A stretch of DNA of 64,000 nt from Marinovum algicola (GTDB lineage: Bacteria > Pseudomonadota > Alphaproteobacteria > Rhodobacterales > Rhodobacteraceae), in assembly GCF_900109145.1 (NCBI RefSeq), contig NZ_FNYY01000005.1:124001-188000 (forward strand), given 5' to 3'. The notes under the pieces were generated by a model, which was not told the DNA's origin, searched no databases, and was given only the letters and a program-made list of their open reading frames with translations. Shown piece by piece: positions 1 to 64,000 of this stretch. Numbering within the stretch: the stretch's first letter is position 1; every line of letters starts with the position of its first letter. The position numbers and the translations under genes were made by a program.

Positions 1-2
1 CC

Positions 3-332
3 CTGTTGAGCCAGGACGGCATCTACATGGACGACCTGCGCCCCGACATGGCCAAGCCCGACGTCTGGCGCCGTTTTGCCGAGGGCGCCCGCGGCCGCGC
101 CATCGCCGGGCTGGGCGGCGTGCGCGACCGGTCGTCGCTGGCACTGTCAGCGGGGCGGATGAAGCAGGATCCGATCTTCCGCGACGCGGCGCATCATTTC
201 CTGCGGGTCTATGACCGGGCGTTCCAGAGCTTTTCCGAACGCGCCTCGGATGCCGAGGTGGCGGCGTTTTCCAACACCCGGACCTCGCGCGCCTTCATGT
301 TGCTGGGCCGGGTCGCGGGGACGTTCGACTGA
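3..332 (+). CDS. 3' end of an unidentified protein gene (partial)
   Basis: The frame is open from the left edge of the window, so this is the C-terminal part of a longer gene. The visible 110 or so residues are charged and helix-like and end in AFMLLGRVAGTFD. I do not recognise the family. The last 50 codons lie inside a 312-bp tandem duplication, so a second copy of the gene's tail, including its stop codon, follows at about 494-644. The gene converges on the mobB-moeA fusion. Confidence 0.6.
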   Translation: MLSQDGIYMDDLRPDMAKPDVWRRFAEGARGRAIAGLGGVRDRSSLALSAGRMKQDPIFRDAAHHFLRVYDRAFQSFSERASDAEVAAFSNTRTSRAFMLLGRVAGTFD

Positions 333-487
333 CGGCTGATCCGGCTTGGGGCTGGTTATGCGGAGGCCCCGGATCGGGGTCCGGGGCGGGGGTCCTGAAA
401 TCCTCGCGTCCCGGGCCTGACCCGGGACCTCCTGGCCCCGCCACCGAGCGCGCCGGATCACATCTTGAAATTTCCGAATGGCAGAAG
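176..487. repeat. Tandem duplication, copy A
   Basis: This block is repeated almost identically at 488-800 (offset 312, becoming 313 after a one-base indel near 355). It holds the last 50 codons of the upstream gene, a GC-rich spacer with CCCGG/CCGGG palindromes, and a degenerate copy of the last few codons of the mobB-moeA gene (about 459-483). Only a handful of differences are visible, for example near 291/603, 355/668 and 467/779. Confidence 0.9.
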
Positions 488-800
488 CTTCCCCGACGCG
501 GCGCATCATTTCCTGCGGGTCTATGACCGGGCGTTCCAGAGCTTTTCCGAACGCGCCTCGGATGCCGAGGTGGCGGCGTTTTCCAACACCCGCACCTCGC
601 GCGCCTTCATGTTGCTGGGCCGGGTCGCGGGGACGTTCGACTGACGGCTGATCCGGCTTGGGGCTGGTTGACGCGGAGGCCCCGGATCGGGGTCCGGGGC
701 GGGGGTACTGAAATCCTCGCGTCCCGGGCCTGACCCGGGAGCTCCTGGCCCCGCCACCGAGCGCGCCAGATCACATCCCGAAACTTCCGAATGGCAGGAA
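488..800. repeat. Tandem duplication, copy B
   Basis: Second copy of the 312-313 bp unit. Its right end is the functional 3' end of the mobB-moeA gene and its left part is a disconnected copy of the tail of the gene at the left edge. The ancestral arrangement was therefore a simple convergent pair of 3' ends that duplicated head to tail. Confidence 0.9.
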
Positions 801-2546
801 CCGCACCGGATCGCCGACGGCGATCTCGGCCGCGCCATCGGGCAGTTCCACCAGCCCTTCGGCCCAACTCAGCCCGCTGATCCGGCCCGAGCCTTCGGAG
901 CCAAAGACCTCCGCTCGCCCCTCCCGCATCCTGGCGCGCAGGTATTCCCGCCGCCCCGGTTTCTTGCGCTTGGCGAACCCCGCCGGCACCTCGAAGCTCT
1001 GCGGTGCCGGCCAGTCGCCGCCGGCCAGCAGCGCGACCGCCGGGCGGGCAAAGATCAGCGCGCAGACCAGCGCCGCCACCGGGTTGCCCGGCAGGCCGAA
1101 GACCGGCACGCCGTGCCAGGTGCCAAGCGCCAGCGGCCGGCCAGGCTTGACCGCGATCCGCCAGAGCTGCATCGCCCCCGCTTCGCGCAGCAGCGCCGAC
1201 ATGTGGTCTTCGTCCCCCGCCGAGGCGCCGCCAGAGGTCAGCAGCACATCTGCCCGCCCGGCCGCGTCGTCGAGCCGGGCGCGCAGCGCGGCGCGGTCAT
1301 CGGGGGCAATCCCCAGGTCGACCGCCTCGACGCCCCAGCGCCGCGCCAGCGCCAGAAGCATCGGGCGGTTGGCGTCAAAAATCTGCCCGCCGCCCGCGGC
1401 GGCGCCGGGCGGCCGGATCTCGTCGCCGGTGGACAGCACGCCCAGCCGCAGCCGCCGCCGAAGCGGCAATGTCCCGTGGCCGACGGCCGCCAGCAGCGCC
1501 AGGTCGGCCGGGGTCAGCGGGCGCCCGGCACGCAACACGGTCGCGCCTTCGGCCACATCCTCGCCGGCGCGGCGGGCATTGGCGCCGCGTTTGAGCGGCC
1601 CGTTGAGGGCAATCTGCCGGCCGTCGGTCGTCACATCCTCTTGCAGCGCCACGCTGTCCACGCCCTCGGGAAGCGCCGCGCCGGTCAGGATGCGAAGGGC
1701 ATGGCCCGGCGGCACGGCGCCGGCAAAGGGCACCCCCGCCGCCGCCCGGCCTTCGACCAGCGGCAGCCGGGCCACGCCCGCGGGCAGCGGGCCGGCAAAG
1801 CCATAGCCGTCGACCGCCGAATTGGCCTGCGGCGGGTTTGCGCGGCGAGCGGTGAGATCTTGTGCGAGGATGCGGCCCTCGGCCGCCTCCAGCGGCTGCT
1901 GTTCGATGCCCACCACCGGGCGCAGGTTGGCACGCAGATGCGCCAGGGCGTCCTCCACCGGCACCCAGTCGACCCCGGCCGGCAGGGCAAAGCAATCGTT
2001 GCTGAGCGGCGGCGGGGCGAGGGGCGCTGCGTCCGCCGCAGGCGCCTCCTGCGCCACCAGCCCCACCTCGCGCAGGATGAAATCGGCAATGGCGGCGGTG
2101 TCGTCGAGGTGAAACACCGGCCGGTCGAGCGCTGGGGCGGCATCCGAGGCGACGGCGCGGATCGTCGGGTCGCCGGGCGCGATCAGCGGCTGGCCGGTGG
2201 CGGCGCGCTGGGCTTCGATCTTGGGGTGACGGTCGCGCTTGTAGCCTTCGACCAGCACCAGATCGCAGGGCGCGAGTTGCGTCAGCAGCGCCTCGAGCGG
2301 CGGCTCGCTGGCGCCACGCAGCTCGGTCATCAGCGCCACGCGGTTGCGCGAGGCCAGCAGAACCTGCGCCGCGCCGGCCTCGCGGTGACGGTGCGAATCC
2401 TTGCCCGGCTGATCGACGTCAAAGCTGTGATGGGCATGTTTCACCGTCGATACGGTAAAGCCGCGTCCGGTGATCTCGGACACCAGCCGCTCCATCAGCC
2501 CGGTCTTGCCCGAGTTTTTCCAGCCGGTCACGCCATAGAGTCTCAT
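771..2546 (-). CDS. moeA: MobB-MoeA fusion, molybdenum cofactor biosynthesis
   Basis: A 591-residue protein joins two molybdenum cofactor enzymes. Residues 1 to about 170 match MobB, the GTP-binding adapter for molybdopterin guanine dinucleotide synthesis, with the P-loop GWKNSGKT near residue 8. From about 190 onward it is MoeA, molybdopterin molybdenumtransferase, which inserts molybdate into adenylylated molybdopterin. Visible MoeA motifs include NSAVDGYGF, the TGDE segment, TSGGASAGDEDH and the PGNPVA segment. The start overlaps the mobA stop by four bases (ATGA), so the two are translationally coupled. The last codons lie in the 312-bp duplication. The fusion architecture is recognised in alphaproteobacteria. 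Confidence 0.93.
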   Translation of the reverse strand: MRLYGVTGWKNSGKTGLMERLVSEITGRGFTVSTVKHAHHSFDVDQPGKDSHRHREAGAAQVLLASRNRVALMTELRGASEPPLEALLTQLAPCDLVLVEGYKRDRHPKIEAQRAATGQPLIAPGDPTIRAVASDAAPALDRPVFHLDDTAAIADFILREVGLVAQEAPAADAAPLAPPPLSNDCFALPAGVDWVPVEDALAHLRANLRPVVGIEQQPLEAAEGRILAQDLTARRANPPQANSAVDGYGFAGPLPAGVARLPLVEGRAAAGVPFAGAVPPGHALRILTGAALPEGVDSVALQEDVTTDGRQIALNGPLKRGANARRAGEDVAEGATVLRAGRPLTPADLALLAAVGHGTLPLRRRLRLGVLSTGDEIRPPGAAAGGGQIFDANRPMLLALARRWGVEAVDLGIAPDDRAALRARLDDAAGRADVLLTSGGASAGDEDHMSALLREAGAMQLWRIAVKPGRPLALGTWHGVPVFGLPGNPVAALVCALIFARPAVALLAGGDWPAPQSFEVPAGFAKRKKPGRREYLRARMREGRAEVFGSEGSGRISGLSWAEGLVELPDGAAEIAVGDPVRFLPFGSFGM

Positions 2547-3172
2547 GACAGCAGTGCCTCCGCGTGCGCCAGATCCTCGGGCGTGTTGACGTTGAAAAAG
2601 GCCTGGCTGTCGGGGAAAAGCGCCTCGCGGCCACCGTGCCGGTCGGTCCAGAGCACAACCTTTTTCAGCCCCTCGTGCAATGCCGCGCGCAGGTCGTCGC
2701 GCAGGGCGACCGGCCAGAGGCCGAAGGTCGGGTGACGGATCAGGCCGGATTTCGACATGGATTTGGTCTCTTCCACGTCGCGCGGTGTGGCGGCGAGCAC
2801 CAGCGGATGGGCCTGGCCCCGGGCCTGCGCGCCGAGCCGCGCCACCAGGTCGGCGGGCAGAAAGGGCGTGTCGGCGGCGGCGGTGACGATCTGGTCGAAA
2901 CCGCGCGTCGCCGCGTGGTCCAACCCGGCCAGAACCCCGGCCAGCGGGCCGGCAAAGCCCGGGATCGTGTCGGCGACCACGGGCAGGCCAAGGCCCGCAA
3001 AGCGCGCCGGGTCGCCATTGGCATTGAGCACGATCTCGCTCACCTGCGGCTGCAACCGGGCGATCACATGGGCGAGGATCGTGGTGCTACCCAGCGGCAA
3101 CAGCCCCTTGTCGCCGCCGCCCATGCGCCTGGCCTGGCCGCCGGCAAGGATCACGCCCAGCGGCGCGCTCAT
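2543..3172 (-). CDS. mobA: Molybdenum cofactor guanylyltransferase MobA
   Basis: A 209-residue nucleotidyltransferase that joins GMP to molybdopterin to form the guanine dinucleotide cofactor used by formate dehydrogenases and related enzymes. The N-terminus has the nucleotide-binding signature LAGGQARRMGGGDKGLLPL. I chose the ATG at 3172, preceded by a GGAGG-type ribosome binding site about 8 bases upstream. An upstream in-frame start at 3316 would add 48 residues lying opposite fdhD with no MobA similarity. The gene lies 43 bases after fdhD in the same orientation. Confidence 0.93.
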   Translation of the reverse strand: MSAPLGVILAGGQARRMGGGDKGLLPLGSTTILAHVIARLQPQVSEIVLNANGDPARFAGLGLPVVADTIPGFAGPLAGVLAGLDHAATRGFDQIVTAAADTPFLPADLVARLGAQARGQAHPLVLAATPRDVEETKSMSKSGLIRHPTFGLWPVALRDDLRAALHEGLKKVVLWTDRHGGREALFPDSQAFFNVNTPEDLAHAEALLS

Positions 3173-3215
3173 CGGTGCGCCCCTCCGCTTTGCCGATCTC
3201 GTAGAGCCTCGGCCG

Positions 3216-4100
3216 TCATTGCCCGCCCCCCTTGCGCCGGTGCTTGCCGGGTTCCTCCGGCACGCTGTCGGGGTCGGCGTCCCAGGTGATGCGTTCTTCG
3301 CCCGACAGGCAGACAAAGCGCTTGCCGCGCATCCGCCCGATCAGCGTCAGGCCCACCTGCCGGGCAATCTCGACCCCCCAGGCGGTAAAGCCGGAGCGCG
3401 AGGCCAGCACCGGGATGCCCATATGCGCCGTCTTGATCACCATTTCCGAGGTCAGCCGGCCGGTGGTATAGAGGATCTTGTCGCCGCCGGCGACGCGCTC
3501 CTGCATCATCCATCCGGCGATCTTGTCGACCGCGTTGTGCCGTCCGACGTCCTCCATGTAGACCAGCGGGCGGTCCTGGTGACAGAGCACCGTGCCATGG
3601 ATCGCCCCGGCCTCGAGATAGAGCGACGGCGTGCGGTTGATCCGGGCCGACAGCGCATAGAGCCAGCTCGCGCGCAGCTCGGCCTCGGGCAGGGTAAGGT
3701 CTTCGAGCCCCTCCATCATGTCGCCAAAGACCGTGCCGACGGCACAGCCGCTGGTGCGGGTCTTCTTCTTGAGCTTGTCCTCGTGGCTGGTCTGGCGCGC
3801 GGTGCGCACCACGACCACCTCGAGATCGGCGTCATAATCGACCCCGGTCACCACGTCTTCGGAGCCGAGCATCGCCTGATTGCGCAGAAAGCCCAGCGCC
3901 AGATATTCGGGATAATCGCCGATCGTCATCGCGGTGACGATTTCCTGCGAGTTGAGATAGATCGTCAGCGGCCGCTCCTCGACCACCGATATTTCCTGCG
4001 CCTGGCCGGCATGATCGACACCGCGCACCACCCGCGTCAGACGCGGGGCCGAGGGATCGGGGGCGATCAGAAAGGGGGCGGCATCTGGTGCGGTCGGCAA
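3216..4100 (-). CDS. fdhD: Formate dehydrogenase sulfurtransferase FdhD
   Basis: A 294-residue FdhD family protein, which carries sulfur from a cysteine desulfurase to the molybdenum cofactor of formate dehydrogenase. Family features visible are VRTARQTSHEDK, GVDYDADLEVVV, DVGRHNAVDKI and the C-terminal AWGVEIARQVGLTLIGR. The usual paired-cysteine loop (CGxCG in Escherichia coli) is here SGCAVGTVFG, with one cysteine. Position next to mobA and the mobB-moeA fusion fits a molybdenum cofactor operon. No formate dehydrogenase structural gene is in the window. Confidence 0.92.
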   Translation of the reverse strand: MPTAPDAAPFLIAPDPSAPRLTRVVRGVDHAGQAQEISVVEERPLTIYLNSQEIVTAMTIGDYPEYLALGFLRNQAMLGSEDVVTGVDYDADLEVVVVRTARQTSHEDKLKKKTRTSGCAVGTVFGDMMEGLEDLTLPEAELRASWLYALSARINRTPSLYLEAGAIHGTVLCHQDRPLVYMEDVGRHNAVDKIAGWMMQERVAGGDKILYTTGRLTSEMVIKTAHMGIPVLASRSGFTAWGVEIARQVGLTLIGRMRGKRFVCLSGEERITWDADPDSVPEEPGKHRRKGGGQ

Positions 4101-4152
4101 TTGCGTCTCCCGGCGTCTCTTAGTAGGGCTTGCGCGAACCTAGGATGAAGCC

Positions 4153-4866
4153 ATGCAACCCTCCACCCCCAAACGCGATTTCTGGCGCGGGATGCGCGAC
4201 GGCGCGCCCTTTATTCTCGTCATCATCCCCTTTGGCGGGCTGTTCGGCGTGGTCGCCACCGAGGCCGGGCTCAACGTCTTCGAGGCGCTGACCTTTTCCA
4301 TTGTGGTGATCGCCGGCGCGGCGCAGTTCACTGCGCTGCAACTGATGGTCGAGGATGTGCCGCTGTTGATCGTGCTGATCTCGGCCCTGGCGGTCAACCT
4401 GCGGATGGCGATGTATTCCGCCGCGCTGACGCCGCACCTGGGCGCGGCGCCGGTCTGGCAGCGCGCGCTCTGCGCCTATTTCACCATCGATCAGAGCTTT
4501 GCCACCAGCCAACTCACCTTCGAACGCGAGCCGGACCTGCCGGTCGCCAACAAGGTGGCCTATTTCCTCGGCACCGCCTTGGCGGTGTCGCCGCTGTGGT
4601 GGGTGGCCACGGTGGTGGGGGCGTTGCTGGGCAAGAGCGTGCCCGAGTGGATGGCGCTCGACTTTGCCATTCCGATCACCTTCCTGGCGCTGCTTACGCC
4701 GATGCTGCGCACATTGCCGCATGTGATCGCGGCGCTGGTGTCGATCGTGGTGGCGCTGGTCTTTGCCTTTCTGCCATACAACCTTGGCCTTCTGGTCGCG
4801 GGTGTCGCCGCGATGATGGCCGGGGCCGAGGCCGAGCGACGGCTGACCCGGAGAGCGGCGGCATGA
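4153..4866 (+). CDS. azlC: AzlC family branched-chain amino acid permease
   Basis: A 237-residue inner membrane protein with several hydrophobic segments, matching AzlC, the large subunit of a two-component exporter of branched-chain amino acids and their analogues. The N-terminal region has GAPFILVIIPFGGLFGVVATEAGL and the conserved AAQFTALQLM and NLRMAMYSA segments. It is divergent from fdhD with about 50 bases between start codons. The stop overlaps the azlD start as ATGA, which supports a functional pair. Confidence 0.92.
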   Translation: MQPSTPKRDFWRGMRDGAPFILVIIPFGGLFGVVATEAGLNVFEALTFSIVVIAGAAQFTALQLMVEDVPLLIVLISALAVNLRMAMYSAALTPHLGAAPVWQRALCAYFTIDQSFATSQLTFEREPDLPVANKVAYFLGTALAVSPLWWVATVVGALLGKSVPEWMALDFAIPITFLALLTPMLRTLPHVIAALVSIVVALVFAFLPYNLGLLVAGVAAMMAGAEAERRLTRRAAA

Positions 4867-5189
4867 TCACCACGGTCGAGATCTGGGTGGCGATCATCGT
4901 CATCGGGCTGGGCAGCTTCCTGCTGCGGTTCAGCTTTACCGGCCTTGTCGGCGGACGCAATCTGCCGGCCTGGGTGCTGCGGCACCTGCGCTATACGGCG
5001 GTGGCGCTTCTGCCGGGGCTGGTGGCACCGCTTGTTGTCTGGCCGGCGGCCACGGGTGGCACCCCGGATGCCCCGCGTATGGTCGCCGCCGCGGCCACGA
5101 TCCTCGTCGGGCTGGCCACACGCAACGTGCTGGCGGCGATCGGGGCCGGGGCGGCCGGGCTCTATCTCACGCCCTATCTGGTGGGGTAG
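4863..5189 (+). CDS. azlD: AzlD family small permease subunit
   Basis: A 108-residue, very hydrophobic protein of the AzlD family, the small partner of AzlC. It has three to four predicted membrane segments and the family pattern GLGSFLLRFSF near the start, followed by LRHLRYTAVALLPGLVAP. The ATG overlaps the azlC stop codon, a strong argument for this start over longer alternatives in other frames. Confidence 0.9.
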   Translation: MITTVEIWVAIIVIGLGSFLLRFSFTGLVGGRNLPAWVLRHLRYTAVALLPGLVAPLVVWPAATGGTPDAPRMVAAAATILVGLATRNVLAAIGAGAAGLYLTPYLVG

Positions 5190-5238
5190 GGCGCGGGCCG
5201 GGCCCGCGCGGCGCGCTAGTCAATCTTAACGCGTGGCG

Positions 5239-5868
5239 TCATTGGCTCCGCCGGGCGCGCTGTTCGGCGTCGAATTCCGCAATCGCCTCGGATTTGTCAT
5301 CCGAATCGTTTTCCCTCAGGGTGCGCGTCGTCACGCCGGGCAGCTTGGCGAACTGATCGCTGAGACTGTTGGGAAAGAATGTCGGCCGGATGCTTTCGAA
5401 CCCCGGCAGTTGCCGCAGCAGCCGGCTGGTGGCCTGGCTGCAAAAGGCCTGTGACACCGCGCCATTGTCGAGCGCCAGTTGCAGTGCCTTTTCGGCGGTC
5501 GCGGCATCGACCTCGATCCGCTGGATCACCACGTGAAAGGTTTCACGAGCGTGAGCGCGGGCATAGAAATCGGCGATTCGCGGGGTGACGCCGAACAGCA
5601 CGTCGCCCCGCTCGGCAATATCCGGATGCTGGACCGATCCGGCGGGATCAAAAATCACCCGCTGCGACCCGTTGATCATCAGGCTGGTATGCGCGCCGGC
5701 CCCGGTCTTGTTGCTGACCATCGTATAGAGCGTCAGCGCCGGCGGCCCGTCATGACGATAGGCGGCGCGCTGCACCACCTCGAGATCATCGTACCGGGTG
5801 CGATCCGGCGCGGCGCCGCAGCCGCCCAGAACGGCGAGGCCCAGACAGGCCGCAATCAGCGTTTTCAT
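5239..5868 (-). CDS. Putative lipoprotein of unknown function
   Basis: A 209-residue protein with a clear lipoprotein signal: a positive start, a hydrophobic stretch and the lipobox VLGGC at residues 13-17. The mature part contains a His in GAGAHTSLMI and a Cys in SQAFCSQATS, an arrangement that recalls papain-like hydrolases, but I cannot assign a family. It reads leftward and is 22 bases downstream of the oxidase subunit IV gene, so the two may be cotranscribed. Confidence 0.8.
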   Translation of the reverse strand: MKTLIAACLGLAVLGGCGAAPDRTRYDDLEVVQRAAYRHDGPPALTLYTMVSNKTGAGAHTSLMINGSQRVIFDPAGSVQHPDIAERGDVLFGVTPRIADFYARAHARETFHVVIQRIEVDAATAEKALQLALDNGAVSQAFCSQATSRLLRQLPGFESIRPTFFPNSLSDQFAKLPGVTTRTLRENDSDDKSEAIAEFDAEQRARRSQ

Positions 5869-5890
5869 AAGTCAGGCCCCGGCCGCAGCG

Positions 5891-6025
5891 TCAGGTGTTG
5901 AAGATCGCGAGGAACAGCAGGATCAGGATCGTGGCCACCACCACCCGGATCGTGGCCGTGACGAACCCGTTGAAGGTTTCTTCCTGAACGGTGATGTCCA
6001 TCTCGCCGTGCTTGTGATCAGCCAT
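5891..6025 (-). CDS. aa3-type cytochrome c oxidase subunit IV
   Basis: A 44-residue protein. The N-terminal half is polar (MADHKHGEMDITVQEETF) and the C-terminal half is one membrane helix. This is the layout of the small bacterial subunit IV of aa3-type cytochrome c oxidase. An AGAGGA ribosome binding site lies 9 bases before the ATG. The oxidase core genes are not nearby, which is usual for this subunit in alphaproteobacteria. Confidence 0.88.
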   Translation of the reverse strand: MADHKHGEMDITVQEETFNGFVTATIRVVVATILILLFLAIFNT

Positions 6026-6104
6026 CTGTCGTAGTCCTCTGAACTGGTTTGCCCGAGGATGTAGCGGATTCCCGCAGGGGTGTCACGCCTCCATCGGCGC
6101 GCGA

Positions 6105-6587
6105 TTATGTCGCTTCCGGCGACTCTTCGCGGGTGGCATCCTCGAGCCTCTGCGCCAGCCGGAAACCGATCCGCCGGGGCTTCTCGGCCTCGACCAGCTT
6201 GGGCAGGGCCCGCAGCAAGACATTGAGTTGGCTGATATGCTGGACAAGCTGGGTGCGGATGCCCTGCGGGTCGGTGCCGTAGAATGTGATGATGTCAGGA
6301 TCGAAGAATCCCATGCCCTCAATCCGCAATACACCGGCCTGCGACCCGGTGAACCCCATCGCCACCTCATGCGCATTGTCGAGATCGGCCTCGAAGTCGC
6401 GGATATAGAGAACCAGCCGCTCATAGGCCCATTCCGCCGGGCTTTTCCGGGCCACCGGCTTGTCGGTGACACAGCCGTCCGGCGTGGCCCCGCCCTTGCG
6501 GCTGTCATCGGCATAAACCTCGATGCGACGGGGCAGGGCGGCGGCCTCATAGGCCTCGGCGGTGGTGGAAATTTCGGTCTCGTCCAT
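6105..6587 (-). CDS. DUF6173 family protein
   Basis: A 160-residue soluble protein that I recognise as a Rhodobacterales family of unknown function. The conserved centre has SPAEWAYERLVLYIRDFE, VAMGFTGSQAGVLRIEG and GFFDPDIITFYGTD. The start at 6587 gives the usual MDETE opening; a longer frame from 6644 would add residues overlapping the Lrp gene. It follows the Lrp regulator by 13 bases in the same direction. Confidence 0.8.
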   Translation of the reverse strand: MDETEISTTAEAYEAAALPRRIEVYADDSRKGGATPDGCVTDKPVARKSPAEWAYERLVLYIRDFEADLDNAHEVAMGFTGSQAGVLRIEGMGFFDPDIITFYGTDPQGIRTQLVQHISQLNVLLRALPKLVEAEKPRRIGFRLAQRLEDATREESPEAT

Positions 6588-6600
6588 GGGGCCTCTGGCG

Positions 6601-7059
6601 TTAAAGCGGGAGTTCGGTGGTGTCCTTGATGTCTTCCATAACAAAGCTGGCAGAGATATCCGAGACCGGCACCATCGCGATCAACTTCTTGTAAAACGCG
6701 TCATAGGCCGGCACGTCGGCGACCCGCACCCGCAGCACGTAATCGAGTTCGCCGGTCATCCGGTGAGCGCCGGTTATTTCCGGCAGCAGCCGGACGGCGC
6801 GGCCGAATTTCTCCATCCAGTCGGCGTCATGAGCATTGGTGCGCACCATGACAAAGGCCTGAAGCGGACAGCCGGCGCGCGCCGGATCCAGCAGCGCCAC
6901 CCGCTTGCGGATCACGCCGCGCGCTTCGAGATTGCGCATCCGCCGCCAGCAGGCATTGCGCGACAGCCCGGCGGCGGCAGCCAGATCATCCATGCTCTGG
7001 GTGGCGTCGCGCTGCAATGCGGTGAGGATTTTGAGATCGAATGGGTCAAGGTCGGCCAT
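6601..7059 (-). CDS. Lrp/AsnC family transcriptional regulator
   Basis: A 152-residue regulator with an N-terminal winged helix (DPFDLKILTALQRDAT, then LAAAAGLSRNACWRRMRNLEARGVI) and a C-terminal ligand-binding domain containing GELDYVLRVRVADV. Such proteins usually respond to an amino acid and often control a divergent neighbour. The divergent gene here encodes a small DUF6356 protein. I chose the ATG at 7059; an in-frame ATG four codons upstream is also possible. Confidence 0.9.
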   Translation of the reverse strand: MADLDPFDLKILTALQRDATQSMDDLAAAAGLSRNACWRRMRNLEARGVIRKRVALLDPARAGCPLQAFVMVRTNAHDADWMEKFGRAVRLLPEITGAHRMTGELDYVLRVRVADVPAYDAFYKKLIAMVPVSDISASFVMEDIKDTTELPL

Positions 7060-7164
7060 GGCTGGGATCATGTCCCAATGCCGGGCCGATGTGCAATGAA
7101 TTTCGGGATCTCCTCTCACGCCCGCAGGGCTAGCCTTGGGCAAACGCACCTTACGGAGAGACCC

Positions 7165-7383
7165 ATGTCTGCACAGAACGGCCCGATGGCCTTTTTCACC
7201 GCCCATCCCGCCTCGGTCAACGAGAGCTATTTCCAGCACATGCGCTTTGCCCTGGGCTTTGCCGGGCTGCTGGTGCTGGCGGCGGGGGCCGCGCTGGTGC
7301 ATGCGGTGTTTCCGGCGCTGTGCGAGACAACGGCCAGCCGGCTGGTGCGCCGGATGCATGACCGGCTGACACGCCGGCACTGA
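7165..7383 (+). CDS. DUF6356 family small membrane protein
   Basis: A 72-residue protein with one membrane segment (FALGFAGLLVLAAGAALVHAVFPALC). The opening FFTAHPASVNESYFQHM and the CETTASR motif match a small family common in alphaproteobacteria with no known function. A GGAGAG ribosome binding site precedes the ATG. It is divergent from the Lrp gene and may be its target. Confidence 0.82.
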   Translation: MSAQNGPMAFFTAHPASVNESYFQHMRFALGFAGLLVLAAGAALVHAVFPALCETTASRLVRRMHDRLTRRH

Positions 7384-7521
7384 GCCGATTTTCCCGGCGA
7401 CGGCCCCGATTTTCGTCTCACGATGACGTGAAATCGCCGATAAGGGGATATCTAGAACCGCTGCATTGCCTGTTTACTGCCTGCAAACTAGGGTGTCTGA
7501 CAAGCCAATGAGGAGCAGCGG

Positions 7522-9240
7522 GTGACAGCGAACAGATTTGGATGGATCGTGGCATGGGGCCTGGCGCTTGCCACTGCGGCGCCGGTTTCGGCGGCAACCC
7601 TGTCGGGGGCCTATCTGGCCGCGCGTCAGGCCGGGTATCAGACGGATTTCCGGGCGGCGGCCGATTATTACGAAAAGGCCCTGTTCCTCGACCGCGAAAA
7701 TCCCAGCCTGATCGAGGCGGCCGGCGCCGCCCGCCTGTCGCTGGGCGAGGTCGATCGTGCGATTGATCACGCGCGCAAGCTCGAAGAGATGGGCATTCGC
7801 TCGCAACTGGCGCAGATGGCGCTGACGGCGGGCCATGCCCGCGACGGCCGCTACGGCGATATCCTCGGCATGATCGACGACAGCCGCGGCATCGGCCCGC
7901 TGGTCGACGGGCTGCTGGTGGCCTGGGCCAAGCTGGGGCAGGGCGACATGAGCGCCGCCCTGGTGGCCTTTGACGAGGTTGCCAACGAAAAGGGGCTGGG
8001 CAGCTTTGCCGCCTATCACAAGGCGCTGGCGCTGGCCTCGGTCGGCGATTTCGAGCGCGCCGAGGAAATCATGTCGGACGAGACCAGCGGCGGCGCCCTG
8101 CTGACCCGTCGCGGCATCGTTGCGCGGGCCCAGGTGCTGAGCCAGCTCGGCCGCAACGCCGAGGCCGCCGAGCTGATGGACGCAAGCTTCAACGCGCGCC
8201 TCGACCCGGGGCTGAGCGCGCTGCGCGAATCGCTCGAAGGCTCCGCGCCGGTGGGCTTTGATATTGTCAGCTCGCCGCGCGAAGGCATGGCCGAGGTCTT
8301 TTACACCATTGCCGGCGCGCTCGAGGGCGAAGCGGGCGACGATTACACCCTGCTTTATACCCAGATCGCCGAATATCTGCGCCCCGATCACATCGACGCC
8401 ATCCTGCTGACCGCGCAGCTGATGGAGGATCTGGGCCGCTACGAGCTGGCCGTCGCCACCTATGAACGGGTGCCCGAGGACGATCCGGCCTATCACGCCG
8501 CAGTTCTGGGCAAATGCGATGCGCTGCGCGCTTCGGGCAAGGTCAAGGACGCGATCACCGAACTCGAGGCCCTGGCGGTAACCCATGGCGACCTGCCGGT
8601 GGTGCATGTCTCGCTTGGCGATCTCTATCGCGGCGAGGCCGATTACGAAGCCGCCACCTCGGCCTATGACAAGGCGGTGGCGCTCTATGGCGAGCCGACC
8701 AAGGCGCAATGGTTTGTGTTTTTCGCCCGCGGCATCGCACAGGAGCGGCGCGGCGAATGGGCCAGCGCAGAGGCCGATTTCCGCCGCGCGCTCGATCTCA
8801 GCCCGGATCAGCCGCAGGTGCTGAACTATCTAGGCTATTCGCTGGTGGAAAAGCGCCAGAAGCTCGATGAGGCGCTGGCGATGATCGAACGCGCCGTCGA
8901 CATGCGGCCGAACTCCGGGCATATCGTCGACAGTCTCGGCTGGGTGCTCTATCGCCTGGGCCGCTATGACGAGGCGGTGGGCCACATGGAACGTGCCGCC
9001 GAGCTGATGCCGGTGGATCCGGTGGTCAACGATCACCTGGGCGACGTCTATTGGGCGGTGGACCGCAAGCTCGAGGCGCGGTTCCAGTGGCACCGGGCGC
9101 TGAGCTTTGTCGATCCCGATGACCCCGATGGCGAGGCCGATCCCGAGCGCATCCGCCGCAAGCTGGAGCTTGGCCTCGACGCCGTGCTGGCCGAGGAAGG
9201 CGCGCCGCCGCTCGAGGTGGTGGAGAATGGCGCCAACTGA
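7522..9240 (+). CDS. Secreted tetratricopeptide repeat protein
   Basis: A 572-residue protein with a cleavable signal peptide ending near VSAATL and repeated helix pairs. The clearest TPR units are in the last third ([60 protein letters not shown]). It probably acts in the periplasm or at the inner face of the outer membrane as a scaffold. The start is GTG at 7522 behind an AGGAGC site. The 3' end overlaps ispE by 14 bases. Confidence 0.88.
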
Positions 9241-10045
9241 GGCCTTCGCCCCGGCGAAGATCAACCTGACACTGCATGTCACCGGCCAGCGTGCCGACGG
9301 CTATCACCTGCTTGATTCGCTGGTGGTCTTTGCCGGGGTGGGCGACGTCCTGCGCGTTGCGCCGGCCGACGAGATGTCCTTGCGCGTCACCGGGCCGATG
9401 GCGGCGGGTGTGCCCGAGGACGCGCGCAACCTCTGTTGGAAAGCGGCCGAGGCCTTTGGCGCGCCGGTCCGCATCGAGCTGGAAAAGCACCTTCCGGCGG
9501 CGGCGGGCATTGGCGGCGGCTCTTCCGACGCGGCGGCGGTGCTGCGGGCGATGGAGACGATTTACGGCCGGCCCTTCAGCGGCGACGCCCTGCGCCTCGG
9601 GGCCGATGTTCCGGTCTGTCTGCTGGCCCATGCGGCACGGATGTCGGGGATCGGCGAACAGGTGCTGCCGCTGTCGCAGCCGCCGATGGATGCGGTGCTG
9701 GTCAATCCGGGCGTCGCGGTCTCGACGCCGGCGGTCTTCAAGGCGCTGAGATCACGGGACAATCCGCCGATGACGGATTGGCCGCTGGATGGCCGGAGCG
9801 ACAGCACATTGGCCTGGCTGCGCACCATGCGCAACGATCTCGAGCCGCCGGCGATCGGGGTGCAGCCGGTGATCGGCCGCGTCCTGACGGCGCTGGACGA
9901 GGAAGGCGCCGACCTGGCGCGGATGTCGGGGTCTGGCGCGACCTGTTTCGGGCTGTTCCCCGACGGCAGCGCGGCCACCGCTGCGGCGGCGGGCCTGCGC
10001 GCGGCACATCCCGACTGGTGGGTGGTCGCCACGACTCTGACCTGA
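9227..10045 (+). CDS. ispE: 4-diphosphocytidyl-2-C-methyl-D-erythritol kinase IspE
   Basis: A 272-residue GHMP kinase of the MEP isoprenoid pathway, which phosphorylates diphosphocytidyl-methylerythritol. Motifs seen are [19 protein letters not shown] at the N-terminus, the glycine-rich ATP loop [15 protein letters not shown] and the C-terminal [12 protein letters not shown]. The ATG at 9227 overlaps the preceding TPR gene by 14 bases. The convergent neighbour makes polyprenyl diphosphate, so both serve isoprenoid synthesis although they are on opposite strands. Confidence 0.95.
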
Positions 10046-10055
10046 GCGCCCGCGG

Positions 10056-10111
10056 CCCGGACCCGATCCGGGGCCTCCCGGTGGGCCAGGGGGTCCCGGA
10101 TCGGGTCCGGG
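10056..10111. repeat. REP-like inverted repeat between convergent genes
   Basis: Two 17-base arms, CCCGGACCCGATCCGGG at 10056-10072 and CCCGGATCGGGTCCGGG at 10095-10111, are exact reverse complements and can form a long hairpin. Each arm is itself nearly palindromic. The element sits between the convergent 3' ends of ispE and the polyprenyl synthase and could terminate both. Related sequences occur at about 366-410, 679-723 and 52853-52915. Confidence 0.75.
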
Positions 10112-10137
10112 ACGGGGTGGGGCAGGTTCGGGACGGG

Positions 10138-11136
10138 TTAGTTCACCCGCGCGACGACATAGGTGGCGAGATCGTCGAGCATGGCGCGGATCGGGTGGTC
10201 GGGCAGGCGGGTCAGGGCGTCACGCGCCCTGTCGGCCCAGTCCAGCGCGTCCTGCCGCGCGGCCTCGAGGCTGCCGTGCCGCTCCAGCAGCGCCAGCGCC
10301 TGCGCGAGATCGCCGTCTTCCTGCCGCCCTTTCTCGATGGTGCGTTTCCAGAAGGCGCGTTCCTCGGCATCGGCCTGGGCCACCGCCTTGATCACCGGCA
10401 GGGTGAGCTTGCGTTCGCGGAAATCGTCGCCGACGTTCTTGCCGGTCGCCTCCGAGCCCCAGTAATCCAGCAGGTCGTCGACCATCTGAAAGGCGACCCC
10501 CAGCGCATCGCCAAAATCGAACAGCGCCTTGATCTCTTCTTCCGGGCGGCCGGCGATCACGCCGCCCACTTCGGTCGCGGCCGAGAACAGCGCGGCGGTC
10601 TTGCCACGGATCACTTGCAGATAGACCGCTTCGTCGGTGGCCAGGTTCTGTGCGGCCGAGAGCTGCAAGACCTCGCCTTCGGCAATCGTCGCGGCGGCGT
10701 TCGACAGGATGTCGAGCACCCGGAGATCGCCCGGTTCCACCATCAGCTGAAAGGCGCGGGCAAAGAGGTAGTCGCCCACCAGAACGCTCGACTTGTTGTC
10801 CCACAGCAGGTTGGCGGTGGGCCGGCCCCGGCGCTGGGCGCTTTCGTCGACCACGTCGTCATGCAGCAGCGTCGCGGTGTGGATGAATTCGACCGTCGCC
10901 GCCAGCTTGACGTGATCGGCGCCCTCATAGCCGCACATCCGCGCACAGGCCAGCGTCAGCATCGGCCGCAGCCGCTTGCCGCCGGCATCGACCAGATGCG
11001 CCGTCACCTCGGGAATGCGCGGCGCATGTTTCGACGCCATGCGGCCCCGGATCACCTCGCCCACGGCCTCGAGATCCGCGGCGAGGAGCTCGGCCAGCCG
11101 TTCGTGAGGTTTTGCCACCGCGTTGTCCAAGCTCAT
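10138..11136 (-). CDS. ispB: Polyprenyl diphosphate synthase (IspB type)
   Basis: A 332-residue trans-prenyltransferase that elongates farnesyl diphosphate to the side chain of ubiquinone. Both aspartate-rich motifs are intact: LLHDDVVDESAQRRGRPTAN near residues 91-110 and FQMVDDLLDYWG near 216. The GGKRLRPML motif and the VLVGDYLFARAF segment fix the family. Chain length cannot be read from the sequence; decaprenyl is usual in this group. The ATG at 11136 lies 4 bases after a GGGAG site; a GTG one codon upstream is less likely. Confidence 0.92.
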   Translation of the reverse strand: MSLDNAVAKPHERLAELLAADLEAVGEVIRGRMASKHAPRIPEVTAHLVDAGGKRLRPMLTLACARMCGYEGADHVKLAATVEFIHTATLLHDDVVDESAQRRGRPTANLLWDNKSSVLVGDYLFARAFQLMVEPGDLRVLDILSNAAATIAEGEVLQLSAAQNLATDEAVYLQVIRGKTAALFSAATEVGGVIAGRPEEEIKALFDFGDALGVAFQMVDDLLDYWGSEATGKNVGDDFRERKLTLPVIKAVAQADAEERAFWKRTIEKGRQEDGDLAQALALLERHGSLEAARQDALDWADRARDALTRLPDHPIRAMLDDLATYVVARVN

Positions 11137-11191
11137 CACACTCCCGTCACAAGGCTCGACATGTCTGCCACCTTGCCCTTACATCGCCAAC

Positions 11192-11404
11192 ATGGAAGAG
11201 CTGTTGCGCACCAACGACATCACCGTCATCGCCTATGCCACTGCCCTGTTGCAGGACGAGGGTATAGAATGGTTTGAATTGGACGTAAATATGAGCGTGC
11301 TCGAAGGATCGATCGGCATTTTGCCGCGCCGGCTGATGGTGCGCCGGGACGAGCTGGCGCGGGCGCGGGTGCTGATGCATGACCATGACATCCGTCTCGA
11401 CTGA
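11192..11404 (+). CDS. DUF2007 domain protein
   Basis: A 70-residue protein matching DUF2007, a small ferredoxin-fold domain (MEELLRTNDITVIAYATALLQDEGIEWF). Its role is unknown, although a signalling role has been suggested for the family. The last 26 bases overlap the following methyltransferase gene, so the two are likely coupled. It is divergent from the polyprenyl synthase gene. Confidence 0.85.
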   Translation: MEELLRTNDITVIAYATALLQDEGIEWFELDVNMSVLEGSIGILPRRLMVRRDELARARVLMHDHDIRLD

Positions 11405-12164
11405 GACAACCGACAATGCCTTTCTCGGTGGTCGAGTGCAGCTGTTGCAGCCGCGCCGGGGCTATCGCGCCGGCGTGGACCCGGTGCTGCTGGCGGCGGC
11501 CGTCGCGGCGCGGCCGGGTGAGGCGGTGCTCGAACTGGGCTGCGGCGTCGGAACGGCGCTTCTCTGCCTTGGGGCGCGGGTGCCGGGACTGACGCTCTGC
11601 GGGGTGGAAGTGCAGCCCGACTATGCCGAACTGGCGCGGCGCAACGCCGCCCGCAACCGGCTGTCCGCCGAGGTGGTCTGCGCCGATCTGGCCGATCTGC
11701 CGCCCGGGGTAAAGGCCCGCACCTTCGATCAAGTCCTTGCCAACCCGCCATATTTCCAGCGTACCACCAGCCACGCCAGCCCCGATGCCGGGCGTGAGAC
11801 GGGCCGTGGCGAGGGGCTGGCGCTGGGGCACTGGATTGCCGTCGCGGCCCGGCGGCTCAGGACCGGCGGCTTTGCCACTTTCATCCAGCGCGCCGAGCGG
11901 CTGCCCGAGATGCTGGCAGGCTGCGAGGGGCGGCTCGGCGGGCTCGAGGTGCTGCCCCTGATCCCGCGTGCCGGCCGGGCCGCGCGGCTGGTTCTGCTGC
12001 GGGGCCGAAAGGGCGGCGGCGCGGCCTTTCGACTGCACGCTCCGGTTGTGCTGCACCATGGCGAAGCGCATCTGGCCGATGGCGACGATTACGCGCCTCG
12101 GATCGCGGATGTGCTGCGAAACGGGGCGGCCTTGCCTTTTGCAGCGGCAGGAAAACAAGGGTGA
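11379..12164 (+). CDS. TrmN6-type N6-adenine methyltransferase
   Basis: A 261-residue class I methyltransferase. The SAM-binding motif is VLELGCGVGTALLCL near residues 49-63 and the N6-adenine signature NPPYF follows near residue 125. The opening with GGRVQLLQPRRGYRAGVDPVLLAAA is typical of the TrmN6 group that methylates A37 of valine tRNA. Substrate assignment is by family only. It overlaps the DUF2007 gene by 26 bases; an ATG two codons downstream is also possible. Confidence 0.85.
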   Translation: MTMTSVSTETTDNAFLGGRVQLLQPRRGYRAGVDPVLLAAAVAARPGEAVLELGCGVGTALLCLGARVPGLTLCGVEVQPDYAELARRNAARNRLSAEVVCADLADLPPGVKARTFDQVLANPPYFQRTTSHASPDAGRETGRGEGLALGHWIAVAARRLRTGGFATFIQRAERLPEMLAGCEGRLGGLEVLPLIPRAGRAARLVLLRGRKGGGAAFRLHAPVVLHHGEAHLADGDDYAPRIADVLRNGAALPFAAAGKQG

Positions 12165-12182
12165 GCGGGGCTCCGCGGTCTT

Positions 12183-12211
12183 TTGCAGTCGCAGCGTGAC
12201 AGAACTGTAAA
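12183..12211 (+). promoter_or_regulatory. Candidate sigma-70 promoter for ydcH
   Basis: TTGCAG at 12183-12188 and TGTAAA at 12206-12211 are separated by 17 bases and lie 45 bases before the ydcH start codon. The spacing is ideal and the -35 and -10 each differ from consensus by one or two bases. Confidence 0.5.
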
Positions 12212-12255
12212 AGTGTGCTGCACTGGGGATCCACACGAACCTTAGGAGGATCCTC

Positions 12256-12429
12256 ATGAGCTTGAGTTCGCACCTGCACGAATTGAAGAAGAAGCATCAG
12301 GTACTGTCGGACAGGGTGGAGGAAGCCCAGCGGGCCCCAGGCACCGACGACCTGACAATCGCGAACCTCAAAAAGCAGAAATTGCGGCTGAAGGAAGAAA
12401 TCTCCCGGATTTCGGAGGAAGTGGCCTAA
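12256..12429 (+). CDS. YdcH family (DUF465) coiled-coil protein
   Basis: A 57-residue protein with a charged coiled-coil pattern (HLHELKKKHQVLSDRVEEAQ, then IANLKKQKLRLKEEISRISEEV), the signature of the DUF465/YdcH family. The function is unknown. It has a strong AGGAGG ribosome binding site at 12244-12249 and its own promoter and terminator, so it is probably expressed as a single well-translated small mRNA. Confidence 0.88.
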   Translation: MSLSSHLHELKKKHQVLSDRVEEAQRAPGTDDLTIANLKKQKLRLKEEISRISEEVA

Positions 12430-12518
12430 CGCGTCACCGTCGGCACCATGTGCGCTGCCGGTGCAAGAAATTCTGGCCGTGGCAAAGGGATGTAGCCCGG
12501 CCGGCTGGCCATCAGATG

Positions 12519-12541
12519 GGGGCGGGTGTCCGCCCCTTTTT
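12519..12541 (+). terminator. Rho-independent terminator after ydcH
   Basis: GGGGCGG at 12519-12525 pairs with CCGCCCC at 12530-12536 across a GTGT loop and is followed by five T residues. Confidence 0.85.
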
Positions 12542-12576
12542 GGTGCCGGGCCGCCGTGCGGCGGTGGCAGAACAGA

Positions 12577-12605
12577 AAATGGCCGGTCGCTGGGACCGGC
12601 CATTT
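12577..12605 (-). terminator. Rho-independent terminator after phaB
   Basis: AAATGGCCGGTC at 12577-12588 and GACCGGCCATTT at 12594-12605 form a perfect 12-bp stem. Read on the minus strand it ends in ATTTTCTGTT, giving a short U tract 25 bases after the phaB stop. Confidence 0.8.
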
Positions 12606-12630
12606 CGCGTATCAGAAGCAAGTGCCCGGA

Positions 12631-13353
12631 TCAGACGAAGAACTGGCCGCCGTTGGCCGAGATCGTCGAACCGTTGATGAAACCGGCGTCGTCGGAGGCC
12701 AGGAAGGCCACGCAGCGGGCGATTTCCTCGGGTTCGCCGAGGCGGCCGGCGGGGATCTGGCCGATGATCGATTCGCGGACCTTTTCCGGCACCGCCATGA
12801 CCATTTCGGTGGCGATGTAGCCGGGACAGATGGCATTGGCGGTGATGCCGGCGCGCGCACCTTCCTGCGCCAGCGACTTGACGATGCCGAGATCGCCGGC
12901 CTTGGTGGCGGCATAGTTGACCTGGGCGAACTGACCTTTCTGACCGTTGATCGAAGAGATCACGATGACGCGGCCGAACTTGCGCTCGCGCATGCCGGGC
13001 CAGATCGGGTGAACGGTGTTGAACACGCCGGTCAGATTGGTGTCGATCACCTCGTTCCATTGTTGCGGCGTCATCTTGTGGAACGGCGCGTCGCGGGTGA
13101 TGCCGGCGTTTGCGACCACGATGTCGATCGGGCCGACCTCGGATTCGACCTTTTCGATCCCGGCCTTGGATTCGTCGTAGTCGCCGACGTTCCACTTGTA
13201 GGTCTTGATGCCAGTTTCCTCGGTGAACTTGGCCGCGGCCTCGTCGTTACCGGCATAGGTGGCGACCACCGTGCAACCCTGCGCCTTGAGCGCCTTGGAA
13301 ATCGCCGCGCCGATACCGCGCGAACCGCCGGTGACGAGTGCAATTCTTGCCAT
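12631..13353 (-). CDS. phaB: Acetoacetyl-CoA reductase PhaB
   Basis: A 240-residue short-chain dehydrogenase that reduces acetoacetyl-CoA to (R)-3-hydroxybutyryl-CoA with NADPH for polyhydroxybutyrate synthesis. The nucleotide-binding loop is VTGGSRGIGAAI, and the catalytic Ser and YxxxK are in VISSINGQKGQFAQVNYAATKAG. The C-terminal FINGSTISANGGQFFV is typical of PhaB. The ATG at 13353 follows a GGAGG site. It lies 144 bases downstream of phaA in the same orientation. Confidence 0.94.
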   Translation of the reverse strand: MARIALVTGGSRGIGAAISKALKAQGCTVVATYAGNDEAAAKFTEETGIKTYKWNVGDYDESKAGIEKVESEVGPIDIVVANAGITRDAPFHKMTPQQWNEVIDTNLTGVFNTVHPIWPGMRERKFGRVIVISSINGQKGQFAQVNYAATKAGDLGIVKSLAQEGARAGITANAICPGYIATEMVMAVPEKVRESIIGQIPAGRLGEPEEIARCVAFLASDDAGFINGSTISANGGQFFV

Positions 13354-13409
13354 GATCTTCCTCCAATTCAATCTGCGTTTGTAATGGTGTTACCGCGCCA
13401 CCGTTCATC

Positions 13410-13426
13410 GCGCAACAATATTGCGC
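13410..13426. promoter_or_regulatory. Inverted repeat upstream of phaB
   Basis: GCGCAA and TTGCGC are separated by five bases (CAATA). The element lies 57 bases upstream of the phaB start codon in an otherwise unexplained phaA-phaB gap and could be an operator. It does not match the CTGC/GCAG boxes I associate with PhaR. Confidence 0.35.
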
Positions 13427-13465
13427 AACTTTCGTCTGTTGCGGTTTTTCCTGAGGGGTGGGAGA

Positions 13466-13491
13466 GGCCGGGGCGCCCCTGCGCCCCGGCC
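13466..13491 (-). terminator. Strong GC hairpin after phaA
   Basis: GGCCGGGGCGC at 13466-13476 and GCGCCCCGGCC at 13481-13491 form a perfect 11-bp stem with a four-base loop, just past the phaA stop. There is no U tract on the minus strand, so it is either a factor-assisted terminator or an mRNA-stabilising hairpin. Confidence 0.5.
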
Positions 13492-13497
13492 GAAGGG

Positions 13498-14673
13498 TTA
13501 CGGGCGTTCGACGCAGAGCGCCACGCCCATGCCGCCGCCGATGCAGAGCGTGGCGAGGCCTTTCTTGGCACCGCGACGCTGCATTTCGAACAGCAGGGTG
13601 TTGAGCACGCGGGCGCCCGAAGCGCCGATCGGGTGGCCTATGGCGATGGCGCCGCCGTTGACGTTCACGATGGAGGGATCCCAGCCCATGTCCTTGTTCA
13701 CGGCGCAGGCCTGGGCGGCAAAGGCTTCGTTGGCTTCGACCAGGTCGAGATCATCGACCGACCAGCCGGCCTTTTCCAGCGCCTTGCGCGAGGCATAGAT
13801 CGGGCCGACGCCCATGATCGACGGGTCGAGCCCGGCGGTGGCATAAGAGGCGATGCGCGCCAGCGGCTCGATGCCGCGCTTTTCGGCTTCGTCGGCCGAC
13901 ATCAGCAGGGCGCCGGCGGCACCGTCGTTGAGACCCGAGGCATTGGCCGCGGTGACCGAGCCGTCCTTGGTGAAGGCGGGGCGCAGCTTCTGCATCGCGT
14001 CGATGGTCGCGCCGTGGCGGATGTATTCGTCATCCTTCACCTCGATGTCGCCCTTGCGGGTCTTGACGGTGAAGGGCACGATCTCGTCGGCGAATTTGCC
14101 GGCCTTCTGCGCGGCTTCGGCCTTGTTTTGCGAGCTGACGGCGAATTCATCCTGCTGGTCGCGGCTGATCTGCCATTTCTCGGCCACGTTCTCGGCGGTC
14201 TGGCCCATGTGATAGCCGTTGAAGGCATCCCAGAGACCGTCGCGGATCATGGTGTCGATGTACTTCATGTCGCCCATTTTCTGGCCATTGCGCAGGTTGG
14301 CGCAATGCGGCGACATCGACATGTTTTCCTGGCCACCGGCGGCGACGATCGAGGCATCGCCAAGCTGGATGTGCTGGGCGGCAAGTGCCACGGCGCGCAG
14401 GCCCGAGCCACAGACCTGGTTGATGCCCCAGGCGGCGGATTCCTGCGGAAACCCGGCGTTGATATGCGCCTGACGCGCCGGGTTCTGGCCCTGGCCCGCG
14501 GTCAGAACCTGGCCGAGGATGGTCTCGCTCACGTCGGAGCCTTCAATGCCCGCACGCTCGACAAGCGCCCGGAGCACGGAGGCGCCGAGATCATGGGCGG
14601 GGGTGTTGGCAAACGAGCCCAGGAAAGACCCGACAGGGGTCCGGGCGGCCGAGGCGATAACGACATTGGTCAT
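13498..14673 (-). CDS. phaA: Acetyl-CoA C-acetyltransferase PhaA
   Basis: A 391-residue thiolase that condenses two acetyl-CoA into acetoacetyl-CoA, the first step of polyhydroxybutyrate synthesis. The nucleophilic cysteine is in [14 protein letters not shown] near residue 89, the catalytic His is in [19 protein letters not shown], and the second Cys is in [11 protein letters not shown] near the C-terminus. I start at the ATG at 14673 ([15 protein letters not shown]). With phaB it supplies hydroxybutyryl-CoA; no polymerase is in the window. Confidence 0.95.
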
Positions 14674-14864
14674 GGTTTCTTCCTTCACCGTTTGTGGCGC
14701 AGGGAGGATAGCAGGACCTCATCGTGCGGCCCGTATCCTCCCGCCGCTCGAGACGATGCCATAACGTAAGCCTGACCATGCCACAACAGTTCCCGTACCG
14801 CTTGACGTGCATGTCGCAGCCGCGATTTACAACTGCCGGAATGGTCGGCAAGGGTGCTGAAATC

Positions 14865-15701
14865 TCAGGCGCTGGCCCGGGCCTTGCGGCCGTCAAGCCA
14901 GCCCGGAGACACCGTGGGCGCGCCGAAGAAATAGCCTTGCAGACAGTCGACGCCCATCGCCGTAAGTGCCGACACATCTTCGGCATTTTCCACATTCTCG
15001 GCCACTGTGAACATGTCGAACTGTTGTGCGATCGCCAATATCGCCTGGGTCAGCACCTGGTTGTCGGGATCGGCATGGATGTTGCGGATGAACTGGCCGT
15101 CGATCTTGAGGATATCGAACTGGAACTGCTTAAAATGTCGCAGGGCGGTAAAGCCGGCGCCAAAATCGTCGAGCGCAAAGGCGATCCCGCGTTTTTGCAG
15201 GTCAGACATGAATCCGATGACGATTTCGGGCACCAGCATGGCCGAATTTTCGGTGATCTCGAGAATCAGCCGTTCGCCTACCGTCGGATCGGCCTTGAGC
15301 CCGCGGTCCAGCGTGCGCATCCAGGGCCGATAGCCGATCGAGCGCGCCGACATGTTGATCGCAAGCCGCAGGGACGGCGTGCACGCCAGCGTCAGCAGGC
15401 CCTTTTCCAGCGCCAGGCAGTCGATCCGCCGGCCTGTTTCGCTCTCTTCTATCGGCTGAATAAAATCGACGGCGGGAATCACCCTTCCGGTCTCGTCGAG
15501 CACCCGGATCAGCCCCTCGTAAAACGCCATGCGGTCGGGGCGGCGCGCCTGCACCACGGGTTGAAAGGCCAGCATCACCTGCTTGTGCCTGACCGCCTCA
15601 TCGACCATGCGCAGGGTGTCACGGTCGCGCAGCATCAGCGCCTCGGCCAGCGCGTTGCCGTTTTGGCGGCGCCCGCGCATGTCAGTCCGTCGCTCGTTCA
15701 T
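14865..15701 (-). CDS. EAL-domain cyclic-di-GMP phosphodiesterase
   Basis: A 278-residue stand-alone EAL protein with no visible membrane segment or sensor domain. The residues expected for activity are present: Glu in YEGLIR, Asn in INMSARS, Glu in EITEN, the Asp pair in LDDFGAG, Lys in LKIDGQF, Glu in VAENVEN and Gln in LQGYFFG. It should hydrolyse cyclic-di-GMP. The start at 15701 has a GGAGGG site upstream. Another gene linked by family to this messenger, the Alg44-like PilZ protein at 47-48 kb, has lost its ligand residues. Confidence 0.9.
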   Translation of the reverse strand: MNERRTDMRGRRQNGNALAEALMLRDRDTLRMVDEAVRHKQVMLAFQPVVQARRPDRMAFYEGLIRVLDETGRVIPAVDFIQPIEESETGRRIDCLALEKGLLTLACTPSLRLAINMSARSIGYRPWMRTLDRGLKADPTVGERLILEITENSAMLVPEIVIGFMSDLQKRGIAFALDDFGAGFTALRHFKQFQFDILKIDGQFIRNIHADPDNQVLTQAILAIAQQFDMFTVAENVENAEDVSALTAMGVDCLQGYFFGAPTVSPGWLDGRKARASA

Positions 15702-15786
15702 CCAAGACCCTCCGTTGCGGTCCCGGCCAATCTGCGCCACAAGGTTTAATCTGGGGTTTACAAGGTCGAAATAGCGAGGAGGGCAG

Positions 15787-16401
15787 ATGGCGGATGCAGG
15801 TGGCAGGCGCTGTGGCTGGGCCGGGCCGGAGCCGATTTACCTTGCCTATCATGACACCGAATGGGGCGTGCCGGAATACGATGCCCGCGCGCTCTGGGAA
15901 AAGCTGATCCTCGACGGCTTTCAAGCCGGGCTGAGCTGGATCACGATTCTCAAGAAGCGCGCGGCCTTTCGCGCGGCCTTTGCCGGGTTCGACCCGCAGG
16001 TGATCGCCGGCTGGGGCGAGGCCGAGGTGGCGCGGTTGCTGGCCGATCCCGGCATCGTGCGTCATCGCGGCAAGATCGAGGCCACAATCTCCAATGCCCG
16101 GGCCTTTTGCGAGCTGGGGCAGGGGTTCGACGATTTCCTCTGGCGGTACGTCGATGGCGTGCCGCTACAGAACCGCTGGGCCAGCGATGCCGAGGTGCCG
16201 GGCTTCACACCGCTGTCCCAGCGGGTGTCGAAGGACTTGAAGAAGGCCGGCTTTCGGTTTTGCGGCCCGACGATCACCTATGCCTTCATGCAGGCCTGCG
16301 GACTGGTCAACGACCATCTGGTCTGCTGCCCGCGGCATGCCGCCTGCGCGGCGCTGGCCGAAGGCGCCGATCCGTCAGGTGAGAGGCGCGCGCCCTGTTG
16401 A
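15787..16401 (+). CDS. tag: DNA-3-methyladenine glycosylase I
   Basis: A 204-residue base-excision repair enzyme of the Tag family, which removes 3-methyladenine from DNA. The N-terminal zinc-binding and base-pocket region RCGWAGPEPIYLAYHDTEWG, the LDGFQAGLSWITIL segment and the C-terminal GPTITYAFMQACGLVNDHL are diagnostic. A GAGGAGG site lies before the ATG. The stop codon is next to the likely rpsD promoter. Confidence 0.94.
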   Translation: MADAGGRRCGWAGPEPIYLAYHDTEWGVPEYDARALWEKLILDGFQAGLSWITILKKRAAFRAAFAGFDPQVIAGWGEAEVARLLADPGIVRHRGKIEATISNARAFCELGQGFDDFLWRYVDGVPLQNRWASDAEVPGFTPLSQRVSKDLKKAGFRFCGPTITYAFMQACGLVNDHLVCCPRHAACAALAEGADPSGERRAPC

Positions 16402-16425
16402 CTCTGCCGCGCGCTGCTGTATACG
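16398..16425 (+). promoter_or_regulatory. Candidate rpsD promoter
   Basis: TTGACT at 16398-16403 and TATACG at 16420-16425 are spaced by 16 bases. The box overlaps the tag stop codon and would give an rpsD mRNA with a leader of about 160 bases. Confidence 0.55.
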
Positions 16426-16446
16426 CGCGGCTTCATTGGTGTTGGT

Positions 16447-16492
16447 GGCCCCCGCAAGGGGATGCCTGTCGAAGCCCCGGCAACGGGGTCTT
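16447..16492 (+). promoter_or_regulatory. Structured rpsD leader: two GCAA-loop hairpins
   Basis: The first hairpin is CCCC-GCAA-GGGG (16450-16461) extended by GGC/GCC. The second is CCCCG-GCAA-CGGGG (16475-16488) extended by AAG/CTT. Both have GNRA tetraloops and lie side by side in the untranslated leader of rpsD. S4 autoregulates its own mRNA in other bacteria, so a role as protein-binding leader is plausible, but this fold is not the one I know from Escherichia coli. Confidence 0.5.
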
Positions 16493-16592
16493 AGAGGACA
16501 ACGCCCTTTATATCGCCGCAGCAGGGCCGGGGCGGGACCGATTTGGAACGGTTTCGGATCAGGTTGCGGAGCCAAGGTAAAGGAGATCAGCC

Positions 16593-17213
16593 GTGACCAA
16601 ACGCACGTCTGCCAAGTACAAGATCGACCGCCGCATGGGCGAAAACATCTGGGGCCGTCCGAAGTCCCCGGTCAACCGCCGCGAATACGGCCCCGGCCAG
16701 CACGGTCAGCGTCGCAAGGGCAAACTGTCCGACTTCGGCCTCCAGCTGCGCGCCAAACAGAAGCTGAAAGGCTACTACGGCGACCTGACCGAAAAGCAAT
16801 TCCGCCGGATCTTCCGCGAAGCCGAGCGTCTGAAAGGCGACACCGGTGAGCACCTGATCGGCCTGCTCGAGCGCCGTCTCGACGCCGTGGTCTACCGCGC
16901 CAAATTCGTGCCGACCATGTTCGCCGCCCGTCAGTTCGTGAACCACGGCCACGTCACCGTGAACGGCCGCCGCGTCAACATCCCCTCCTACCGCGTGAAA
17001 GAGGGTGACGTGATCGAAGTCCGCGAGAAATCCAAGCAGATGGCCGCGATCCTCGAAGCCACCCAGCTGGCCGAGCGTGACGTGCCCGATTACATCGACA
17101 CCGATCACTCCAAGCTGACCGCCACCTTCGTGCGCGCGCCCGGTCTTTCCGACGTGCCGTACCCGGTTGTGATGGAACCGAATCTCGTCATCGAATATTA
17201 CGCACAGAACTAA
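16593..17213 (+). CDS. rpsD: 30S ribosomal protein S4
   Basis: A 206-residue primary assembly protein of the small ribosomal subunit. The sequence [20 protein letters not shown], the [17 protein letters not shown] segment and the S4 RNA-binding domain ([17 protein letters not shown] and then [18 protein letters not shown]) are typical of alphaproteobacterial S4. Codon use is tightly biased, as expected for a highly expressed gene. It is monocistronic, with its own leader and a strong terminator. Confidence 0.97.
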
Positions 17214-17236
17214 ATCGTTCTGGCACTGATGTTCCG

Positions 17237-17267
17237 AAAGGCCGCGCTGCTTGCGCGGCCTTTTTTT
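17237..17267 (+). terminator. Rho-independent terminator after rpsD
   Basis: GGCCGCGC at 17240-17247 pairs with GCGCGGCC at 17253-17260 across a TGCTT loop, flanked by AAA and a run of seven T residues. Confidence 0.92.
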
Positions 17268-17290
17268 GTTCCGGCCCCGAGGAGACAGGC

Positions 17291-18712
17291 ATGACTCAGG
17301 ACTATCCCATCTATGGCCGCATCGACGGCCCGATCGTGATGATCGGTTTCGGCTCGATCGGCAAAGGCACCTGGCCGCTGATCGAACGGCATTTCGAATA
17401 TGATGCGGATCGCTTTGTGGTGGTGGAGCCCGACAAGAGCCACCACAACTTCCTGCGCCAGCACAAGCTGAACTTCATCGACGTGGCGCTCACCGCCGAA
17501 AATTATCGCGAGGTGCTGGGCGGGTTGTTCCCCGACGGCAAGGGGTTCTGTGTCAACCTCAGCGTCGATACCTCCTCGCTCGATATCATGAAATTCTGCC
17601 GCGAGCTTGGGGTGCTCTACATCGACACCGTGGTCGAACCCTGGGCCGGCTACTATTTCGACACCGAGGACAATGCCGCGCGCACCAACTATGCCCTGCG
17701 GCAGAAGGTGCGCGACGAGAAGGCAGCCAATCCCGGCGGCACCACCGCCGTCTCCTGCTGCGGCGCCAACCCGGGCATGGTGAGCTGGTTCGTCAAGGAG
17801 GCGCTGCTGACGCTGGCCCGCGACACCGGCCGCGAGGCCGAGGCGCCCGCCGACCGCGAAGGCTGGGCGAAGCTGATGCAATCTCTGGGCGTCAAGGGCG
17901 TGCATATCGCCGAGCGCGACACCCAGGCGCGGCGCACGCCGCGGCCGCGGGGCGTTTTCGTCAACACCTGGTCGGTCGAGGGGTTCATCGCCGAAGGGTT
18001 CCAGCCGGCGGAGCTCGGCTGGGGCACGCATGAGACCTGGTTCCCCGAAAATGCCCATCGCCAGGAAACCGGCTGCAAATCCGCGATCTGGCTGGAGCGT
18101 CCGGGCGCCATCACCCGCGTTCATACCTGGTGTCCCACGCCCGGCCCGCAGTTCGGCTTTCTGGTGACCCACAACGAGGCCGTTTCGATCAGCGATTACT
18201 ACACCGTGGGCGCGGGGCATGATCCCGAGTTCCGCCCGACCTGTCATTACGCCTATCACCCCGCCGATGACGCCGTGCTGTCGCTGCATGAGATGTTCGG
18301 TTCGGGCCAACAGCAGCAGAAACACCACATCCTCACCGAGGACGAGATCGTCGAGGGCATCGACGAGCTGGGCGTGCTGCTCTTCGGGCACGAGAAAAAC
18401 GCGCTGTGGTATGGCTCGCGCCTGTCGAACGAAGAGACCCGCGACCTGGCGCCCTATCAGAACGCCACCGGCTTGCAGGTGACCTCTGCGGTGCTCGCCG
18501 GCATGGTCTGGGCGCTGGAGAACCCGCAGGCCGGCATCGTCGAGACCGACGAGATGGACCATGCGCGCTGTCTCGAGGTGCAACGACCCTACCTCGGGCC
18601 GGTCGAGGCGCATTATACCGACTGGACCCCGCTCAAGGACCGCTGGGAGCATTTTCCGGAGGACATCGACGAAAGCGATCCCTGGCTGTTCCGCAACGTG
18701 CTGGCGAGCTGA
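17291..18712 (+). CDS. hss: Homospermidine synthase
   Basis: A 473-residue NAD-dependent enzyme of the saccharopine dehydrogenase fold that makes homospermidine from putrescine, or from spermidine and putrescine. The Rossmann motif IVMIGFGSIGKGTWPLI starts near residue 15. The VVEPWAGYYFDTEDNAARTNYALR and SCCGANPGMVSWFVKEALL segments are characteristic. A GAGGAG ribosome binding site precedes the ATG. The gene stands alone between the rpsD terminator and a 300-base non-coding stretch. Confidence 0.92.
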   Translation: MTQDYPIYGRIDGPIVMIGFGSIGKGTWPLIERHFEYDADRFVVVEPDKSHHNFLRQHKLNFIDVALTAENYREVLGGLFPDGKGFCVNLSVDTSSLDIMKFCRELGVLYIDTVVEPWAGYYFDTEDNAARTNYALRQKVRDEKAANPGGTTAVSCCGANPGMVSWFVKEALLTLARDTGREAEAPADREGWAKLMQSLGVKGVHIAERDTQARRTPRPRGVFVNTWSVEGFIAEGFQPAELGWGTHETWFPENAHRQETGCKSAIWLERPGAITRVHTWCPTPGPQFGFLVTHNEAVSISDYYTVGAGHDPEFRPTCHYAYHPADDAVLSLHEMFGSGQQQQKHHILTEDEIVEGIDELGVLLFGHEKNALWYGSRLSNEETRDLAPYQNATGLQVTSAVLAGMVWALENPQAGIVETDEMDHARCLEVQRPYLGPVEAHYTDWTPLKDRWEHFPEDIDESDPWLFRNVLAS

Positions 18713-19014
18713 GGCGGGCGGGGAGCGCCCCGTGCCGCCTGCCGGCCGAGCGGCCCCGGCCCCGGCGCGGGGGCCGGGGCGGGTTGCCTCCGATGGCCGG
18801 CGCCTGTTGAGCGCAACCGCCCCCAAAGGCGATCTTCCGCAGCCGGGCCGCATGCCCCCGTCCCGGCCGCCGCGCCGGGACCTCGTGGCCGGCTCCCCCG
18901 CGCATCGCGCCCGGAGAGCCGCCGGTGGTGCCGCGCCGTCGCCGCTCCGCGGCACTGCGCACCTTCCCTTGTCTGCCCGGGCGCTCTAAGAGGTTGCCCT
19001 GAAAGGAGCCCCTC
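18713..19014. other. GC-rich non-coding gap before hisC
   Basis: This 302-base stretch has no convincing gene. Open frames cross it but none shows a ribosome binding site or family similarity. It contains a very GC-rich near-palindrome at about 18745-18780, which could form a hairpin, but no U tract. Confidence 0.6.
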
Positions 19015-20097
19015 ATGACGCTGATCACCCCGCAACCCGGGATCATGGAGATTGCCCTCTACCAGGGCGGCAAGTCGAAGATCGCCGGGCGTGACGACGT
19101 GCTCAAACTCTCGTCGAACGAAAACCCGCTGGGCGTGCCGCCCGGCGCGCAGGCGGCCATCGTGGCGGCGGCGGGGCAGGTGCATCTCTATCCCTCGACC
19201 GATCACGCCGCCCTGCGCGGCGCCATCGGCGCGGTGCACGGGCTCGACCCCGAGCGGATCATCTGTGGCGTCGGCTCGGACGAGGTGCTGCAATTCGTCA
19301 CCCAGGCCTATGCCGGACCGGGTGACGAGATCATCCACACCGAACATGGCTTCTCGATGTATCCGGTTCTCACCCATATGACCGGCGCGACGCCGGTGCG
19401 TGTGCCCGAGGCCGGGCGGCGGGTGGATGTCGATGCCATTCTTGACGCAGTGACCGCGCGCACCCGGATGGTGCTTCTCACCAATCCCGGCAACCCCACC
19501 GGGACGCTGCTCGCCGACGAAGAGCTGTTGCGGCTGGCCGATGGTCTGCCCGAGCGCGTCATCCTGGTGATCGACGCCGCTTATGCCGAATTCGCCGAGG
19601 GTTACGACGGCGGCGCGGCGCTGGCGACCGAACGGCCCAACGTTCTGATGACGCGGACCTTTTCCAAAATTTACGGCCTTGGCGGCCTGCGTGTCGGCTG
19701 GGGCTATGGCCCGCAGGAGATGATCGACGTTCTGCGCCGGCTGCGCCAGCCGTTCAACTTGTCGGAATTGCAGATGGCGGCGGCCGAGGCGGCGGTGCGC
19801 GATGCGGACTGGCTGCGCGACTGTGTGGCGCTCAACCGCGATCAGCGGGCGCGGCTGACCGGCGCGCTGCGGCAGTTGGGCCTGGCCTGCGACGACAGCG
19901 AGACCAATTTCGTGCTGGCGCGATTTGCCGACGCGGCCGAGGCGGAGGCGGCCGATCGGGCCTTGCAGGCCGCCGGCATTCTGGTGCGCGGGGTGGGCGG
20001 CTACGGCTTCCCCGAGGGTCTGCGCATCACCGTCGGCGACGCCGATCAGACCGGCCGGGTGATCGCCGCGCTCTCGCGCTGGCGGGAGGGCGGCTGA
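19015..20097 (+). CDS. hisC: Histidinol-phosphate aminotransferase
   Basis: A 360-residue PLP-dependent class I/II aminotransferase. HisC features are KLSSNENPLGVPPGA near residue 30, TNPGNPTGT and the lysine segment RTFSKIYGLGGLRVGWGYG, with the Schiff-base Lys in FSK. Followed directly by a prephenate or arogenate dehydrogenase (one-base stop/start overlap), it may also act on prephenate or aromatic keto acids. In this arrangement the enzyme probably serves both histidine and aromatic amino acid synthesis. Confidence 0.93.
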   Translation: MTLITPQPGIMEIALYQGGKSKIAGRDDVLKLSSNENPLGVPPGAQAAIVAAAGQVHLYPSTDHAALRGAIGAVHGLDPERIICGVGSDEVLQFVTQAYAGPGDEIIHTEHGFSMYPVLTHMTGATPVRVPEAGRRVDVDAILDAVTARTRMVLLTNPGNPTGTLLADEELLRLADGLPERVILVIDAAYAEFAEGYDGGAALATERPNVLMTRTFSKIYGLGGLRVGWGYGPQEMIDVLRRLRQPFNLSELQMAAAEAAVRDADWLRDCVALNRDQRARLTGALRQLGLACDDSETNFVLARFADAAEAEAADRALQAAGILVRGVGGYGFPEGLRITVGDADQTGRVIAALSRWREGG

Positions 20098-21020
20098 TGG
20101 CGCAGATCTACGGCAAGGTTGCCCTGATCGGGCTCGGGCTGATCGCGTCGTCGATGGCCCATGCCATGCGGCGCGGCGGTGTCGCCGCGGAAATCAGCGG
20201 CTACGCCCGCTCGCAGGCGACGCGCGACACGGCACGCCGCATCCAGCTCTGCGATACGGTCTGCGACAGCGCCGAGGCGGCTGTCGAGGGCGCCGATCTG
20301 ATCGTGCTCGCGGTGCCGGTGGGCGCGATGGGCGTGGTGGCCGAGGCCATCGCCCCGCATCTGAAACCCGGCGCCACGGTGATTGACGTCGGTTCGGTCA
20401 AGGCCGCCGTGGTCGAGGCGGTCGGTCCGCATGTGCCCGACGGCGTGCATTTCGTGCCGACCCACCCGATGGCCGGCACCGAGCATTCCGGGCCGGAGGC
20501 GGGCTTTGCCTCGCTGTTCGACAACCGCTGGACGCTGATCGTGCCGCCCGACGGCGCCGACAGGGCTGCGGTGGAGCGGGTCGAGGCCTATTGGCAGGCA
20601 CTTGGCGCCAATTGCGAGCGGATGGAAGTGACGCATCACGATCTGGTCTGCGCCGTGGTCAGCCATATTCCGCACCTGATCGCCTATACGATGGTGGGCG
20701 TGGCCGACGATCTCTCCCGCGTGTCCGACCAGGAGGTGATCAAGTTCTCGGCCGCCGGGTTTCGGGATTTCACCCGCATCGCCGCCTCCGATCCGACGAT
20801 GTGGCGCGATGTCTTCCTCACCAACAAAGAGGCGACGCTGGAAATGCTCGGTCGCTTCACCGAAGAGCTGTTTGCCCTGCAACGGGCGATCCGCACCGGG
20901 GACGGCGAGGAATTGTTCGATTATTTCACCCGGACGCGGGCGATCAGGCGTGGTATCATCGAGGCCGGGCAGGACACCGATGCCCCGGATTTCGGACGGG
21001 CGAAGAAACACGACAGGTAG
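20097..21020 (+). CDS. tyrC: Prephenate/arogenate dehydrogenase (TyrA family)
   Basis: A 307-residue NAD(P)-dependent dehydrogenase of tyrosine synthesis. The Rossmann motif is KVALIGLGLIASSMAHAM and the substrate region includes VPTHPMAGTEHSGPEAGF and CAVVSHIPHLIAYTM, where the catalytic His lies. Whether it prefers prephenate or arogenate cannot be told from the sequence; the adjacent aminotransferase makes arogenate plausible. The ATG overlaps the hisC stop by one base. Confidence 0.9.
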   Translation: MAQIYGKVALIGLGLIASSMAHAMRRGGVAAEISGYARSQATRDTARRIQLCDTVCDSAEAAVEGADLIVLAVPVGAMGVVAEAIAPHLKPGATVIDVGSVKAAVVEAVGPHVPDGVHFVPTHPMAGTEHSGPEAGFASLFDNRWTLIVPPDGADRAAVERVEAYWQALGANCERMEVTHHDLVCAVVSHIPHLIAYTMVGVADDLSRVSDQEVIKFSAAGFRDFTRIAASDPTMWRDVFLTNKEATLEMLGRFTEELFALQRAIRTGDGEELFDYFTRTRAIRRGIIEAGQDTDAPDFGRAKKHDR

Positions 21021-21038
21021 GGTAACGAGGGGCGGTTG

Positions 21039-21827
21039 ATGCGGGGGCTGGCGACGCGGGTTGTGACAAGGCGGGTACTGCCCGTGCTGCTGACCGGCCT
21101 TCTGGCCACCTCTGCCTCCGCCAGCTCCATGGCGCCCGAAACCAGCCTGCGGCCGGTGGCGCGGTCGGTCGGGGTCTTTCTCTCGTCCATGTCCCGGGCG
21201 CAACTGCTGCCACCCCTGCCATTGCGCCCGCTGCGCTCGCCCCGGCCCACGGTGCGCCCCGAGGGGTTCGTGACCAAGATTATGGCACAGCGCGAAAAGC
21301 CGCGCGGCCAACTCTGCGGGCTGGTGGGGGTCGAAGGCGAAGAGATCGGCCCCGTGGCCGGCCGGATTGCCGGCTGCGGCACCGACCGGGCGGTCCGGGT
21401 CTCGGCGGTCTCGGGCGTGCAGCTCAGCCAGCGCGCGGTGCTGACCTGCGGCACCGCGCGGGCCTTGCAGTCCTGGGTCGACACCGGGCTGCGGCCGGCG
21501 GTGGGCAAGATGGGCGGCGGCATCGCCGGTCTGCGTGTCGCGGCGCATTATTCGTGCCGCACCCGCAACAACCGGCCCGGCGCCAGGATCAGCGAACACG
21601 GCAAGGCCAAGGCGATCGACATTTCCGAGATTGTCCTGGTCAACGGGGACACGCTCAACGTGCTGCGCGACTGGCGGCGGGGCCGCAAGGGGCGCGCGTT
21701 GCAGCGGGCGCATGGCGCGGCCTGCGGCATTTTCGGCACCACCTTGGGGCCGGGGTCAGACGGCTATCACGAGGATCATCTGCACTACGACACCGCGCGC
21801 CATCGCGGCGGCGCCTACTGTCGCTGA
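21039..21827 (+). CDS. Extensin-like C-terminal domain protein
   Basis: A 262-residue exported protein: an N-terminal hydrophobic signal (VLPVLLTGLLATSASAS) is followed by a Pro/Arg-rich linker and an extensin-like domain. The domain has a Cys pair and the metal-site residues of the M15/LAS peptidase fold in SEHGKAKAIDIS and in GYHEDHLHYD near the end. It may therefore act on peptidoglycan cross-links in the periplasm. Its 3' end overlaps the convergent gene by 13 bases. Confidence 0.85.
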   Translation: MRGLATRVVTRRVLPVLLTGLLATSASASSMAPETSLRPVARSVGVFLSSMSRAQLLPPLPLRPLRSPRPTVRPEGFVTKIMAQREKPRGQLCGLVGVEGEEIGPVAGRIAGCGTDRAVRVSAVSGVQLSQRAVLTCGTARALQSWVDTGLRPAVGKMGGGIAGLRVAAHYSCRTRNNRPGARISEHGKAKAIDISEIVLVNGDTLNVLRDWRRGRKGRALQRAHGAACGIFGTTLGPGSDGYHEDHLHYDTARHRGGAYCR

Positions 21828-22687
21828 GCCTGCCAGGCGGCCCGCAGCCTGTCGCGCTGGTTCGGGGTGCGCTGGGCCACGGCGAGGTCGCCGATCATGT
21901 CGGACAGGGCCCGGCGCTCTGCGCCCCGGCTCCGCGCCCATTGGCTCAGAAGTTGCGCCAGCGCCGCGGTGCGCATGAACTCCGCGTCCGGCATCGGGAT
22001 GCCCGAGCTGACCTTGCGGGATTTTTCGCGCCGCCCCGGGGGCGGGCGCAGGTCGAGCGCCCGGGAAAAGACGACCTGGGCGAGATCGGCGATTTCCTCC
22101 GCCTGTGCCGGCTCTTTCTCCTGGCGGTCCGAGACGAGGGCGAAGGCGAGGCAGCGCATGACATTGGCCGAGCTGCGGTAGAACCCGGCGGGCAGGGGCC
22201 GGGCAAGCTGGCTGCGGCAGAGCGCCACCGCCTCGGTGGCGAGATCGGCCAGCAGCGCGGCATCGCCCAGCATCAGCGCCGCGTTCAGCGCCACATAGGC
22301 CCGGGAAAAGCCGACGTGGCAGCGATCCTGCCGGATGTCCTCGCTGGTGGAAAACGCCGCGATCTCGTCACCGAGCGCCAGCAGCGGCGCCAGGCCTTCC
22401 GAGAGACGGGTGTCGTCGCCCAGCTCCAGTGCCTTGTGGGTCCGGGCAATGCGGGCATTGGCGCGGTGATGCGGCGCGAGGTCGGGCAGCGCGGCAATCG
22501 CGTCGAAAAGCGTGATCTGGTCGTCGAGTGCCGATGGCCGGGCCCGGGCGGAGTAGAGCACCGAGGCCGCGGCCCTGTTCTTGCGCGCTGCCGGCAGCGC
22601 CGCGAGCGAAGCGATGGCCTTTTCGACCGGGAGCGCGGCGAAGTCCGGCAGCGCGCCCGAGGTTTTCGAGAGACCGAACAGGCCCAC
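21815..22687 (-). CDS. Unidentified 290-residue protein
   Basis: I do not recognise a family. The protein is alanine-rich and almost wholly helical, with no signal peptide or membrane segment. Its repeated helical layout (LNAALMLGDAALLADLATEAVALCRSQL) recalls helical-repeat scaffolds without clear TPR consensus. It starts with GTG at 22687, five bases after the ppaC stop, so translation is probably coupled to pyrophosphatase. The 3' end overlaps the extensin-like gene. Confidence 0.7.
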   Translation of the reverse strand: MGLFGLSKTSGALPDFAALPVEKAIASLAALPAARKNRAAASVLYSARARPSALDDQITLFDAIAALPDLAPHHRANARIARTHKALELGDDTRLSEGLAPLLALGDEIAAFSTSEDIRQDRCHVGFSRAYVALNAALMLGDAALLADLATEAVALCRSQLARPLPAGFYRSSANVMRCLAFALVSDRQEKEPAQAEEIADLAQVVFSRALDLRPPPGRREKSRKVSSGIPMPDAEFMRTAALAQLLSQWARSRGAERRALSDMIGDLAVAQRTPNQRDRLRAAWQAQRQ

Positions 22688-22692
22688 CGCAA

Positions 22693-23613
22693 TTAGACCT
22701 TGAGGTTCGGAATGATCTGCTTCTTGCGGCTGACCACGCCGGGCAGGACCAGCGTGTCGCCGGCGGCTTCGGCGTCAAAGCTCTTGGCGGCGACGTTTTT
22801 CACCAGCTCGTTGGGCACCAGCAGGGTCGATTCCTCGTTCAGGATGTCGACCACGAAGAGCAGCACCTGATCGACGCCATCCTCTTTCGCCACCTCCTGC
22901 ATCGAGGTCATCAGGCTGTCCTTGCGGTCGAGGACAGTCTTGGGCGCGGTGGTTTCCAGCACCGAGACGCGGAATTTGGTGTCGCCGACGCCATATTCCT
23001 TGGAATCCATCCGCAGCAGCTCGGCGTCGGAAAACGCCGAGACGTCGGATTTCGCGGCGAACATCTTTTCCGCCAGGTCGCCGATCTCGACACCGAGATC
23101 CTTGGCCAGCGCTTCGGCGATGGCGCGGTCTTCCTGCGTGGTGGTGGGCGAGCGGAATTCCAGCGTGTCGGAAATGATGCAGGACAGCATCGCGCCCTTG
23201 ATCGCCTTCGGGGCCTGCGCCAGATCGTCGCCGATCATCTTGTACATGATGGTCGCGGTGCAGGCGAGCGGCTCGATGCGGATGTCGATCGGGCCCTTGG
23301 TTTCCAGCCCGCCGACCAGCTTGTGGTGGTCGATGATGGCCTGGATGTCGGCGTCGTTGATCCCCTCGGGCAGCTCGGCCGGGTTGTTGGTGTCGACGAT
23401 GACGACCGGCGCATCGGCGGCGACGCCGGAAATGATCTCGGGCTTGTCGAGGCCCCAATGCGCGAGCACGAAGGCGGCTTCGGTATTGGGCTCGCCCAGC
23501 AGCTTGGGCGCGGCGGGGGTGCCCTTGATCTCGGAGAGATACCAGGCCCAGACGATGGGCGCGCCGGTGGAATCGGTGTCGGGGGATTTATGGCCGAAAA
23601 CCTGGATGGTCAT
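22693..23613 (-). CDS. ppaC: Manganese-dependent inorganic pyrophosphatase
   Basis: A 306-residue family II pyrophosphatase of the DHH superfamily, which hydrolyses pyrophosphate in the cytoplasm. Metal-binding motifs are IQVFGHKSPDTDSTGAP at the N-terminus, VIVDTNNPAELP, and the DHH-type motif IIDHHKLVGGL near residue 95. The C-terminal substrate loop VSRKKQIIPNL is intact. Length matches the family. Confidence 0.94.
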   Translation of the reverse strand: MTIQVFGHKSPDTDSTGAPIVWAWYLSEIKGTPAAPKLLGEPNTEAAFVLAHWGLDKPEIISGVAADAPVVIVDTNNPAELPEGINDADIQAIIDHHKLVGGLETKGPIDIRIEPLACTATIMYKMIGDDLAQAPKAIKGAMLSCIISDTLEFRSPTTTQEDRAIAEALAKDLGVEIGDLAEKMFAAKSDVSAFSDAELLRMDSKEYGVGDTKFRVSVLETTAPKTVLDRKDSLMTSMQEVAKEDGVDQVLLFVVDILNEESTLLVPNELVKNVAAKSFDAEAAGDTLVLPGVVSRKKQIIPNLKV

Positions 23614-23728
23614 GAATGTCGTCCTCGGGGAGATGGGATGTTTCGCGCCTTATAGGCGGCAGGTTCCGCGATGTCACGGGGGCGGGTAAGGGTGCGACGA
23701 TGGGTGGGGTTTCGCGCCCGGCTCCGCT

Positions 23729-24514
23729 TTAGCGCAGGATCGGCGGCTTGTCGGGGTCGCTGCCGGGGGCGGGGCGATCCTCCGGTGTCGGCGGCTGCGG
23801 CAGGTCGAAGCGCAGCCCGTGGCGCGCCAGCGTCGCCGCCATCGGATCGCTGGTGGCAAAGAAGGCCACGTCAAGCGCCGCCGCCTCCAGCCCGGAAAAG
23901 GTCAAGGCCTCGTTGATCGCCCGCGCCAGCGCCGGCTCGGCCCCCGGTGTCGCGCCGACAAAGCCCAGCAGGTGGCCGCGCGCGCCGCCGGTATAGGTAA
24001 CGCCCGCCAGATAGGCAAAACGCGCCAGCCCGCCGGCGCTGGCCAGCTTGGCATCGAGCGCGGTCAGCAGCGCCTCAGGCAGGCCGCGCGGCGCGGTGAT
24101 CTCTTCGGGCCGCGCCTCGGCCTCGGCGGGGCCGTCCGACAGGGTCTCGGCCAGCCAGTCGACCGCTTCGGGCGGGATCAGGATCTGCGACGGCGCCACC
24201 TCGGGGTTGACCGCCAGTCCGATGCCCTGACCGGCCAGCATGCCGGCAATCGCCCGTCCCGAGAGCGCGACATAAGGCGAGATCCGGCCGGTGAATCGCG
24301 CCAGCCGCTCTTCGCGGTCGAAGACCAGCACGAAGCGCGCATCGGCCACGTCGAACAGCTCGGGCTCGACGTTCTCGCCCTCGGGCGCGCCGGCGAGCAG
24401 CAGAAAGACCTCGCCATCGGCCAGCCGCTCGTAAAACCGCAGGCGCGCGGCGTCATCTTCGGGCGCCGCCTCCATCGCGGCATGGGCCAGGTCGAGCGGC
24501 GTGGGGTCTGTCAT
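23729..24514 (-). CDS. SseB family protein
   Basis: A 261-residue soluble protein of the SseB N-terminal family. The opening LDLAHAAMEAAPEDDAARLRFYERLADGE and the following FLLL strand are characteristic, as is the FVLVFDREERLARF segment. The family has roles ranging from secretion chaperones to unknown functions, so I assign none. The C-terminus is a proline-rich tail. The start at 24514 follows an AAGGAG site. Confidence 0.8.
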   Translation of the reverse strand: MTDPTPLDLAHAAMEAAPEDDAARLRFYERLADGEVFLLLAGAPEGENVEPELFDVADARFVLVFDREERLARFTGRISPYVALSGRAIAGMLAGQGIGLAVNPEVAPSQILIPPEAVDWLAETLSDGPAEAEARPEEITAPRGLPEALLTALDAKLASAGGLARFAYLAGVTYTGGARGHLLGFVGATPGAEPALARAINEALTFSGLEAAALDVAFFATSDPMAATLARHGLRFDLPQPPTPEDRPAPGSDPDKPPILR

Positions 24515-24641
24515 CTCGGCATCTCCTTGCCTCGTGTCCGGGGAAACGGCGGCAGATCGGCCGCGGGCCCCGGGGTTGCTTTCGCTCTCGGGTAGTGCGC
24601 CCGGGCCGACGAGGCAAGCGAAAGGCGCCGACAACATCGGC

Positions 24642-25229
24642 TCAGCCCGCCAGAACCTCGCGCACGCGGCGTTGCAGTTCCGGCACCAGATCGGCCTCGA
24701 ACCAGGGGTTCCTCTTCAGCCAGCCGGTGTTGCGCCAGGAGGGATGGGGCAGGGGGATGACGCCCTCGGGCGCCGCGCGCCAGTCCTGCACCACCTCGGT
24801 GACCGGGCGGCGCGTGCCCAGATGCCATTTCTGGGCATGGCCGCCGATCACGAGCTTGAGCCGCAGGTTGGGCATCGATGCCATCGCCCGACTGTGCCAG
24901 GTTTCGGAACAGAGCCGTGGCGGCGGCAGATCGCTGCCGTTGGCGTCATAGCCGGGAAAGCAGAAGCTGTTGGGCAGGATGGCGATGCGGCTGCGGTCGT
25001 AGAAGGTGTCCTTGTCCACTCCCAGCCAGTGCCGCAGCCGGTCGCCCGACCGGTCCCAGAATGGCACCCCGGCCTCATGCACCCGCAGCCCCGGCGCCTG
25101 GCTCGCGATCAGCAGCCGTGCCGCTGGATCGAACCAGACCACCGGCCGCGGGGTATGCCGGGTGCGGGTCGCGGCAAATCGCGCGGCGCAGAGCCGGCAG
25201 GCAGAGATCGCGGTGTGCAGGTCGCTCAT
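24642..25229 (-). CDS. Uracil-DNA glycosylase family protein
   Basis: A 195-residue DNA-repair-like protein. The N-terminal CRLCAARF recalls the iron-sulfur cysteines of family 4/5 uracil glycosylases, although I see fewer than the usual four cysteines. The active-site region LLIASQAPGLRVHEAGVPFWDRSG corresponds to motif 1, and LPHPSWRNTGWLKRNPWF to the His-containing motif 2. Substrate specificity is uncertain. Confidence 0.82.
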   Translation of the reverse strand: MSDLHTAISACRLCAARFAATRTRHTPRPVVWFDPAARLLIASQAPGLRVHEAGVPFWDRSGDRLRHWLGVDKDTFYDRSRIAILPNSFCFPGYDANGSDLPPPRLCSETWHSRAMASMPNLRLKLVIGGHAQKWHLGTRRPVTEVVQDWRAAPEGVIPLPHPSWRNTGWLKRNPWFEADLVPELQRRVREVLAG

Positions 25230-25443
25230 GCTGCTTAGATAGGCCCGGGCCGGACGGACACAAGCCGGCACCGACAAAGCCGCGCCGGAGCAGGCCGAAG
25301 CAGCGCGGCGTGTCTTGCGCCGGCGCCCCGCAGGCTCGACTTTCGCCGGCAGACCTGCTTTCTGCGGGGACGTCTGCCGCCGCGCGTCGCGCAACAGCGT
25401 GCCTTGGGCCGGCGGCGCAGCGCCGAGCCGGGAGAAAGAGCCA

Positions 25444-25698
25444 ATGACCAGCACCACGGGCGGCACGTCCCGCGAGGGAATTATCCGGATCGCGACCCGC
25501 AGATCGGTTGTCACCCGCGCGTTTCGCGTGGCGATTGTGGTCGGGACCGTTCTGGGGCTGCTCAACCACGGCGACGCGATCCTTGCGGGAACGGTGAACG
25601 CCGGGCAATTCGCCAAGATCTGCCTGACCTTCCTGGTGCCCTTTTCGGTCTCGACCTATTCCTCGGTACTGGCCATCCGCGAGCGCGATGCCGGCTGA
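25444..25698 (+). CDS. NrtS-like nitrate/nitrite transporter
   Basis: An 84-residue protein with two membrane helices, matching the NrtS family of small nitrate/nitrite transporters (RVAIVVGTVLGLLNHGDAI, then FLVPFSVSTYSS). It is the last chromosomal gene before the island insertion point. A longer frame starts upstream at 25315, but the ATG at 25444 fits the family and follows a GGGAG-type site. Confidence 0.75.
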   Translation: MTSTTGGTSREGIIRIATRRSVVTRAFRVAIVVGTVLGLLNHGDAILAGTVNAGQFAKICLTFLVPFSVSTYSSVLAIRERDAG

Positions 25699-25791
25699 CC
25701 GGAAATCAAGGGGCGCCAAGGCTGACCGCGCGACGCTGCGGTTGGACGGAATTGGCCTTTAAAGCGCTGATCTTGAAGAGGTCTTGGGTCT

Positions 25792-25810
25792 AAATGGTGC
25801 CCGGGGGCGG
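25792..25810. repeat. Left attachment site (displaced tRNA-Phe 3' end)
   Basis: Nineteen bases identical to 38644-38662. Because the intact tRNA lies at the right end, this copy is the original 3' end of the tRNA pushed away by insertion. Confidence 0.9.
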
Positions 25811-25880
25811 CACCACTGCCACACTATTGCCTTATTTTTCTCAGTGACTTACCGGAAAAAATGCGCGATCACAGTCGAAA

Positions 25881-25893
25881 AACTGTACATAGA
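25881..25893 (+). repeat. End-proximal direct repeat, left copy
   Basis: AACTGTACATAGA occurs here, 71 bases inside the left attachment site, and again at 38568-38580, 63 bases inside the right one, on the same strand. The symmetry suggests an integrase or excisionase arm-binding site. Confidence 0.5.
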
Positions 25894-25915
25894 AGTGTCT
25901 ATAGGATTGGCCCAT

Positions 25916-27265
25916 TTGACCCGCACCCTGCATAAGTTGAAAGACAGCGCACTGCGCGCCGCCATGAACAAGGATGTCACATTGCATGATGGGGGCGGCC
26001 TCTACTTCGTCAGCACCGCGACTGGTGCTGCGTCATTCCATTACAGATACCAGATCGACAAGCGTACAACCAAGATGGGCTTGGGTCCTTACCCGACCGT
26101 GTCGCTCGCTGACGCGAGGGAGCAGCACAAATACTGGCAGCGGCTGAAAAGTTTGGGGCGAGACCCCAAAACAGCTAGAGACGCAGAGAGGGCCGGCAGC
26201 GCACGAAACTACCGAACGGTAGACAACATCTTCACGACGTTCTTTGAGACCCACAAGCGCTCTCTGAAGGGCGAGGGAGAGGCTGGGCGATGGTGGTCGC
26301 CAGTCAAGCATCACGTTCTACCGCACCTTGGACACGAGACCGTAGAGACCTTAACTGCCGACAAGATCGTGGCAGCTTTCGAACCGATTTGGACCTCAAA
26401 GAAAGACACGGCACGTAAGGCATTCAACCGGTTCCGAATGGCAATGGAATACGCAAGGGCAGATGAAGCGTTTGACCTCCAGATAATAGAAGACGCCTTC
26501 AGAAAGCTTGGTCCGCAAGGCAAGCACAAACGCGTGTCTGCACGTGCGTTGCATTGGAAAGAATGGCCCCCTGTTTATGCAGATCTAACAAGTTCCATGA
26601 CTCACACTGCACTAAAACTGATGGTGCTGACTGTTGTAAGGACATCCAACATTCGCTTCATGCGTTGGGATCAAGTCGATCGCCGTCAGGCGATTTGGAC
26701 GCTCGCGGAGGAGGATACGAAAACAGGCCAACCCTTCCGAGTCCCATTGCAGAAGCAGGCGATTACATTGCTGATGCAGGCCGATCGGTGGCGGGACGCC
26801 TCTGGGTACGTATTCCCTGTACCCAAGAACAAGCGGGGTGTACTATCAGAAAATGCGTTCCTCCAGTATTTCAAAAGGCAGAACATCGACACAACAGGCC
26901 ACGGCATCCGCTCAACCGTGACAGACTTCCTTCGTGAGACCGATCGCGCAGACCAAGAACTTTCTGAACTGGCGCTCGCGCACCAAACTAAGAAAGAAGT
27001 CACCGCCGCTTACTTCAGAAGCGATCTCTTGGAGCAGCGCAGGGCGATCATGCAAGAATGGGCGGATTTTGTAACGCAAGGCGCGGTCACCAAAATCATC
27101 AACGCACAACAGGACAAAGACACCGACCGCTACCTGCGCTTCTTGGAAACATTGGATGAAGAAGCCCTCAGAAAAGTAGAAGCTGGCTTGCCTGCGTACG
27201 ACGTGGATAAATGGTATCGAAAAGACCTAACGCCGGATGATTTGGCTGAGGACTTACCTGATTAA
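25916..27265 (+). CDS. int: Tyrosine-type site-specific integrase
   Basis: A phage-type integrase of about 449 residues with an N-terminal arm-binding domain (LHDGGGLYFV, then KMGLGPYPTVSLADAR), a SAM-like core-binding domain and a catalytic domain. I see the first Arg in VRTSNIRFMRWDQVD, the HGIRSTVTDFLRE box with His and Arg, LALAHQ for the later His, and Tyr in TAAYFRSDLLEQRRAIMQEW. The frame is open from 25784, but I prefer TTG at 25916 (LTRTLHKLKDSALRA), preceded by AGGA, because the family starts just before this arm. It catalyses insertion into the adjacent tRNA-Phe end. Confidence 0.9.
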   Translation: MTRTLHKLKDSALRAAMNKDVTLHDGGGLYFVSTATGAASFHYRYQIDKRTTKMGLGPYPTVSLADAREQHKYWQRLKSLGRDPKTARDAERAGSARNYRTVDNIFTTFFETHKRSLKGEGEAGRWWSPVKHHVLPHLGHETVETLTADKIVAAFEPIWTSKKDTARKAFNRFRMAMEYARADEAFDLQIIEDAFRKLGPQGKHKRVSARALHWKEWPPVYADLTSSMTHTALKLMVLTVVRTSNIRFMRWDQVDRRQAIWTLAEEDTKTGQPFRVPLQKQAITLLMQADRWRDASGYVFPVPKNKRGVLSENAFLQYFKRQNIDTTGHGIRSTVTDFLRETDRADQELSELALAHQTKKEVTAAYFRSDLLEQRRAIMQEWADFVTQGAVTKIINAQQDKDTDRYLRFLETLDEEALRKVEAGLPAYDVDKWYRKDLTPDDLAEDLPD

Positions 27266-27518
27266 TTCTTGAAGGCGAGGGGACCCAATAGGGCAGGGGG
27301 TGTCTTGAGAGATACCTCCCTACAGCGGCTATGGACCAGTGCGAGTGCAACCGGGAAGAAGTTGCATTAATAATGCCCTACGCCATTCTCGCGCCCTCCG
27401 GAAACTCACGCTTCAACGAAAAAGCATTGACTTGCGAAAATCTCGAATCTATTTATCAAGCATCGAAACCGCCGAACGCTCCGGCACAAGACTTCATGAG
27501 CGAATCAGGAGACGTCAC
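27266..27518. other. Intergenic stretch upstream of the leader peptide
   Basis: Non-coding in my reading. It contains the palindrome GCATTAATAATGC at about 27363-27375, a possible operator, and several short open frames with no ribosome binding site worth naming. The promoter of the downstream helicase-like gene is probably in here. Confidence 0.45.
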
Positions 27519-27560
27519 ATGACGCGTTCAATTCAAAATCGTTGGAGACCTTTCCTGTAA
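27519..27560 (+). CDS. Putative 13-residue leader peptide
   Basis: An ATG at 27519 is preceded at seven bases by AGGAG and opens a short frame, MTRSIQNRWRPFL, ending in TAA at 27558-27560. The Trp-Arg-Pro codons coincide exactly with GGAGACCT, the first arm of a set of alternative hairpins controlling the next gene. Small size limits confidence; its value lies in the coincidence of frame, ribosome binding site and hairpin. Confidence 0.45.
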   Translation: MTRSIQNRWRPFL

Positions 27561-27590
27561 GTTTCGAGGTCTCCGCTTAGAAAGGAGACC
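27544..27590 (+). promoter_or_regulatory. Alternative-hairpin switch over the ribosome binding site
   Basis: Arm 1 GGAGACCT (27544-27551) can pair with arm 2 AGGTCTCC (27567-27574) in an 8-bp stem. Arm 2 can instead pair with arm 3 GGAGACC (27584-27590) in a 7-bp stem with a nine-base loop. Arm 3 contains the Shine-Dalgarno sequence of the helicase-like gene, seven bases before its ATG. A ribosome on the leader peptide would cover arm 1 and favour the sequestering stem. Confidence 0.55.
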
Positions 27591-27594
27591 CAGC

Positions 27595-29973
27595 ATGGCG
27601 CTAGACCAGAATAAGAACAGTTTCAACGAAAATTTCGTTGAGATCGATGAGCAAGGCACCTTCGAATATGACACGGGAGAGTGTCCTGCGCTCGTACCCG
27701 TGTACCTCGGCTCAACTTCTGGCCTCAGCGGGATGGCAGAAGATGAATGGGCGGGCCTAGAAGAACTCTTGCAAGCGCCTTCCAGCGATCCTCGATCAGA
27801 CTGGGAGCTTGCTGCTGCATGTCTCACAGCGCATGAACTTTTTTCAAAACATGGGTTGCATGTTGATCTGTCCTGTCAAAACTGGCAACCGACCAAGAAG
27901 CAAGCGGCGATCCTGATCAGCTTTGTAGAACAGAGGTTTTCCGATTGGCCTGTGGGCGACAGAACCTTGGAATTCGCATACCGCGATGCACGCTGCATCC
28001 TTTTCCAGCAGAAGTTGGAGGCCTATGATCGCCAACGGGTGGCTGAAGAGAAATCAAAGCAGCCACGAGCCAAGGTAAAGAAACCGACGGCCTTCGCACA
28101 GATCGACAAAGCCCTTGCCGGGGTCAAGGCGCGCATTGACTCTCTGGAACTTGACGCCCTCATCCGCCGCCTGTGCCGGACGATCAACTTCAAAACTGAT
28201 CTTCAAGCGATGAACTACCTTGTGGATCGCTTTGTCGAGAGCAATCACGTCCACTTAGGGAAGCGCGATGCGCGAAAAGTTGTAAATCGAATTGTAGCCG
28301 AGCAGGCCTCGGCAAACCGCCCAAAGCGCGGAGCGGATACAATCCCTGTGGTGAACGAATGGTCTGACCATGAAATGGCTGAGTTCGCACAGGATCGGCT
28401 TGACGAAGCAGTGGATGCGAATGGTGATCCTGTAATCTATGTGTTCAAGGGCGATGTATGTGATCTGCACGAAGGTAGCCGCAGGATGCTCAGTGAGGCG
28501 CAATTCGGTACGATTCTCGACTCAAATACGCGGTGGCTTCGCAGGAAGGGCGAGGATGACAAGAGGATTGAATTCGCCCCTAAGCAGATCGTAAGGCACA
28601 ACTACAATCGGCTAGACAAGAAATATGCGGTCCTTGCTGAGGTAAAGTCTTCGCCCTACTTTACTTCGAACGGACGTCGGGTCGACACTGCTGGGTATGA
28701 CAAGTTATCCGAAACGTTCCTTGACTGTGAGTTAGATGTGCCAGCCGTTAGTGCTGAACCTTCGCCCGAGGAAGTCCACGACGCAAAGCAGCTATTGATC
28801 GAAGAAATGATGGGCGATTTCCCCTTTGAGGGGATTCTTGACCGCTGCGAACGCATGAATCGCGGCTTGCACAACGTACCCGGCAGCCAGCCAATGCCTT
28901 CAATAGCCCACGCAGTCTGTATGTGTATCGAACGCTCCGTTCGCGATTTAATCGCTGGCCCAACTCCTGTTTATGCTCCAACAAAGCCGGCACCCGGGAC
29001 TGGAGCTGGCCGACTAGTAGGCGCAATTACACTTGCAGCGACCGGAAGAAAGGCAGCGGCAGAGCCTATGCCTTCGTCAGACGAAGAGTATGCCAAGGTA
29101 ATGGGCGCACACATCAATCATTCTTCCGAGTTCACCTTCTTCGACAACATGAACGCAGCAATCTCTCTGGGTTCATTCGCGTCAAACGTGTCTGAAGGCA
29201 GGGTGCGGACGCGCCTTTTGGGGTCCAGTCGCATGGTGGAGGCAGACGTCCGCCATACATGGGTCGCCGCTGCCAACAACATCAAGGGAACTAGCGAAAT
29301 CCTTCGCCGAATGGTCATGATTGAACTCGACGCGAAGACGCCGAACCCTGAAAACAGGACGGGCTTTCGCCATTCTGATCTGGAATCTTGGACTCAGGAA
29401 AACCGACCCAAGCTGGTCTGGGCGATCCTGACATTGGTTCAGAACTGGGTCGCCAAGGGGATGAAGCCATGGACCGGGAGGCCGAAGGCAAGCTTCGAGT
29501 CATGGAGCCGCGTTATGGGAGGAATCCTTCGCGACGCAGGAATCCGAGGGTTCTTGGAAAATGAGGCGCGTCTCCGCTCATATGGTGCGATCGGTGGCGA
29601 CAATGGGGTTGAGATGTTCATTCAGCACCTTGCATCTACCCATTGCGATGGAACCTTGTTCCGGGCCGGCGGCACCGCTGAGATACGAGGACGTAAGGGA
29701 GTTGCAGTCTTTAGTATCAAGGATGAATTGAACGTGGCGGATGACGGCAAGCCTCTCCTGTTGGACGGCTGGGGCTACAATCGTGATGATGGGAGCTACA
29801 ATCATGCGCGCGGCATCGTCACCGCTTTCCGCGAGACTGCCCGCCGTGCATATGAGGTAACTTCATTCGAGGGTGATGAGGAAGTGCGGTACGCGATCAG
29901 TTTCACGGAGGCTCCCGACCCGCAGTCTCAAAACCAATACTTCTGGGAAATGAGCAAGCGCCGGATCAACTGA
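27595..29973 (+). CDS. Integrative-element helicase/ATPase-like protein
   Basis: A 792-residue protein of a family I associate with integrases on small elements. The C-terminal half has an AAA-like core: PAPGTGAGRLVGAI at residues 465-478 in the Walker A position, FFDNMNAAISLGSF near 514 as Walker B, and TWVAAANNIKGTSEILRRMVMIELDA near 553-575 as sensor 1. GFRHSDLESW and SFESWSRVMGGILRDAGI follow. The Walker A lysine is replaced by Ala. The N-terminal half is of unknown function. It probably acts in replication of the excised element. It is preceded by the alternative-hairpin leader. Confidence 0.75.
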   Translation: MALDQNKNSFNENFVEIDEQGTFEYDTGECPALVPVYLGSTSGLSGMAEDEWAGLEELLQAPSSDPRSDWELAAACLTAHELFSKHGLHVDLSCQNWQPTKKQAAILISFVEQRFSDWPVGDRTLEFAYRDARCILFQQKLEAYDRQRVAEEKSKQPRAKVKKPTAFAQIDKALAGVKARIDSLELDALIRRLCRTINFKTDLQAMNYLVDRFVESNHVHLGKRDARKVVNRIVAEQASANRPKRGADTIPVVNEWSDHEMAEFAQDRLDEAVDANGDPVIYVFKGDVCDLHEGSRRMLSEAQFGTILDSNTRWLRRKGEDDKRIEFAPKQIVRHNYNRLDKKYAVLAEVKSSPYFTSNGRRVDTAGYDKLSETFLDCELDVPAVSAEPSPEEVHDAKQLLIEEMMGDFPFEGILDRCERMNRGLHNVPGSQPMPSIAHAVCMCIERSVRDLIAGPTPVYAPTKPAPGTGAGRLVGAITLAATGRKAAAEPMPSSDEEYAKVMGAHINHSSEFTFFDNMNAAISLGSFASNVSEGRVRTRLLGSSRMVEADVRHTWVAAANNIKGTSEILRRMVMIELDAKTPNPENRTGFRHSDLESWTQENRPKLVWAILTLVQNWVAKGMKPWTGRPKASFESWSRVMGGILRDAGIRGFLENEARLRSYGAIGGDNGVEMFIQHLASTHCDGTLFRAGGTAEIRGRKGVAVFSIKDELNVADDGKPLLLDGWGYNRDDGSYNHARGIVTAFRETARRAYEVTSFEGDEEVRYAISFTEAPDPQSQNQYFWEMSKRRIN

Positions 29974-30430
29974 TGCGCCGTCGTTGTCACCCCCCGCGTT
30001 AGCGGGGGGCAATCCTGTGCAGTGTTGCGGGCATGGGCTGGCGGATGCGGGGTTCAGCGGGTTTGAAGGTCCGCAGCCCCGCACCCCTGTTTTTCTTGGT
30101 TCTTTTGCAGCGAAGGTCTCCGTTGCGGGCTTGAAGTTCGTTCTAGGTCTTCCTTCGGATCCTGATATCTTTCGGTGCTTCAAAAGAACCTATGATCGCT
30201 TCGGTACACACGAGGGACGAACCGATCAGGCGAGAAAACATGCTTACATCCGCTCGTGGATTCTCGCGGAATATAGCCCGCAGTCCGCAGGATTCGCCCA
30301 AGCCTATGAAATATAGCGTTTTCTTGACGCGGGCATGTGCCCGCACACCCCCGCGACAAGTCCGCGTGTTCGAATCGTTGCGAGTGCTAGGTTTGAGGCT
30401 CTCTATGCTGCAAGGTGCTCACCGCACGAC
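29974..30430. other. Non-coding stretch between helicase and res site
   Basis: No supported gene. A perfect 8-bp hairpin, CCCCCCGC/GCGGGGGG with GTTA loop, lies at 29990-30009. A weaker GCGGGG...CCCCGC structure followed by CTGTTTTT ends near 30100 and may terminate transcription. GCGGGCA/TGCCCGC at about 30329-30344 forms a further short palindrome. A 110-codon open frame from a TTG at 29984 runs through all of these and is not convincing. Confidence 0.5.
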
Positions 30431-30544
30431 GTCCGATTTGAGTATACGCTAAACGGACATGAGAAAGTCGTTCAGATGTGTCAGATTAGACTTAACGAAT
30501 CATTTATCAGACAGTATGGTTAATACAGATAGTCAAATCGGACA
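30431..30544. promoter_or_regulatory. Tn3-type res site for the adjacent resolvase
   Basis: Site I is 28 bases (30431-30458) with inverted half-sites GTCCGATTTGAG and the complement of CGCTAAACGGAC around a central AT. Site II is about 35 bases (30479-30513) bounded by TGTCAGATTA and TTATCAGACA. A third binding region ends in TCAAATCGGACA at 30533-30544. The 20-base and 5-6 base spacers resemble the Tn3/gamma-delta layout of sites I, II and III. The last site ends 14 bases before the resolvase start. Confidence 0.75.
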
Positions 30545-30558
30545 CTGGAGTTCAGCAG

Positions 30559-31119
30559 ATGGGTGAAGTGATAGGCTACGCACGGGTTTCTAGTGCAGGC
30601 CAGAAACTAGATGTTCAGAGCGCCGCCCTAGCGGGCGCAGGTTGCGAGCGGATATTCGCGGAGAAGAAGAGCGGAACGAAAAGGCAGGGGCGCGTCGAAT
30701 TGGAACGCATGATGGACTACGTCCGGAAGGGCGACACCGTCGTCTGCGTCCGTTTGGATCGTCTCGCGCGTTCAACACGCGATCTGCTGCAAATCGCTGA
30801 GACACTGGAAGAGAAAGGCGTGAACCTCAAAGTGCTTGAACAGGAAATCGACACCGGCACCCCCGCCGGTCGTTTGTTCTTTACGATGATCGCGGCAATA
30901 GGTGAATTCGAAACAGAACTTCGCAAAGAGCGTCAGCGCGAAGGAATTGATGCAGCCTTGGCCAAAGGTATAGACAGCCCGTTCAGGGGACGGCCTGCCA
31001 AAATTCAACTAAAAGACGTTCAGGCAGCACTTGAAGCGAATAATGGTTCCAAAGCCGCCGCTGCTCGCGAACTGGGCATCAGCCGAGACAGCGTTTATCG
31101 GATAGTCCGTGAACAGTAG
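30559..31119 (+). CDS. Serine resolvase (resolvase/invertase family)
   Basis: A 186-residue small serine recombinase. The N-terminal catalytic domain opens GEVIGYARVSSAGQKLDVQ with the nucleophilic Ser near residue 10; VRLDRLARSTRDLL and GRLFFTMIAAIGEFETELRKERQREGI follow. The C-terminal helix-turn-helix is AAARELGISRDSVYRIV. Together with the res site just upstream it is a complete resolution module. No Tn3 transposase or terminal inverted repeats are nearby, so it may resolve dimers of the excised element. Confidence 0.93.
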   Translation: MGEVIGYARVSSAGQKLDVQSAALAGAGCERIFAEKKSGTKRQGRVELERMMDYVRKGDTVVCVRLDRLARSTRDLLQIAETLEEKGVNLKVLEQEIDTGTPAGRLFFTMIAAIGEFETELRKERQREGIDAALAKGIDSPFRGRPAKIQLKDVQAALEANNGSKAAAARELGISRDSVYRIVREQ

Positions 31120-31168
31120 TCTTGGTCGCGGGTGTTGGAGATTCCAGATGAGCATAGCACCTCCAACC

Positions 31169-32029
31169 TCAATACTCCTGAGAACAAAACCAATCTGACC
31201 TTGCAAGCGCTAAGAACATGACCCTTCGCCAGTTGTTTATTGGAAGAGCTAGGGTTTGGCTCTTTTCCAATAAATAGTTGGAGAACTCATCGGCGCTGAA
31301 GTTCAGCAAACTCGTTGCGCGAGTTTGGATAGTCTCTGGGAGATCAGCGGCAGCTTCAGTTCCGAACTTTTCGGCTAGGCCATATTCTATGAAATGCGCC
31401 TCAACCCTTTGCTGAGCAAAAGCCTCCCAGTGTTCCGGCGCTTGAACGAAGAACTCGACCACGGGCGGACTGGCCTCGATAACTTGCGCGAAGACCCATT
31501 GTTCTGAGAAGTACTTCTGGTCGTCAAAATACGGGTGCAACACCTGCGCAGCCATCTCTTCAGGGTAGGAATTGAGCTTGTCAGAATTGCAGTCACGGCA
31601 ACAAGGAACAAGATTTCCGGGTACGACTGAATAGGTTGGAAAATTCGCTTTTGGAACGAAGTGATCGAGAGTTCTCACGTGACCGATGCCCCCGCAAAAA
31701 GGGCACTTGCCATTGGCGCTGACTTTAATCTGTTGGTAGATGTTCCGCCCGGGCTTTCCTTCCGGCCTTAGGTACCGCTCGTACAGATTAATCAAATGTG
31801 ACTTTCGCAATTCTCCAAAGACCTCTTGGTCGACACCTCGAAGAGACGGAATTCTTGGCAGCAAGTACAATTCCCCAGCGGCGGCTTTCGCAACGTAGTC
31901 ATGCTCAATGGGGGCACATGGCGCTAGGTTGTCTCGATACCGACTCTCTATCGCCGCAGGACCGACACCATCCATGCAAGCCTCAAAAGCCTCTTCGAAG
32001 CTAATTTCGGGTGCTACTAGTCGCTTCAT
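31169..32029 (-). CDS. HNH endonuclease, Septu PtuB-like
   Basis: A 286-residue nuclease. The HNH core has zinc ligands CPFC at residues 109-112 and CRDC at 144-147, with the catalytic LDHFVPK at 121-127 and the Asn of DCNSDKLN. The start overlaps the stop of the ATPase gene by one base (TAATG), so the two are translated together. An ATPase-HNH pair of this layout matches Septu anti-phage systems (PtuA and PtuB). It is the last gene of the defence operon. The specific target is unknown. Confidence 0.82.
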   Translation of the reverse strand: MKRLVAPEISFEEAFEACMDGVGPAAIESRYRDNLAPCAPIEHDYVAKAAAGELYLLPRIPSLRGVDQEVFGELRKSHLINLYERYLRPEGKPGRNIYQQIKVSANGKCPFCGGIGHVRTLDHFVPKANFPTYSVVPGNLVPCCRDCNSDKLNSYPEEMAAQVLHPYFDDQKYFSEQWVFAQVIEASPPVVEFFVQAPEHWEAFAQQRVEAHFIEYGLAEKFGTEAAADLPETIQTRATSLLNFSADEFSNYLLEKSQTLALPINNWRRVMFLALARSDWFCSQEY

Positions 32030-33561
32030 TATTGGCTCTGCCGACTTTTCTCGTGCAAAAGAGATCTAAGGATTGCACGTCCTTCAAATCCTATCTGTTC
32101 GTCGAAGACATCCAGTATATCCTCATAGGAACTGCTAGTTTCAGCTTCTTTTTGCAGAAGCGCATTGAACCCTGACTTTGCAACCTCCAGTCCAAACACC
32201 TCTCTCGTAAGCAGGCCAACATTCTCAGCAAAGGTTTCAACATCGGGACGCGACGATGACGAAGCAAGTCCCGAACGCGTTATTTTCCAGACGCATGATT
32301 TCGGCACCTCTTGAAGTACAACCGGGGAGTGCGTTGCAATTATTGCCACGCCATTACGGTCGTGCAGCAATTCGCTCAAGCTTCTGACGAGCGCAGACAA
32401 CAGTGGGGGATGCAAGTGGCTTTCAGGTTCGTCAAACAAAACAAGTGTCTTTTCTTCAACCCGTGATACGAGCTTGGTAATCGTTAGAAGAACAATTGCA
32501 TGTCCAGAGCTCATAGTTTGAATACGTTCGAGGGCTTCATCAGCGAGTGTTCTCCCGCGAAGCTCCGAAAGCTCTTCGAGCGCCTTCTCTGCAAAGTTGT
32601 CATCCGATGCCAACGTCTGAACGGCTTTGAGCCAGCGTTTCCGTTTTCCCGGTTCACTCAAGCAAAGCTTCAGGCTTTCGACGAATTCAGTATGCAGGTC
32701 AGAAATCGGCTTTAAAAGTGTCCCGCTTTCATCCTCATCGTCCTTAAGACCTATGTAAAAGTAGCAAGTCCCTTTCTTTGGGTCCGGTTGCTCCGGTGGG
32801 GGAGCGAAGGGGTCGAAAGCACTGAACGAAACTGAGACTAGACTACTGAAAAAATCATCACCGATGGGCTCGTTCCCGAACAGGTTCCTCTCTTGAAATT
32901 CCCCCGCCGTATCGCCTGTTTCCAAAATGGAGTAGATCATTTGGTTCAAGAGCGTCGTCTTTCCCACCCCATTCCTGCCGATTATGGCATGAATGTTAGA
33001 GCTAGGCTTGGAATTGGCTTTCACCTTAAAATCAAGAGTATAGCCGGCGAATTCTTTGTCTTCTGGCAGAACGAAACAGAAGTCGAAGTCAGTAACCGGG
33101 ACCCCACCTGCAAGTACCCGACGGAACTGTTCCTCGATAGTGTTGATGCTTACTCCGCGCAGATGTGAGGTTTGGAAAACGGACTCTTCACAAGCAAGTT
33201 CCAAGAGCTTTCGATTGTGAACTACGTCCTTCAGCGCCTCAAGGTATTCCTCCCGGAACTCTTCAGAGTAATCCCTCGCAAGTTCATGATAGTAGTCGAC
33301 GTCTGTTCCCAACGAGAAATAGCCCTCAGGAAGCTCAGTAAATGGCTCATCAAGCGTCGAGTAAGTTGAGGTTTCTTCCGTTTGCCCCACAAAGCCAATC
33401 TTTACGTTGCTAAGCTGGTTTTGCTCTCCGTTTTCGTCGAATACGTAAACCTCGAACATCGTCACGAACGAATAGTCGTTCCAGCGGTCGACCTTCAGGT
33501 AGACCGTGTTGACCCCCTTGGAAGGAACCGAAGTGTCTCTTGAAATGACGCGAAACTGCAT
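32029..33561 (-). CDS. ABC/SMC-like ATPase, Septu PtuA-like
   Basis: A 510-residue ATPase. The Walker A is IIGRNGVGKTTLL at residues 194-205, the signature is MSSGHAIV at 350-357, the Walker B is LVLFDEPESHLHPP at 373-386, and ATHSPVV follows at 409-415. This is the arrangement of overcoming-lysogenization and PtuA-type ATPases. About 190 residues of unknown function precede the ATPase domain. The gene starts three bases after the restriction enzyme stop and overlaps the HNH gene, placing all three in one transcript. Confidence 0.82.
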   Translation of the reverse strand: MQFRVISRDTSVPSKGVNTVYLKVDRWNDYSFVTMFEVYVFDENGEQNQLSNVKIGFVGQTEETSTYSTLDEPFTELPEGYFSLGTDVDYYHELARDYSEEFREEYLEALKDVVHNRKLLELACEESVFQTSHLRGVSINTIEEQFRRVLAGGVPVTDFDFCFVLPEDKEFAGYTLDFKVKANSKPSSNIHAIIGRNGVGKTTLLNQMIYSILETGDTAGEFQERNLFGNEPIGDDFFSSLVSVSFSAFDPFAPPPEQPDPKKGTCYFYIGLKDDEDESGTLLKPISDLHTEFVESLKLCLSEPGKRKRWLKAVQTLASDDNFAEKALEELSELRGRTLADEALERIQTMSSGHAIVLLTITKLVSRVEEKTLVLFDEPESHLHPPLLSALVRSLSELLHDRNGVAIIATHSPVVLQEVPKSCVWKITRSGLASSSSRPDVETFAENVGLLTREVFGLEVAKSGFNALLQKEAETSSSYEDILDVFDEQIGFEGRAILRSLLHEKSRQSQ

Positions 33562-33564
33562 GGC

Positions 33565-36500
33565 TCAGTCGATATCCAGCGGCGGAAGGCCGTTCACGAT
33601 CTTCATCGTTTCAATGCTGACGGTGATCACCCGTTGGAATAGCTCCAGCGGATATTTGGGATCGCCGACCGTCTCGTTGGCGTAGTCGTTGGCGTCGTTG
33701 ACGATGCCGCTTTTCTTGTCGGTCTTCACGACCTGCCGTTCCATCACCCATTCCAGCGCGGGCTTGCCGTTGACGACGTAGTCGTAGGCCTCAAGCGGAA
33801 TATTCTGGAGCGTGATGTTGTCGTTGTAGATGACGGTCGTGAGGTCCTTTTCCTTGCCCTTGCCGCCCCACTTCCATTTGGTGGTGTGCTTGACGCGGTA
33901 GAACGCGACGGGATCGCTCTGGGCCTCCGGGATAAGCCGGTGATCGCCTTCTTTGAACGTGACCATATATGGCTCAACGCTCTCAAAGTTCACATGCAGA
34001 TCGCCCAGCGCGCGGCCTGCGTCGCGGAAGGCGACGAAATCGGCGAAGGTGCGGACCGCCGGGATACGGGGCAGCGCCTTGGCGAGGTTGTTGGCGAACC
34101 GCTCGCGGTAGTCGGGCGAATGCAGCAGGCCGTAGATGTAATAGAACAGGTCTTCCTTGCTGATCTCTTCGCCCGAATAGGCGGCTTGGAAATGCGCGCG
34201 GCCCTCATCGGTAATTGCATCGCGGCGGGTGAGGCCGACTGTCTGATCGCCTGAGGCGGCGAAGAGGCCGTCACCGGGTTGGGCTTCTTCATAGAGATAG
34301 AGAGGAAAACACTTACTCTTTTCGATCATGTCGTAATTTGGGAGCACATCCACACAAAGCACAGAGAAGCCGCTACGTGCGCCTTTGCCTGAAAGGCAGA
34401 TTATCCTCGAATCTTCAGGAACCAATGCGAAGCCTCCGGCGCGCTCAATTATGCTCCCATCATAGTAGAGGTATGTCTTTTCGAATGGGCGGAACGTTGC
34501 CAACCTCGTTCGGTCGCTTTTGAATCTGAGCCGCTTACCCCGCTCGAAGGTTTTTTCTAGGTCTGCGGACCATTTGATCCGCTTTGGATCGCGAACAACG
34601 TCCTTTAGAGAAGCTTTTTCGGCGACTTCGGCGTTAAAAGTTTCCATCGTCTCGCGGACATTTATTTGCAGCTTCGTTTCGGAAAACCCATAAACCCAAG
34701 TATCGCGGGCTGTAGATACACCATTCGAAAACGTCGCGAACACCGTAGGTTGATCATCTGCTGATCGAGACCCGATCTCTATGTATTTATCGAAGCTGGC
34801 GTCCACCTGATCAAGCCAGTCGTTCTTCTCGTCGGGAGTGATGGTCTCCCAACCAACGCTCTTGGCAATCCCATCAATAGAGCCAAAGTTCCGAATAACA
34901 TTCTTCTTTTCAGCAGTTGTAAGGTCTGGACCAATATCGTGAAAATGTATCCGGCCATGATCGGTTTTTCCCGTATTCTTGACCAGAACAGCTATGGAAA
35001 TGCCGGTCATACTGCCGGACTCAAAAATATTTTGGCCTTCACGGGCCGCCCCCTTGGAGAGCATGCTCTTCCGCACGTCGCCACGAAGATGAAAAATGTA
35101 GAGATCGCTGAACTCTTCAACGAGACACTTGCGCATCCCATCAGCATAGCCCCGTTCGATCCATGCGCTTCCAGCAACAAATGCCATTACGCCCGCATCG
35201 CCTATCCGATCTGACGCCCAGCGAAACGCTCTTATGTAGCTGTTGTATAGCTGATTTTTCAGTTTAGCTTTGGATGCCTCTGCGTAACTGTCACGGATCG
35301 CTGAATCGAGCTGAGGATAGCTAATGTTAGCAGCATCGTCGTTCGCGTTTTCTTGTCCACCAGAGTAAGGCGGATTGCCGATGATCACGCGGATATCCAG
35401 CGCCTTTTGCTTGGTCCGGCGTTCCGAGTTGTCGGGCAGGAGATTGGCGACCATATCGCGCTCTTGCTCGTACATCTGGAAAGTATCGGTCAGCAGAATG
35501 CCCTTGAACGGCTCATAGGGAGCATCCTTGTTCAACTCTCCCTGCGCCAGCTCGTGATAGACCGTCTCGATGTTCACAGCGGCGATGTAATAGGCCAACA
35601 GCACGATCTCGTTGGCGTGAATCTCGTTCTTGTATTTGTGCTCCAGCTCTTCCGGCGCGATCAGGCCGGATTGCAGCAAGCGGGTGATGAAGGTGCCCGT
35701 TCCAGTGAAGGGGTCAAGGATGTGGACACCTTGGGACCCTAGCGTTTGTCCAAACTGGGCCTTCAGCACGTCGTTGACAGAATGCAGGATGAAGTCGACC
35801 ACTTCGACGGGGGTGTAGACGATGCCAAGGCGCTGGGTGAGGACAGGGAACGCGCCTTTGAAAAAGCTGTCGTAAAGCTTCAGGATCAGCTCTTGCCGCC
35901 CGTTTGCCGTGACCACATTCTCTGCACGGCGCTGGACGCTGGCGTAGAACTTTTCAAGGCTTTCGGATTCCTTAGACAGGTTGTGCTGGTGAAGCTGGCC
36001 CAGCACGATCTCCATCGCGCGGGAGACCGGGTTTTCCTTTGTGAAATCGCTGCTTTTGAACAGGGCGTCGAAGACGGGTTTGGTGATGAGGTGCTGGGCG
36101 AGCATCTCAATCGCTTCGTCTTCGGTGATCTCGGGGTTTAGGTCGTCTTGGAGTTCAGCAAGGAAGGCGAGGAAGGCTTCGCGCTCTGGCCCTTCCTGCG
36201 CGACGATGGTCTTGATGCGGGTGATGTGGGTCTGGGCGATCTCTGCGATGTCCTTGGCCCATTTATCCCAGTATTCGCGGGTTCCGCATTTCTCGACGAT
36301 CTTCGCCATGATGGCGCGGGTGAACTCGTCAAAGACAAAGGCTTGTTGCGCGTCAGCGTCGTCCGTTCTGCGTGGCGCTGGGCCCTCCTTGCCAATCTCC
36401 GAACCGGGTTTGCTGCGCTTCTGCTTGTTGGTGTCGAAGTCGTCGACGACGGCTGTCAGTTCCCTCAGCTCGCTCTCCGAGGATATGCTGACCAGCTCTA

Positions 36501-38433
36501 CCTTGTCGCTGATATCCTCGCCCAGTTCGGCTTGGTTGATGCGGGCGTCCAGACGCTCGTCGTGGGCGCGTAGGGCGTTGAGGATTTGCCAGACGACCTT
36601 GTACCGCTCGTTGTCGTTGAGGGCGTCCTCTGGCTTCGTATTGGGCGGAATGGCGACGGGCAGGATCACATAGCCCAGCTTCTTGCCTTCAGCGCGCCGC
36701 ATAACGCGGCCTACAGACTGCACAACGTCGATCTGGCTCTTACGGGGGTGCATGAACATGATCGCGTCCAGAGCGGGCACGTCGACGCCCTCAGAAAGCA
36801 CCTTGGCATTGGTGAGAATGCGGCACGTGTTGTCGCCTGCGTCCGCCTTTAGCCAGTTGAGCATTTCCTCCCGCGAGCTGGCGTTGTAGCTGCCATCAAC
36901 ATGGCGAACTTCGGTGCTTAGATGGCGGTCGTCTTCGATCAGGTCGTTGCCAACGTATTCGTCGACCACTTTTGTGAACTCGCCTTCGATGATCTCGGAT
37001 TTCTTGATGGTTTGACAGAAGGCCAGCGCGCGTTTCATGGGGCGCGAATCAAATTCGAGGTCCTTCGCGAGGTCGCTTTTCGTCAGAGCCTTATAACAAC
37101 CGATGATCTTTGTCGCGTCATCCAGCGTTAGCTCTGGGCCATCCTTCAGACGGTTCTGAATGGTCTGCGAGACCAAGCCTTCGTCAACGGCGAGTACAAC
37201 CACCTTATAGTCTGTCAGAAGCTGGTTCTCGACGGCCCAACCAAAGCCCCGGTGAAACAGGTCTTTGCCAAACTTGGCCTCGTCATCCATCGACGCGAGT
37301 TTAGCGTCATAGTCATCGGCCTTGCGCTTGGCCGTATCCGCGAAGATGCGCGGCGTCGCGGTCATGTAAAGGCGCTTCTTTGCCGCGACATAGTCGTTGT
37401 CGTGGATGCGAACAAAGTTGCTGTCGTCCTCGTCCTTCAGCGTTACGCCTGTGGTTCGGTGTGCCTCGTCACAGATCACCAAATCGAACACCGGTAGTTC
37501 GTGGTATTTTTGGGCGCGGGTGAGGACGTCAATGGAATGGTAGGTGGAGAAGACCACTGTCATCTGATCTGAGGGCGCAGACAGAACCTGACGGGCGAGT
37601 TTTTCGGGGTCTGTCGTCGCCGGGAAGGCCAGATCATGAACGTTTAGATCAAGGCTGTCAGCGTCAGCTCTGCGGCCGACCTTCGTATCAGAACAGGCGG
37701 AGAATGCGGTGAACGGATGCTCTCTGTCGTTCGTCCACTCCCGAACGGTCTGGGACATCAGTGCAAGCGATGGGACCATGAACAGAACGCGCTTTCCCGG
37801 ACCTGCCAGTGTTTCCGCAATTCGTAGCCCCGTGAAGGTCTTACCCGTCCCGCACGCCATGATCAGCTTACCGCGATCTGCGGTTTCCAGCCCTGCCTGT
37901 ACTTCGCGCAATGCATCCCGCTGATGATCGCGGAGTTGTTTCTTGGGTGCTAGGCTAACCGTGCCAGAACGGATAAACTGGGACCAATCAATGCGGCTTG
38001 CCTCAAGCTCTGCGACGCTGATCCGGTTCCAATCCTTTGAGAGCTTATCCAGCGTTTCCTGTGTGTTGCGACCAAGCTCTTTGTGCGTTGTGTCCGCGAT
38101 TACTAGCCGGGTGAACAGATCATTGGATGATGCCGAGATAAAGCTGTCGATATCGGGCTTTTGGATGGTGTGGTTGGGTGCATAGAACTTGCACTGGATC
38201 GCCGCATAGCCAGAACCGTCCGACAGAGTCCCTACAAGATCGATTCCGGTGTCAGTGTTGCTCCAGCCTTGCGACGTTGCCCAATCGGCGAACGGCTCAA
38301 CTTTCGAATAAAACTGACGTTGAATGTCGTCGTTCTCCATAAATACCCGAACAAGGCGTTCGAAATAGTCGCCTTTCTCTCGTTCGGTCCGCGCTGACGC
38401 GCGATACTCATTCAAAATGTCTTGTAGAAGCAC
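33565..38433 (-). CDS. Single-polypeptide (ISP) restriction-modification enzyme
   Basis: A 1622-residue multidomain enzyme. In order: a PD-(D/E)xK nuclease with Asp65 in GIDLVG and QCK at 80-82; a superfamily 2 helicase with ACGTGKTF at 193-200 and CDEAH at 321-325; an N6-adenine methyltransferase with DPFTGTGTF near 907 and NPPY at 1020-1023; and a C-terminal target-recognition region. This order and size match type ISP enzymes such as LlaGI. The start is GTG at 38433 with GAGG about 9 bases upstream. Codon use and GC drop sharply between about 34290 and 35350, the target-recognition part. Confidence 0.9.
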   Translation of the reverse strand: MLLQDILNEYRASARTEREKGDYFERLVRVFMENDDIQRQFYSKVEPFADWATSQGWSNTDTGIDLVGTLSDGSGYAAIQCKFYAPNHTIQKPDIDSFISASSNDLFTRLVIADTTHKELGRNTQETLDKLSKDWNRISVAELEASRIDWSQFIRSGTVSLAPKKQLRDHQRDALREVQAGLETADRGKLIMACGTGKTFTGLRIAETLAGPGKRVLFMVPSLALMSQTVREWTNDREHPFTAFSACSDTKVGRRADADSLDLNVHDLAFPATTDPEKLARQVLSAPSDQMTVVFSTYHSIDVLTRAQKYHELPVFDLVICDEAHRTTGVTLKDEDDSNFVRIHDNDYVAAKKRLYMTATPRIFADTAKRKADDYDAKLASMDDEAKFGKDLFHRGFGWAVENQLLTDYKVVVLAVDEGLVSQTIQNRLKDGPELTLDDATKIIGCYKALTKSDLAKDLEFDSRPMKRALAFCQTIKKSEIIEGEFTKVVDEYVGNDLIEDDRHLSTEVRHVDGSYNASSREEMLNWLKADAGDNTCRILTNAKVLSEGVDVPALDAIMFMHPRKSQIDVVQSVGRVMRRAEGKKLGYVILPVAIPPNTKPEDALNDNERYKVVWQILNALRAHDERLDARINQAELGEDISDKVELVSISSESELRELTAVVDDFDTNKQKRSKPGSEIGKEGPAPRRTDDADAQQAFVFDEFTRAIMAKIVEKCGTREYWDKWAKDIAEIAQTHITRIKTIVAQEGPEREAFLAFLAELQDDLNPEITEDEAIEMLAQHLITKPVFDALFKSSDFTKENPVSRAMEIVLGQLHQHNLSKESESLEKFYASVQRRAENVVTANGRQELILKLYDSFFKGAFPVLTQRLGIVYTPVEVVDFILHSVNDVLKAQFGQTLGSQGVHILDPFTGTGTFITRLLQSGLIAPEELEHKYKNEIHANEIVLLAYYIAAVNIETVYHELAQGELNKDAPYEPFKGILLTDTFQMYEQERDMVANLLPDNSERRTKQKALDIRVIIGNPPYSGGQENANDDAANISYPQLDSAIRDSYAEASKAKLKNQLYNSYIRAFRWASDRIGDAGVMAFVAGSAWIERGYADGMRKCLVEEFSDLYIFHLRGDVRKSMLSKGAAREGQNIFESGSMTGISIAVLVKNTGKTDHGRIHFHDIGPDLTTAEKKNVIRNFGSIDGIAKSVGWETITPDEKNDWLDQVDASFDKYIEIGSRSADDQPTVFATFSNGVSTARDTWVYGFSETKLQINVRETMETFNAEVAEKASLKDVVRDPKRIKWSADLEKTFERGKRLRFKSDRTRLATFRPFEKTYLYYDGSIIERAGGFALVPEDSRIICLSGKGARSGFSVLCVDVLPNYDMIEKSKCFPLYLYEEAQPGDGLFAASGDQTVGLTRRDAITDEGRAHFQAAYSGEEISKEDLFYYIYGLLHSPDYRERFANNLAKALPRIPAVRTFADFVAFRDAGRALGDLHVNFESVEPYMVTFKEGDHRLIPEAQSDPVAFYRVKHTTKWKWGGKGKEKDLTTVIYNDNITLQNIPLEAYDYVVNGKPALEWVMERQVVKTDKKSGIVNDANDYANETVGDPKYPLELFQRVITVSIETMKIVNGLPPLDID

Positions 38434-38643
38434 CCGTAACGACCTCAGTTTATTGATTTTGTTGTTTTGGCTATTCGCCTCTCCAAAACCCTAGCGTGCA
38501 TTGTGCGGACCGTCTAGCCAACCGAGACAGCGGGCGAAATGAATGCAGCCGAAAGTCACAGACGGCGAACTGTACATAGAGATGTACATGGCAACATTTG
38601 CCATGCGGCCTAAGCCATTGTTAAAAAAGGTGTATTTTTTAGC
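38434..38643. other. Island right-end non-coding region
   Basis: This AT-rich 210-base stretch must hold the promoter of the defence operon, which reads leftward from 38433. The direct repeat AACTGTACATAGA lies at 38568-38580 and overlaps the small palindrome TGTACAT-AGAG-ATGTACA at 38571-38588. No gene is visible. Confidence 0.5.
38568..38580 (+). repeat. End-proximal direct repeat, right copy
   Basis: Thirteen bases identical to 25881-25893. Here the repeat runs into an extra inverted copy (ATGTACAT), so the right end has a stronger palindrome than the left. Confidence 0.5.
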
Positions 38644-38662
38644 AAATGGTGCCCGGGGGCGG
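38644..38662. repeat. Right attachment site within tRNA-Phe 3' end
   Basis: Nineteen bases identical to 25792-25810; covers the CCA, discriminator, acceptor strand and start of the T-arm of tRNA-Phe (minus strand). Confidence 0.9.
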
Positions 38663-38721
38663 AATCGAACCACCGACACGAGGATTTTCAATCCACTGCT
38701 CTACCCCTGAGCTACCCGGGC
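38647..38721 (-). tRNA. tRNA-Phe (GAA anticodon)
   Basis: On the minus strand the 75-base gene begins GCCCGGGTAGCTCAG, has a D-arm, the anticodon loop TTGAAAA (anticodon GAA), a T-arm with GGTTCGATTCC and an encoded CCA end. The acceptor stem GCCCGGG/CCCGGGC is perfect. The 3' part is supplied by the integrated island and remains intact. Confidence 0.95.
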
Positions 38722-38822
38722 ACGGGAGAACGCGTTGCGTTCGGGTGGATGCCTTCTAGGAGAGCCGTGCCGGAGTGTCCAGTGGGTTTTTGCAAATTTC
38801 TGCCCCCCGGCACGGCATTTCT

Positions 38823-39878
38823 TCACTCCGCCGCACGTCGCCAGATCAGCCCCTGGTCGCCGCCGAGCTTGGAGCTGGCCAGCGGGCGGTAAACCGCTGC
38901 CAGCACTTCCAGATCCGACGAGGTCGTGAGGGTCAGGTAGGCCTCGAGCCAGGCGAGGTTGTAGGCCGAGATCTCGCGGCTGCCGTCGAAATAGCTCTGC
39001 TCCTCGCCGGTGATCTCGCGGGTGGTGGCGCCGTCGGTCAGATCGTCGAGCACAAAGCCCACCACGCGGTCGAGCGCGGCGTCGCAGCGCGCCCCCGGGG
39101 CGAAACCGTGATCGGCCAGCAGGCGCGAGGCCACCACGAGCGGTGCCACCGCGTGCATCTGGTAGTGGAAGGCCAGCCGACCGCGGGTCATCTCCTGCGG
39201 CAGGCTGCCATCGGGGGCGGCGGTGCAGAGCACGTAATCGGTCGACCAGGCAGCCCAGCCGCGCAACAGCCGATCGCCGCCCAGATCGGCGATGGCCGCC
39301 ACGCCGAGCGCCGCCCAGGCGCGCAGATTGCCCTGGCGGGCGCCGCCGGGGGCCTGTTCCCAGAAACCGAGCTGGCGATAGGCCAGGGCGCTCAGCCAGC
39401 GCTGGATGGCCGAGAGATCTTCGTGCCGGGTGGCATGGGGCACGATCTGGCGCAGGGCCAGCCCCAGACCGGCCAGCCGCGCGCCAATGGTGAGCTGGGC
39501 GGTCTCGGTGGCCAGCGTCTCGAGCGCGCCGGCCTCGGCCCAGGTCGCAAGCTGGGCGATCACGCAATCGGCGATCACGGCTTTCTGCGCGCCTGGTTCA
39601 TACACCCGGTTGGCCAGTTCGGCGAGGTCGCGGATGAAATCGTCCAGCGGCGCCAGCGCGGCTTCGGCGGCGGCCTCGGCGGCCGGGTCGATCTCGGAGC
39701 GGGTCGCGCCTTGATCGGCGTAGCGGCTGTCATAGGCGAGCGTCAGCACCGGCGCCGGCGGTTCCGGGCAGGTCAGGGCCAGCGCCGGCGCAGCAAGCCC
39801 GAGGCTCAGCGCAGCCGCAGCCAGCGCGCCAGATCCGCGGCGTCTGAATCTCCGCCGGTGGCGGCTTTGTCGAGCCAT
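38823..39878 (-). CDS. AlgL-like periplasmic alginate lyase homologue
   Basis: A 351-residue exported protein with an Arg-rich start and a signal peptide ending near ALALTC, matching polysaccharide lyase family 5 (AlgL). AlgL clears stray alginate from the periplasm during export. The Arg and Tyr of the active site appear in RGRLAFHY (Arg232, Tyr239). The NH pair of the NNHSYW motif is Asn184-Leu185 here, so the catalytic His seems lost. The start lies 73 bases inside the preceding gene, which the signal peptide requires. Last gene of the operon. Confidence 0.75.
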   Translation of the reverse strand: MARQSRHRRRFRRRGSGALAAAALSLGLAAPALALTCPEPPAPVLTLAYDSRYADQGATRSEIDPAAEAAAEAALAPLDDFIRDLAELANRVYEPGAQKAVIADCVIAQLATWAEAGALETLATETAQLTIGARLAGLGLALRQIVPHATRHEDLSAIQRWLSALAYRQLGFWEQAPGGARQGNLRAWAALGVAAIADLGGDRLLRGWAAWSTDYVLCTAAPDGSLPQEMTRGRLAFHYQMHAVAPLVVASRLLADHGFAPGARCDAALDRVVGFVLDDLTDGATTREITGEEQSYFDGSREISAYNLAWLEAYLTLTTSSDLEVLAAVYRPLASSKLGGDQGLIWRRAAE

Positions 39879-42523
39879 TCGAGGGCCTCCGTTTCATTGC
39901 GGGCGACGCCCGCGCCCATGGCAAGGTTGCGGCCAAGTTCCGCCATCGCCGGCACCGCGCCCGCGTGGGCGGCGGCGCGCAGGGCGGTGATGGCCTCGGC
40001 CAGGGATTGCGCCGTTGTGGCACGGTTTTGCAGCAGCCGGGCGTGACGCCAGAGCGCCTCCGGCTCGCCTGCTGCGGCGATCCGGGCCACCAGCTGCGGG
40101 AAATCGAACGTTTCGTCGATCGCCCGGCGCAGCTCCTCCGGTGCGGCGAGGTATTGTTCGAAGGCGCGCGGCAGGGTGTCGCCGCGGTCAACCAGTGCCT
40201 TGAAATGCGCGGCCGCCTGTTGCGGCGCGTAACTCGCCAGATCGGGCTGCGCGGTCAGGTGAAACAGCCGCCACTGGCCTTGCAGGTCTCCGGCCCGGTC
40301 GCGGGCGACAACCTGCGCGGGCCCCGGTGCCGGCCGGGTGTCGAATCCGGCCATCTGGCCATTGGTCAGTCGCAGTTTTGACAGGGTGTTGTGACCGGCG
40401 ATGGCCAGCCCGATCTGGCGCCAGTGAAACGACATCGGCGCCGTGCCGTGGATTGCATGTGCCTCGCCCAGTTCGTCGGTGTCCTTGGTGGAACAGGCCA
40501 TCAGGCTGACCGCGCGGTCGAAGTAATCGTCGCGCTTGGTTTCGGCGACGTGGGGCAGGGCGAACATCATGGCGAGAAAATCGCCACGGTCGTCGATGAT
40601 CCCGGCAAATTCGTCAAAGACCCGGCGTTCGGCTTCCGGCGTCTTGCCAAGCCGCGCCAGCAGTCGGATCGCGGCACCTTCGCCCCGGTGGCTGGCCTGG
40701 CGCAGCAGGTGCCGCACTTCTTCGGCCATGGCCGGGTTCATGCCGCTGTCGTTGATCATCGCGACCGAGAGATCGAGCGCGGTGGTCACGCCATTGTTGA
40801 GATAGACCCGGCGGAAGAATTCCAGCGCCAGCGCCCGTTCCGCCGGATTGGTGGCCAGCGCAAACTCGAGCTTGGCGAACTCTTCCAACGTCTTATCGGA
40901 ATTGTCGGTGCGGTCGGCCCAGATCCGCTGTGCCGTCTCGGTGGCGATCGGGTCGCGCTGCACGAGTTGCAGGTAATGGGCGAGGGACAGGGTGCGCCCG
41001 TCCAACGCCTGCGATTGCAGACGGGCCAGACGCCAGGGGTCCTTGTAGGGATCGAGCGCCATCAGGTTCGACGGCGTCAGCGCCACCATCTTGTGCGTGG
41101 TGCCGGCATAGGCCCGCGCCCAGGGTTCGGCCTGATCCAGCAGCGGCGCATCGGGCGCCTGGCAGCGGAACAGCCGGTCGAGGTCGTTCATTGCGGCGGC
41201 GTCGCGGTGGCGCGTGGCGGCCAGGGTCAAGAGGTCGACGGCGCGGTTGAGCTGCGCGGGATCGTCGCGATAGCGCAGCAGCCTGGCGGCAAGCGCGCGC
41301 ATGCCCGCGGGGTCGTTGCGGGCGGTGGCGATCTCGAGCTGCGCGATGATCTCGTCTTCGCCGGCCCAGCGGCCGAGCCGCACCGAAAGCTCCTGCGCCA
41401 GCTGGGTAAAGACCAGGCCGGGCGCGCCGGGAATGGTGGCGATCTCGCGCAGATAGGTGAGGTAGGGCCCCGAGAGGCTGGTCTCCATGGCATCGATGTT
41501 CACGCCGGTCTGCAACAGCGGCGTCAGCGAGGCGCGGCGGCGGCCGCGGTCGTCGGCCTGGGTATGGGCGAGGATCTCGCGCAGGGTGTCGGCGTCGATG
41601 CCGCCCTCCTCGAGCCGCCCCCGGGAACCGTCATCGACCACGATGCCGCGGGCCACGGCGCGCCGGAGATAATGCAACATCTCGGCGCTGTCCTGATCTT
41701 CGGCCGCGGCCGAGAGATGAAATTCCACCATCCGCCAGGCCGCCCTGGCCGAACCCAGATCGGCGGCGAAGCGATACCACGCCCAGCCGATCTCGGCATT
41801 GCGGCGGACAATGCCTCCGGTGAGGTATTCGTGTGCGATGCGTTCGGCGCGGGCACAGACGCCACTGTCCATCTGTCCCAGCAGCCCGCCAAAGGCCATG
41901 GTGGCGGTCAGATCCTCCGGCGCGTCCCAGCCGGGCAGGGGGCGCGCTTCGGCCATGCGCCGCGCCACCAAAAGGAGCGCTTCGGGGTGACCGGCAAAGG
42001 CCGCCTCGAGGATCAGGTCATCGGCGGCGGAGGTGTCGGCGGGAGTGCCGATACCATTGCGATGGAACTGCGCCAGCTGCATTTTCTGGCCGTTGGTCAG
42101 CAGCGGGCGTTGCGCCGTCAGCTGCGCCACAAGCCCGGCCTGTTCAAGCGCATCGAAGCGGCCGGCGTCGATGTGCAGACCGATCAGGTCGATCAGCTCG
42201 GCCGCCCCTGAAAAGCGCGCGTCCGCGCTCGACAGCCGCGCGCGCAGGGTGGCGATAAAGTCGAAATGCCGGTCGGGATCGGCGCTCTGATAACGGCGGA
42301 TGTCGCGTTGCAGATAGCGGGCGCGTTCCATCTCGGTCAGCGCGTCCTCGTCGCCGGGGCTGCCGTCGTCGACGCGCCGCTCGGCCGCGGCGCGGCCGCA
42401 GAGCGATTGTTCCTCGACCGCCGGCGGCAGGAAGGCCAGATCGAGCGGCACGGCCGGCAGCGCCGCCGGCGCCAAGAGCGCCATTACGCAGGGCGCACCC
42501 AGAAGACGGCTCAGCGCAGACAT
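39806..42523 (-). CDS. Large Sel1/TPR-like protein in AlgK position
   Basis: A 905-residue exported protein with an N-terminal signal (VMALLAPAALPAVPL) and many degenerate Sel1-like helical repeats, for example AQFHRNGIGTPADTSAADDLILEAAFAGHPEALLLVARRMAEA and AELGRNLAMGAGVARNETEALEWLDKAATGGDSDAADLA. In Pseudomonas, AlgK is a lipoprotein of about half this length with the same repeat class. No lipobox is visible here. By position and repeats it should be the periplasmic scaffold of the polymer export machine. Confidence 0.68.
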   Translation of the reverse strand: MSALSRLLGAPCVMALLAPAALPAVPLDLAFLPPAVEEQSLCGRAAAERRVDDGSPGDEDALTEMERARYLQRDIRRYQSADPDRHFDFIATLRARLSSADARFSGAAELIDLIGLHIDAGRFDALEQAGLVAQLTAQRPLLTNGQKMQLAQFHRNGIGTPADTSAADDLILEAAFAGHPEALLLVARRMAEARPLPGWDAPEDLTATMAFGGLLGQMDSGVCARAERIAHEYLTGGIVRRNAEIGWAWYRFAADLGSARAAWRMVEFHLSAAAEDQDSAEMLHYLRRAVARGIVVDDGSRGRLEEGGIDADTLREILAHTQADDRGRRRASLTPLLQTGVNIDAMETSLSGPYLTYLREIATIPGAPGLVFTQLAQELSVRLGRWAGEDEIIAQLEIATARNDPAGMRALAARLLRYRDDPAQLNRAVDLLTLAATRHRDAAAMNDLDRLFRCQAPDAPLLDQAEPWARAYAGTTHKMVALTPSNLMALDPYKDPWRLARLQSQALDGRTLSLAHYLQLVQRDPIATETAQRIWADRTDNSDKTLEEFAKLEFALATNPAERALALEFFRRVYLNNGVTTALDLSVAMINDSGMNPAMAEEVRHLLRQASHRGEGAAIRLLARLGKTPEAERRVFDEFAGIIDDRGDFLAMMFALPHVAETKRDDYFDRAVSLMACSTKDTDELGEAHAIHGTAPMSFHWRQIGLAIAGHNTLSKLRLTNGQMAGFDTRPAPGPAQVVARDRAGDLQGQWRLFHLTAQPDLASYAPQQAAAHFKALVDRGDTLPRAFEQYLAAPEELRRAIDETFDFPQLVARIAAAGEPEALWRHARLLQNRATTAQSLAEAITALRAAAHAGAVPAMAELGRNLAMGAGVARNETEALEWLDKAATGGDSDAADLARWLRLR

Positions 42524-43812
42524 GCCCGCACCTCCGCATGCTCGCCGAAATCCACGTCCAGCGTCACCGCGACCGAGCTGACGCCCGCGCTCCAGAGACC
42601 GGTCATCGGCGCATAGAACCGCCCGCTGGGCAGCTGCGCCCGGTGGCGCAGGATTTCGCGGTGGCGGGTCTCGCCCGCGTCATTGCCAAAGGCCAGAACC
42701 GCGCGGCGGGCCGGGGCGCCCGCGGCATCGACAAACAGCATGTGCGCACTCTCCGTATCAAGCGTCGAAAGATCGACGCGCAGGGTCTTGGGATCGTCGG
42801 CGTCGCGCGCGACTTCGAGGGGGATGTCGCAGCGGTGGCGCGCGGCGGCGATCAGTTCGGCCATCGGCTGGTCGTCATGAAGCCCCGGGGCCTCGGCCTG
42901 GGGCAGTTCCCAGACCAGCACGCTGGGCCGGGCGTTCTGAAACTCGGCCGAGGTCAGATAGGTGGAAATCGCCGCAAAGGCACCACCACCCGGCACCGAA
43001 TATTGCACCACGTCGAGCCCGGTTTGCTGCGCCAGAAAGCCGGCGAAATTGGCCTCCGGCGTGTCGGAATGCTCGCTGCCCACCAAGGCGACAACGCCCC
43101 TCGCGCCCTCGGCGGTAAAGGTACGGCTGGTCTTCCAGGTCGCGGTTTCGGCCGGCGGCAGCGGCTCGGCGCAGGAGCGTTGGCGGACAAGGCGGGCGTG
43201 CGAGGCCACGCTGGCCGAACCGGTGGGCACCGTCTCGAACCGGCCTTGCGCCAGCGCATCGATCCCCGGCACCGCCTTGATCGCGGCGCCGATGGCGGCG
43301 GCGGCCAAGCGCGCTCCTTCGGCGGTCAGCCGCGGATCGGTGCGGAAATAGGGCAGGGGGCCGGTGGCGTCGACCATTTCGGCGCGCAGATCGACGGCGC
43401 GCACCCCGGCCGCCTGCAATTGCGACAGCGCGTCGAGATAGACCGTGGTGGCCAGCGAATAGTCAAAGCCGTAATTGGTGGTGGCGGGAGACAGGTATTT
43501 CGGCATCGCCAGCGATTTCACCGGCACCGGCGCATAGATCAGTGCCGTCCCCTTCGCGGCCAGCGCCTGCGTGAGTGTGGCGAGATCGGCGATTGTCTCC
43601 GGCGCCATCGGGTGATGATTGTGCAGGTCGGGATGCAGGCGAAAGAACACGCCCTCGCGCCCCTCGACGCTGGCCATGAACTGCCCTTCTGCCAAGCCGC
43701 GGCAGCCATAGCCCGAAGCCGCCGCCGGCCCCGCCAGTCCCAGACTGGCCACACCCAGCCCCAGCATCGCCGCGGCGGCGCGCCGCCGGAATGTTGCGCA
43801 TCGCGTCATCAT
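42511..43812 (-). CDS. AlgX/AlgJ-like SGNH-fold protein
   Basis: A 433-residue exported protein related to AlgX and AlgJ, the SGNH-fold alginate acetyltransferases. The opening EGREGVFFRLHPDLHN, the block YFRTDPRLTAEGARLAA and LVGSEHSDTPEANFAGFLAQQTG align with AlgX. Where I recall AlgX having TDTHW and GTSYS, this protein has TDPRL (Asp159, Arg161) and GSEHS (245-249), so the His and Ser of the triad look replaced. It overlaps both neighbours by a few bases. Start at 43812 or, with better spacing to GGAGG, at 43809. Confidence 0.75.
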   Translation of the reverse strand: MMTRCATFRRRAAAAMLGLGVASLGLAGPAAASGYGCRGLAEGQFMASVEGREGVFFRLHPDLHNHHPMAPETIADLATLTQALAAKGTALIYAPVPVKSLAMPKYLSPATTNYGFDYSLATTVYLDALSQLQAAGVRAVDLRAEMVDATGPLPYFRTDPRLTAEGARLAAAAIGAAIKAVPGIDALAQGRFETVPTGSASVASHARLVRQRSCAEPLPPAETATWKTSRTFTAEGARGVVALVGSEHSDTPEANFAGFLAQQTGLDVVQYSVPGGGAFAAISTYLTSAEFQNARPSVLVWELPQAEAPGLHDDQPMAELIAAARHRCDIPLEVARDADDPKTLRVDLSTLDTESAHMLFVDAAGAPARRAVLAFGNDAGETRHREILRHRAQLPSGRFYAPMTGLWSAGVSSVAVTLDVDFGEHAEVRACLR

Positions 43813-44561
43813 GTCGCCTCCCTGTGCCGCTGCCGCGCCTCGGCGCTCCGGCGCAGGCTTTGCGCCATGGTGCGGACCGGCAGATCGCCCGTGCGTTCGG
43901 CCAGCTCGAGATAGCCGATCACCCGGGTCAGCGCCGCCGCATCCAGATCGTCGCGGCTCAGATCCTTCATCGCCAGTGCCAGCACCATGCGCGCGCCGCC
44001 CTCCTGACGGATGCGGGCGCGGGTGGCCTCGGACATCGGACCAAACAGCTTGCCCGGACCATTGAGCGCGATCAGCGCATCCTGGGCCAGGCTGTTGCCG
44101 GCCCAGGCATGGGGATAGAGCACGCGGATAAATTGCGACACGCGGTGTTTCGGCTCGCGCGCGGGGTCGAGCAGGTAGAGCGCCGCGACAAAATCGTCGA
44201 ACAGGCCCTGCCGACCGGCGCCCGAGGCGATGCTGGCGTAATAGGCGATGTCAGAGGCATGTTCCGCCGGGCCGCGTGGCCGCAGGCGCTTGACCATGCG
44301 CAGTGCCGCCAGCCCGTCCCCGGCCTCGGCCAGCCGGCGCAGATCGGCGTCGCGCAGCGGCCTGTTGCCGACCATCGCCTTGCGCAGCCGCCGCAGTTCG
44401 GCGGTGGGCAACTGGCGGGTGTGGGTGATGCCACGGTCGACCACTACGGCGATCCTGCGACTTTCGGGGGCTGCCGGCAGGGTCAGCGGCTGGGCGAGGC
44501 CGGCGCTGGCCAGCGTCCCGGCCAGCACCGTTGCCAGCACGATGGTTCGGCGCATTGCCAT
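43809..44561 (-). CDS. Unidentified exported protein of the alginate-type operon
   Basis: A 250-residue protein with a signal peptide (IVLATVLAGTLASAGLAQP) and a helical mature region. I find no match to AlgF, AlgI, AlgJ or AlgE. It sits between the AlgG-like and AlgX-like genes, four bases from the former and overlapping the latter, so it is certainly part of the operon. A periplasmic scaffold role is a guess from its position and helical content. Confidence 0.7.
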   Translation of the reverse strand: MAMRRTIVLATVLAGTLASAGLAQPLTLPAAPESRRIAVVVDRGITHTRQLPTAELRRLRKAMVGNRPLRDADLRRLAEAGDGLAALRMVKRLRPRGPAEHASDIAYYASIASGAGRQGLFDDFVAALYLLDPAREPKHRVSQFIRVLYPHAWAGNSLAQDALIALNGPGKLFGPMSEATRARIRQEGGARMVLALAMKDLSRDDLDAAALTRVIGYLELAERTGDLPVRTMAQSLRRSAEARQRHREAT

Positions 44562-44564
44562 GGC

Positions 44565-46067
44565 TCAGCCCTCCTGCCCGCAATGACTGGGCAGATCGGC
44601 GATCCGCACCAGGCCCGCCGCGTCCAACGCGATCGGCGCGCGGCCGGTAATGTCCGAGGCGATGTAACGCGCCTGCCGGCCCAGGTCTCCGGCCAGAAAC
44701 CGCGGGAATTGCCGGGTAAAATCGTTACCTTCCAGCAGGATCGCCTCGGCCGTGGCCGTGGCCACGCCGGCGCCGTTGGCGTCGAGCACATTGTCCTCGA
44801 TCCGGGTCACCGCGCCGGCGGGCTGGCCCGACACCCAGATGCCGGCGCTCTTGTTGCTGACCAGGATGTTGCCGTCCAGATGCGCCGCCAGGCTGTGACG
44901 CACCTCGATGCCCTTCTGCCGGTTGCCGATCACGTAATTGCCGCTGACACGGGCACAACGGGCCCGGTCGAGCTTGATGCCGCTGCCATCGCGGGCCCAG
45001 ACGATATTGCCCTCGACCCGGGTGCGGTCGGGGGCGTTCTTGATCAGGATGCCGACGCGGTCGCCCTCGAGGATGGCATTGCCCGCCAGCACCGTGCCGG
45101 AAGAGCCGTCGAGCACCCGGATCGCGTTGGTCACCGAGCGCCCGGCCAGAAGGTTGGCGGTGACGCGGGTGTCGCGGCTGTGCAGGATGACCAGCGCGGC
45201 CGATCCCGCGTCTTCGATCCGGTTGCCGTCGATCACCAGCCCCTCGGCGGCCTGCACCGAGATGCGCTTGATCCGCGCGATCTTGCTGTTGGCGATGAAA
45301 GAGCCGGCGGCGGGCCGGTCAAGCGCGCCGCGAATGACCGAGAGACCGGAATATTTGACCGTGCTGCCAAACCCGAGATCGGCGATCTCGGCGTCGCGCA
45401 CGTGCAGCGTGCCGGCGCCGGTGGTGGTGACGAAGGGGGCGAATTCCGCATTGTCGGGGCTTTCGCCACCGACCCCGCGCAGCACAGCGCCCTCGAGCAC
45501 CAGCCGGCCGAAATTTAGCACGAAGGCGCCGTGGTTGCGGCTGAGGTCCAGCCGCTCGCCGGGCCCGATCCGCAGCTCGGCCCCGTGCCGGATGATCAGC
45601 GGCGCACGCAATTCGAGCCCGCCCGTGCCGGGCACCGCGTCTTCGCCCATCAACGCCGCCAGATCGGCCAGCCCGAGGCTGCCGCTTTCGATCATCCGCA
45701 CCTGGGGGCCGCGCCCGGCCTGCGCCGCCAGGACGGCGCTGTTGTCCTCATGCCCGAAGGCCTGCGCCAGACGGCCGAGCGCGATCCGCAGATCGAAACT
45801 GCCGGTCGAGATCGCCGCGCCGGTGGGGGCCCCGATCGGCGTGACATCGGCCGCCGGCGGCAGTGCAAAGCCGGCTTCGGCCATCAGCGCCCGGGCGCCG
45901 AACCGCGCGGCCTCATCCGCCGCCACCGCCTCGGCCAGCCGCAGGACGGCCTGCCGCTGCTGCTGGCCATGGCTGTCGGGCGCGGCGAAACCGGGCAGGG
46001 CCATGCCGGCCGCCATCACCGCCGCAACCCAGAGGCCGGCGCGTCTCGTGTTCCGTTCACGAGGCAT
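44565..46067 (-). CDS. AlgG-like right-handed beta-helix protein
   Basis: About 500 residues with a signal peptide and a parallel beta-helix of AlgG type: repeated coils such as GILIKNAPDRTRVEGN, GIKLDRARCARVSGN and GIEVRHSLAAHLDGN. AlgG converts mannuronate to guluronate in the periplasm. The DPHD catalytic motif of epimerases is absent; the aligned coil reads approximately ALVILHSRDTRV. Start ATG 46067 overlaps algA; GTG at 46076 is an alternative. It may be a structural or altered-specificity homologue. Confidence 0.75.
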   Translation of the reverse strand: MPRERNTRRAGLWVAAVMAAGMALPGFAAPDSHGQQQRQAVLRLAEAVAADEAARFGARALMAEAGFALPPAADVTPIGAPTGAAISTGSFDLRIALGRLAQAFGHEDNSAVLAAQAGRGPQVRMIESGSLGLADLAALMGEDAVPGTGGLELRAPLIIRHGAELRIGPGERLDLSRNHGAFVLNFGRLVLEGAVLRGVGGESPDNAEFAPFVTTTGAGTLHVRDAEIADLGFGSTVKYSGLSVIRGALDRPAAGSFIANSKIARIKRISVQAAEGLVIDGNRIEDAGSAALVILHSRDTRVTANLLAGRSVTNAIRVLDGSSGTVLAGNAILEGDRVGILIKNAPDRTRVEGNIVWARDGSGIKLDRARCARVSGNYVIGNRQKGIEVRHSLAAHLDGNILVSNKSAGIWVSGQPAGAVTRIEDNVLDANGAGVATATAEAILLEGNDFTRQFPRFLAGDLGRQARYIASDITGRAPIALDAAGLVRIADLPSHCGQEG

Positions 46068-47460
46068 GACGCGCACTGCTGGCCAGGTCCTGCGGGGCCT
46101 CCTGCAAGACGATGGTGAAGACCAGCACCTCGACCGCCGTGTCGGTCGGATTGCTCAACGTCGTGCGCGTCTGATGGCATAGCGTCTGGCGGTCGCCGTC
46201 GCGCAGCCGCGCCTGGGTGCGGCCATTGGTCAGCAGCACCTCGCCCGCCGCCACGATCGCCTCGCGTCCCGGCGCGGGATCGAGCCGCATGGTGCCGCCG
46301 GGTTTGACCGTGACGGTGCAGAGCGTCATGTGATCGCGCGCCACCAGCTGGCGGATGCTGCCCCATTCGTAATCGGTGCGCTGGTGTTTCTCGGCCTCGA
46401 TGCGCTCGTTCGACTTCAAGTGTTCGGCCACCTGCTTGACGGACTGGCAATGGCCCACCTTGGTGACCAGCAGCGCATCGGCGGTGTCGACGACGATGAT
46501 ATCCTCGAGCCCGACACAGGTCACCAGACGGGTTTCCGAGCGGATCATGCAGTTCTTGCTCTCGACCGAGATCACGTCGCCCTGAATGACATTGCCCGAG
46601 GCGTCGGTGTTGGAAATGCCGTACATCGCGGTCCAGCTTCCGACATCGCTCCATTCCACGTCGAGCCGGCAGAGCGCGATGCGCCTTGTCTGCTCGAAGA
46701 CCGCCTTTTCGGTCGGTTCGGCATCGGCCTGGCCAAAGGCTTCGCCGTCAAGCAGCAGGCCCTCGGCGGTCTCGGACGCGGCGCTCAGCGCCTGCACCAC
46801 GTGGTCGAGCGTTTCGGGATCGTAGCGGGCGTATTCCTCGATGATAGTCGCCGCCTTGAACAGGCTGATGCCCGAGGCCCAATAGGCGATGTCGCTCTCG
46901 ACCAGCAGCCGCGCCTTGCGGGTGGGGGGTTTTTCGACAAAGCGCTCGACCTCGCGCAGGTTGGGATGGGCGATGATCGGGCCGCCGTCGGTGATATAGC
47001 CAAAGCCGGTTTCGGCATAACGCGGCTTGATCCCGAAGGTGACGATGTATCCGGCCTCCGCGCCCGGCTGCACCGCCTTGATCGCGGTGTTGATGTCGCC
47101 CTCGATCACGTGATCGGCCGGCACCACCAGCATCAGCTGGTCCGGATCCCTGGCCGCCAGCTTGAGCGCGGCGGCAAGGACGGCGGGGCCGGTGTTGCGG
47201 CCCATCGGTTCGAGGATCACGTCGGCGCCGCGGCCGATCTGGCGCAGCTGACGATGCAGCGTGCGGCCGTGTTTCGCGGACGAGACGATCAGCGGGGTGC
47301 CGAAGCCTTCGCCGGAATGCCGTTCGACGGCGGCCTGGAAGAAGGTGAGCGACGCGGCATCGCCGACCCGTTGAAACTGCTTCGGGCTGTGCGTGCGCGA
47401 GATCGGCCAGAGCCGCGTGCCATTGCCGCCGCAGATGATCAGGGGGGTGATCTCTTTCAT
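46057..47460 (-). CDS. algA: Mannose-1-phosphate guanylyltransferase (AlgA type)
   Basis: A 467-residue protein. Residues 1 to about 345 form the GDP-mannose pyrophosphorylase domain with GGNGTRLWPISR at 11-22 and RFVEKPP at 173-179. The C-terminal third aligns with the type II phosphomannose isomerase cupin, beginning YEWGSIRQL at 364, but the metal-binding QxHxHR segment reads GTMRLDPAPGREAIV at 389-403, with no His. It is probably a guanylyltransferase only. It makes GDP-mannose for AlgD. It overlaps alg44 by four bases. Confidence 0.9.
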   Translation of the reverse strand: MKEITPLIICGGNGTRLWPISRTHSPKQFQRVGDAASLTFFQAAVERHSGEGFGTPLIVSSAKHGRTLHRQLRQIGRGADVILEPMGRNTGPAVLAAALKLAARDPDQLMLVVPADHVIEGDINTAIKAVQPGAEAGYIVTFGIKPRYAETGFGYITDGGPIIAHPNLREVERFVEKPPTRKARLLVESDIAYWASGISLFKAATIIEEYARYDPETLDHVVQALSAASETAEGLLLDGEAFGQADAEPTEKAVFEQTRRIALCRLDVEWSDVGSWTAMYGISNTDASGNVIQGDVISVESKNCMIRSETRLVTCVGLEDIIVVDTADALLVTKVGHCQSVKQVAEHLKSNERIEAEKHQRTDYEWGSIRQLVARDHMTLCTVTVKPGGTMRLDPAPGREAIVAAGEVLLTNGRTQARLRDGDRQTLCHQTRTTLSNPTDTAVEVLVFTIVLQEAPQDLASSARHAS

Positions 47461-48551
47461 TGTCCGTCCGTCCCATTCTCAAACGGTTTGGCGAAAAGTG
47501 CCTTGGAAATCCGCACCCGTGCGGATTTTCCGATGTCATCGGCGGTCAATGCGCCGGGCTGCGGCCGGAGCCGGACCGGCAGGAAGAGATCGCCGTCTTC
47601 CGCCGCGGCGCTGGTGGCCGAGGTCAGGATGATCTGCGCCGGGATCGCCCGGCCGTCATTCATCTGAAGATGCACCACCTCGCCTGCCATCGCGCGCGAC
47701 AGGCCTTCGGTGCTCATCTGGGTCTGCACGCTGACGGTTTCGTCCTGGCCGAACAGCATCAGGATGCTGTCGCCCGGCAGCACGGTGGCGCCTTCGAACA
47801 TGCCATCAGTCAGGGTGACGGTGCAGTCGCAGGGCGACTGAAAATTCAGCACGTCGCCGGTGGTGGCCGAGAGCGAATAGAGCACCTCGCCCTTGCCGGC
47901 GGCAGGGTTGAGATAGATGATCTGGCCGCCGCTGGTGGCGCGCATCTCATTGCCGGCGCGCATGATGAAGACCGGGCGCAGCTCGTAATTGGTGGTGTAG
48001 CGCACAAAGAGCGCGCTCAGAGCCAGATAGATCAGCAGCAGCGAGGTCAGCACCACGCCGATGCTCTTGAGCCGGCGGCGGTTGTCCTCTTCGGTGCCGC
48101 CCGCCTTCGGCTGTTTGAGCTGGGTCGGGCCGGTGTAGCTCATCATCGAGCCAAGGCTGACGACGTCGCCGGCGATATAGGTGTTCAGGATATACCGCAG
48201 CTGCGGCAGATGCGGGCCGGTGGGGTCGATGAACTGCAAGGTGAGCTCGTCGCCGGTGGCATTGACGCTGACCTTGGCCTCGGGAAAGAGGGTGATGGTG
48301 AAGCCGCCGAAATCGAACCGCAGGCGCACCGGCTGACGGCTGTTGATCAGCGCCGGCGGAACCGCGTTCAGCAATTCGACGTAGGCCGCCGTCACCGAAA
48401 CCCCGGTGCCGGTAAAGCGGGCCTCGCCGATCTGGGCCGTGAACGGCACCGGCAGTACCGGGTGCTCGTTGTCAAATCCGAACTCGGTCGGGACCTGAGG
48501 CGCTTTGGGTGCGCCATGTTCGTCTTTTTCCATGGTGATCTTGTCAAGCAT
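47457..48551 (-). CDS. alg44: Alg44-like polymerase co-factor with degenerate PilZ
   Basis: A 364-residue inner membrane protein: an N-terminal PilZ-like domain (about 25-130), one membrane helix (SIGVVLTSLLLIYLALSALFV near 165-185), and a periplasmic membrane-fusion-type domain. In Pseudomonas, Alg44 binds cyclic-di-GMP through RxxxR and DxSxxG and activates Alg8. Here the sites read HPVLPVPF at 30-37 and GTGVSVTAAY at 48-57, with no Arg and no Asp. Placed between alg8 and algA with a four-base overlap to algA. SD GAGG lies six bases before the ATG. Confidence 0.85.
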   Translation of the reverse strand: MLDKITMEKDEHGAPKAPQVPTEFGFDNEHPVLPVPFTAQIGEARFTGTGVSVTAAYVELLNAVPPALINSRQPVRLRFDFGGFTITLFPEAKVSVNATGDELTLQFIDPTGPHLPQLRYILNTYIAGDVVSLGSMMSYTGPTQLKQPKAGGTEEDNRRRLKSIGVVLTSLLLIYLALSALFVRYTTNYELRPVFIMRAGNEMRATSGGQIIYLNPAAGKGEVLYSLSATTGDVLNFQSPCDCTVTLTDGMFEGATVLPGDSILMLFGQDETVSVQTQMSTEGLSRAMAGEVVHLQMNDGRAIPAQIILTSATSAAAEDGDLFLPVRLRPQPGALTADDIGKSARVRISKALFAKPFENGTDGQ

Positions 48552-48559
48552 CGCGCACC

Positions 48560-50035
48560 TCAGACTTTGGTAAAATACAGGATCGCAACCGTCAGCCAGA
48601 CCAGCGCGAGCGCGTGGTGGGCGGCACTTTCGGTTGCCTTGAGCTTGTCACGCAGCGCGATGATCGCGCCGCCGGTTCCGCCGCCCTGGCGGGTCCATTT
48701 CTGCTTGTCCATGCGGAACAGGACATAGGTTTTCAGCGCCGCGCCCACGACCTGGCTGAAATACAGGATCGGCGGATGGGTGACCGGAAACCAGCTGCCC
48801 CGGAACAGCGCGATGATGACGCAGAAGATATAGCGGGTGATCATCACCCAGGCGATGTAGAGCGGGATCACCGAGGGGCTGACCATGATCGCGGCCAGCG
48901 CCACGGTGATCGGCCCGACAAGCGTCGTCCACATCGAGACCCGCTGGTCGAGCACCGACCACCAGGTAAAGCCGCCGATCAGCCGCGGCGAGAGCCGCAG
49001 CGCCCGGCCGTTGGTGCGGATCATGTTGCCGAACCAGCGCACCATCAGCGTCTTGGAACTGTCGAGAAACGTCGGCCGTGGCTGAAACTCGAAGCTGACC
49101 GAGCGCACATCCGGCAGGTAATGCATCTCGTAGCCGTTCTTGAGCAGCCAGAACCAAGTGGATTTGTCGTCGCCGGTCAGGAAATCCACCCGGCCCAGCC
49201 GCCAGTGGTCGAGGAAATCCTGGCCGATGGCCTGAATGAAGGTCGGATCGGTGGCCAGATCGGCGCGAAAGACGCTCATCCGCCCGGTCAGCGTCAACAC
49301 CCGCTTGGACAGCCCCATCGAACACATCATCACCTGCCGCTGGTTGAAGCGCAGCACGAACCAATCCTTGAACAGGCTCTCGCGGCCGACTTCGACGTCT
49401 TCGTCGGTGGTCAGAGCGCCGACCTTGAGATCGGTGAACACCGGCGCGCTTTCGGTCCAGATGTCCTCGGGCACCATGGTGTCGCCGTCGACAAAGACGA
49501 GGATGTCGCGGTGGGTGGGCGAAAGGCCACCCAGGATGCGCAGGGTCCGGGCCAGCGCGTCGCGCTTGCCGTTGGCCTTGATGCGGTCGACGATCAGCTG
49601 AACGCCGGTCATGTCCTCGGCTTGGGTCTCGTAGATCTGTCGGATCAGCCGCGCGTCGGCGCCATCGACCACCGAAGCCACGATCGTCGCCCCGTCCCGG
49701 GCGCGCGCGGCGGCGCGGAACACGCTGCGATAGACGGGCAGGGTGACCTCCGGCTCCACCATGTAGGAGGTGACCAGCATGTACATGTGCGATCTGCCGG
49801 CCCGTTGGGCGAACCGCCGCCGCGCAAGACGCTTGCGCCGCGGATGGATGACCCGCCGAAAGACCACCGCGCGGGCAAAGTTGATGGCCGCCCAGCTGTA
49901 CCGCCACGTGCCCAGGAAGCCCATGATGAAGATCGTGTTGGTCGCATACTGGATCTCCCCCAGTGCCGCTCTGGGCACCAGGGTCACCAACAGGACGACC
50001 AACGAAAAATAGGCCATATGGGAGAGCGCAAGCAT
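48560..50035 (-). CDS. alg8: Alg8 family mannuronan polymerase (GT2)
   Basis: A 491-residue membrane glycosyltransferase of family 2. Catalytic residues are present: ASVVDGADARL, the DxD motif in LVFVDGDTMVPED, TGDDKSTWFWL near the acceptor site, and a QxxRW-like KTLMVRWFGNM. Membrane helices flank the cytoplasmic domain at both ends. It polymerises GDP-mannuronate and, with Alg44, forms the synthase. The ATG at 50035 has GAGAGGAG seven bases upstream, better than the ATG at 50059. Confidence 0.9.
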   Translation of the reverse strand: MLALSHMAYFSLVVLLVTLVPRAALGEIQYATNTIFIMGFLGTWRYSWAAINFARAVVFRRVIHPRRKRLARRRFAQRAGRSHMYMLVTSYMVEPEVTLPVYRSVFRAAARARDGATIVASVVDGADARLIRQIYETQAEDMTGVQLIVDRIKANGKRDALARTLRILGGLSPTHRDILVFVDGDTMVPEDIWTESAPVFTDLKVGALTTDEDVEVGRESLFKDWFVLRFNQRQVMMCSMGLSKRVLTLTGRMSVFRADLATDPTFIQAIGQDFLDHWRLGRVDFLTGDDKSTWFWLLKNGYEMHYLPDVRSVSFEFQPRPTFLDSSKTLMVRWFGNMIRTNGRALRLSPRLIGGFTWWSVLDQRVSMWTTLVGPITVALAAIMVSPSVIPLYIAWVMITRYIFCVIIALFRGSWFPVTHPPILYFSQVVGAALKTYVLFRMDKQKWTRQGGGTGGAIIALRDKLKATESAAHHALALVWLTVAILYFTKV

Positions 50036-50078
50036 GGCTCGGCTCCTCTCTGCGATCACGATGTTGCGAAGTGCTGGC

Positions 50079-51398
50079 TTACCAGCAGATGCCCTCGTAG
50101 GTGCCGCTCGACACCTTCTGGCGGTTCATCCGGGTCAGATCGAGCACCGGGCGGTCCTTGGCCGCGGCCTCGAGCGTATCCAGCGTGTCGCGGTAGAAGT
50201 TGCCCACCAGAATCGCGCCGGCCTCATGGATCATCGCATCCAGGTCCGGGGTCATCCGGTCCTTGAGATCGGGGATCACGTCATTGCCGCGGCCCGCCGC
50301 CGAATTGTCGTTGGCATAGGCTTCGTGCACATAGGGATCATAGACATCGACCTGCACGCCGTTCCTGATCAGCCGTGCCGCCAGCTCTGCCAGCGGGCTT
50401 TCGCGCAGGTCGTCGGTGCCCGGTTTGAAGGAAATGCCGACAAAGCCGACCTTTTTCGCCCCGGTGCGTTCCACCATCGCCTCGGCGCGGCGGATCTGTG
50501 CCTCGTTGGCCTCGAGCACCGCGTTCAGCAGATGTGCCGGCGTGTTCTGCGTCTCCGCCAGATGGCGCAGGGCGCGCACGTCCTTGGGCAGGCAGGAGCC
50601 GCCGAAGGCAAAGCCGGGCCGCATGAAGTAGGACGAGATGTTGACCTTGGTGTCGGAGCAGAGAATCTCCATCACCGTCTGCCCGTCGAGGCCGGCGGCC
50701 TTGGCGATATTGCCGATCTCGTTGGCAAAGGTCACCTTGACCGCGCGCCAGGTGTTCGAGGTGTATTTCACCATCTCGGCGGTGCGCACATCGACAACTT
50801 TGATGTCGCAGGGCAGGTCGATGTTGATCGCGGTCAGGATGTCTGCGGTGCCCTGATCCAGCGCGCCGAAGACGATCAGGCCGGGATCGTCGTAATCCTC
50901 GATCGCGGTGCTCTCACGCAGGAATTCGGGGTAATAGCCGACGCCGAAGTCGCGCCCGGCGATCTTGCCGCTTGCGGCTTCCAGCGCCGGGATGCAGGTG
51001 TGCTCGGTCGAGCCGGGGACGATGGTCGAGCGGATGACCACGCTGTGGTAGCCCTGCTTTTTCGCCATTGCCGCGCCGATGTTGCGGCAGGCGGTCTCGA
51101 CATAGGTCAGCCCGACAGAGCCATCCGGCGCGCTGGGCGTGCCGACGGCGATAAAGGAGACGTCGCTGTTGTCGATCGCATGCTGCACATCGTCCGTGGC
51201 AGACAGCTTGCCGTCGCCGACAACCTGCGCAATAAGCGCATCCAATCCGTTTTCGACGATCGGGGAAAGCCCCGCATTGATCGCCTCGACCTTCCCCGGC
51301 TCGACATCGACCGCGATGACCTGATGACCGTCGCGGGCCAGGCAGGCCGCTGAGACCACGCCTACATACCCAATGCCAAAGACACTGATTCTTGCCAT
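50079..51398 (-). CDS. algD: GDP-mannose 6-dehydrogenase AlgD
   Basis: A 439-residue UDP-glucose/GDP-mannose dehydrogenase family member. The Rossmann loop is ISVFGIGYVGVVSAACLARDGH, the NAD-binding region has GTPSAPDGSVGL, and the catalytic Cys269 lies in FAFGGSCLPKD. Position at the head of an operon with alg8, alg44 and algA assigns it to GDP-mannuronate synthesis. The ATG at 51398 follows GAGGTAG. Upstream is an unusually AT-rich, motif-dense region, the likely promoter of the nine-gene operon. Confidence 0.9.
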   Translation of the reverse strand: MARISVFGIGYVGVVSAACLARDGHQVIAVDVEPGKVEAINAGLSPIVENGLDALIAQVVGDGKLSATDDVQHAIDNSDVSFIAVGTPSAPDGSVGLTYVETACRNIGAAMAKKQGYHSVVIRSTIVPGSTEHTCIPALEAASGKIAGRDFGVGYYPEFLRESTAIEDYDDPGLIVFGALDQGTADILTAINIDLPCDIKVVDVRTAEMVKYTSNTWRAVKVTFANEIGNIAKAAGLDGQTVMEILCSDTKVNISSYFMRPGFAFGGSCLPKDVRALRHLAETQNTPAHLLNAVLEANEAQIRRAEAMVERTGAKKVGFVGISFKPGTDDLRESPLAELAARLIRNGVQVDVYDPYVHEAYANDNSAAGRGNDVIPDLKDRMTPDLDAMIHEAGAILVGNFYRDTLDTLEAAAKDRPVLDLTRMNRQKVSSGTYEGICW

Positions 51399-51636
51399 TT
51401 GCTCTACCTCTACTGTCCACCCTTGTGGGCGGTTATGATTTTTTATTGTTGCCCTTATTTTGGGCATTTTTTGAGACTAGTATGCTCGTTTTATACGGAG
51501 ATATTAAGAATTTGCGTCAGATTGGTAATGTAAAACGTGAATTTTGTGCGCGTTCACATTTGCGGTGGTATTTGCGCCACAGTCGATTCCGGGGCATCGG
51601 TATAGGATGACGCGCAAAGGCATCACGTCACTCCCT

Positions 51637-51653
51637 TTAATCCTGGGTTAACC
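51637..51653. promoter_or_regulatory. Candidate CtrA binding site
   Basis: TTAA at 51637-51640, seven bases, then TTAACC at 51648-51653. This matches the full TTAA-N7-TTAA consensus of the alphaproteobacterial cell-cycle regulator CtrA. Confidence 0.55.
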
Positions 51654-51855
51654 TTGAGTGAAGATATTGACAGGAAATTCACGGATGCCACGATATATCG
51701 TGATTTGAGCGTGAATTGAGGGGGCGTCAATTTGCGCGTCCAGCCCGAGTCACCGCCATCGCCCGGGCTACATGAACCGATGTTCAGAAATCCGCTGCAA
51801 GAAAAAACTTCACAGGGTTCCGCTACGTAGCAAAACCCTTGTCGCAACGGTTCGG

Positions 51856-51883
51856 TTGACGCATTCAAACATTGCTATGTATT
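51856..51883 (+). promoter_or_regulatory. Candidate promoter of the hydrolase gene
   Basis: TTGACG at 51856-51861 and TGTATT at 51878-51883 with a 16-base spacer, about 75 bases before the start codon. The palindromes CTGACGTCAG (51908-51917) and GGCGCC/GGCGCC lie between it and the gene. Confidence 0.4.
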
Positions 51884-51958
51884 GAAACGTCTTTCATGCT
51901 AGTTTAACTGACGTCAGGCCAAAGGCGCCGCAGGGCGCCCCGGATCAGGAGAGGCATT

Positions 51959-52843
51959 ATGACCAGCTATCCCGTGAACATGACCGTTACCCCGCAGGTG
52001 CAGGCTTTCTTTGACGAGGCCACGAATACGATTTCCTATATCGTCCGGGATCCGGGGTCGGACGCCTGTGCGATCATCGATTCCGTCATGGACATCGATT
52101 ATGCGGCAGGGCGGATCACCTATGATCACGCCGATGCGCTGATCCGGTCGATCGAAGAGCAGGGGTGTCGTCTCGAGTGGATCATCGAAACTCATGTTCA
52201 TGCCGATCACCTCTCGGCCGCGCCCTATATTCAGGACCGGCTCGGCGGCAAGATCGGCATCGGATCGAAAATCATGGTGGTGCAGGACACCTTCGGCAAG
52301 GTGTTCAACGAAGGCACCGAGTTTCAGCGCGATGGCAGCCAGTTCGACAAGCTGTTCGAGGATGGCGATCGCTACATGATCGGCACGATGGAGGCCTTTG
52401 CGCTTTATACGCCCGGGCATACTCCGGCTTGCATGACCCATGTGATCGGCGATGCGGCCTTTGTCGGCGACACGCTCTTCATGCCTGACGGCGGCTCGGC
52501 GCGGGCGGATTTCCCCGGCGGCGATGCCGGCGAGCTCTACGATTCGATCCAGAAGGTGCTGCGCCTGCCGGACGAGATGCGGCTGTTCATGTGCCACGAT
52601 TACGGCCCCAACGGCCGCGACATCCAGTGGGAGACCACGGTGGCGGAGGAAAAGGCGCACAACATCCACGTCGGTGGCGGCAAGACGCGCGAGGATTTCA
52701 TCAAGTTCCGCACCGAACGCGATGCCACGCTGGCCATGCCCAAGCTGATCATCCCCTCGCTTCAGGTCAACATGCGCGCCGGCGAGGTGCCGCGCGACAA
52801 GGACGGCAACCCGGTGCTCAAGGTGCCGGTCAACGGCCTCTGA
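51959..52843 (+). CDS. MBL-fold hydrolase, persulfide dioxygenase-like
   Basis: A 294-residue metallo-beta-lactamase-fold enzyme. The metal motif is ETHVHADHLSAAPYI near residue 79, followed by YTPGHTPACMTHVIG, VGDTLFMPDGGSARADFPGG and FMCHDYGPNGRD. This set matches the bacterial ETHE1/Blh group, which oxidises glutathione persulfide to sulfite. An AGGAG site precedes the ATG. The nearby palindromic sequences may be operators, since blh-type genes are usually induced by sulfide through ArsR-family repressors; no such repressor is adjacent. Confidence 0.85.
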   Translation: MTSYPVNMTVTPQVQAFFDEATNTISYIVRDPGSDACAIIDSVMDIDYAAGRITYDHADALIRSIEEQGCRLEWIIETHVHADHLSAAPYIQDRLGGKIGIGSKIMVVQDTFGKVFNEGTEFQRDGSQFDKLFEDGDRYMIGTMEAFALYTPGHTPACMTHVIGDAAFVGDTLFMPDGGSARADFPGGDAGELYDSIQKVLRLPDEMRLFMCHDYGPNGRDIQWETTVAEEKAHNIHVGGGKTREDFIKFRTERDATLAMPKLIIPSLQVNMRAGEVPRDKDGNPVLKVPVNGL

Positions 52844-52852
52844 GCCGTCGCC

Positions 52853-52915
52853 CGCCCCGGACCTGATCCGGGGCCCCGCCGCCGCCTTTCCGCCCCGGAC
52901 ATATGATCCGGGGCC
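52853..52915. repeat. REP-like palindromic repeats
   Basis: Two near-identical palindromes, CCCCGGACCTGATCCGGGG and CCCCGGACATATGATCCGGGG, lie one after the other. They belong to the same CCCCGGAnnnGATCCGGGG family as the elements at 10056-10111 and in the 312-bp duplication. The rest of the gap to 53071 holds no gene. Confidence 0.7.
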
Positions 52916-53071
52916 TCTCTCCCCGTCCCCCAGACGCGCCGCATCCCTTTGCGAAAACGCCGAACGGTGCCCACTCACCCTCGCATGTCCCGTTGCCCGC
53001 CGATCCTGCTCTATGCGGTTCCAATGGGGCGCCATGCGCCAGCGTACCCGCACTGGGGGCCGGCGCCAGGT

Positions 53072-54148
53072 CTACGGGTCTTCGCGCCCGACCTGATGCC
53101 GGGCCACCGCCATCGACTTGACCAGCGCGAAACAGCTTTGTCCGACCGCCAGCCCCATCGCCTGCACCGAACGCTGGGTGATCCGCGCCAACAGCACCTC
53201 GTCGCCGACCGTCAGGGTCACCAGCGCGCCCGGCCCGTCGCCCGGCAGCAGGCTCTCGATCACCCCGGGGATCACGTTGAGCGCCGAAATCGCCTCGGGG
53301 CGGCGGCGGGCCAGCATGACGTCATGCGCCATGATCCGCACCCGCACCAGATCGCCCGGGGTGCCGCTGATCCGCGGCAGCCAGAGCGGCCCGCCGGCGC
53401 TGCGCAGCCGGGTCAGCCCGTCCCCCTCCTGGCCATCGATCCGCGCCGTCAGCGTTGCTCCGGCTTCGCGCAATCCCATGCCGCGCAGGGCGCGCGGATC
53501 GAACAGGATATCCTCGGTCGGCCCGTCGCGCAGCACCTGGCCCCGGTCGATCACCACGATGCGGTCGGCCAGCCGGCGGGCCTCCTCCATGTCGTGGGTC
53601 ACCAGCACCACCGGCATGTTCAGATGTGCCCGGAGCCGCTCGACCTCGGCGTAAAGCCCCTCGCGGGTGCCCCGGTCGACAGCCGAGAACGGTTCGTCGA
53701 GCAAGAGCACCGCCGGATCGCGCGCCAGCGCCCGGGCCACCGCGACCCGCTGTTGCTGCCCGCCCGAAAGCTCCGCCGGCCGGCGTGCCTCGAGCCCGCC
53801 CAGATGCACCAGCTCCAGCACGGCGCGCGCCCGCGTCTCATCGGCGCCGGCGGCCATCACGTTGGCCAGCGCCGTCATCTGCGGGAACAGCGCGTAAGAC
53901 TGGAACACCACGCCCAGCCGCCGCCGATGGGTGGGCAGCCGCGTGCCCCGCGCGGTATCGAGCCAGGTCTCGCCGCCCACGGCGACGCGGCCTTGGTCCG
54001 GTTGCCAGAGCCCGGCAATCGCCCGGAGCAGGGTGGATTTGCCTGCGCCGGAGGGCCCGACCAGCGCCAGCAGTTCGCCGGCCTCGACCTGAAACGCCAC
54101 ATCGAGCGGGATCGGCGCCCCGGAACTGACCGCCACCTCGAGCGTCAC
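53072..54148 (-). CDS. modC: Molybdate ABC transporter ATP-binding protein ModC
   Basis: A 358-residue ABC ATPase with a C-terminal mop/TOBE domain. Walker A is LVGPSGAGKSTLLRAI near residue 32, the signature is LSGGQQQRVAVARAL, and Walker B is VLLLDEPFS followed by VLVTHDMEEARRLAD. The C-terminal part (DVMLARRRPEAISALNVIPGVIESLL) is the molybdate-binding fold typical of ModC. It overlaps modB by four bases. It drives molybdate import for the cofactor genes at 0.7-4.1 kb. Confidence 0.94.
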   Translation of the reverse strand: MTLEVAVSSGAPIPLDVAFQVEAGELLALVGPSGAGKSTLLRAIAGLWQPDQGRVAVGGETWLDTARGTRLPTHRRRLGVVFQSYALFPQMTALANVMAAGADETRARAVLELVHLGGLEARRPAELSGGQQQRVAVARALARDPAVLLLDEPFSAVDRGTREGLYAEVERLRAHLNMPVVLVTHDMEEARRLADRIVVIDRGQVLRDGPTEDILFDPRALRGMGLREAGATLTARIDGQEGDGLTRLRSAGGPLWLPRISGTPGDLVRVRIMAHDVMLARRRPEAISALNVIPGVIESLLPGDGPGALVTLTVGDEVLLARITQRSVQAMGLAVGQSCFALVKSMAVARHQVGREDP

Positions 54149-54813
54149 GACAGCCTCCGCCCGGCGCGCGCCGAAAGCCGGAAGGTCACCGCGATGGTCA
54201 CCAGCGAGATTGCCAGCAGCACCGCCGACATCTGCGCCGCGCCGGCCATGTCAAAGGCCTGCACCCGGTCGTAGATCGAGATCGCCACTGTCCGCGTCTC
54301 GCCCGGGATCGCGCCGCCGACCATCAGCACGATGCCGAATTCGCCCAGCACATGGGCAAAGGTCAGCACCATGCCGGTCAGCACCCCGGGCCAGGCCAGC
54401 GGCAGCTCGACCCGCCAGAGCGCCGTCAGCGGGGCCATGCCGCAGCAGGCTGCCGCTTCGCGCACCTCGCGCGGCACCGCCTCGAAGCCGCGCTGGGCGG
54501 GTTGCACCGCAAACGGCAGGTTGAACAGCACCGAAGCCGCGACCAGCCCCTCGAAGCTGAACACCAGCGGCCCGCCGAACGCGCCCTGCCAGAGCTGGCC
54601 CACCGGGCTTTCGGCGCCGAAGGCCACCAGCAGATAGAACCCCAGCACCGTTGGCGGCAGAACCAGCGGCAGGATCACCAGCGCCTCGACGACGCCTTTG
54701 CCGGCAAAGCGATGAAAGGCCATGAAGCGGCCGAGAAACACCGCCACCGGTAAGAGCAGTACCACCGTCCAACCCGCCAGATGCAGTGAGAGCCAGAGCG
54801 CGGGCCAGTCCAT
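54145..54813 (-). CDS. modB: Molybdate ABC transporter permease ModB
   Basis: A 222-residue permease with about five membrane helices and the EAA loop EAAACCGMAPLTALWRVELPLAWPG near residues 138-162. The LPLVLPPTVLGFYLL segment is typical of ModB. It overlaps modA by one base and modC by four, so the three are one operon. Confidence 0.94.
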   Translation of the reverse strand: MDWPALWLSLHLAGWTVVLLLPVAVFLGRFMAFHRFAGKGVVEALVILPLVLPPTVLGFYLLVAFGAESPVGQLWQGAFGGPLVFSFEGLVAASVLFNLPFAVQPAQRGFEAVPREVREAAACCGMAPLTALWRVELPLAWPGVLTGMVLTFAHVLGEFGIVLMVGGAIPGETRTVAISIYDRVQAFDMAGAAQMSAVLLAISLVTIAVTFRLSARAGRRLS

Positions 54814-55586
54814 CAGGCGGGCTCCGGCGCGGCAAAGCCATAGGCGGCCAGGATCTCCTGCGCCGCCGGTGTTTGCATGAACTCGTGAAACGCCCGGGCG
54901 GTCGCGCCGGCCTTGGGCGTCAGCACCATGCTTTGGTCAAGCGGGCTGTGCCAGGCGTCGGGGATCAGCGCGCTTTCGGCCCGTGCCCGCAGGGTGTCGG
55001 CCGCCGCCAGAGAGGCCGCGACCAGCCCGCCCTGCGCATTGCCCGAGCTTGCGAATTGCGCTGCCTGGGCGACATTCTCGCCAAAGACCAGATGCGGGGC
55101 GATGGCCTCCCAGAGCCCGCGATGCAGCAGCGCCTCGCGGGCGCGCTGGCCATAAGGCGCATGTTCCGGGGTGGCGATGGCAAAGCGGCGGATCTCGCCC
55201 CGGGCCAGCGCCGCGGCGAGCCCGTCCATCGCCGCATCCACTGCCAGCCCGCCGTGCGGCGCGATCAGCGCCAGGCGGCCGCGGGCATAGACCGTGGCGG
55301 CCGCCTGAACCGCACCGCTATCGGCCAGAACCTGCACATAGGCGGCATCGGCCGACAGAAAGAGCTCGAACGGGGCGCCATTTCGGATCTGCTGTGCCAG
55401 CGTCCCGGAGGAGCCAAAAGCCACCCGCACCGGCCCTCCGCCGGCGGCGGCAAAGCCCGCGGTCAAGGCCGGCATGACAAAGCGCAAAGAGGCCGCCGCG
55501 GCAATCACCGGCGGCGCCTCGGCCTGCGCCGGCAGGGCCAGGGCAGCGGCGGTCAGGGTCAGAAAATGACGGCGGGGCAGCGGCAT
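54813..55586 (-). CDS. modA: Periplasmic molybdate-binding protein ModA
   Basis: A 257-residue periplasmic binding protein with a signal peptide ending in LPAQAEA. The mature start VIAAAASLRFVMPALTAGF and the FGSSGTLAQQIRNGAPFELFLSADAAYVQ segment contain the oxyanion-binding serines expected of ModA. ENVAQAAQFASSGNAQGGLVA is the second half of the site. First gene of the operon; a perfect 17-bp palindrome lies 16 bases upstream of its start. Confidence 0.92.
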   Translation of the reverse strand: MPLPRRHFLTLTAAALALPAQAEAPPVIAAAASLRFVMPALTAGFAAAGGGPVRVAFGSSGTLAQQIRNGAPFELFLSADAAYVQVLADSGAVQAAATVYARGRLALIAPHGGLAVDAAMDGLAAALARGEIRRFAIATPEHAPYGQRAREALLHRGLWEAIAPHLVFGENVAQAAQFASSGNAQGGLVAASLAAADTLRARAESALIPDAWHSPLDQSMVLTPKAGATARAFHEFMQTPAAQEILAAYGFAAPEPA

Positions 55587-55601
55587 GTCGGGCGGTTTTC
55601 C

Positions 55602-55618
55602 AAGGTTTCCGAAACCTT
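55602..55618. promoter_or_regulatory. Palindromic operator candidate upstream of modA
   Basis: AAGGTTTC-C-GAAACCTT is a perfect 8+1+8 palindrome located 16-32 bases upstream of the modA start codon, with AT-rich sequence at its far side on the minus strand. It does not resemble the Mo-box I know, so the regulator is unidentified. Confidence 0.5.
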
Positions 55619-55704
55619 ATCGGCGCCGGGGCAGGGATAAAAGCCCGACCTTCGACGCGGGACAGGCGCGGCGCTTTTTCGTTGTGGAATCATTTTTCAT
55701 TCTG

Positions 55705-55718
55705 TATTTCACGAAATA
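55705..55718. promoter_or_regulatory. Palindrome overlapping the arsR-arsC start
   Basis: TATTTC-AC-GAAATA (6+2+6) ends on the A of the start codon at 55718. TTGTGG (55682-55687) and TGTATT (55703-55708) could be the promoter, with a short 15-base spacer, placing transcription start at or very near the ATG. An autoregulated, nearly leaderless gene is possible. Confidence 0.5.
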
Positions 55719-56566
55719 TGGAAAAATATGCCTCCACCCTCACCGAACAATTCGCCGCGCTCAGCCATCCGCAGCGCCTTGCGGTGTTTCGCTTGCTGGT
55801 CCGGCGCTGCCCCGATGCGCTGCCGGCCGGCGAGATCGCCGAGGTGCTGGGGCACAAGGCCTCGACGCTTTCGGTCTATCTTGCCGCGCTCACCCGGGTC
55901 GGCCTGATTTCCCAGACCCGGCGCGGCACCTCGCTGCTTTACGCGCTTGACACAAAGGCGGCGCAGGGTCTGGTGAGCGATCTGTTTCTCGATTGCTGTC
56001 GCGGGCGGCCCGATCTCTGCCCGCCGATCTTTCACCCCCTGTCCGACAGGAGCCAGACCATGCGTGACCGCAGCTACAACGTTCTGTTCATCTGCACCGG
56101 CAATTCTGCCCGGTCGATCTTTGCCGAGGCGATCCTGCGCGATGTGGCGGGCGACCGGTTCAACGCCCATTCGGCCGGCACCAGGCCCGGTTCCGAGCTC
56201 AACCCGATGGCGCTCGAGATACTGGCCGCCAAGGGCATTCCGACCGGCGATCTGCGGGCCAAGAACGTCGATGAATTCCAGGGGCCCGAGGCGCCGACCT
56301 TCGATTTCGTCTTTACCGTCTGCGACCGCGCCGCCAACGAGGAGTGCCCGGCCTGGCAGGGTCAGCCGATCAGCGCCCACTGGGGCCTGCCCGATCCGGT
56401 CAAGACTACCGGCAGCGCGGCCGAGCGCAGCCTGGCCTTTCAACAGACCTACGCCATGATGCGGCACCGGATCATCGCCTTTGCCGCGCTGCCGCTCGAT
56501 GCGCTCGACCGCGTCTCGCTGCAAAACAGGGTCGATGACATCGGCCGCGAAAAGGAAACTGCATGA
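55718..56566 (+). CDS. ArsR-ArsC fusion: arsenic repressor plus arsenate reductase
   Basis: A 282-residue fusion. Residues 1 to about 105 are an ArsR winged-helix repressor ([16 protein letters not shown], then [26 protein letters not shown]), with Cys93, Cys94 and Cys101 as candidate arsenite ligands. Residues from about 120 are a low-molecular-weight phosphatase-type arsenate reductase with the P-loop CTGNSARS at 126-133 and a second Cys in [14 protein letters not shown]. No ribosome binding site is visible before the ATG, which fits a leaderless start. It overlaps the next gene by ATGA. Confidence 0.88.
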
Positions 56567-57564
56567 CCACCTATGCCTTGAACGGCCTCGGGCGGATGGG
56601 AAAGCTCGCCCTGCGTCCGCTTCTCGAACGCGGCGCCGAGATCGTCTTTGTCAACGATGCGGTCGGCGACCCGGCAATGCACGCGCATCTTCTGGAGTTC
56701 GACACGGTGCATGGCCGCTGGCCCGCCACATTTGCCGCCGATGACCAAAGCATCACCATCGACGGCATCCGCATCCCCTGCCGGCAAGGCCGTGAGATCG
56801 CCGATCTGCCGCTCGAGGGTGTGGACGTGGTGATCGATTGCACCGGGGTCTTCAAGAGTGCGGCCACGCTCCAGCCCTATTTCGACGCGGGCGTGAAAAA
56901 GGTCGTGGTCTCCGCCCCGGTCAAGGACGGCAACGCCGCCAATATCGTGATGGGGGTGAATCACGACCGCTATGATCCGGCCGGTCACCGCATCGTCACG
57001 GCGGCAAGCTGTACCACCAATTGCCTCGCGCCGGTGGTCAAGGTGATCCACGAGAACCTCGGCATCAAACATGGGTCGATCACCACGATCCACGATGTGA
57101 CCAATACCCAGACCATCGTCGACCGTCCCGCCAAGGACCTGCGTCGCGCCCGGTCAGCGCTGAATTCGCTGATCCCCACCACCACCGGATCGGCAACGGC
57201 GATCACGCTGATCTACCCGGAGCTTGCCGGCAAGCTGAACGGCCATGCGGTGCGGGTGCCGCTGCTCAATGCCTCGCTGACCGATTGCGTTTTCGAAGTG
57301 GCGCGCGAAACCTCGACCGAAGAGGTCAACGCGCTGTTTGAAGCGGCCGCCGCCGAAGGTCCGCTCACGGGCATTCTGGGGTATGAGACCCGGCCGCTGG
57401 TCTCGACCGATTACACCAATGACCCAAGGTCCGCGATTGTCGATGCGCCTTCGACGATGGTGGTGAATGGCACGCAGGTGAAGATCTATGCCTGGTACGA
57501 CAATGAATGGGGATATGCCAACCGGCTGGCCGATGTTGCCCTGATGGTCGGCGCGGACCTCTGA
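56563..57564 (+). CDS. Arsenic-operon glyceraldehyde-3-phosphate dehydrogenase
   Basis: A 333-residue GAPDH homologue. The Rossmann motif is [16 protein letters not shown] and the catalytic Cys is in [13 protein letters not shown], with His in the later HDVTNTQ region. In ars operons with arsJ, this enzyme makes 1-arseno-3-phosphoglycerate from arsenate and glyceraldehyde 3-phosphate, which ArsJ exports. The ATGA overlap with the arsR-arsC gene and 16-base spacing to arsJ support that role over central glycolysis. Confidence 0.92.
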
Positions 57565-57580
57565 GAGCGGAGCCGAAGCA

Positions 57581-58852
57581 ATGACCGCTCAGACCGCTGA
57601 GACCCCGAACGGGCTTGCCGCCTATATTGCCGTCACCGCGGCCTATTGGGCGTTCATGCTCACCGATGGCGCGCTGCGGATGCTGGTGCTGCTGCATTTT
57701 CACACCCTGGGCTTCAGCCCGGTACAGCTGGCCTATCTCTTCGTGCTCTACGAGATCGCCGGCGTGGTGACCAACCTCTCTGCCGGTTGGATCGCCGCGC
57801 GCTTTGGCCTGACCTCGACATTGTATGCCGGGCTGGGAGTGCAGGTGCTGGCGCTGCTGGCGCTGGCGCAGCTCGATCCCGGCTGGGCGGTGGGCGCCTC
57901 GGTGGCCTATGTGATGGCGGTGCAGGGGGCTTCCGGCGTGGCCAAGGACCTGGCCAAGATGTCATCGAAATCGGCGGTCAAGGTGCTGGCCCCGAAAGAG
58001 GGCGGCGGGCTGTTTCGCTGGGTGGCGCTGCTGACCGGCTCGAAGAACGCGGTCAAGGGTCTCGGCTTCCTGGCCGGCGCTGCGGCGCTGGGCCTTTTCG
58101 GCTTCACCGCCTCGGTGCTGGGCATGGCGGCGGTGCTGTCCCTGATCCTCCTGGCTGTCGCGCTGCGCATGCCGGCGGGGCTGTCGATGGGGCGCAAGGA
58201 CGCGAAATTCCGCGAGGTGATATCGAAGAACCGCGAGATCAACTGGCTGAGCGCGGCGCGGGTGTTCCTTTTTGGAGCCCGCGATGTCTGGTTCGTGGTC
58301 GGCATCCCGATCTATTTCTACGCCGTGCTGTCGGATGGCACCGAAGCCGGCAACCGCGCGGCCTTTTTCATGATCGGCAGTTTCATGGCGGTCTGGACCA
58401 TCCTCTATGGCGCGGTGCAGGCCGCGGCGCCACGGCTGTTGCGCGCCCGAACCCGGCCCGACCCCGAAATTGCCGCCCTGGCGCGGCATTGGGTGGCGGC
58501 GCTGATCCCGGTGCCGGCGGCGTTGGCGGCGCTGGTGGTGATGTCTGGCGCGCCGGCCCCGTGGCTGACCGGGGTGCTGGTGATCGGCCTGCTGATTTTC
58601 GGGGCGCTCTTTGCGGTGAACTCGGCGCTGCATTCCTACCTGATCCTCGCCTTCACCAGCGACGACCGCGTGACGCTGGATGTCGGCTTCTACTACATGG
58701 CCAATGCGGCGGGCCGGCTTCTGGGCACGGTGATGTCGGGGCTGGCGTATCAGATTGGCGGCGTGGCGCTCTGCCTTGCCGCGGCGGCGCTGTTCATCGC
58801 GCTGAGCTGGGGCGCGATGGTGAGGCTGGCGCCGGGGCAGGCCCGGGGCTAG
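57581..58852 (+). CDS. arsJ: ArsJ organoarsenical efflux permease
   Basis: A 423-residue major facilitator transporter with about eleven membrane helices. The opening YIAVTAAYWAFMLTDGALRMLVLLHFH and the MLTDGA block are typical of ArsJ, as is SSKSAVKVLAPKEGGGLFRWVALLTGSKNAVKGLGF. It exports 1-arseno-3-phosphoglycerate made by the adjacent GAPDH, giving arsenate resistance. Last gene of the arsenic operon. Confidence 0.92.
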   Translation: MTAQTAETPNGLAAYIAVTAAYWAFMLTDGALRMLVLLHFHTLGFSPVQLAYLFVLYEIAGVVTNLSAGWIAARFGLTSTLYAGLGVQVLALLALAQLDPGWAVGASVAYVMAVQGASGVAKDLAKMSSKSAVKVLAPKEGGGLFRWVALLTGSKNAVKGLGFLAGAAALGLFGFTASVLGMAAVLSLILLAVALRMPAGLSMGRKDAKFREVISKNREINWLSAARVFLFGARDVWFVVGIPIYFYAVLSDGTEAGNRAAFFMIGSFMAVWTILYGAVQAAAPRLLRARTRPDPEIAALARHWVAALIPVPAALAALVVMSGAPAPWLTGVLVIGLLIFGALFAVNSALHSYLILAFTSDDRVTLDVGFYYMANAAGRLLGTVMSGLAYQIGGVALCLAAAALFIALSWGAMVRLAPGQARG

Positions 58853-58856
58853 GCAA

Positions 58857-58880
58857 GAAAAAACCCCCGCCAGTGGCGGG
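58857..58880 (-). terminator. Rho-independent terminator for the repeat-protein gene
   Basis: On the minus strand CCCGCC-ACT-GGCGGG is followed by GGTTTTTTC. It lies between arsJ and the convergent Lys/Ala/Pro repeat gene. Confidence 0.8.
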
Positions 58881-58912
58881 AGTCGTGGAGCTCTTGAGCC
58901 TTGAAGCCGAGC

Positions 58913-59704
58913 TTACTTGGAGCCCGGCATCGGCTTGGGCGTTGCGGGCATGCGCTTGCGGGTGCGCCGCGCCGGGGCGGCCGGTTTCGCGGCCGCCGCC
59001 TTGGGGGCCTCTGCCTTGGGAGCATCGGTTTTCGGCGTTTCGGTTGTTGCAGCGGGCTTCGACGCTTCTGCGTTCGGCGCTTCGGCCTTGGCAGCAGGCT
59101 TCGCCGCTTCTGTTTTCGGGGCTTCAGCCTTGGCAGCAGGCTTCGCCGCTTCTGTTTTCGGCGCTTCGACCTTGGCAGCGGGCTTCGGTGCGTCTGTCTT
59201 GGGCGCTTCGGCCTTGGCGGCGGGCTTGGCCTCTTCGGTTTTCGGCGCTTCGACCTTGGCAGCAGGCTTCGGTGCGTCTGACTTGGGCGCCTCAACCTTG
59301 GCAGCAGGTTTCGGCGCCTCGGCCGTCGGTGCCTCGACCTTGGCTGCGGGCTTCGGCGTTTCGAACTTGGCCGAAGGTTTTGTCACCTGGGCCGGTGCGC
59401 TAGCCGTCTTTGCAGCCGGTGCGGCGGGGGCCGGTTTCTCCGCGACCGGTTTCACCGGTTTCGCCGCGGGTTTGCGGGCCGGGGCCTTGCGGGCGGCCGG
59501 CTTGGCCGTCGCCGGTTTTCCGGGCGCTTCGGCTGCGGTGTTTGCCGGGGTGGCCACGACCGGACCCACCGGCGAGAGCAGCTTGGCGCTCTCGAAGGCC
59601 GAAGTCATCATGACCTGCGCAAGGCGCATGTTGGATTCGAAGGCGCGGTTGGCCATCTGAAGGCAGGCCGCCGACATTTCAAGTTGTTTGACAAGCAGAT
59701 TCAT
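58913..59704 (-). CDS. Lys/Ala/Pro-repeat protein with phasin-like N-terminus
   Basis: A 263-residue protein. The first 50 residues form an amphipathic helix pattern (LEMSAACLQMANRAFESNMRLAQVMMTSAFESAKLL) like small phasins. Residues 60 onward are low-complexity, with about ten 11-residue units of the type PKPAAKVEAPK, and the tail is basic (RRTRKRMP). Such tails bind DNA or granule surfaces. A role at polyhydroxybutyrate granules is plausible given phaA and phaB elsewhere, but not shown. ATG at 59704 follows an AGGA site. Confidence 0.75.
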   Translation of the reverse strand: MNLLVKQLEMSAACLQMANRAFESNMRLAQVMMTSAFESAKLLSPVGPVVATPANTAAEAPGKPATAKPAARKAPARKPAAKPVKPVAEKPAPAAPAAKTASAPAQVTKPSAKFETPKPAAKVEAPTAEAPKPAAKVEAPKSDAPKPAAKVEAPKTEEAKPAAKAEAPKTDAPKPAAKVEAPKTEAAKPAAKAEAPKTEAAKPAAKAEAPNAEASKPAATTETPKTDAPKAEAPKAAAAKPAAPARRTRKRMPATPKPMPGSK

Positions 59705-59717
59705 CAGTCTTTCCTGT

Positions 59718-60059
59718 TTATGCAAGGTTTCCGAACAGGGCTCCCGGCCCGGCAGGCCCGCGTTTTGCAAGCCGGCTCCGGTTGTCGCCCACGGCATCCG
59801 ACAGCGGCGCCACCCAGGCCAACGTCACCTGCTCTGGGCGCTGGCCCGACGCCAGCGCCAGCGCCGCAGCCAGATTGGCCTCGAAAAAGGCCGCCGGCTT
59901 TTCGGTGAACATGCGGGTGGTTTCATCCCGTGCAACCGACCAGCCGCCAAACATGCCGAGGCTGCGATAGGCGATGACGCATTGGGCCTGCGCGGCCAGC
60001 GCGCCCATGGCAAGACAGGCGTTCCAGCTGTCGAGGGCCTGCTTCAAGCCTGTCTGCAT
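59718..60059 (-). CDS. Small helical protein, possibly phasin-like
   Basis: A 113-residue protein of mostly helical character (MQTGLKQALDSWNACLAMGA, then MFTEKPAAFFEANLAAALALASG). It is 13 bases upstream of the repeat-protein gene on the same strand, so the two are probably cotranscribed. The pattern resembles short granule-associated proteins, but I cannot name a family. The ATG at 60059 is chosen because the extension to 60161 looks non-coding. Confidence 0.6.
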   Translation of the reverse strand: MQTGLKQALDSWNACLAMGALAAQAQCVIAYRSLGMFGGWSVARDETTRMFTEKPAAFFEANLAAALALASGQRPEQVTLAWVAPLSDAVGDNRSRLAKRGPAGPGALFGNLA

Positions 60060-60243
60060 CTCACCGTGTCGTCCTTCGCGGCACCGGGCACGCCCGGACG
60101 TGGCGCTCGCCACGATTTCTGTCACCGGCCAGTATAACACGAATTGCCGCGCTTGCAGCATATTTAATGCTGCACTGCGGCGGGCGTCGGCGGCCTGTTG
60201 CCGTTAGGTCAGGAGGCGCGAAAAGCGGCGCTATTCCAAGGGG

Positions 60244-60816
60244 TCAGCTGTCAATCATCGCTTGCAAAATGGCCTTGGCACTCTCGCCGGACCAATCGGC
60301 GTCACCTTCGAGGCGGGCGATCTCCCGGCCTTCGCGGTCGAGAATCACCGTTGTCGGCAGGCCCAGCACCCGGACGCCGCGGGCAATCGCCTGATCGGGA
60401 TCGCGGTGCAGCGGCAGGTTGTCGACGCCGATGCTTTCGAAGAACCGGGTCATCGAGGGCGCCGGGTTGCGGCCGGTGGCCAGCGTCACCACCTCGAAAT
60501 CCTCGCCGCCCAGCTCGGTCTGGAGATCGGCCAGCATCGGCATTTCCTTACGGCAGGGCGCGCACCAGGTGGCCCAGAAGTTCAGCAGGACCACCTTGCC
60601 AAGGTAATCGTCGAGGTTGAGCGCCGCGCCATCGAAATCAGTGAAATCCCGTGCCGGCACCGAGACCGGGGCGGGATGCACCTTGAGCTTTTGCATGTCG
60701 CCCTCGCGCAGCGCCTCGAGCGCGGCGGGATCGGCAGCATTTGCGCTTGCCCCCAAGCCCATATAGACAGCGGCAGCAAGAGCCGATGCATTCAATCCCC
60801 GACGAGTGAGCTTCAT
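60244..60816 (-). CDS. TlpA-like thiol:disulfide oxidoreductase
   Basis: A 190-residue exported thioredoxin-fold protein. An N-terminal signal ([21 protein letters not shown]) is followed by the active site [16 protein letters not shown] and the cis-Pro segment [14 protein letters not shown]. TlpA proteins reduce periplasmic disulfides, often for cytochrome c or oxidase assembly. Its start codon overlaps that of argH on the other strand by two bases. Confidence 0.9.
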
Positions 60817-62206
60817 GTCAGACAAATCCTCAAACCAGATGTGGGGCGGCCGCTTTGCCGCTGGACCGGACGCGATCATGGAGGCGATCAATGCCTCGAT
60901 CGGCTTCGATCAGCGCATGGCCGCACAGGATATCGAAGGCTCCCGCGCCCATGCGGCGATGTTGGCCGCCCAAGGCATAATTGACGGTAAAGACGCCGAG
61001 GCGATCAGGGAAGGGCTTCTCACGATCTTGTCAGAGATCGAGGGTGGTGGTTTCGCCTTTTCCACCGCGCTGGAAGACATTCACATGAATGTCGAGGCCC
61101 GGCTGAAAGAGGTGATCGGCGAACCGGCGGGCCGTCTGCACACCGGCCGCTCGCGCAATGACCAGGTGGCGACCGATTTCAAACTCTGGACCCGCGACCA
61201 GCTTGATGCGGTCGATCAGGCGTTGGGCGCGCTGATCAAGGCGCTTCTTGCCCAGGCCGAGGCCGGGGCCGATTGGGTGATGCCGGGCTTTACCCATTTG
61301 CAGGTCGCCCAGCCTGTCACCTGGGGCCACCACATGATGGCCTATGTCGAAATGTTCGCCCGCGACCGTTCGCGCATCCAGGACGCCCGCCGCCGGATGA
61401 ACGAATGCCCCCTCGGCGCCGCCGCGCTGGCCGGCACCTCCTTTCCGATCGACCGCGAGGCAACGGCGCAGGCGCTGGGTTTCGACCGCCCCGCCGCCAA
61501 TTCGCTCGACGCCGTGTCTGACCGGGACTTCGCGCTGGAATTCCTCGCCGCCGCCTCGATCTGCGCCATGCACCTCAGCCGCCTGGCCGAAGAGCTGGTG
61601 ATCTGGTCCTCTGCGCAGTTCCGCTTCGTGACACTCTCGGACCGGTTCTCGACCGGCTCCTCGATCATGCCGCAAAAGAAGAACCCCGACGCGGCCGAAC
61701 TGATCCGTGCCAAGATCGGCCGCATTTTCGGCGCCAACGTGGCGCTGATGACGGTGATGAAGGGGCTGCCCTTGGCCTATTCCAAGGACATGCAGGAAGA
61801 CAAGGAACAGGTCTTCGACGCCGCCGACAACCTGATGCTGGCGCTGGCCGCGATGGAGGGGATGGTCAAGGACATGTCGGCCAATCGCGACAGCCTCGAG
61901 GTCGCGGCCGCCACCGGATTCTCGACCGCGACCGACCTGGCCGACTGGCTGGTGCGGGTGCTGGGCATGCCGTTCCGCGATGCGCATCACGTCACCGGTT
62001 CGCTGGTGGCCAAGGCCGAGGCCAAGGGCTGCGATCTGCCCGACCTGAGCCTCGAAGAGATGCAATCGGTGCATGAGCATATCACCCAGGACGTCTTTGA
62101 CGTGCTGGGCGTGCATAATTCCGTGGCCTCGCGCACCTCTTATGGCGGCACCGCGCCGTCGCGGGTGCGCGAACAGGTGGCGCGCTGGAAAGAGGCGCTG
62201 GCATGA
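60815..62206 (+). CDS. argH: Argininosuccinate lyase
   Basis: A 463-residue enzyme that splits argininosuccinate into arginine and fumarate. The fumarase-superfamily signature [12 protein letters not shown] is intact, as are [11 protein letters not shown] near the start, [13 protein letters not shown] and [15 protein letters not shown]. The start at 60815 ([14 protein letters not shown]) matches the usual family N-terminus. The stop overlaps the next small lipoprotein gene by four bases. Confidence 0.96.
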
Positions 62207-62349
62207 GCCGCCTCGCGGCGCTGGCCGCGCTCGTGCTTTTGGCGGCCTGTGGCGTCGACGGCGAACCGGAGCGGCCCGAGGCCAGGACGCCGGTGAACCT
62301 GTCGGTCACCGGCACCGCCGAGGTCGGCCTTTCCGGCGGCTCGAGCTGA
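62203..62349 (+). CDS. Small lipoprotein
   Basis: A 48-residue protein with a lipobox: [17 protein letters not shown], the Cys at residue 16 being the lipidation site. The remaining 32 residues are polar ([13 protein letters not shown]). The ATG overlaps the argH stop codon (ATGA). Small lipoproteins in this position behind argH are common in Rhodobacterales; their function is unknown. Confidence 0.8.
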
Positions 62350-62354
62350 ACGCC

Positions 62355-62681
62355 ATGGCCGGGGTCTCTCCGTTTCGCTGGCTCTACCTCGCGCTCGCGC
62401 TCTGGGGGGCGGTGCATCCGATGGCTTATCTCCTGCGTTGGTTTTCGCAGAACGGGTTTGACCTGCCGGGCCTGGTGGCGGCCTGGCATGTCAATGCGGC
62501 GACCAGCGGGCTGGTCTGGGACCTGACGATTGCCGCCCTGGCGCTGACCCTCTGGATCGCCGCCGAGGTGGCGGTCCGCCGCAACTGGGAGGCGCTGCTG
62601 GCGATTCCGGCAACCTTTCTGATCGGCCTGTCCTGCGGCTTGCCGCTCTATCTCTTCCTGCGCAGCCGGCCTATACTTTAG
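62355..62681 (+). CDS. DUF2834 family membrane protein
   Basis: A 108-residue protein with three membrane helices matching DUF2834 (FRWLYLALALWGAVHPMAYLLRWF, VAAWHVNAATSGLVWDLTI and ATFLIGLSCGLPLYLFLRSR). The function is unknown. It starts 5 bases after the small lipoprotein and probably belongs to the argH transcript. The ATG at 62355 is preferred over a longer open frame from 62073 that overlaps argH. Confidence 0.85.
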   Translation: MAGVSPFRWLYLALALWGAVHPMAYLLRWFSQNGFDLPGLVAAWHVNAATSGLVWDLTIAALALTLWIAAEVAVRRNWEALLAIPATFLIGLSCGLPLYLFLRSRPIL

Positions 62682-62755
62682 CGCGCATTCCTCTACCAGA
62701 ATTCCCGCGTTTGTAACGCAGCTGCCCCATTCCAGCCATATTTGGCTGGGAAATT

Positions 62756-63949
62756 ATGGCCGGACTCAGCCAGGGGAATCCACAGCGCGCCATGACCTTT
62801 GTCTCTGCCAACAAGACAGCCGTTTCCGTGCCACCCGCCGCAGGCCAGGGCCGGCTGATGCGGGTGGCCCGCGAACACGGAGTCGGGCCGGTCAGGCAAT
62901 ATGCCCAGATGCTGGCGCTGCGGGTCAGGGGCACCGGGATCGACACCGGCGAATACTACGATTTCGGACTTTACGACAACGCCCACACCGGCCGCGGCCG
63001 CGCGCGCTTTCTTGGCGAACAGGCCAGCCGCGAGCTCAATCTTTCGCTCTCCCCGGATGGGGTCTGGCACCACGACGCCATCGTTTCCGACAAAGTGGCG
63101 CTGGTGCAGTACCTTGCCGAACGCGGAATGCCCACCGCCGAGACCCAGGCCACCGTCGGCAAGAGCCATGCCTTTGGTGGCATTCCCCGGCTCAGGAACA
63201 CCGGCCAGTTGTTGGGTTTTCTCTCCGCCGGAGCGCGTTATCCGCTGCTGGCCAAGCCGACCTTCGGCCGGCTCAGCACCGGCGCGGCGCGCATCGACCG
63301 GATCGACGACGAAGGCCGCTTCCTGCGCTTTGCCAATGGCCGTTGCGCCGATCTGGCGAGCTTTGCCGAAGAGGTGATGCGGGATCACGGCCGCACCGGC
63401 CTGGTGTTCCAGAGCGCGCTGCGTCAGCACGGCGCACTGACGGCGCTGACCGGCCCGGCGCTTGTCACCCTCCGACTGGTGACCCTGGCCGAAGCGCCGC
63501 AGGCGCCTGCCGTGCTCTATGCGCTGGCCTGCCTGCCGGATGCGGGCGCGGGAATGCTCTGCCCGGTCGACCTGTCCGATGGCACGCTGGGCGAGATCCG
63601 TCGGGGCAGCGGGCCCGACACCGAGTGGCGCAGCAGCCATCCGGTTACCGGCCGGCGCCTGACGGGGCAGGAGCTGCCCGACTGGCGCGCGGCCTGCGAG
63701 CTGGCCTCTGCGGCCCATGCGCTCTTGCCGGAATGCGGCATCATGGGCTGGGATATCGGCCTGACCGTCGACGGCCCGGCGCTTGTCAGCGGCACCGGCA
63801 CGCCGCGCCACGCGCTCTATCAGCTGGCCCATTGCGAAGGCGTGATGAACCCGCGCTTCGCGCCCCGATTTCGGGCGGTGGCGGCGCGGCAGGCGCAGGC
63901 GGTGCAGGTGGCACTCGGGCGCGGCGCGGCGCCCGGCACGCGGCGCTGA
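62756..63949 (+). CDS. ATP-grasp protein (sugar-transfer associated type)
   Basis: About 397 residues. The sequence resembles the ATP-grasp domain found beside polysaccharide genes: LLAKPTFGRLSTGAARIDRI for the nucleotide loop, LVFQSALRQHGALTALTG, and IMGWDIGLTVDGPALVSG near the metal site. The substrate is unknown. The start is uncertain: ATG 62756 lies beside a hairpin (CCAGCC/GGCTGG at about 62736-62753), while the ATG at 62792 has AGGGGA upstream. Confidence 0.7.
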   Translation: MAGLSQGNPQRAMTFVSANKTAVSVPPAAGQGRLMRVAREHGVGPVRQYAQMLALRVRGTGIDTGEYYDFGLYDNAHTGRGRARFLGEQASRELNLSLSPDGVWHHDAIVSDKVALVQYLAERGMPTAETQATVGKSHAFGGIPRLRNTGQLLGFLSAGARYPLLAKPTFGRLSTGAARIDRIDDEGRFLRFANGRCADLASFAEEVMRDHGRTGLVFQSALRQHGALTALTGPALVTLRLVTLAEAPQAPAVLYALACLPDAGAGMLCPVDLSDGTLGEIRRGSGPDTEWRSSHPVTGRRLTGQELPDWRAACELASAAHALLPECGIMGWDIGLTVDGPALVSGTGTPRHALYQLAHCEGVMNPRFAPRFRAVAARQAQAVQVALGRGAAPGTRR

Positions 63950-64000
63950 TCGCCCATTGATCCCACCGGCGGTTTTGCTATGACCGCCGCCATGGATCAT

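Follow-up and report, generated by a model that had tools for sequence, protein, structure and literature searches.

The alginate operon of Pseudomonas is ordered algD-8-44-K-E-G-X-L-I-J-F-A. The operon described here lies in a stretch of 64,000 nucleotides of Marinovum algicola (contig NZ_FNYY01000005.1, positions 124,001 to 188,000), hereafter the window, and resembles that of Pseudomonas in encoding AlgD, Alg8, an Alg44-like co-polymerase, AlgA and proteins of the AlgG, AlgX, AlgK and AlgL types. It differs in its gene order and in lacking AlgE, AlgI, AlgJ and AlgF. Moreover, its AlgX has lost the active-site His and Ser, its AlgG homologue lacks the DPHD motif, its AlgL homologue has Leu in place of a His, its Alg44 lacks the c-di-GMP motif, its AlgK-like protein is 905 aa long and an extra Sel1 protein of 250 aa is present. 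A second alphaproteobacterial operon, here called the long form (e.g. Yoonia, Loktanella and Rhizobium), has the same backbone as the window (D-8-44-A-G-s-X-K-L, in which s is the small Sel1 gene) and shares its changes in AlgG, AlgL and Alg44, but differs in having algI-algJ in the G-s interval, algF in the X-K interval, an intact AlgX triad and usually a LuxR-type regulator nearby. A rhizobial outgroup operon has related AlgD and Alg8 proteins (Alg8 identity 41-47%) and, unlike the window, DPHD in its AlgG-like protein and mostly the PilZ motif in Alg44. Atypical alginate operons with export or modification loci lost were described by Bundalovic-Torma et al. (2020; PMC7112194), of which the available portion neither treats AlgX active-site loss nor names the lineage of the window. 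Within the open-licence literature, no description of this operon came to light for Rhodobacterales, Alphaproteobacteria, Roseobacter, Martelella or Rhodobacteraceae, nor one of natural loss of the AlgX triad or of an AlgX pseudoenzyme, and the accessible part of a paper on Yangia EPS contains no uronic analysis of use here. Taken as a whole, we consider it likely that the window encodes a stripped-down alginate-type operon in which AlgX is structural and which yields a polymannuronate without acetyl groups and probably without epimerisation.

The window ORFs show nine genes forming a leftward operon at 38823-51398, all on the minus strand. The initial annotation had read them as one leftward transcript, which stands, with gaps or overlaps under about 45 bases. 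Intergenic gaps are at most 19 bases; the largest overlap, that of the algK- and algL-like genes, reaches 73 bases and exceeds that limit, provided that the algL-like gene does start at the ATG at 39878. Identical genes in identical order occur in 8 other loci that were fetched, with protein identities of 35-82%, and since all nine recur in this way the operon is not due to chance. Some of the encoded proteins are distant members of their families, as Pfam gave no match for the Alg44-like and the 250-aa protein and none of the AlgA, AlgG and AlgL homologues reached its NCBIfam equivalog cut-off.

Both the supply of GDP-mannuronate (AlgD and AlgA) and the GT2 motifs of Alg8 that mark an alginate operon are present. 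The algD gene (50079..51398) encodes a GDP-mannose 6-dehydrogenase of 439 aa with Pfam UDPG_MGDP_dh domains and Cys269. Its best PDB match, over the full length, is the P. aeruginosa GDP-mannose dehydrogenase 1mfz (E 2.3e-126), followed by a UDP-glucose dehydrogenase (E 8.7e-76); judged by these matches, AlgD is far nearer to GDP-mannose than to UDP-glucose dehydrogenases. The mannuronan polymerase Alg8 (48560..50059; GT2, 499 aa, PF13641) contains D191-G192-D193 and GDDKST at 296-301, both invariant in an alignment of the window with 18 relatives, and its identity to the 20 closest loci of the order, the window's own excluded, is 55-72%. The algA-like gene (46057..47460) encodes a mannose-1-phosphate guanylyltransferase of 467 aa that matched PF00483 and PF22640, without PF01050, and scored 370.8 bits with TIGR01479, just below the cut-off of 372.95 bits. 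The initial annotation had listed Cys269 of AlgD, the guanylyltransferase motifs of AlgA and the DGD and GDDKST motifs of Alg8 as retained, and of these Cys269 and both Alg8 motifs were recovered; AlgD, Alg8 and the guanylyltransferase half of AlgA look intact.

Two observations on these proteins go beyond the initial annotation, namely that the isomerase half of AlgA looks degenerate and that Alg44 has lost its c-di-GMP motif. Motifs were counted with simple patterns. The isomerase pattern QxHxHRxEHW occurred in 0/73 family members and also in 0/7 outgroup AlgA proteins, so that this count has no positive control. The alg44-like gene (47457..48551) encodes a co-polymerase of 364 aa with a PilZ-like N-domain, and its family profile matches the Alg44 PilZ chain 4xrn weakly (E 0.0062). 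According to passages of a review, the c-di-GMP site of Alg44 includes an RXXXR motif with R21 and R17 (PMC8461298). The pattern RxxxR..[DN]xSxxG was found in 0/77 family members vs 11/13 outgroup loci, and the two outgroup rows without it (L135 and L139) resemble wrong-frame readings. A c-di-GMP-binding PilZ domain was therefore not recognised in the window Alg44 and, since the motif is missing, c-di-GMP probably does not switch polymerisation via Alg44.

The initial annotation had proposed a survey of the operon in other Rhodobacterales. In the order, 292 genomes were searched and 41 had an Alg8-type match at E 1e-40 or better; 21 loci, the window included, had at least 55% Alg8 identity, and the other 20, from 18 genomes, were taken. 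A named survey added the best 80 of at least 578 confirmed relatives, of which 66 went to the family and 14 to the outgroup (rhizobial loci L132-L146 without L138). Of 87 family rows, 5 were near-duplicates, leaving 82 non-identical family loci. Loci were scored as long if algI or algJ was seen and as compact if AlgX was seen with neither; the identity of AlgI, AlgJ and AlgF comes from Pfam in one long locus and from sequence similarity in the others. The survey recovered a family with these two forms: the 82 sampled loci, which include the best of the at least 578 relatives, comprise 49 long loci, 28 compact loci (window included) and 5 that are too short to be assigned. The long loci contain algI in 49/49, algJ in 48 and algF in 47, the missing cases being locus ends (algJ in L101, algF in L101 and L102), and the AlgJ triad is D-H-S in 47 of the 48 scored and W-H-S in one. 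PF11182 was matched in 12/12 long-form genomes searched (8 above the cut-off) and in 0/7 compact-only genomes. The small Sel1 gene precedes algX in both forms (it was unrecognised in L082 and L084), and algA is retained in the locus in 73/77.

A tree of 96 rows, built from D-8-44-A-G with AlgX left out, places the compact loci in two positions: 25 in one Rhodobacterales clade, together with one undecided locus, and 3 from Martelella, each group with an SH-aLRT of 100. A single compact clade was rejected (p-AU 0.00035), with the reservation that this group was chosen after the tree was seen, though the test assumes a choice beforehand. Since the tree splits the compact loci in this way, acetylation was probably lost at least two times, with AlgX retained but disarmed each time. 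A paired sign test, in which the AlgX trait was entered from the triad scoring and L102 was omitted, gave 2/2 concordant contrasts (p 0.5) and cannot reach significance because there are just two independent contrasts. Three genomes contain both forms (L038/L047, L034/L049 and L069/L092), and in all three the AlgX triad is intact in the long copy and not in the compact copy. These long copies showed neither algD nor algA, and the precursor is therefore probably shared between the copies.

The algX-like gene (42511..43812) encodes an SGNH and CBM-type protein of 433 aa (PF16822, E 2.4e-42), whose predicted structure (pLDDT 87.2) has AlgX 4knc as its best fold match (TM 0.72/0.76). In AlgX, D174, H176 and S269 are needed for acetylation, according to the available part of the study PMC4148444. 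The window protein keeps the Asp (Asp159), but has Arg161 at the position of His176 and Glu247 at that of Ser269. It therefore has no Asp-His-Ser triad, in line with the initial annotation, in which the acetyltransferase homologue lacks essential residues. The long loci have D-H-S in 47/49; in L102 D-H is seen and the Ser region lies beyond the contig end, and in L101 AlgX is not covered. In compact loci the His is gone in 28/28 and the Ser in 27/28, the exception being L084, which has Arg for His and a Ser in a locally uncertain alignment. A base at the His position combined with an acid at the Ser position was found in 20/28 compact AlgX proteins.

Substitution rates were estimated by Nei-Gojobori, for which some dS values were high. 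Omega of AlgX was 0.13-0.38 in five compact pairs vs 0.10 in three long pairs, and wherever a value was obtained, for any gene or pair, omega was below 1. It follows that AlgX is constrained, perhaps less tightly, and is probably still in use. The ratio of the AlgX rate to that of the Sel1 protein was 1.2-2.6 in four of the five compact pairs vs 0.7-1.1 in the three long pairs; since AlgX is faster relative to the Sel1 protein in compact pairs, part of its change could be relaxation. In a rival reading, AlgX and its neighbours would be decaying leftovers in an operon that is heading for loss and makes little or no polymer. In the closest pair, the window and L067, omega was 0.38-0.41 for AlgX, AlgG and AlgL and 0.57 for the small Sel1 protein, but just 0.14-0.16 for AlgD and Alg8, as such decay would predict. 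However, none of the nine genes is interrupted in the window or in the 8 compact loci that were retrieved complete, omega nowhere reached 1, and the compact form spans several named genera in one clade, so we regard decay as very improbable. In Pseudomonas, according to the accessible part of the study PMC9734138, deletion of AlgI, AlgJ or AlgF spares secretion and deletion of AlgX compromises it. The compact operons repeat this split, with I, J and F lost and X kept. As AlgX is retained with a ruined active site while the acetylation genes are lost, a second, structural role is suggested, and from the replacement of His and Ser in a protein that is kept we infer that AlgX acts as a structural part.

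The algG-like gene (44565..46076) encodes a beta-helix protein of 503 aa. Its family profile matches AlgG 4ozz (E 2e-37) and its AlphaFold model (pLDDT 87.9) has AlgG 4nk6 as best fold match; its score with the NCBIfam AlgG model is 51 bits vs a cut-off of 700. The fold of the epimerase is thus present and the DPHD motif is absent, in line with the initial annotation, which had the epimerase homologue without essential residues. DP[HY] was found in 0/77 family members, compact and long alike, vs 13/13 of the outgroup loci scored. A non-conserved His299 aligns in a pairwise alignment with His319, which together with Arg345 we take to be the catalytic residues of AlgG, and this column holds His in 8/77 proteins, that of the window included. 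One AlgG PDB entry is a D317A mutant of the DPHD motif. The absence of DPHD leaves room for epimerisation through other residues, which may occur.

The algL-like gene (38823..39878) encodes a PL5 lyase homologue of 351 aa (PF05426, E 4.4e-18), whose family profile matches the AlgL chains 4ozw/4ozv (E 4e-39). In the window protein Leu185 replaces His202, and Asn184, Trp188, Arg232 and Tyr239 are kept. Scoring of AlgL covered 28 compact and 10 long loci (38 in all), because in most long loci algL lies beyond the DNA retrieved. His202 is Leu and Lys66 is Arg in 38/38, Tyr259 is His in 36/38, and Arg249 and Tyr256 are kept in 38/38. The initial annotation, in which the lyase homologue lacked essential residues, agrees with the loss of His202, but the Arg and Tyr are kept. 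In the available part of the study PMC8829089, P. aeruginosa AlgL H202A was inactive in vitro and wild type-like in vivo, unlike R249A or Y256F. As H202A acted like the wild type in vivo, we do not call AlgL dead, and it is probably not merely structural either. The initial annotation counted residues that are displaced but present as evidence against itself, and this may apply to AlgL, given the His at the Tyr259 position. Its further proposal that the tailoring homologues now serve as structural parts of the export path agrees with the AlgX data, but not with those on AlgL, and the joint loss of residues that it assumed does not hold, since the changes in AlgG and AlgL are older. A single event behind all tailoring losses was accordingly rejected: the changes in AlgG, AlgL and Alg44 are common to the long loci scored and, since they are found in both forms, precede the loss of algIJF. 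On present alignments, the change in AlgX alone accompanies that loss.

The forms also differ in their flanks. A LuxR-type response regulator lies close to the operon in 40/49 long loci, upstream of algD (downstream in L043), and the 28 compact loci gave one match only, which was weak and distant. A divergent gene resembling PF14099 polysaccharide lyases adjoins algD in 13/28 compact and 0/49 long loci (Pfam was run on three); both counts could miss cases in L076 and L079, where less than 1.5 kb lies upstream of algD. In the window a gene with a metallo-beta-lactamase fold takes the place of the lyase beside algD, and a search for the PF14099-like lyase, run without positive control, gave no match in the M. 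algicola genome. The lyase gene could be read as a sign that the product is another uronan or a mixed polymer, on which AlgG, AlgL and AlgX act with remodelled sites, the changes reflecting a new substrate rather than a loss of activity. The fixed replacements of K66, H202 and Y259 in AlgL would fit this, as would the non-random choice of base and acid in AlgX. Against it, algA is kept, AlgD matches GDP-mannose dehydrogenase, the Alg8 motifs are invariant and the acetyl donor chain of AlgI, AlgJ and AlgF is gone, all of which makes a new substrate unlikely. Most likely, as far as can be read from the genes, the product is an unacetylated, unepimerised polymannuronate. The initial annotation had predicted an unmodified polymannuronate or uronan; its part on acetylation is upheld by the absence of AlgI, AlgJ and AlgF and the lost AlgX site, and that on epimerisation is plausible, on indirect grounds.

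The absence of AlgE, AlgI and AlgF noted in the initial annotation was borne out for the operon, and also AlgJ is not encoded within it. Relocation of the acetylation genes within the M. algicola genome was rejected, as the genome gave no MBOAT match and no AlgF match and its single PF16822 protein is the AlgX without triad. Acetylation might still continue via another system elsewhere in the genome: G203, a compact-only genome, has one unlinked MBOAT protein, and G065 and G146 carry a second, long operon. The same lack of MBOAT and AlgF matches, with the sole PF16822 protein being the triad-less AlgX, means that such a system is already disfavoured for M. algicola, and we give it hardly any weight. 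With AlgI, AlgJ and AlgF gone, AlgX would have no acetyl to transfer.

The putative export components differ from those of Pseudomonas as well. The algK-like gene (39806..42523) encodes a Sel1 repeat protein (PF08238) of 905 aa, about twice the length of AlgK, and its family profile matches Sel1 proteins and AlgK 7ula_B (E 6.4e-7). The small Sel1 gene (43809..44561) encodes a MotX-like helical-repeat protein of 250 aa that looks secreted, with a family profile match to MotX at E 1.4e-4. In a comparison with the AlgK-AlgX pair, the AlgX fold is clear and the Sel1 protein resembles AlgK in its repeats only. The outer-membrane porin AlgE (PF13372) was matched in 0/19 operon-bearing genomes, M. 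algicola and 12 long-form genomes (two of them with both forms) included; a distant porin could be missed, since the control was positive in just 1/14 genomes, a Bacteroides. Inspection by eye of the 14 largest clusters of flanking ORFs from 77 loci showed no recognisable replacement porin adjoining the operon; these clusters held an ABC-type protein, the LuxR-type regulator, a ParA-like protein and apparent shadow ORFs, among them the one through which the lyase was noticed.

Together, these data are consistent with the following model. AlgA and AlgD would produce GDP-mannuronate, which Alg8 and the Alg44-like protein, by analogy with their families, would polymerise into the periplasm. By analogy with Pseudomonas, AlgX, the 905-aa Sel1 protein, the small Sel1 protein and the AlgG-like beta-helix may form a periplasmic guide, and AlgL probably continues to remove stray polymer. 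An ancestor with AlgI, AlgJ and AlgF that acetylated its polymer via a live AlgX is suggested by the long form and by the tree. Gene content and tree further suggest that algIJF was lost in the clade of the window and again in Martelella, whereas AlgX was retained with its His and Ser replaced, most often by a base and an acid in the Rhodobacterales clade. More tentatively, and with considerable doubt, an acetyltransferase may have become a purely structural exporter part twice, independently; in one lineage the base and the acid may form an ion pair and thereby stabilise the domain, and naked polymannuronate may leave by an AlgE-less route that assembles around the large Sel1 protein together with the small one.

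What is new here is above all the recurrent loss of algIJF in operons that retain a disarmed AlgX. In Pseudomonas, AlgX is the last acetyltransferase and is also needed for secretion, and these roles were separated there by mutants; evolution appears to have separated them twice. Natural AlgX proteins whose active site is ruined are numerous and offer material for locating the surfaces involved in export. The family is also of interest for export itself, as its polymannuronate would leave cells that gave no match to AlgE. With related long and compact operons, which at times share a genome, the role of acetylation can be tested directly.

The C-terminal, isomerase half of the AlgA encoded in the window (46057-47460, minus strand) is, judged from its sequence, degenerate, because both the PF01050 match and the QxHxHRxEHW motif are absent. 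The Pfam search returned no PF01050 match in this protein, and the motif, a pattern searched for without a positive control, was found in none of the 73 AlgA proteins of the family and in none of the 7 from outgroup loci. A PF01050 protein separate from AlgA is encoded on contig C57 of the same genome, and a search of this genome for a type I isomerase gave no match.

The 14 outgroup loci (L132-L146 without L138) represent a related, mostly rhizobial operon type. Its AlgG-like protein, which is long and greatly extended at the N-terminus, retains the DPHD motif, and its Alg44 keeps the PilZ motif. This type may be an epimerising relative.

In the window, algL is directly followed downstream by a gene beside the operon for a type ISP restriction-modification enzyme of 1622 aa (33565-38433, minus strand; PF18135, PF22240). 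The G+C content is 0.50-0.57 across 26-38 kb, including this gene, and mostly 0.63-0.71 in the rest of the window. This stretch of lower G+C may represent a defence island acquired from elsewhere.

Of the 49 long loci, which contain algI or algJ, 40 have a LuxR/response-regulator gene close to the operon (for example L042:1739-2443, near algD); no such gene was found at the corresponding place in the 28 compact loci, which have AlgX without algI or algJ. Two loci read irregularly: stop codons occur in the algK-like reading of L046, whose AlgX is short, and the algJ reading of L047, a long copy. Possibly these operons are damaged or misassembled, or the match was stretched beyond the gene end.

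Lastly, in 13 of the 28 compact loci and none of the 49 long loci, algD is adjoined by a divergent gene for a PF14099-type polysaccharide lyase whose product looks secreted; examples are L032:1391-2293, L034:1459-2394 and L037:1366-2289. Such a lyase could serve as a trimmer of unacetylated polymer.
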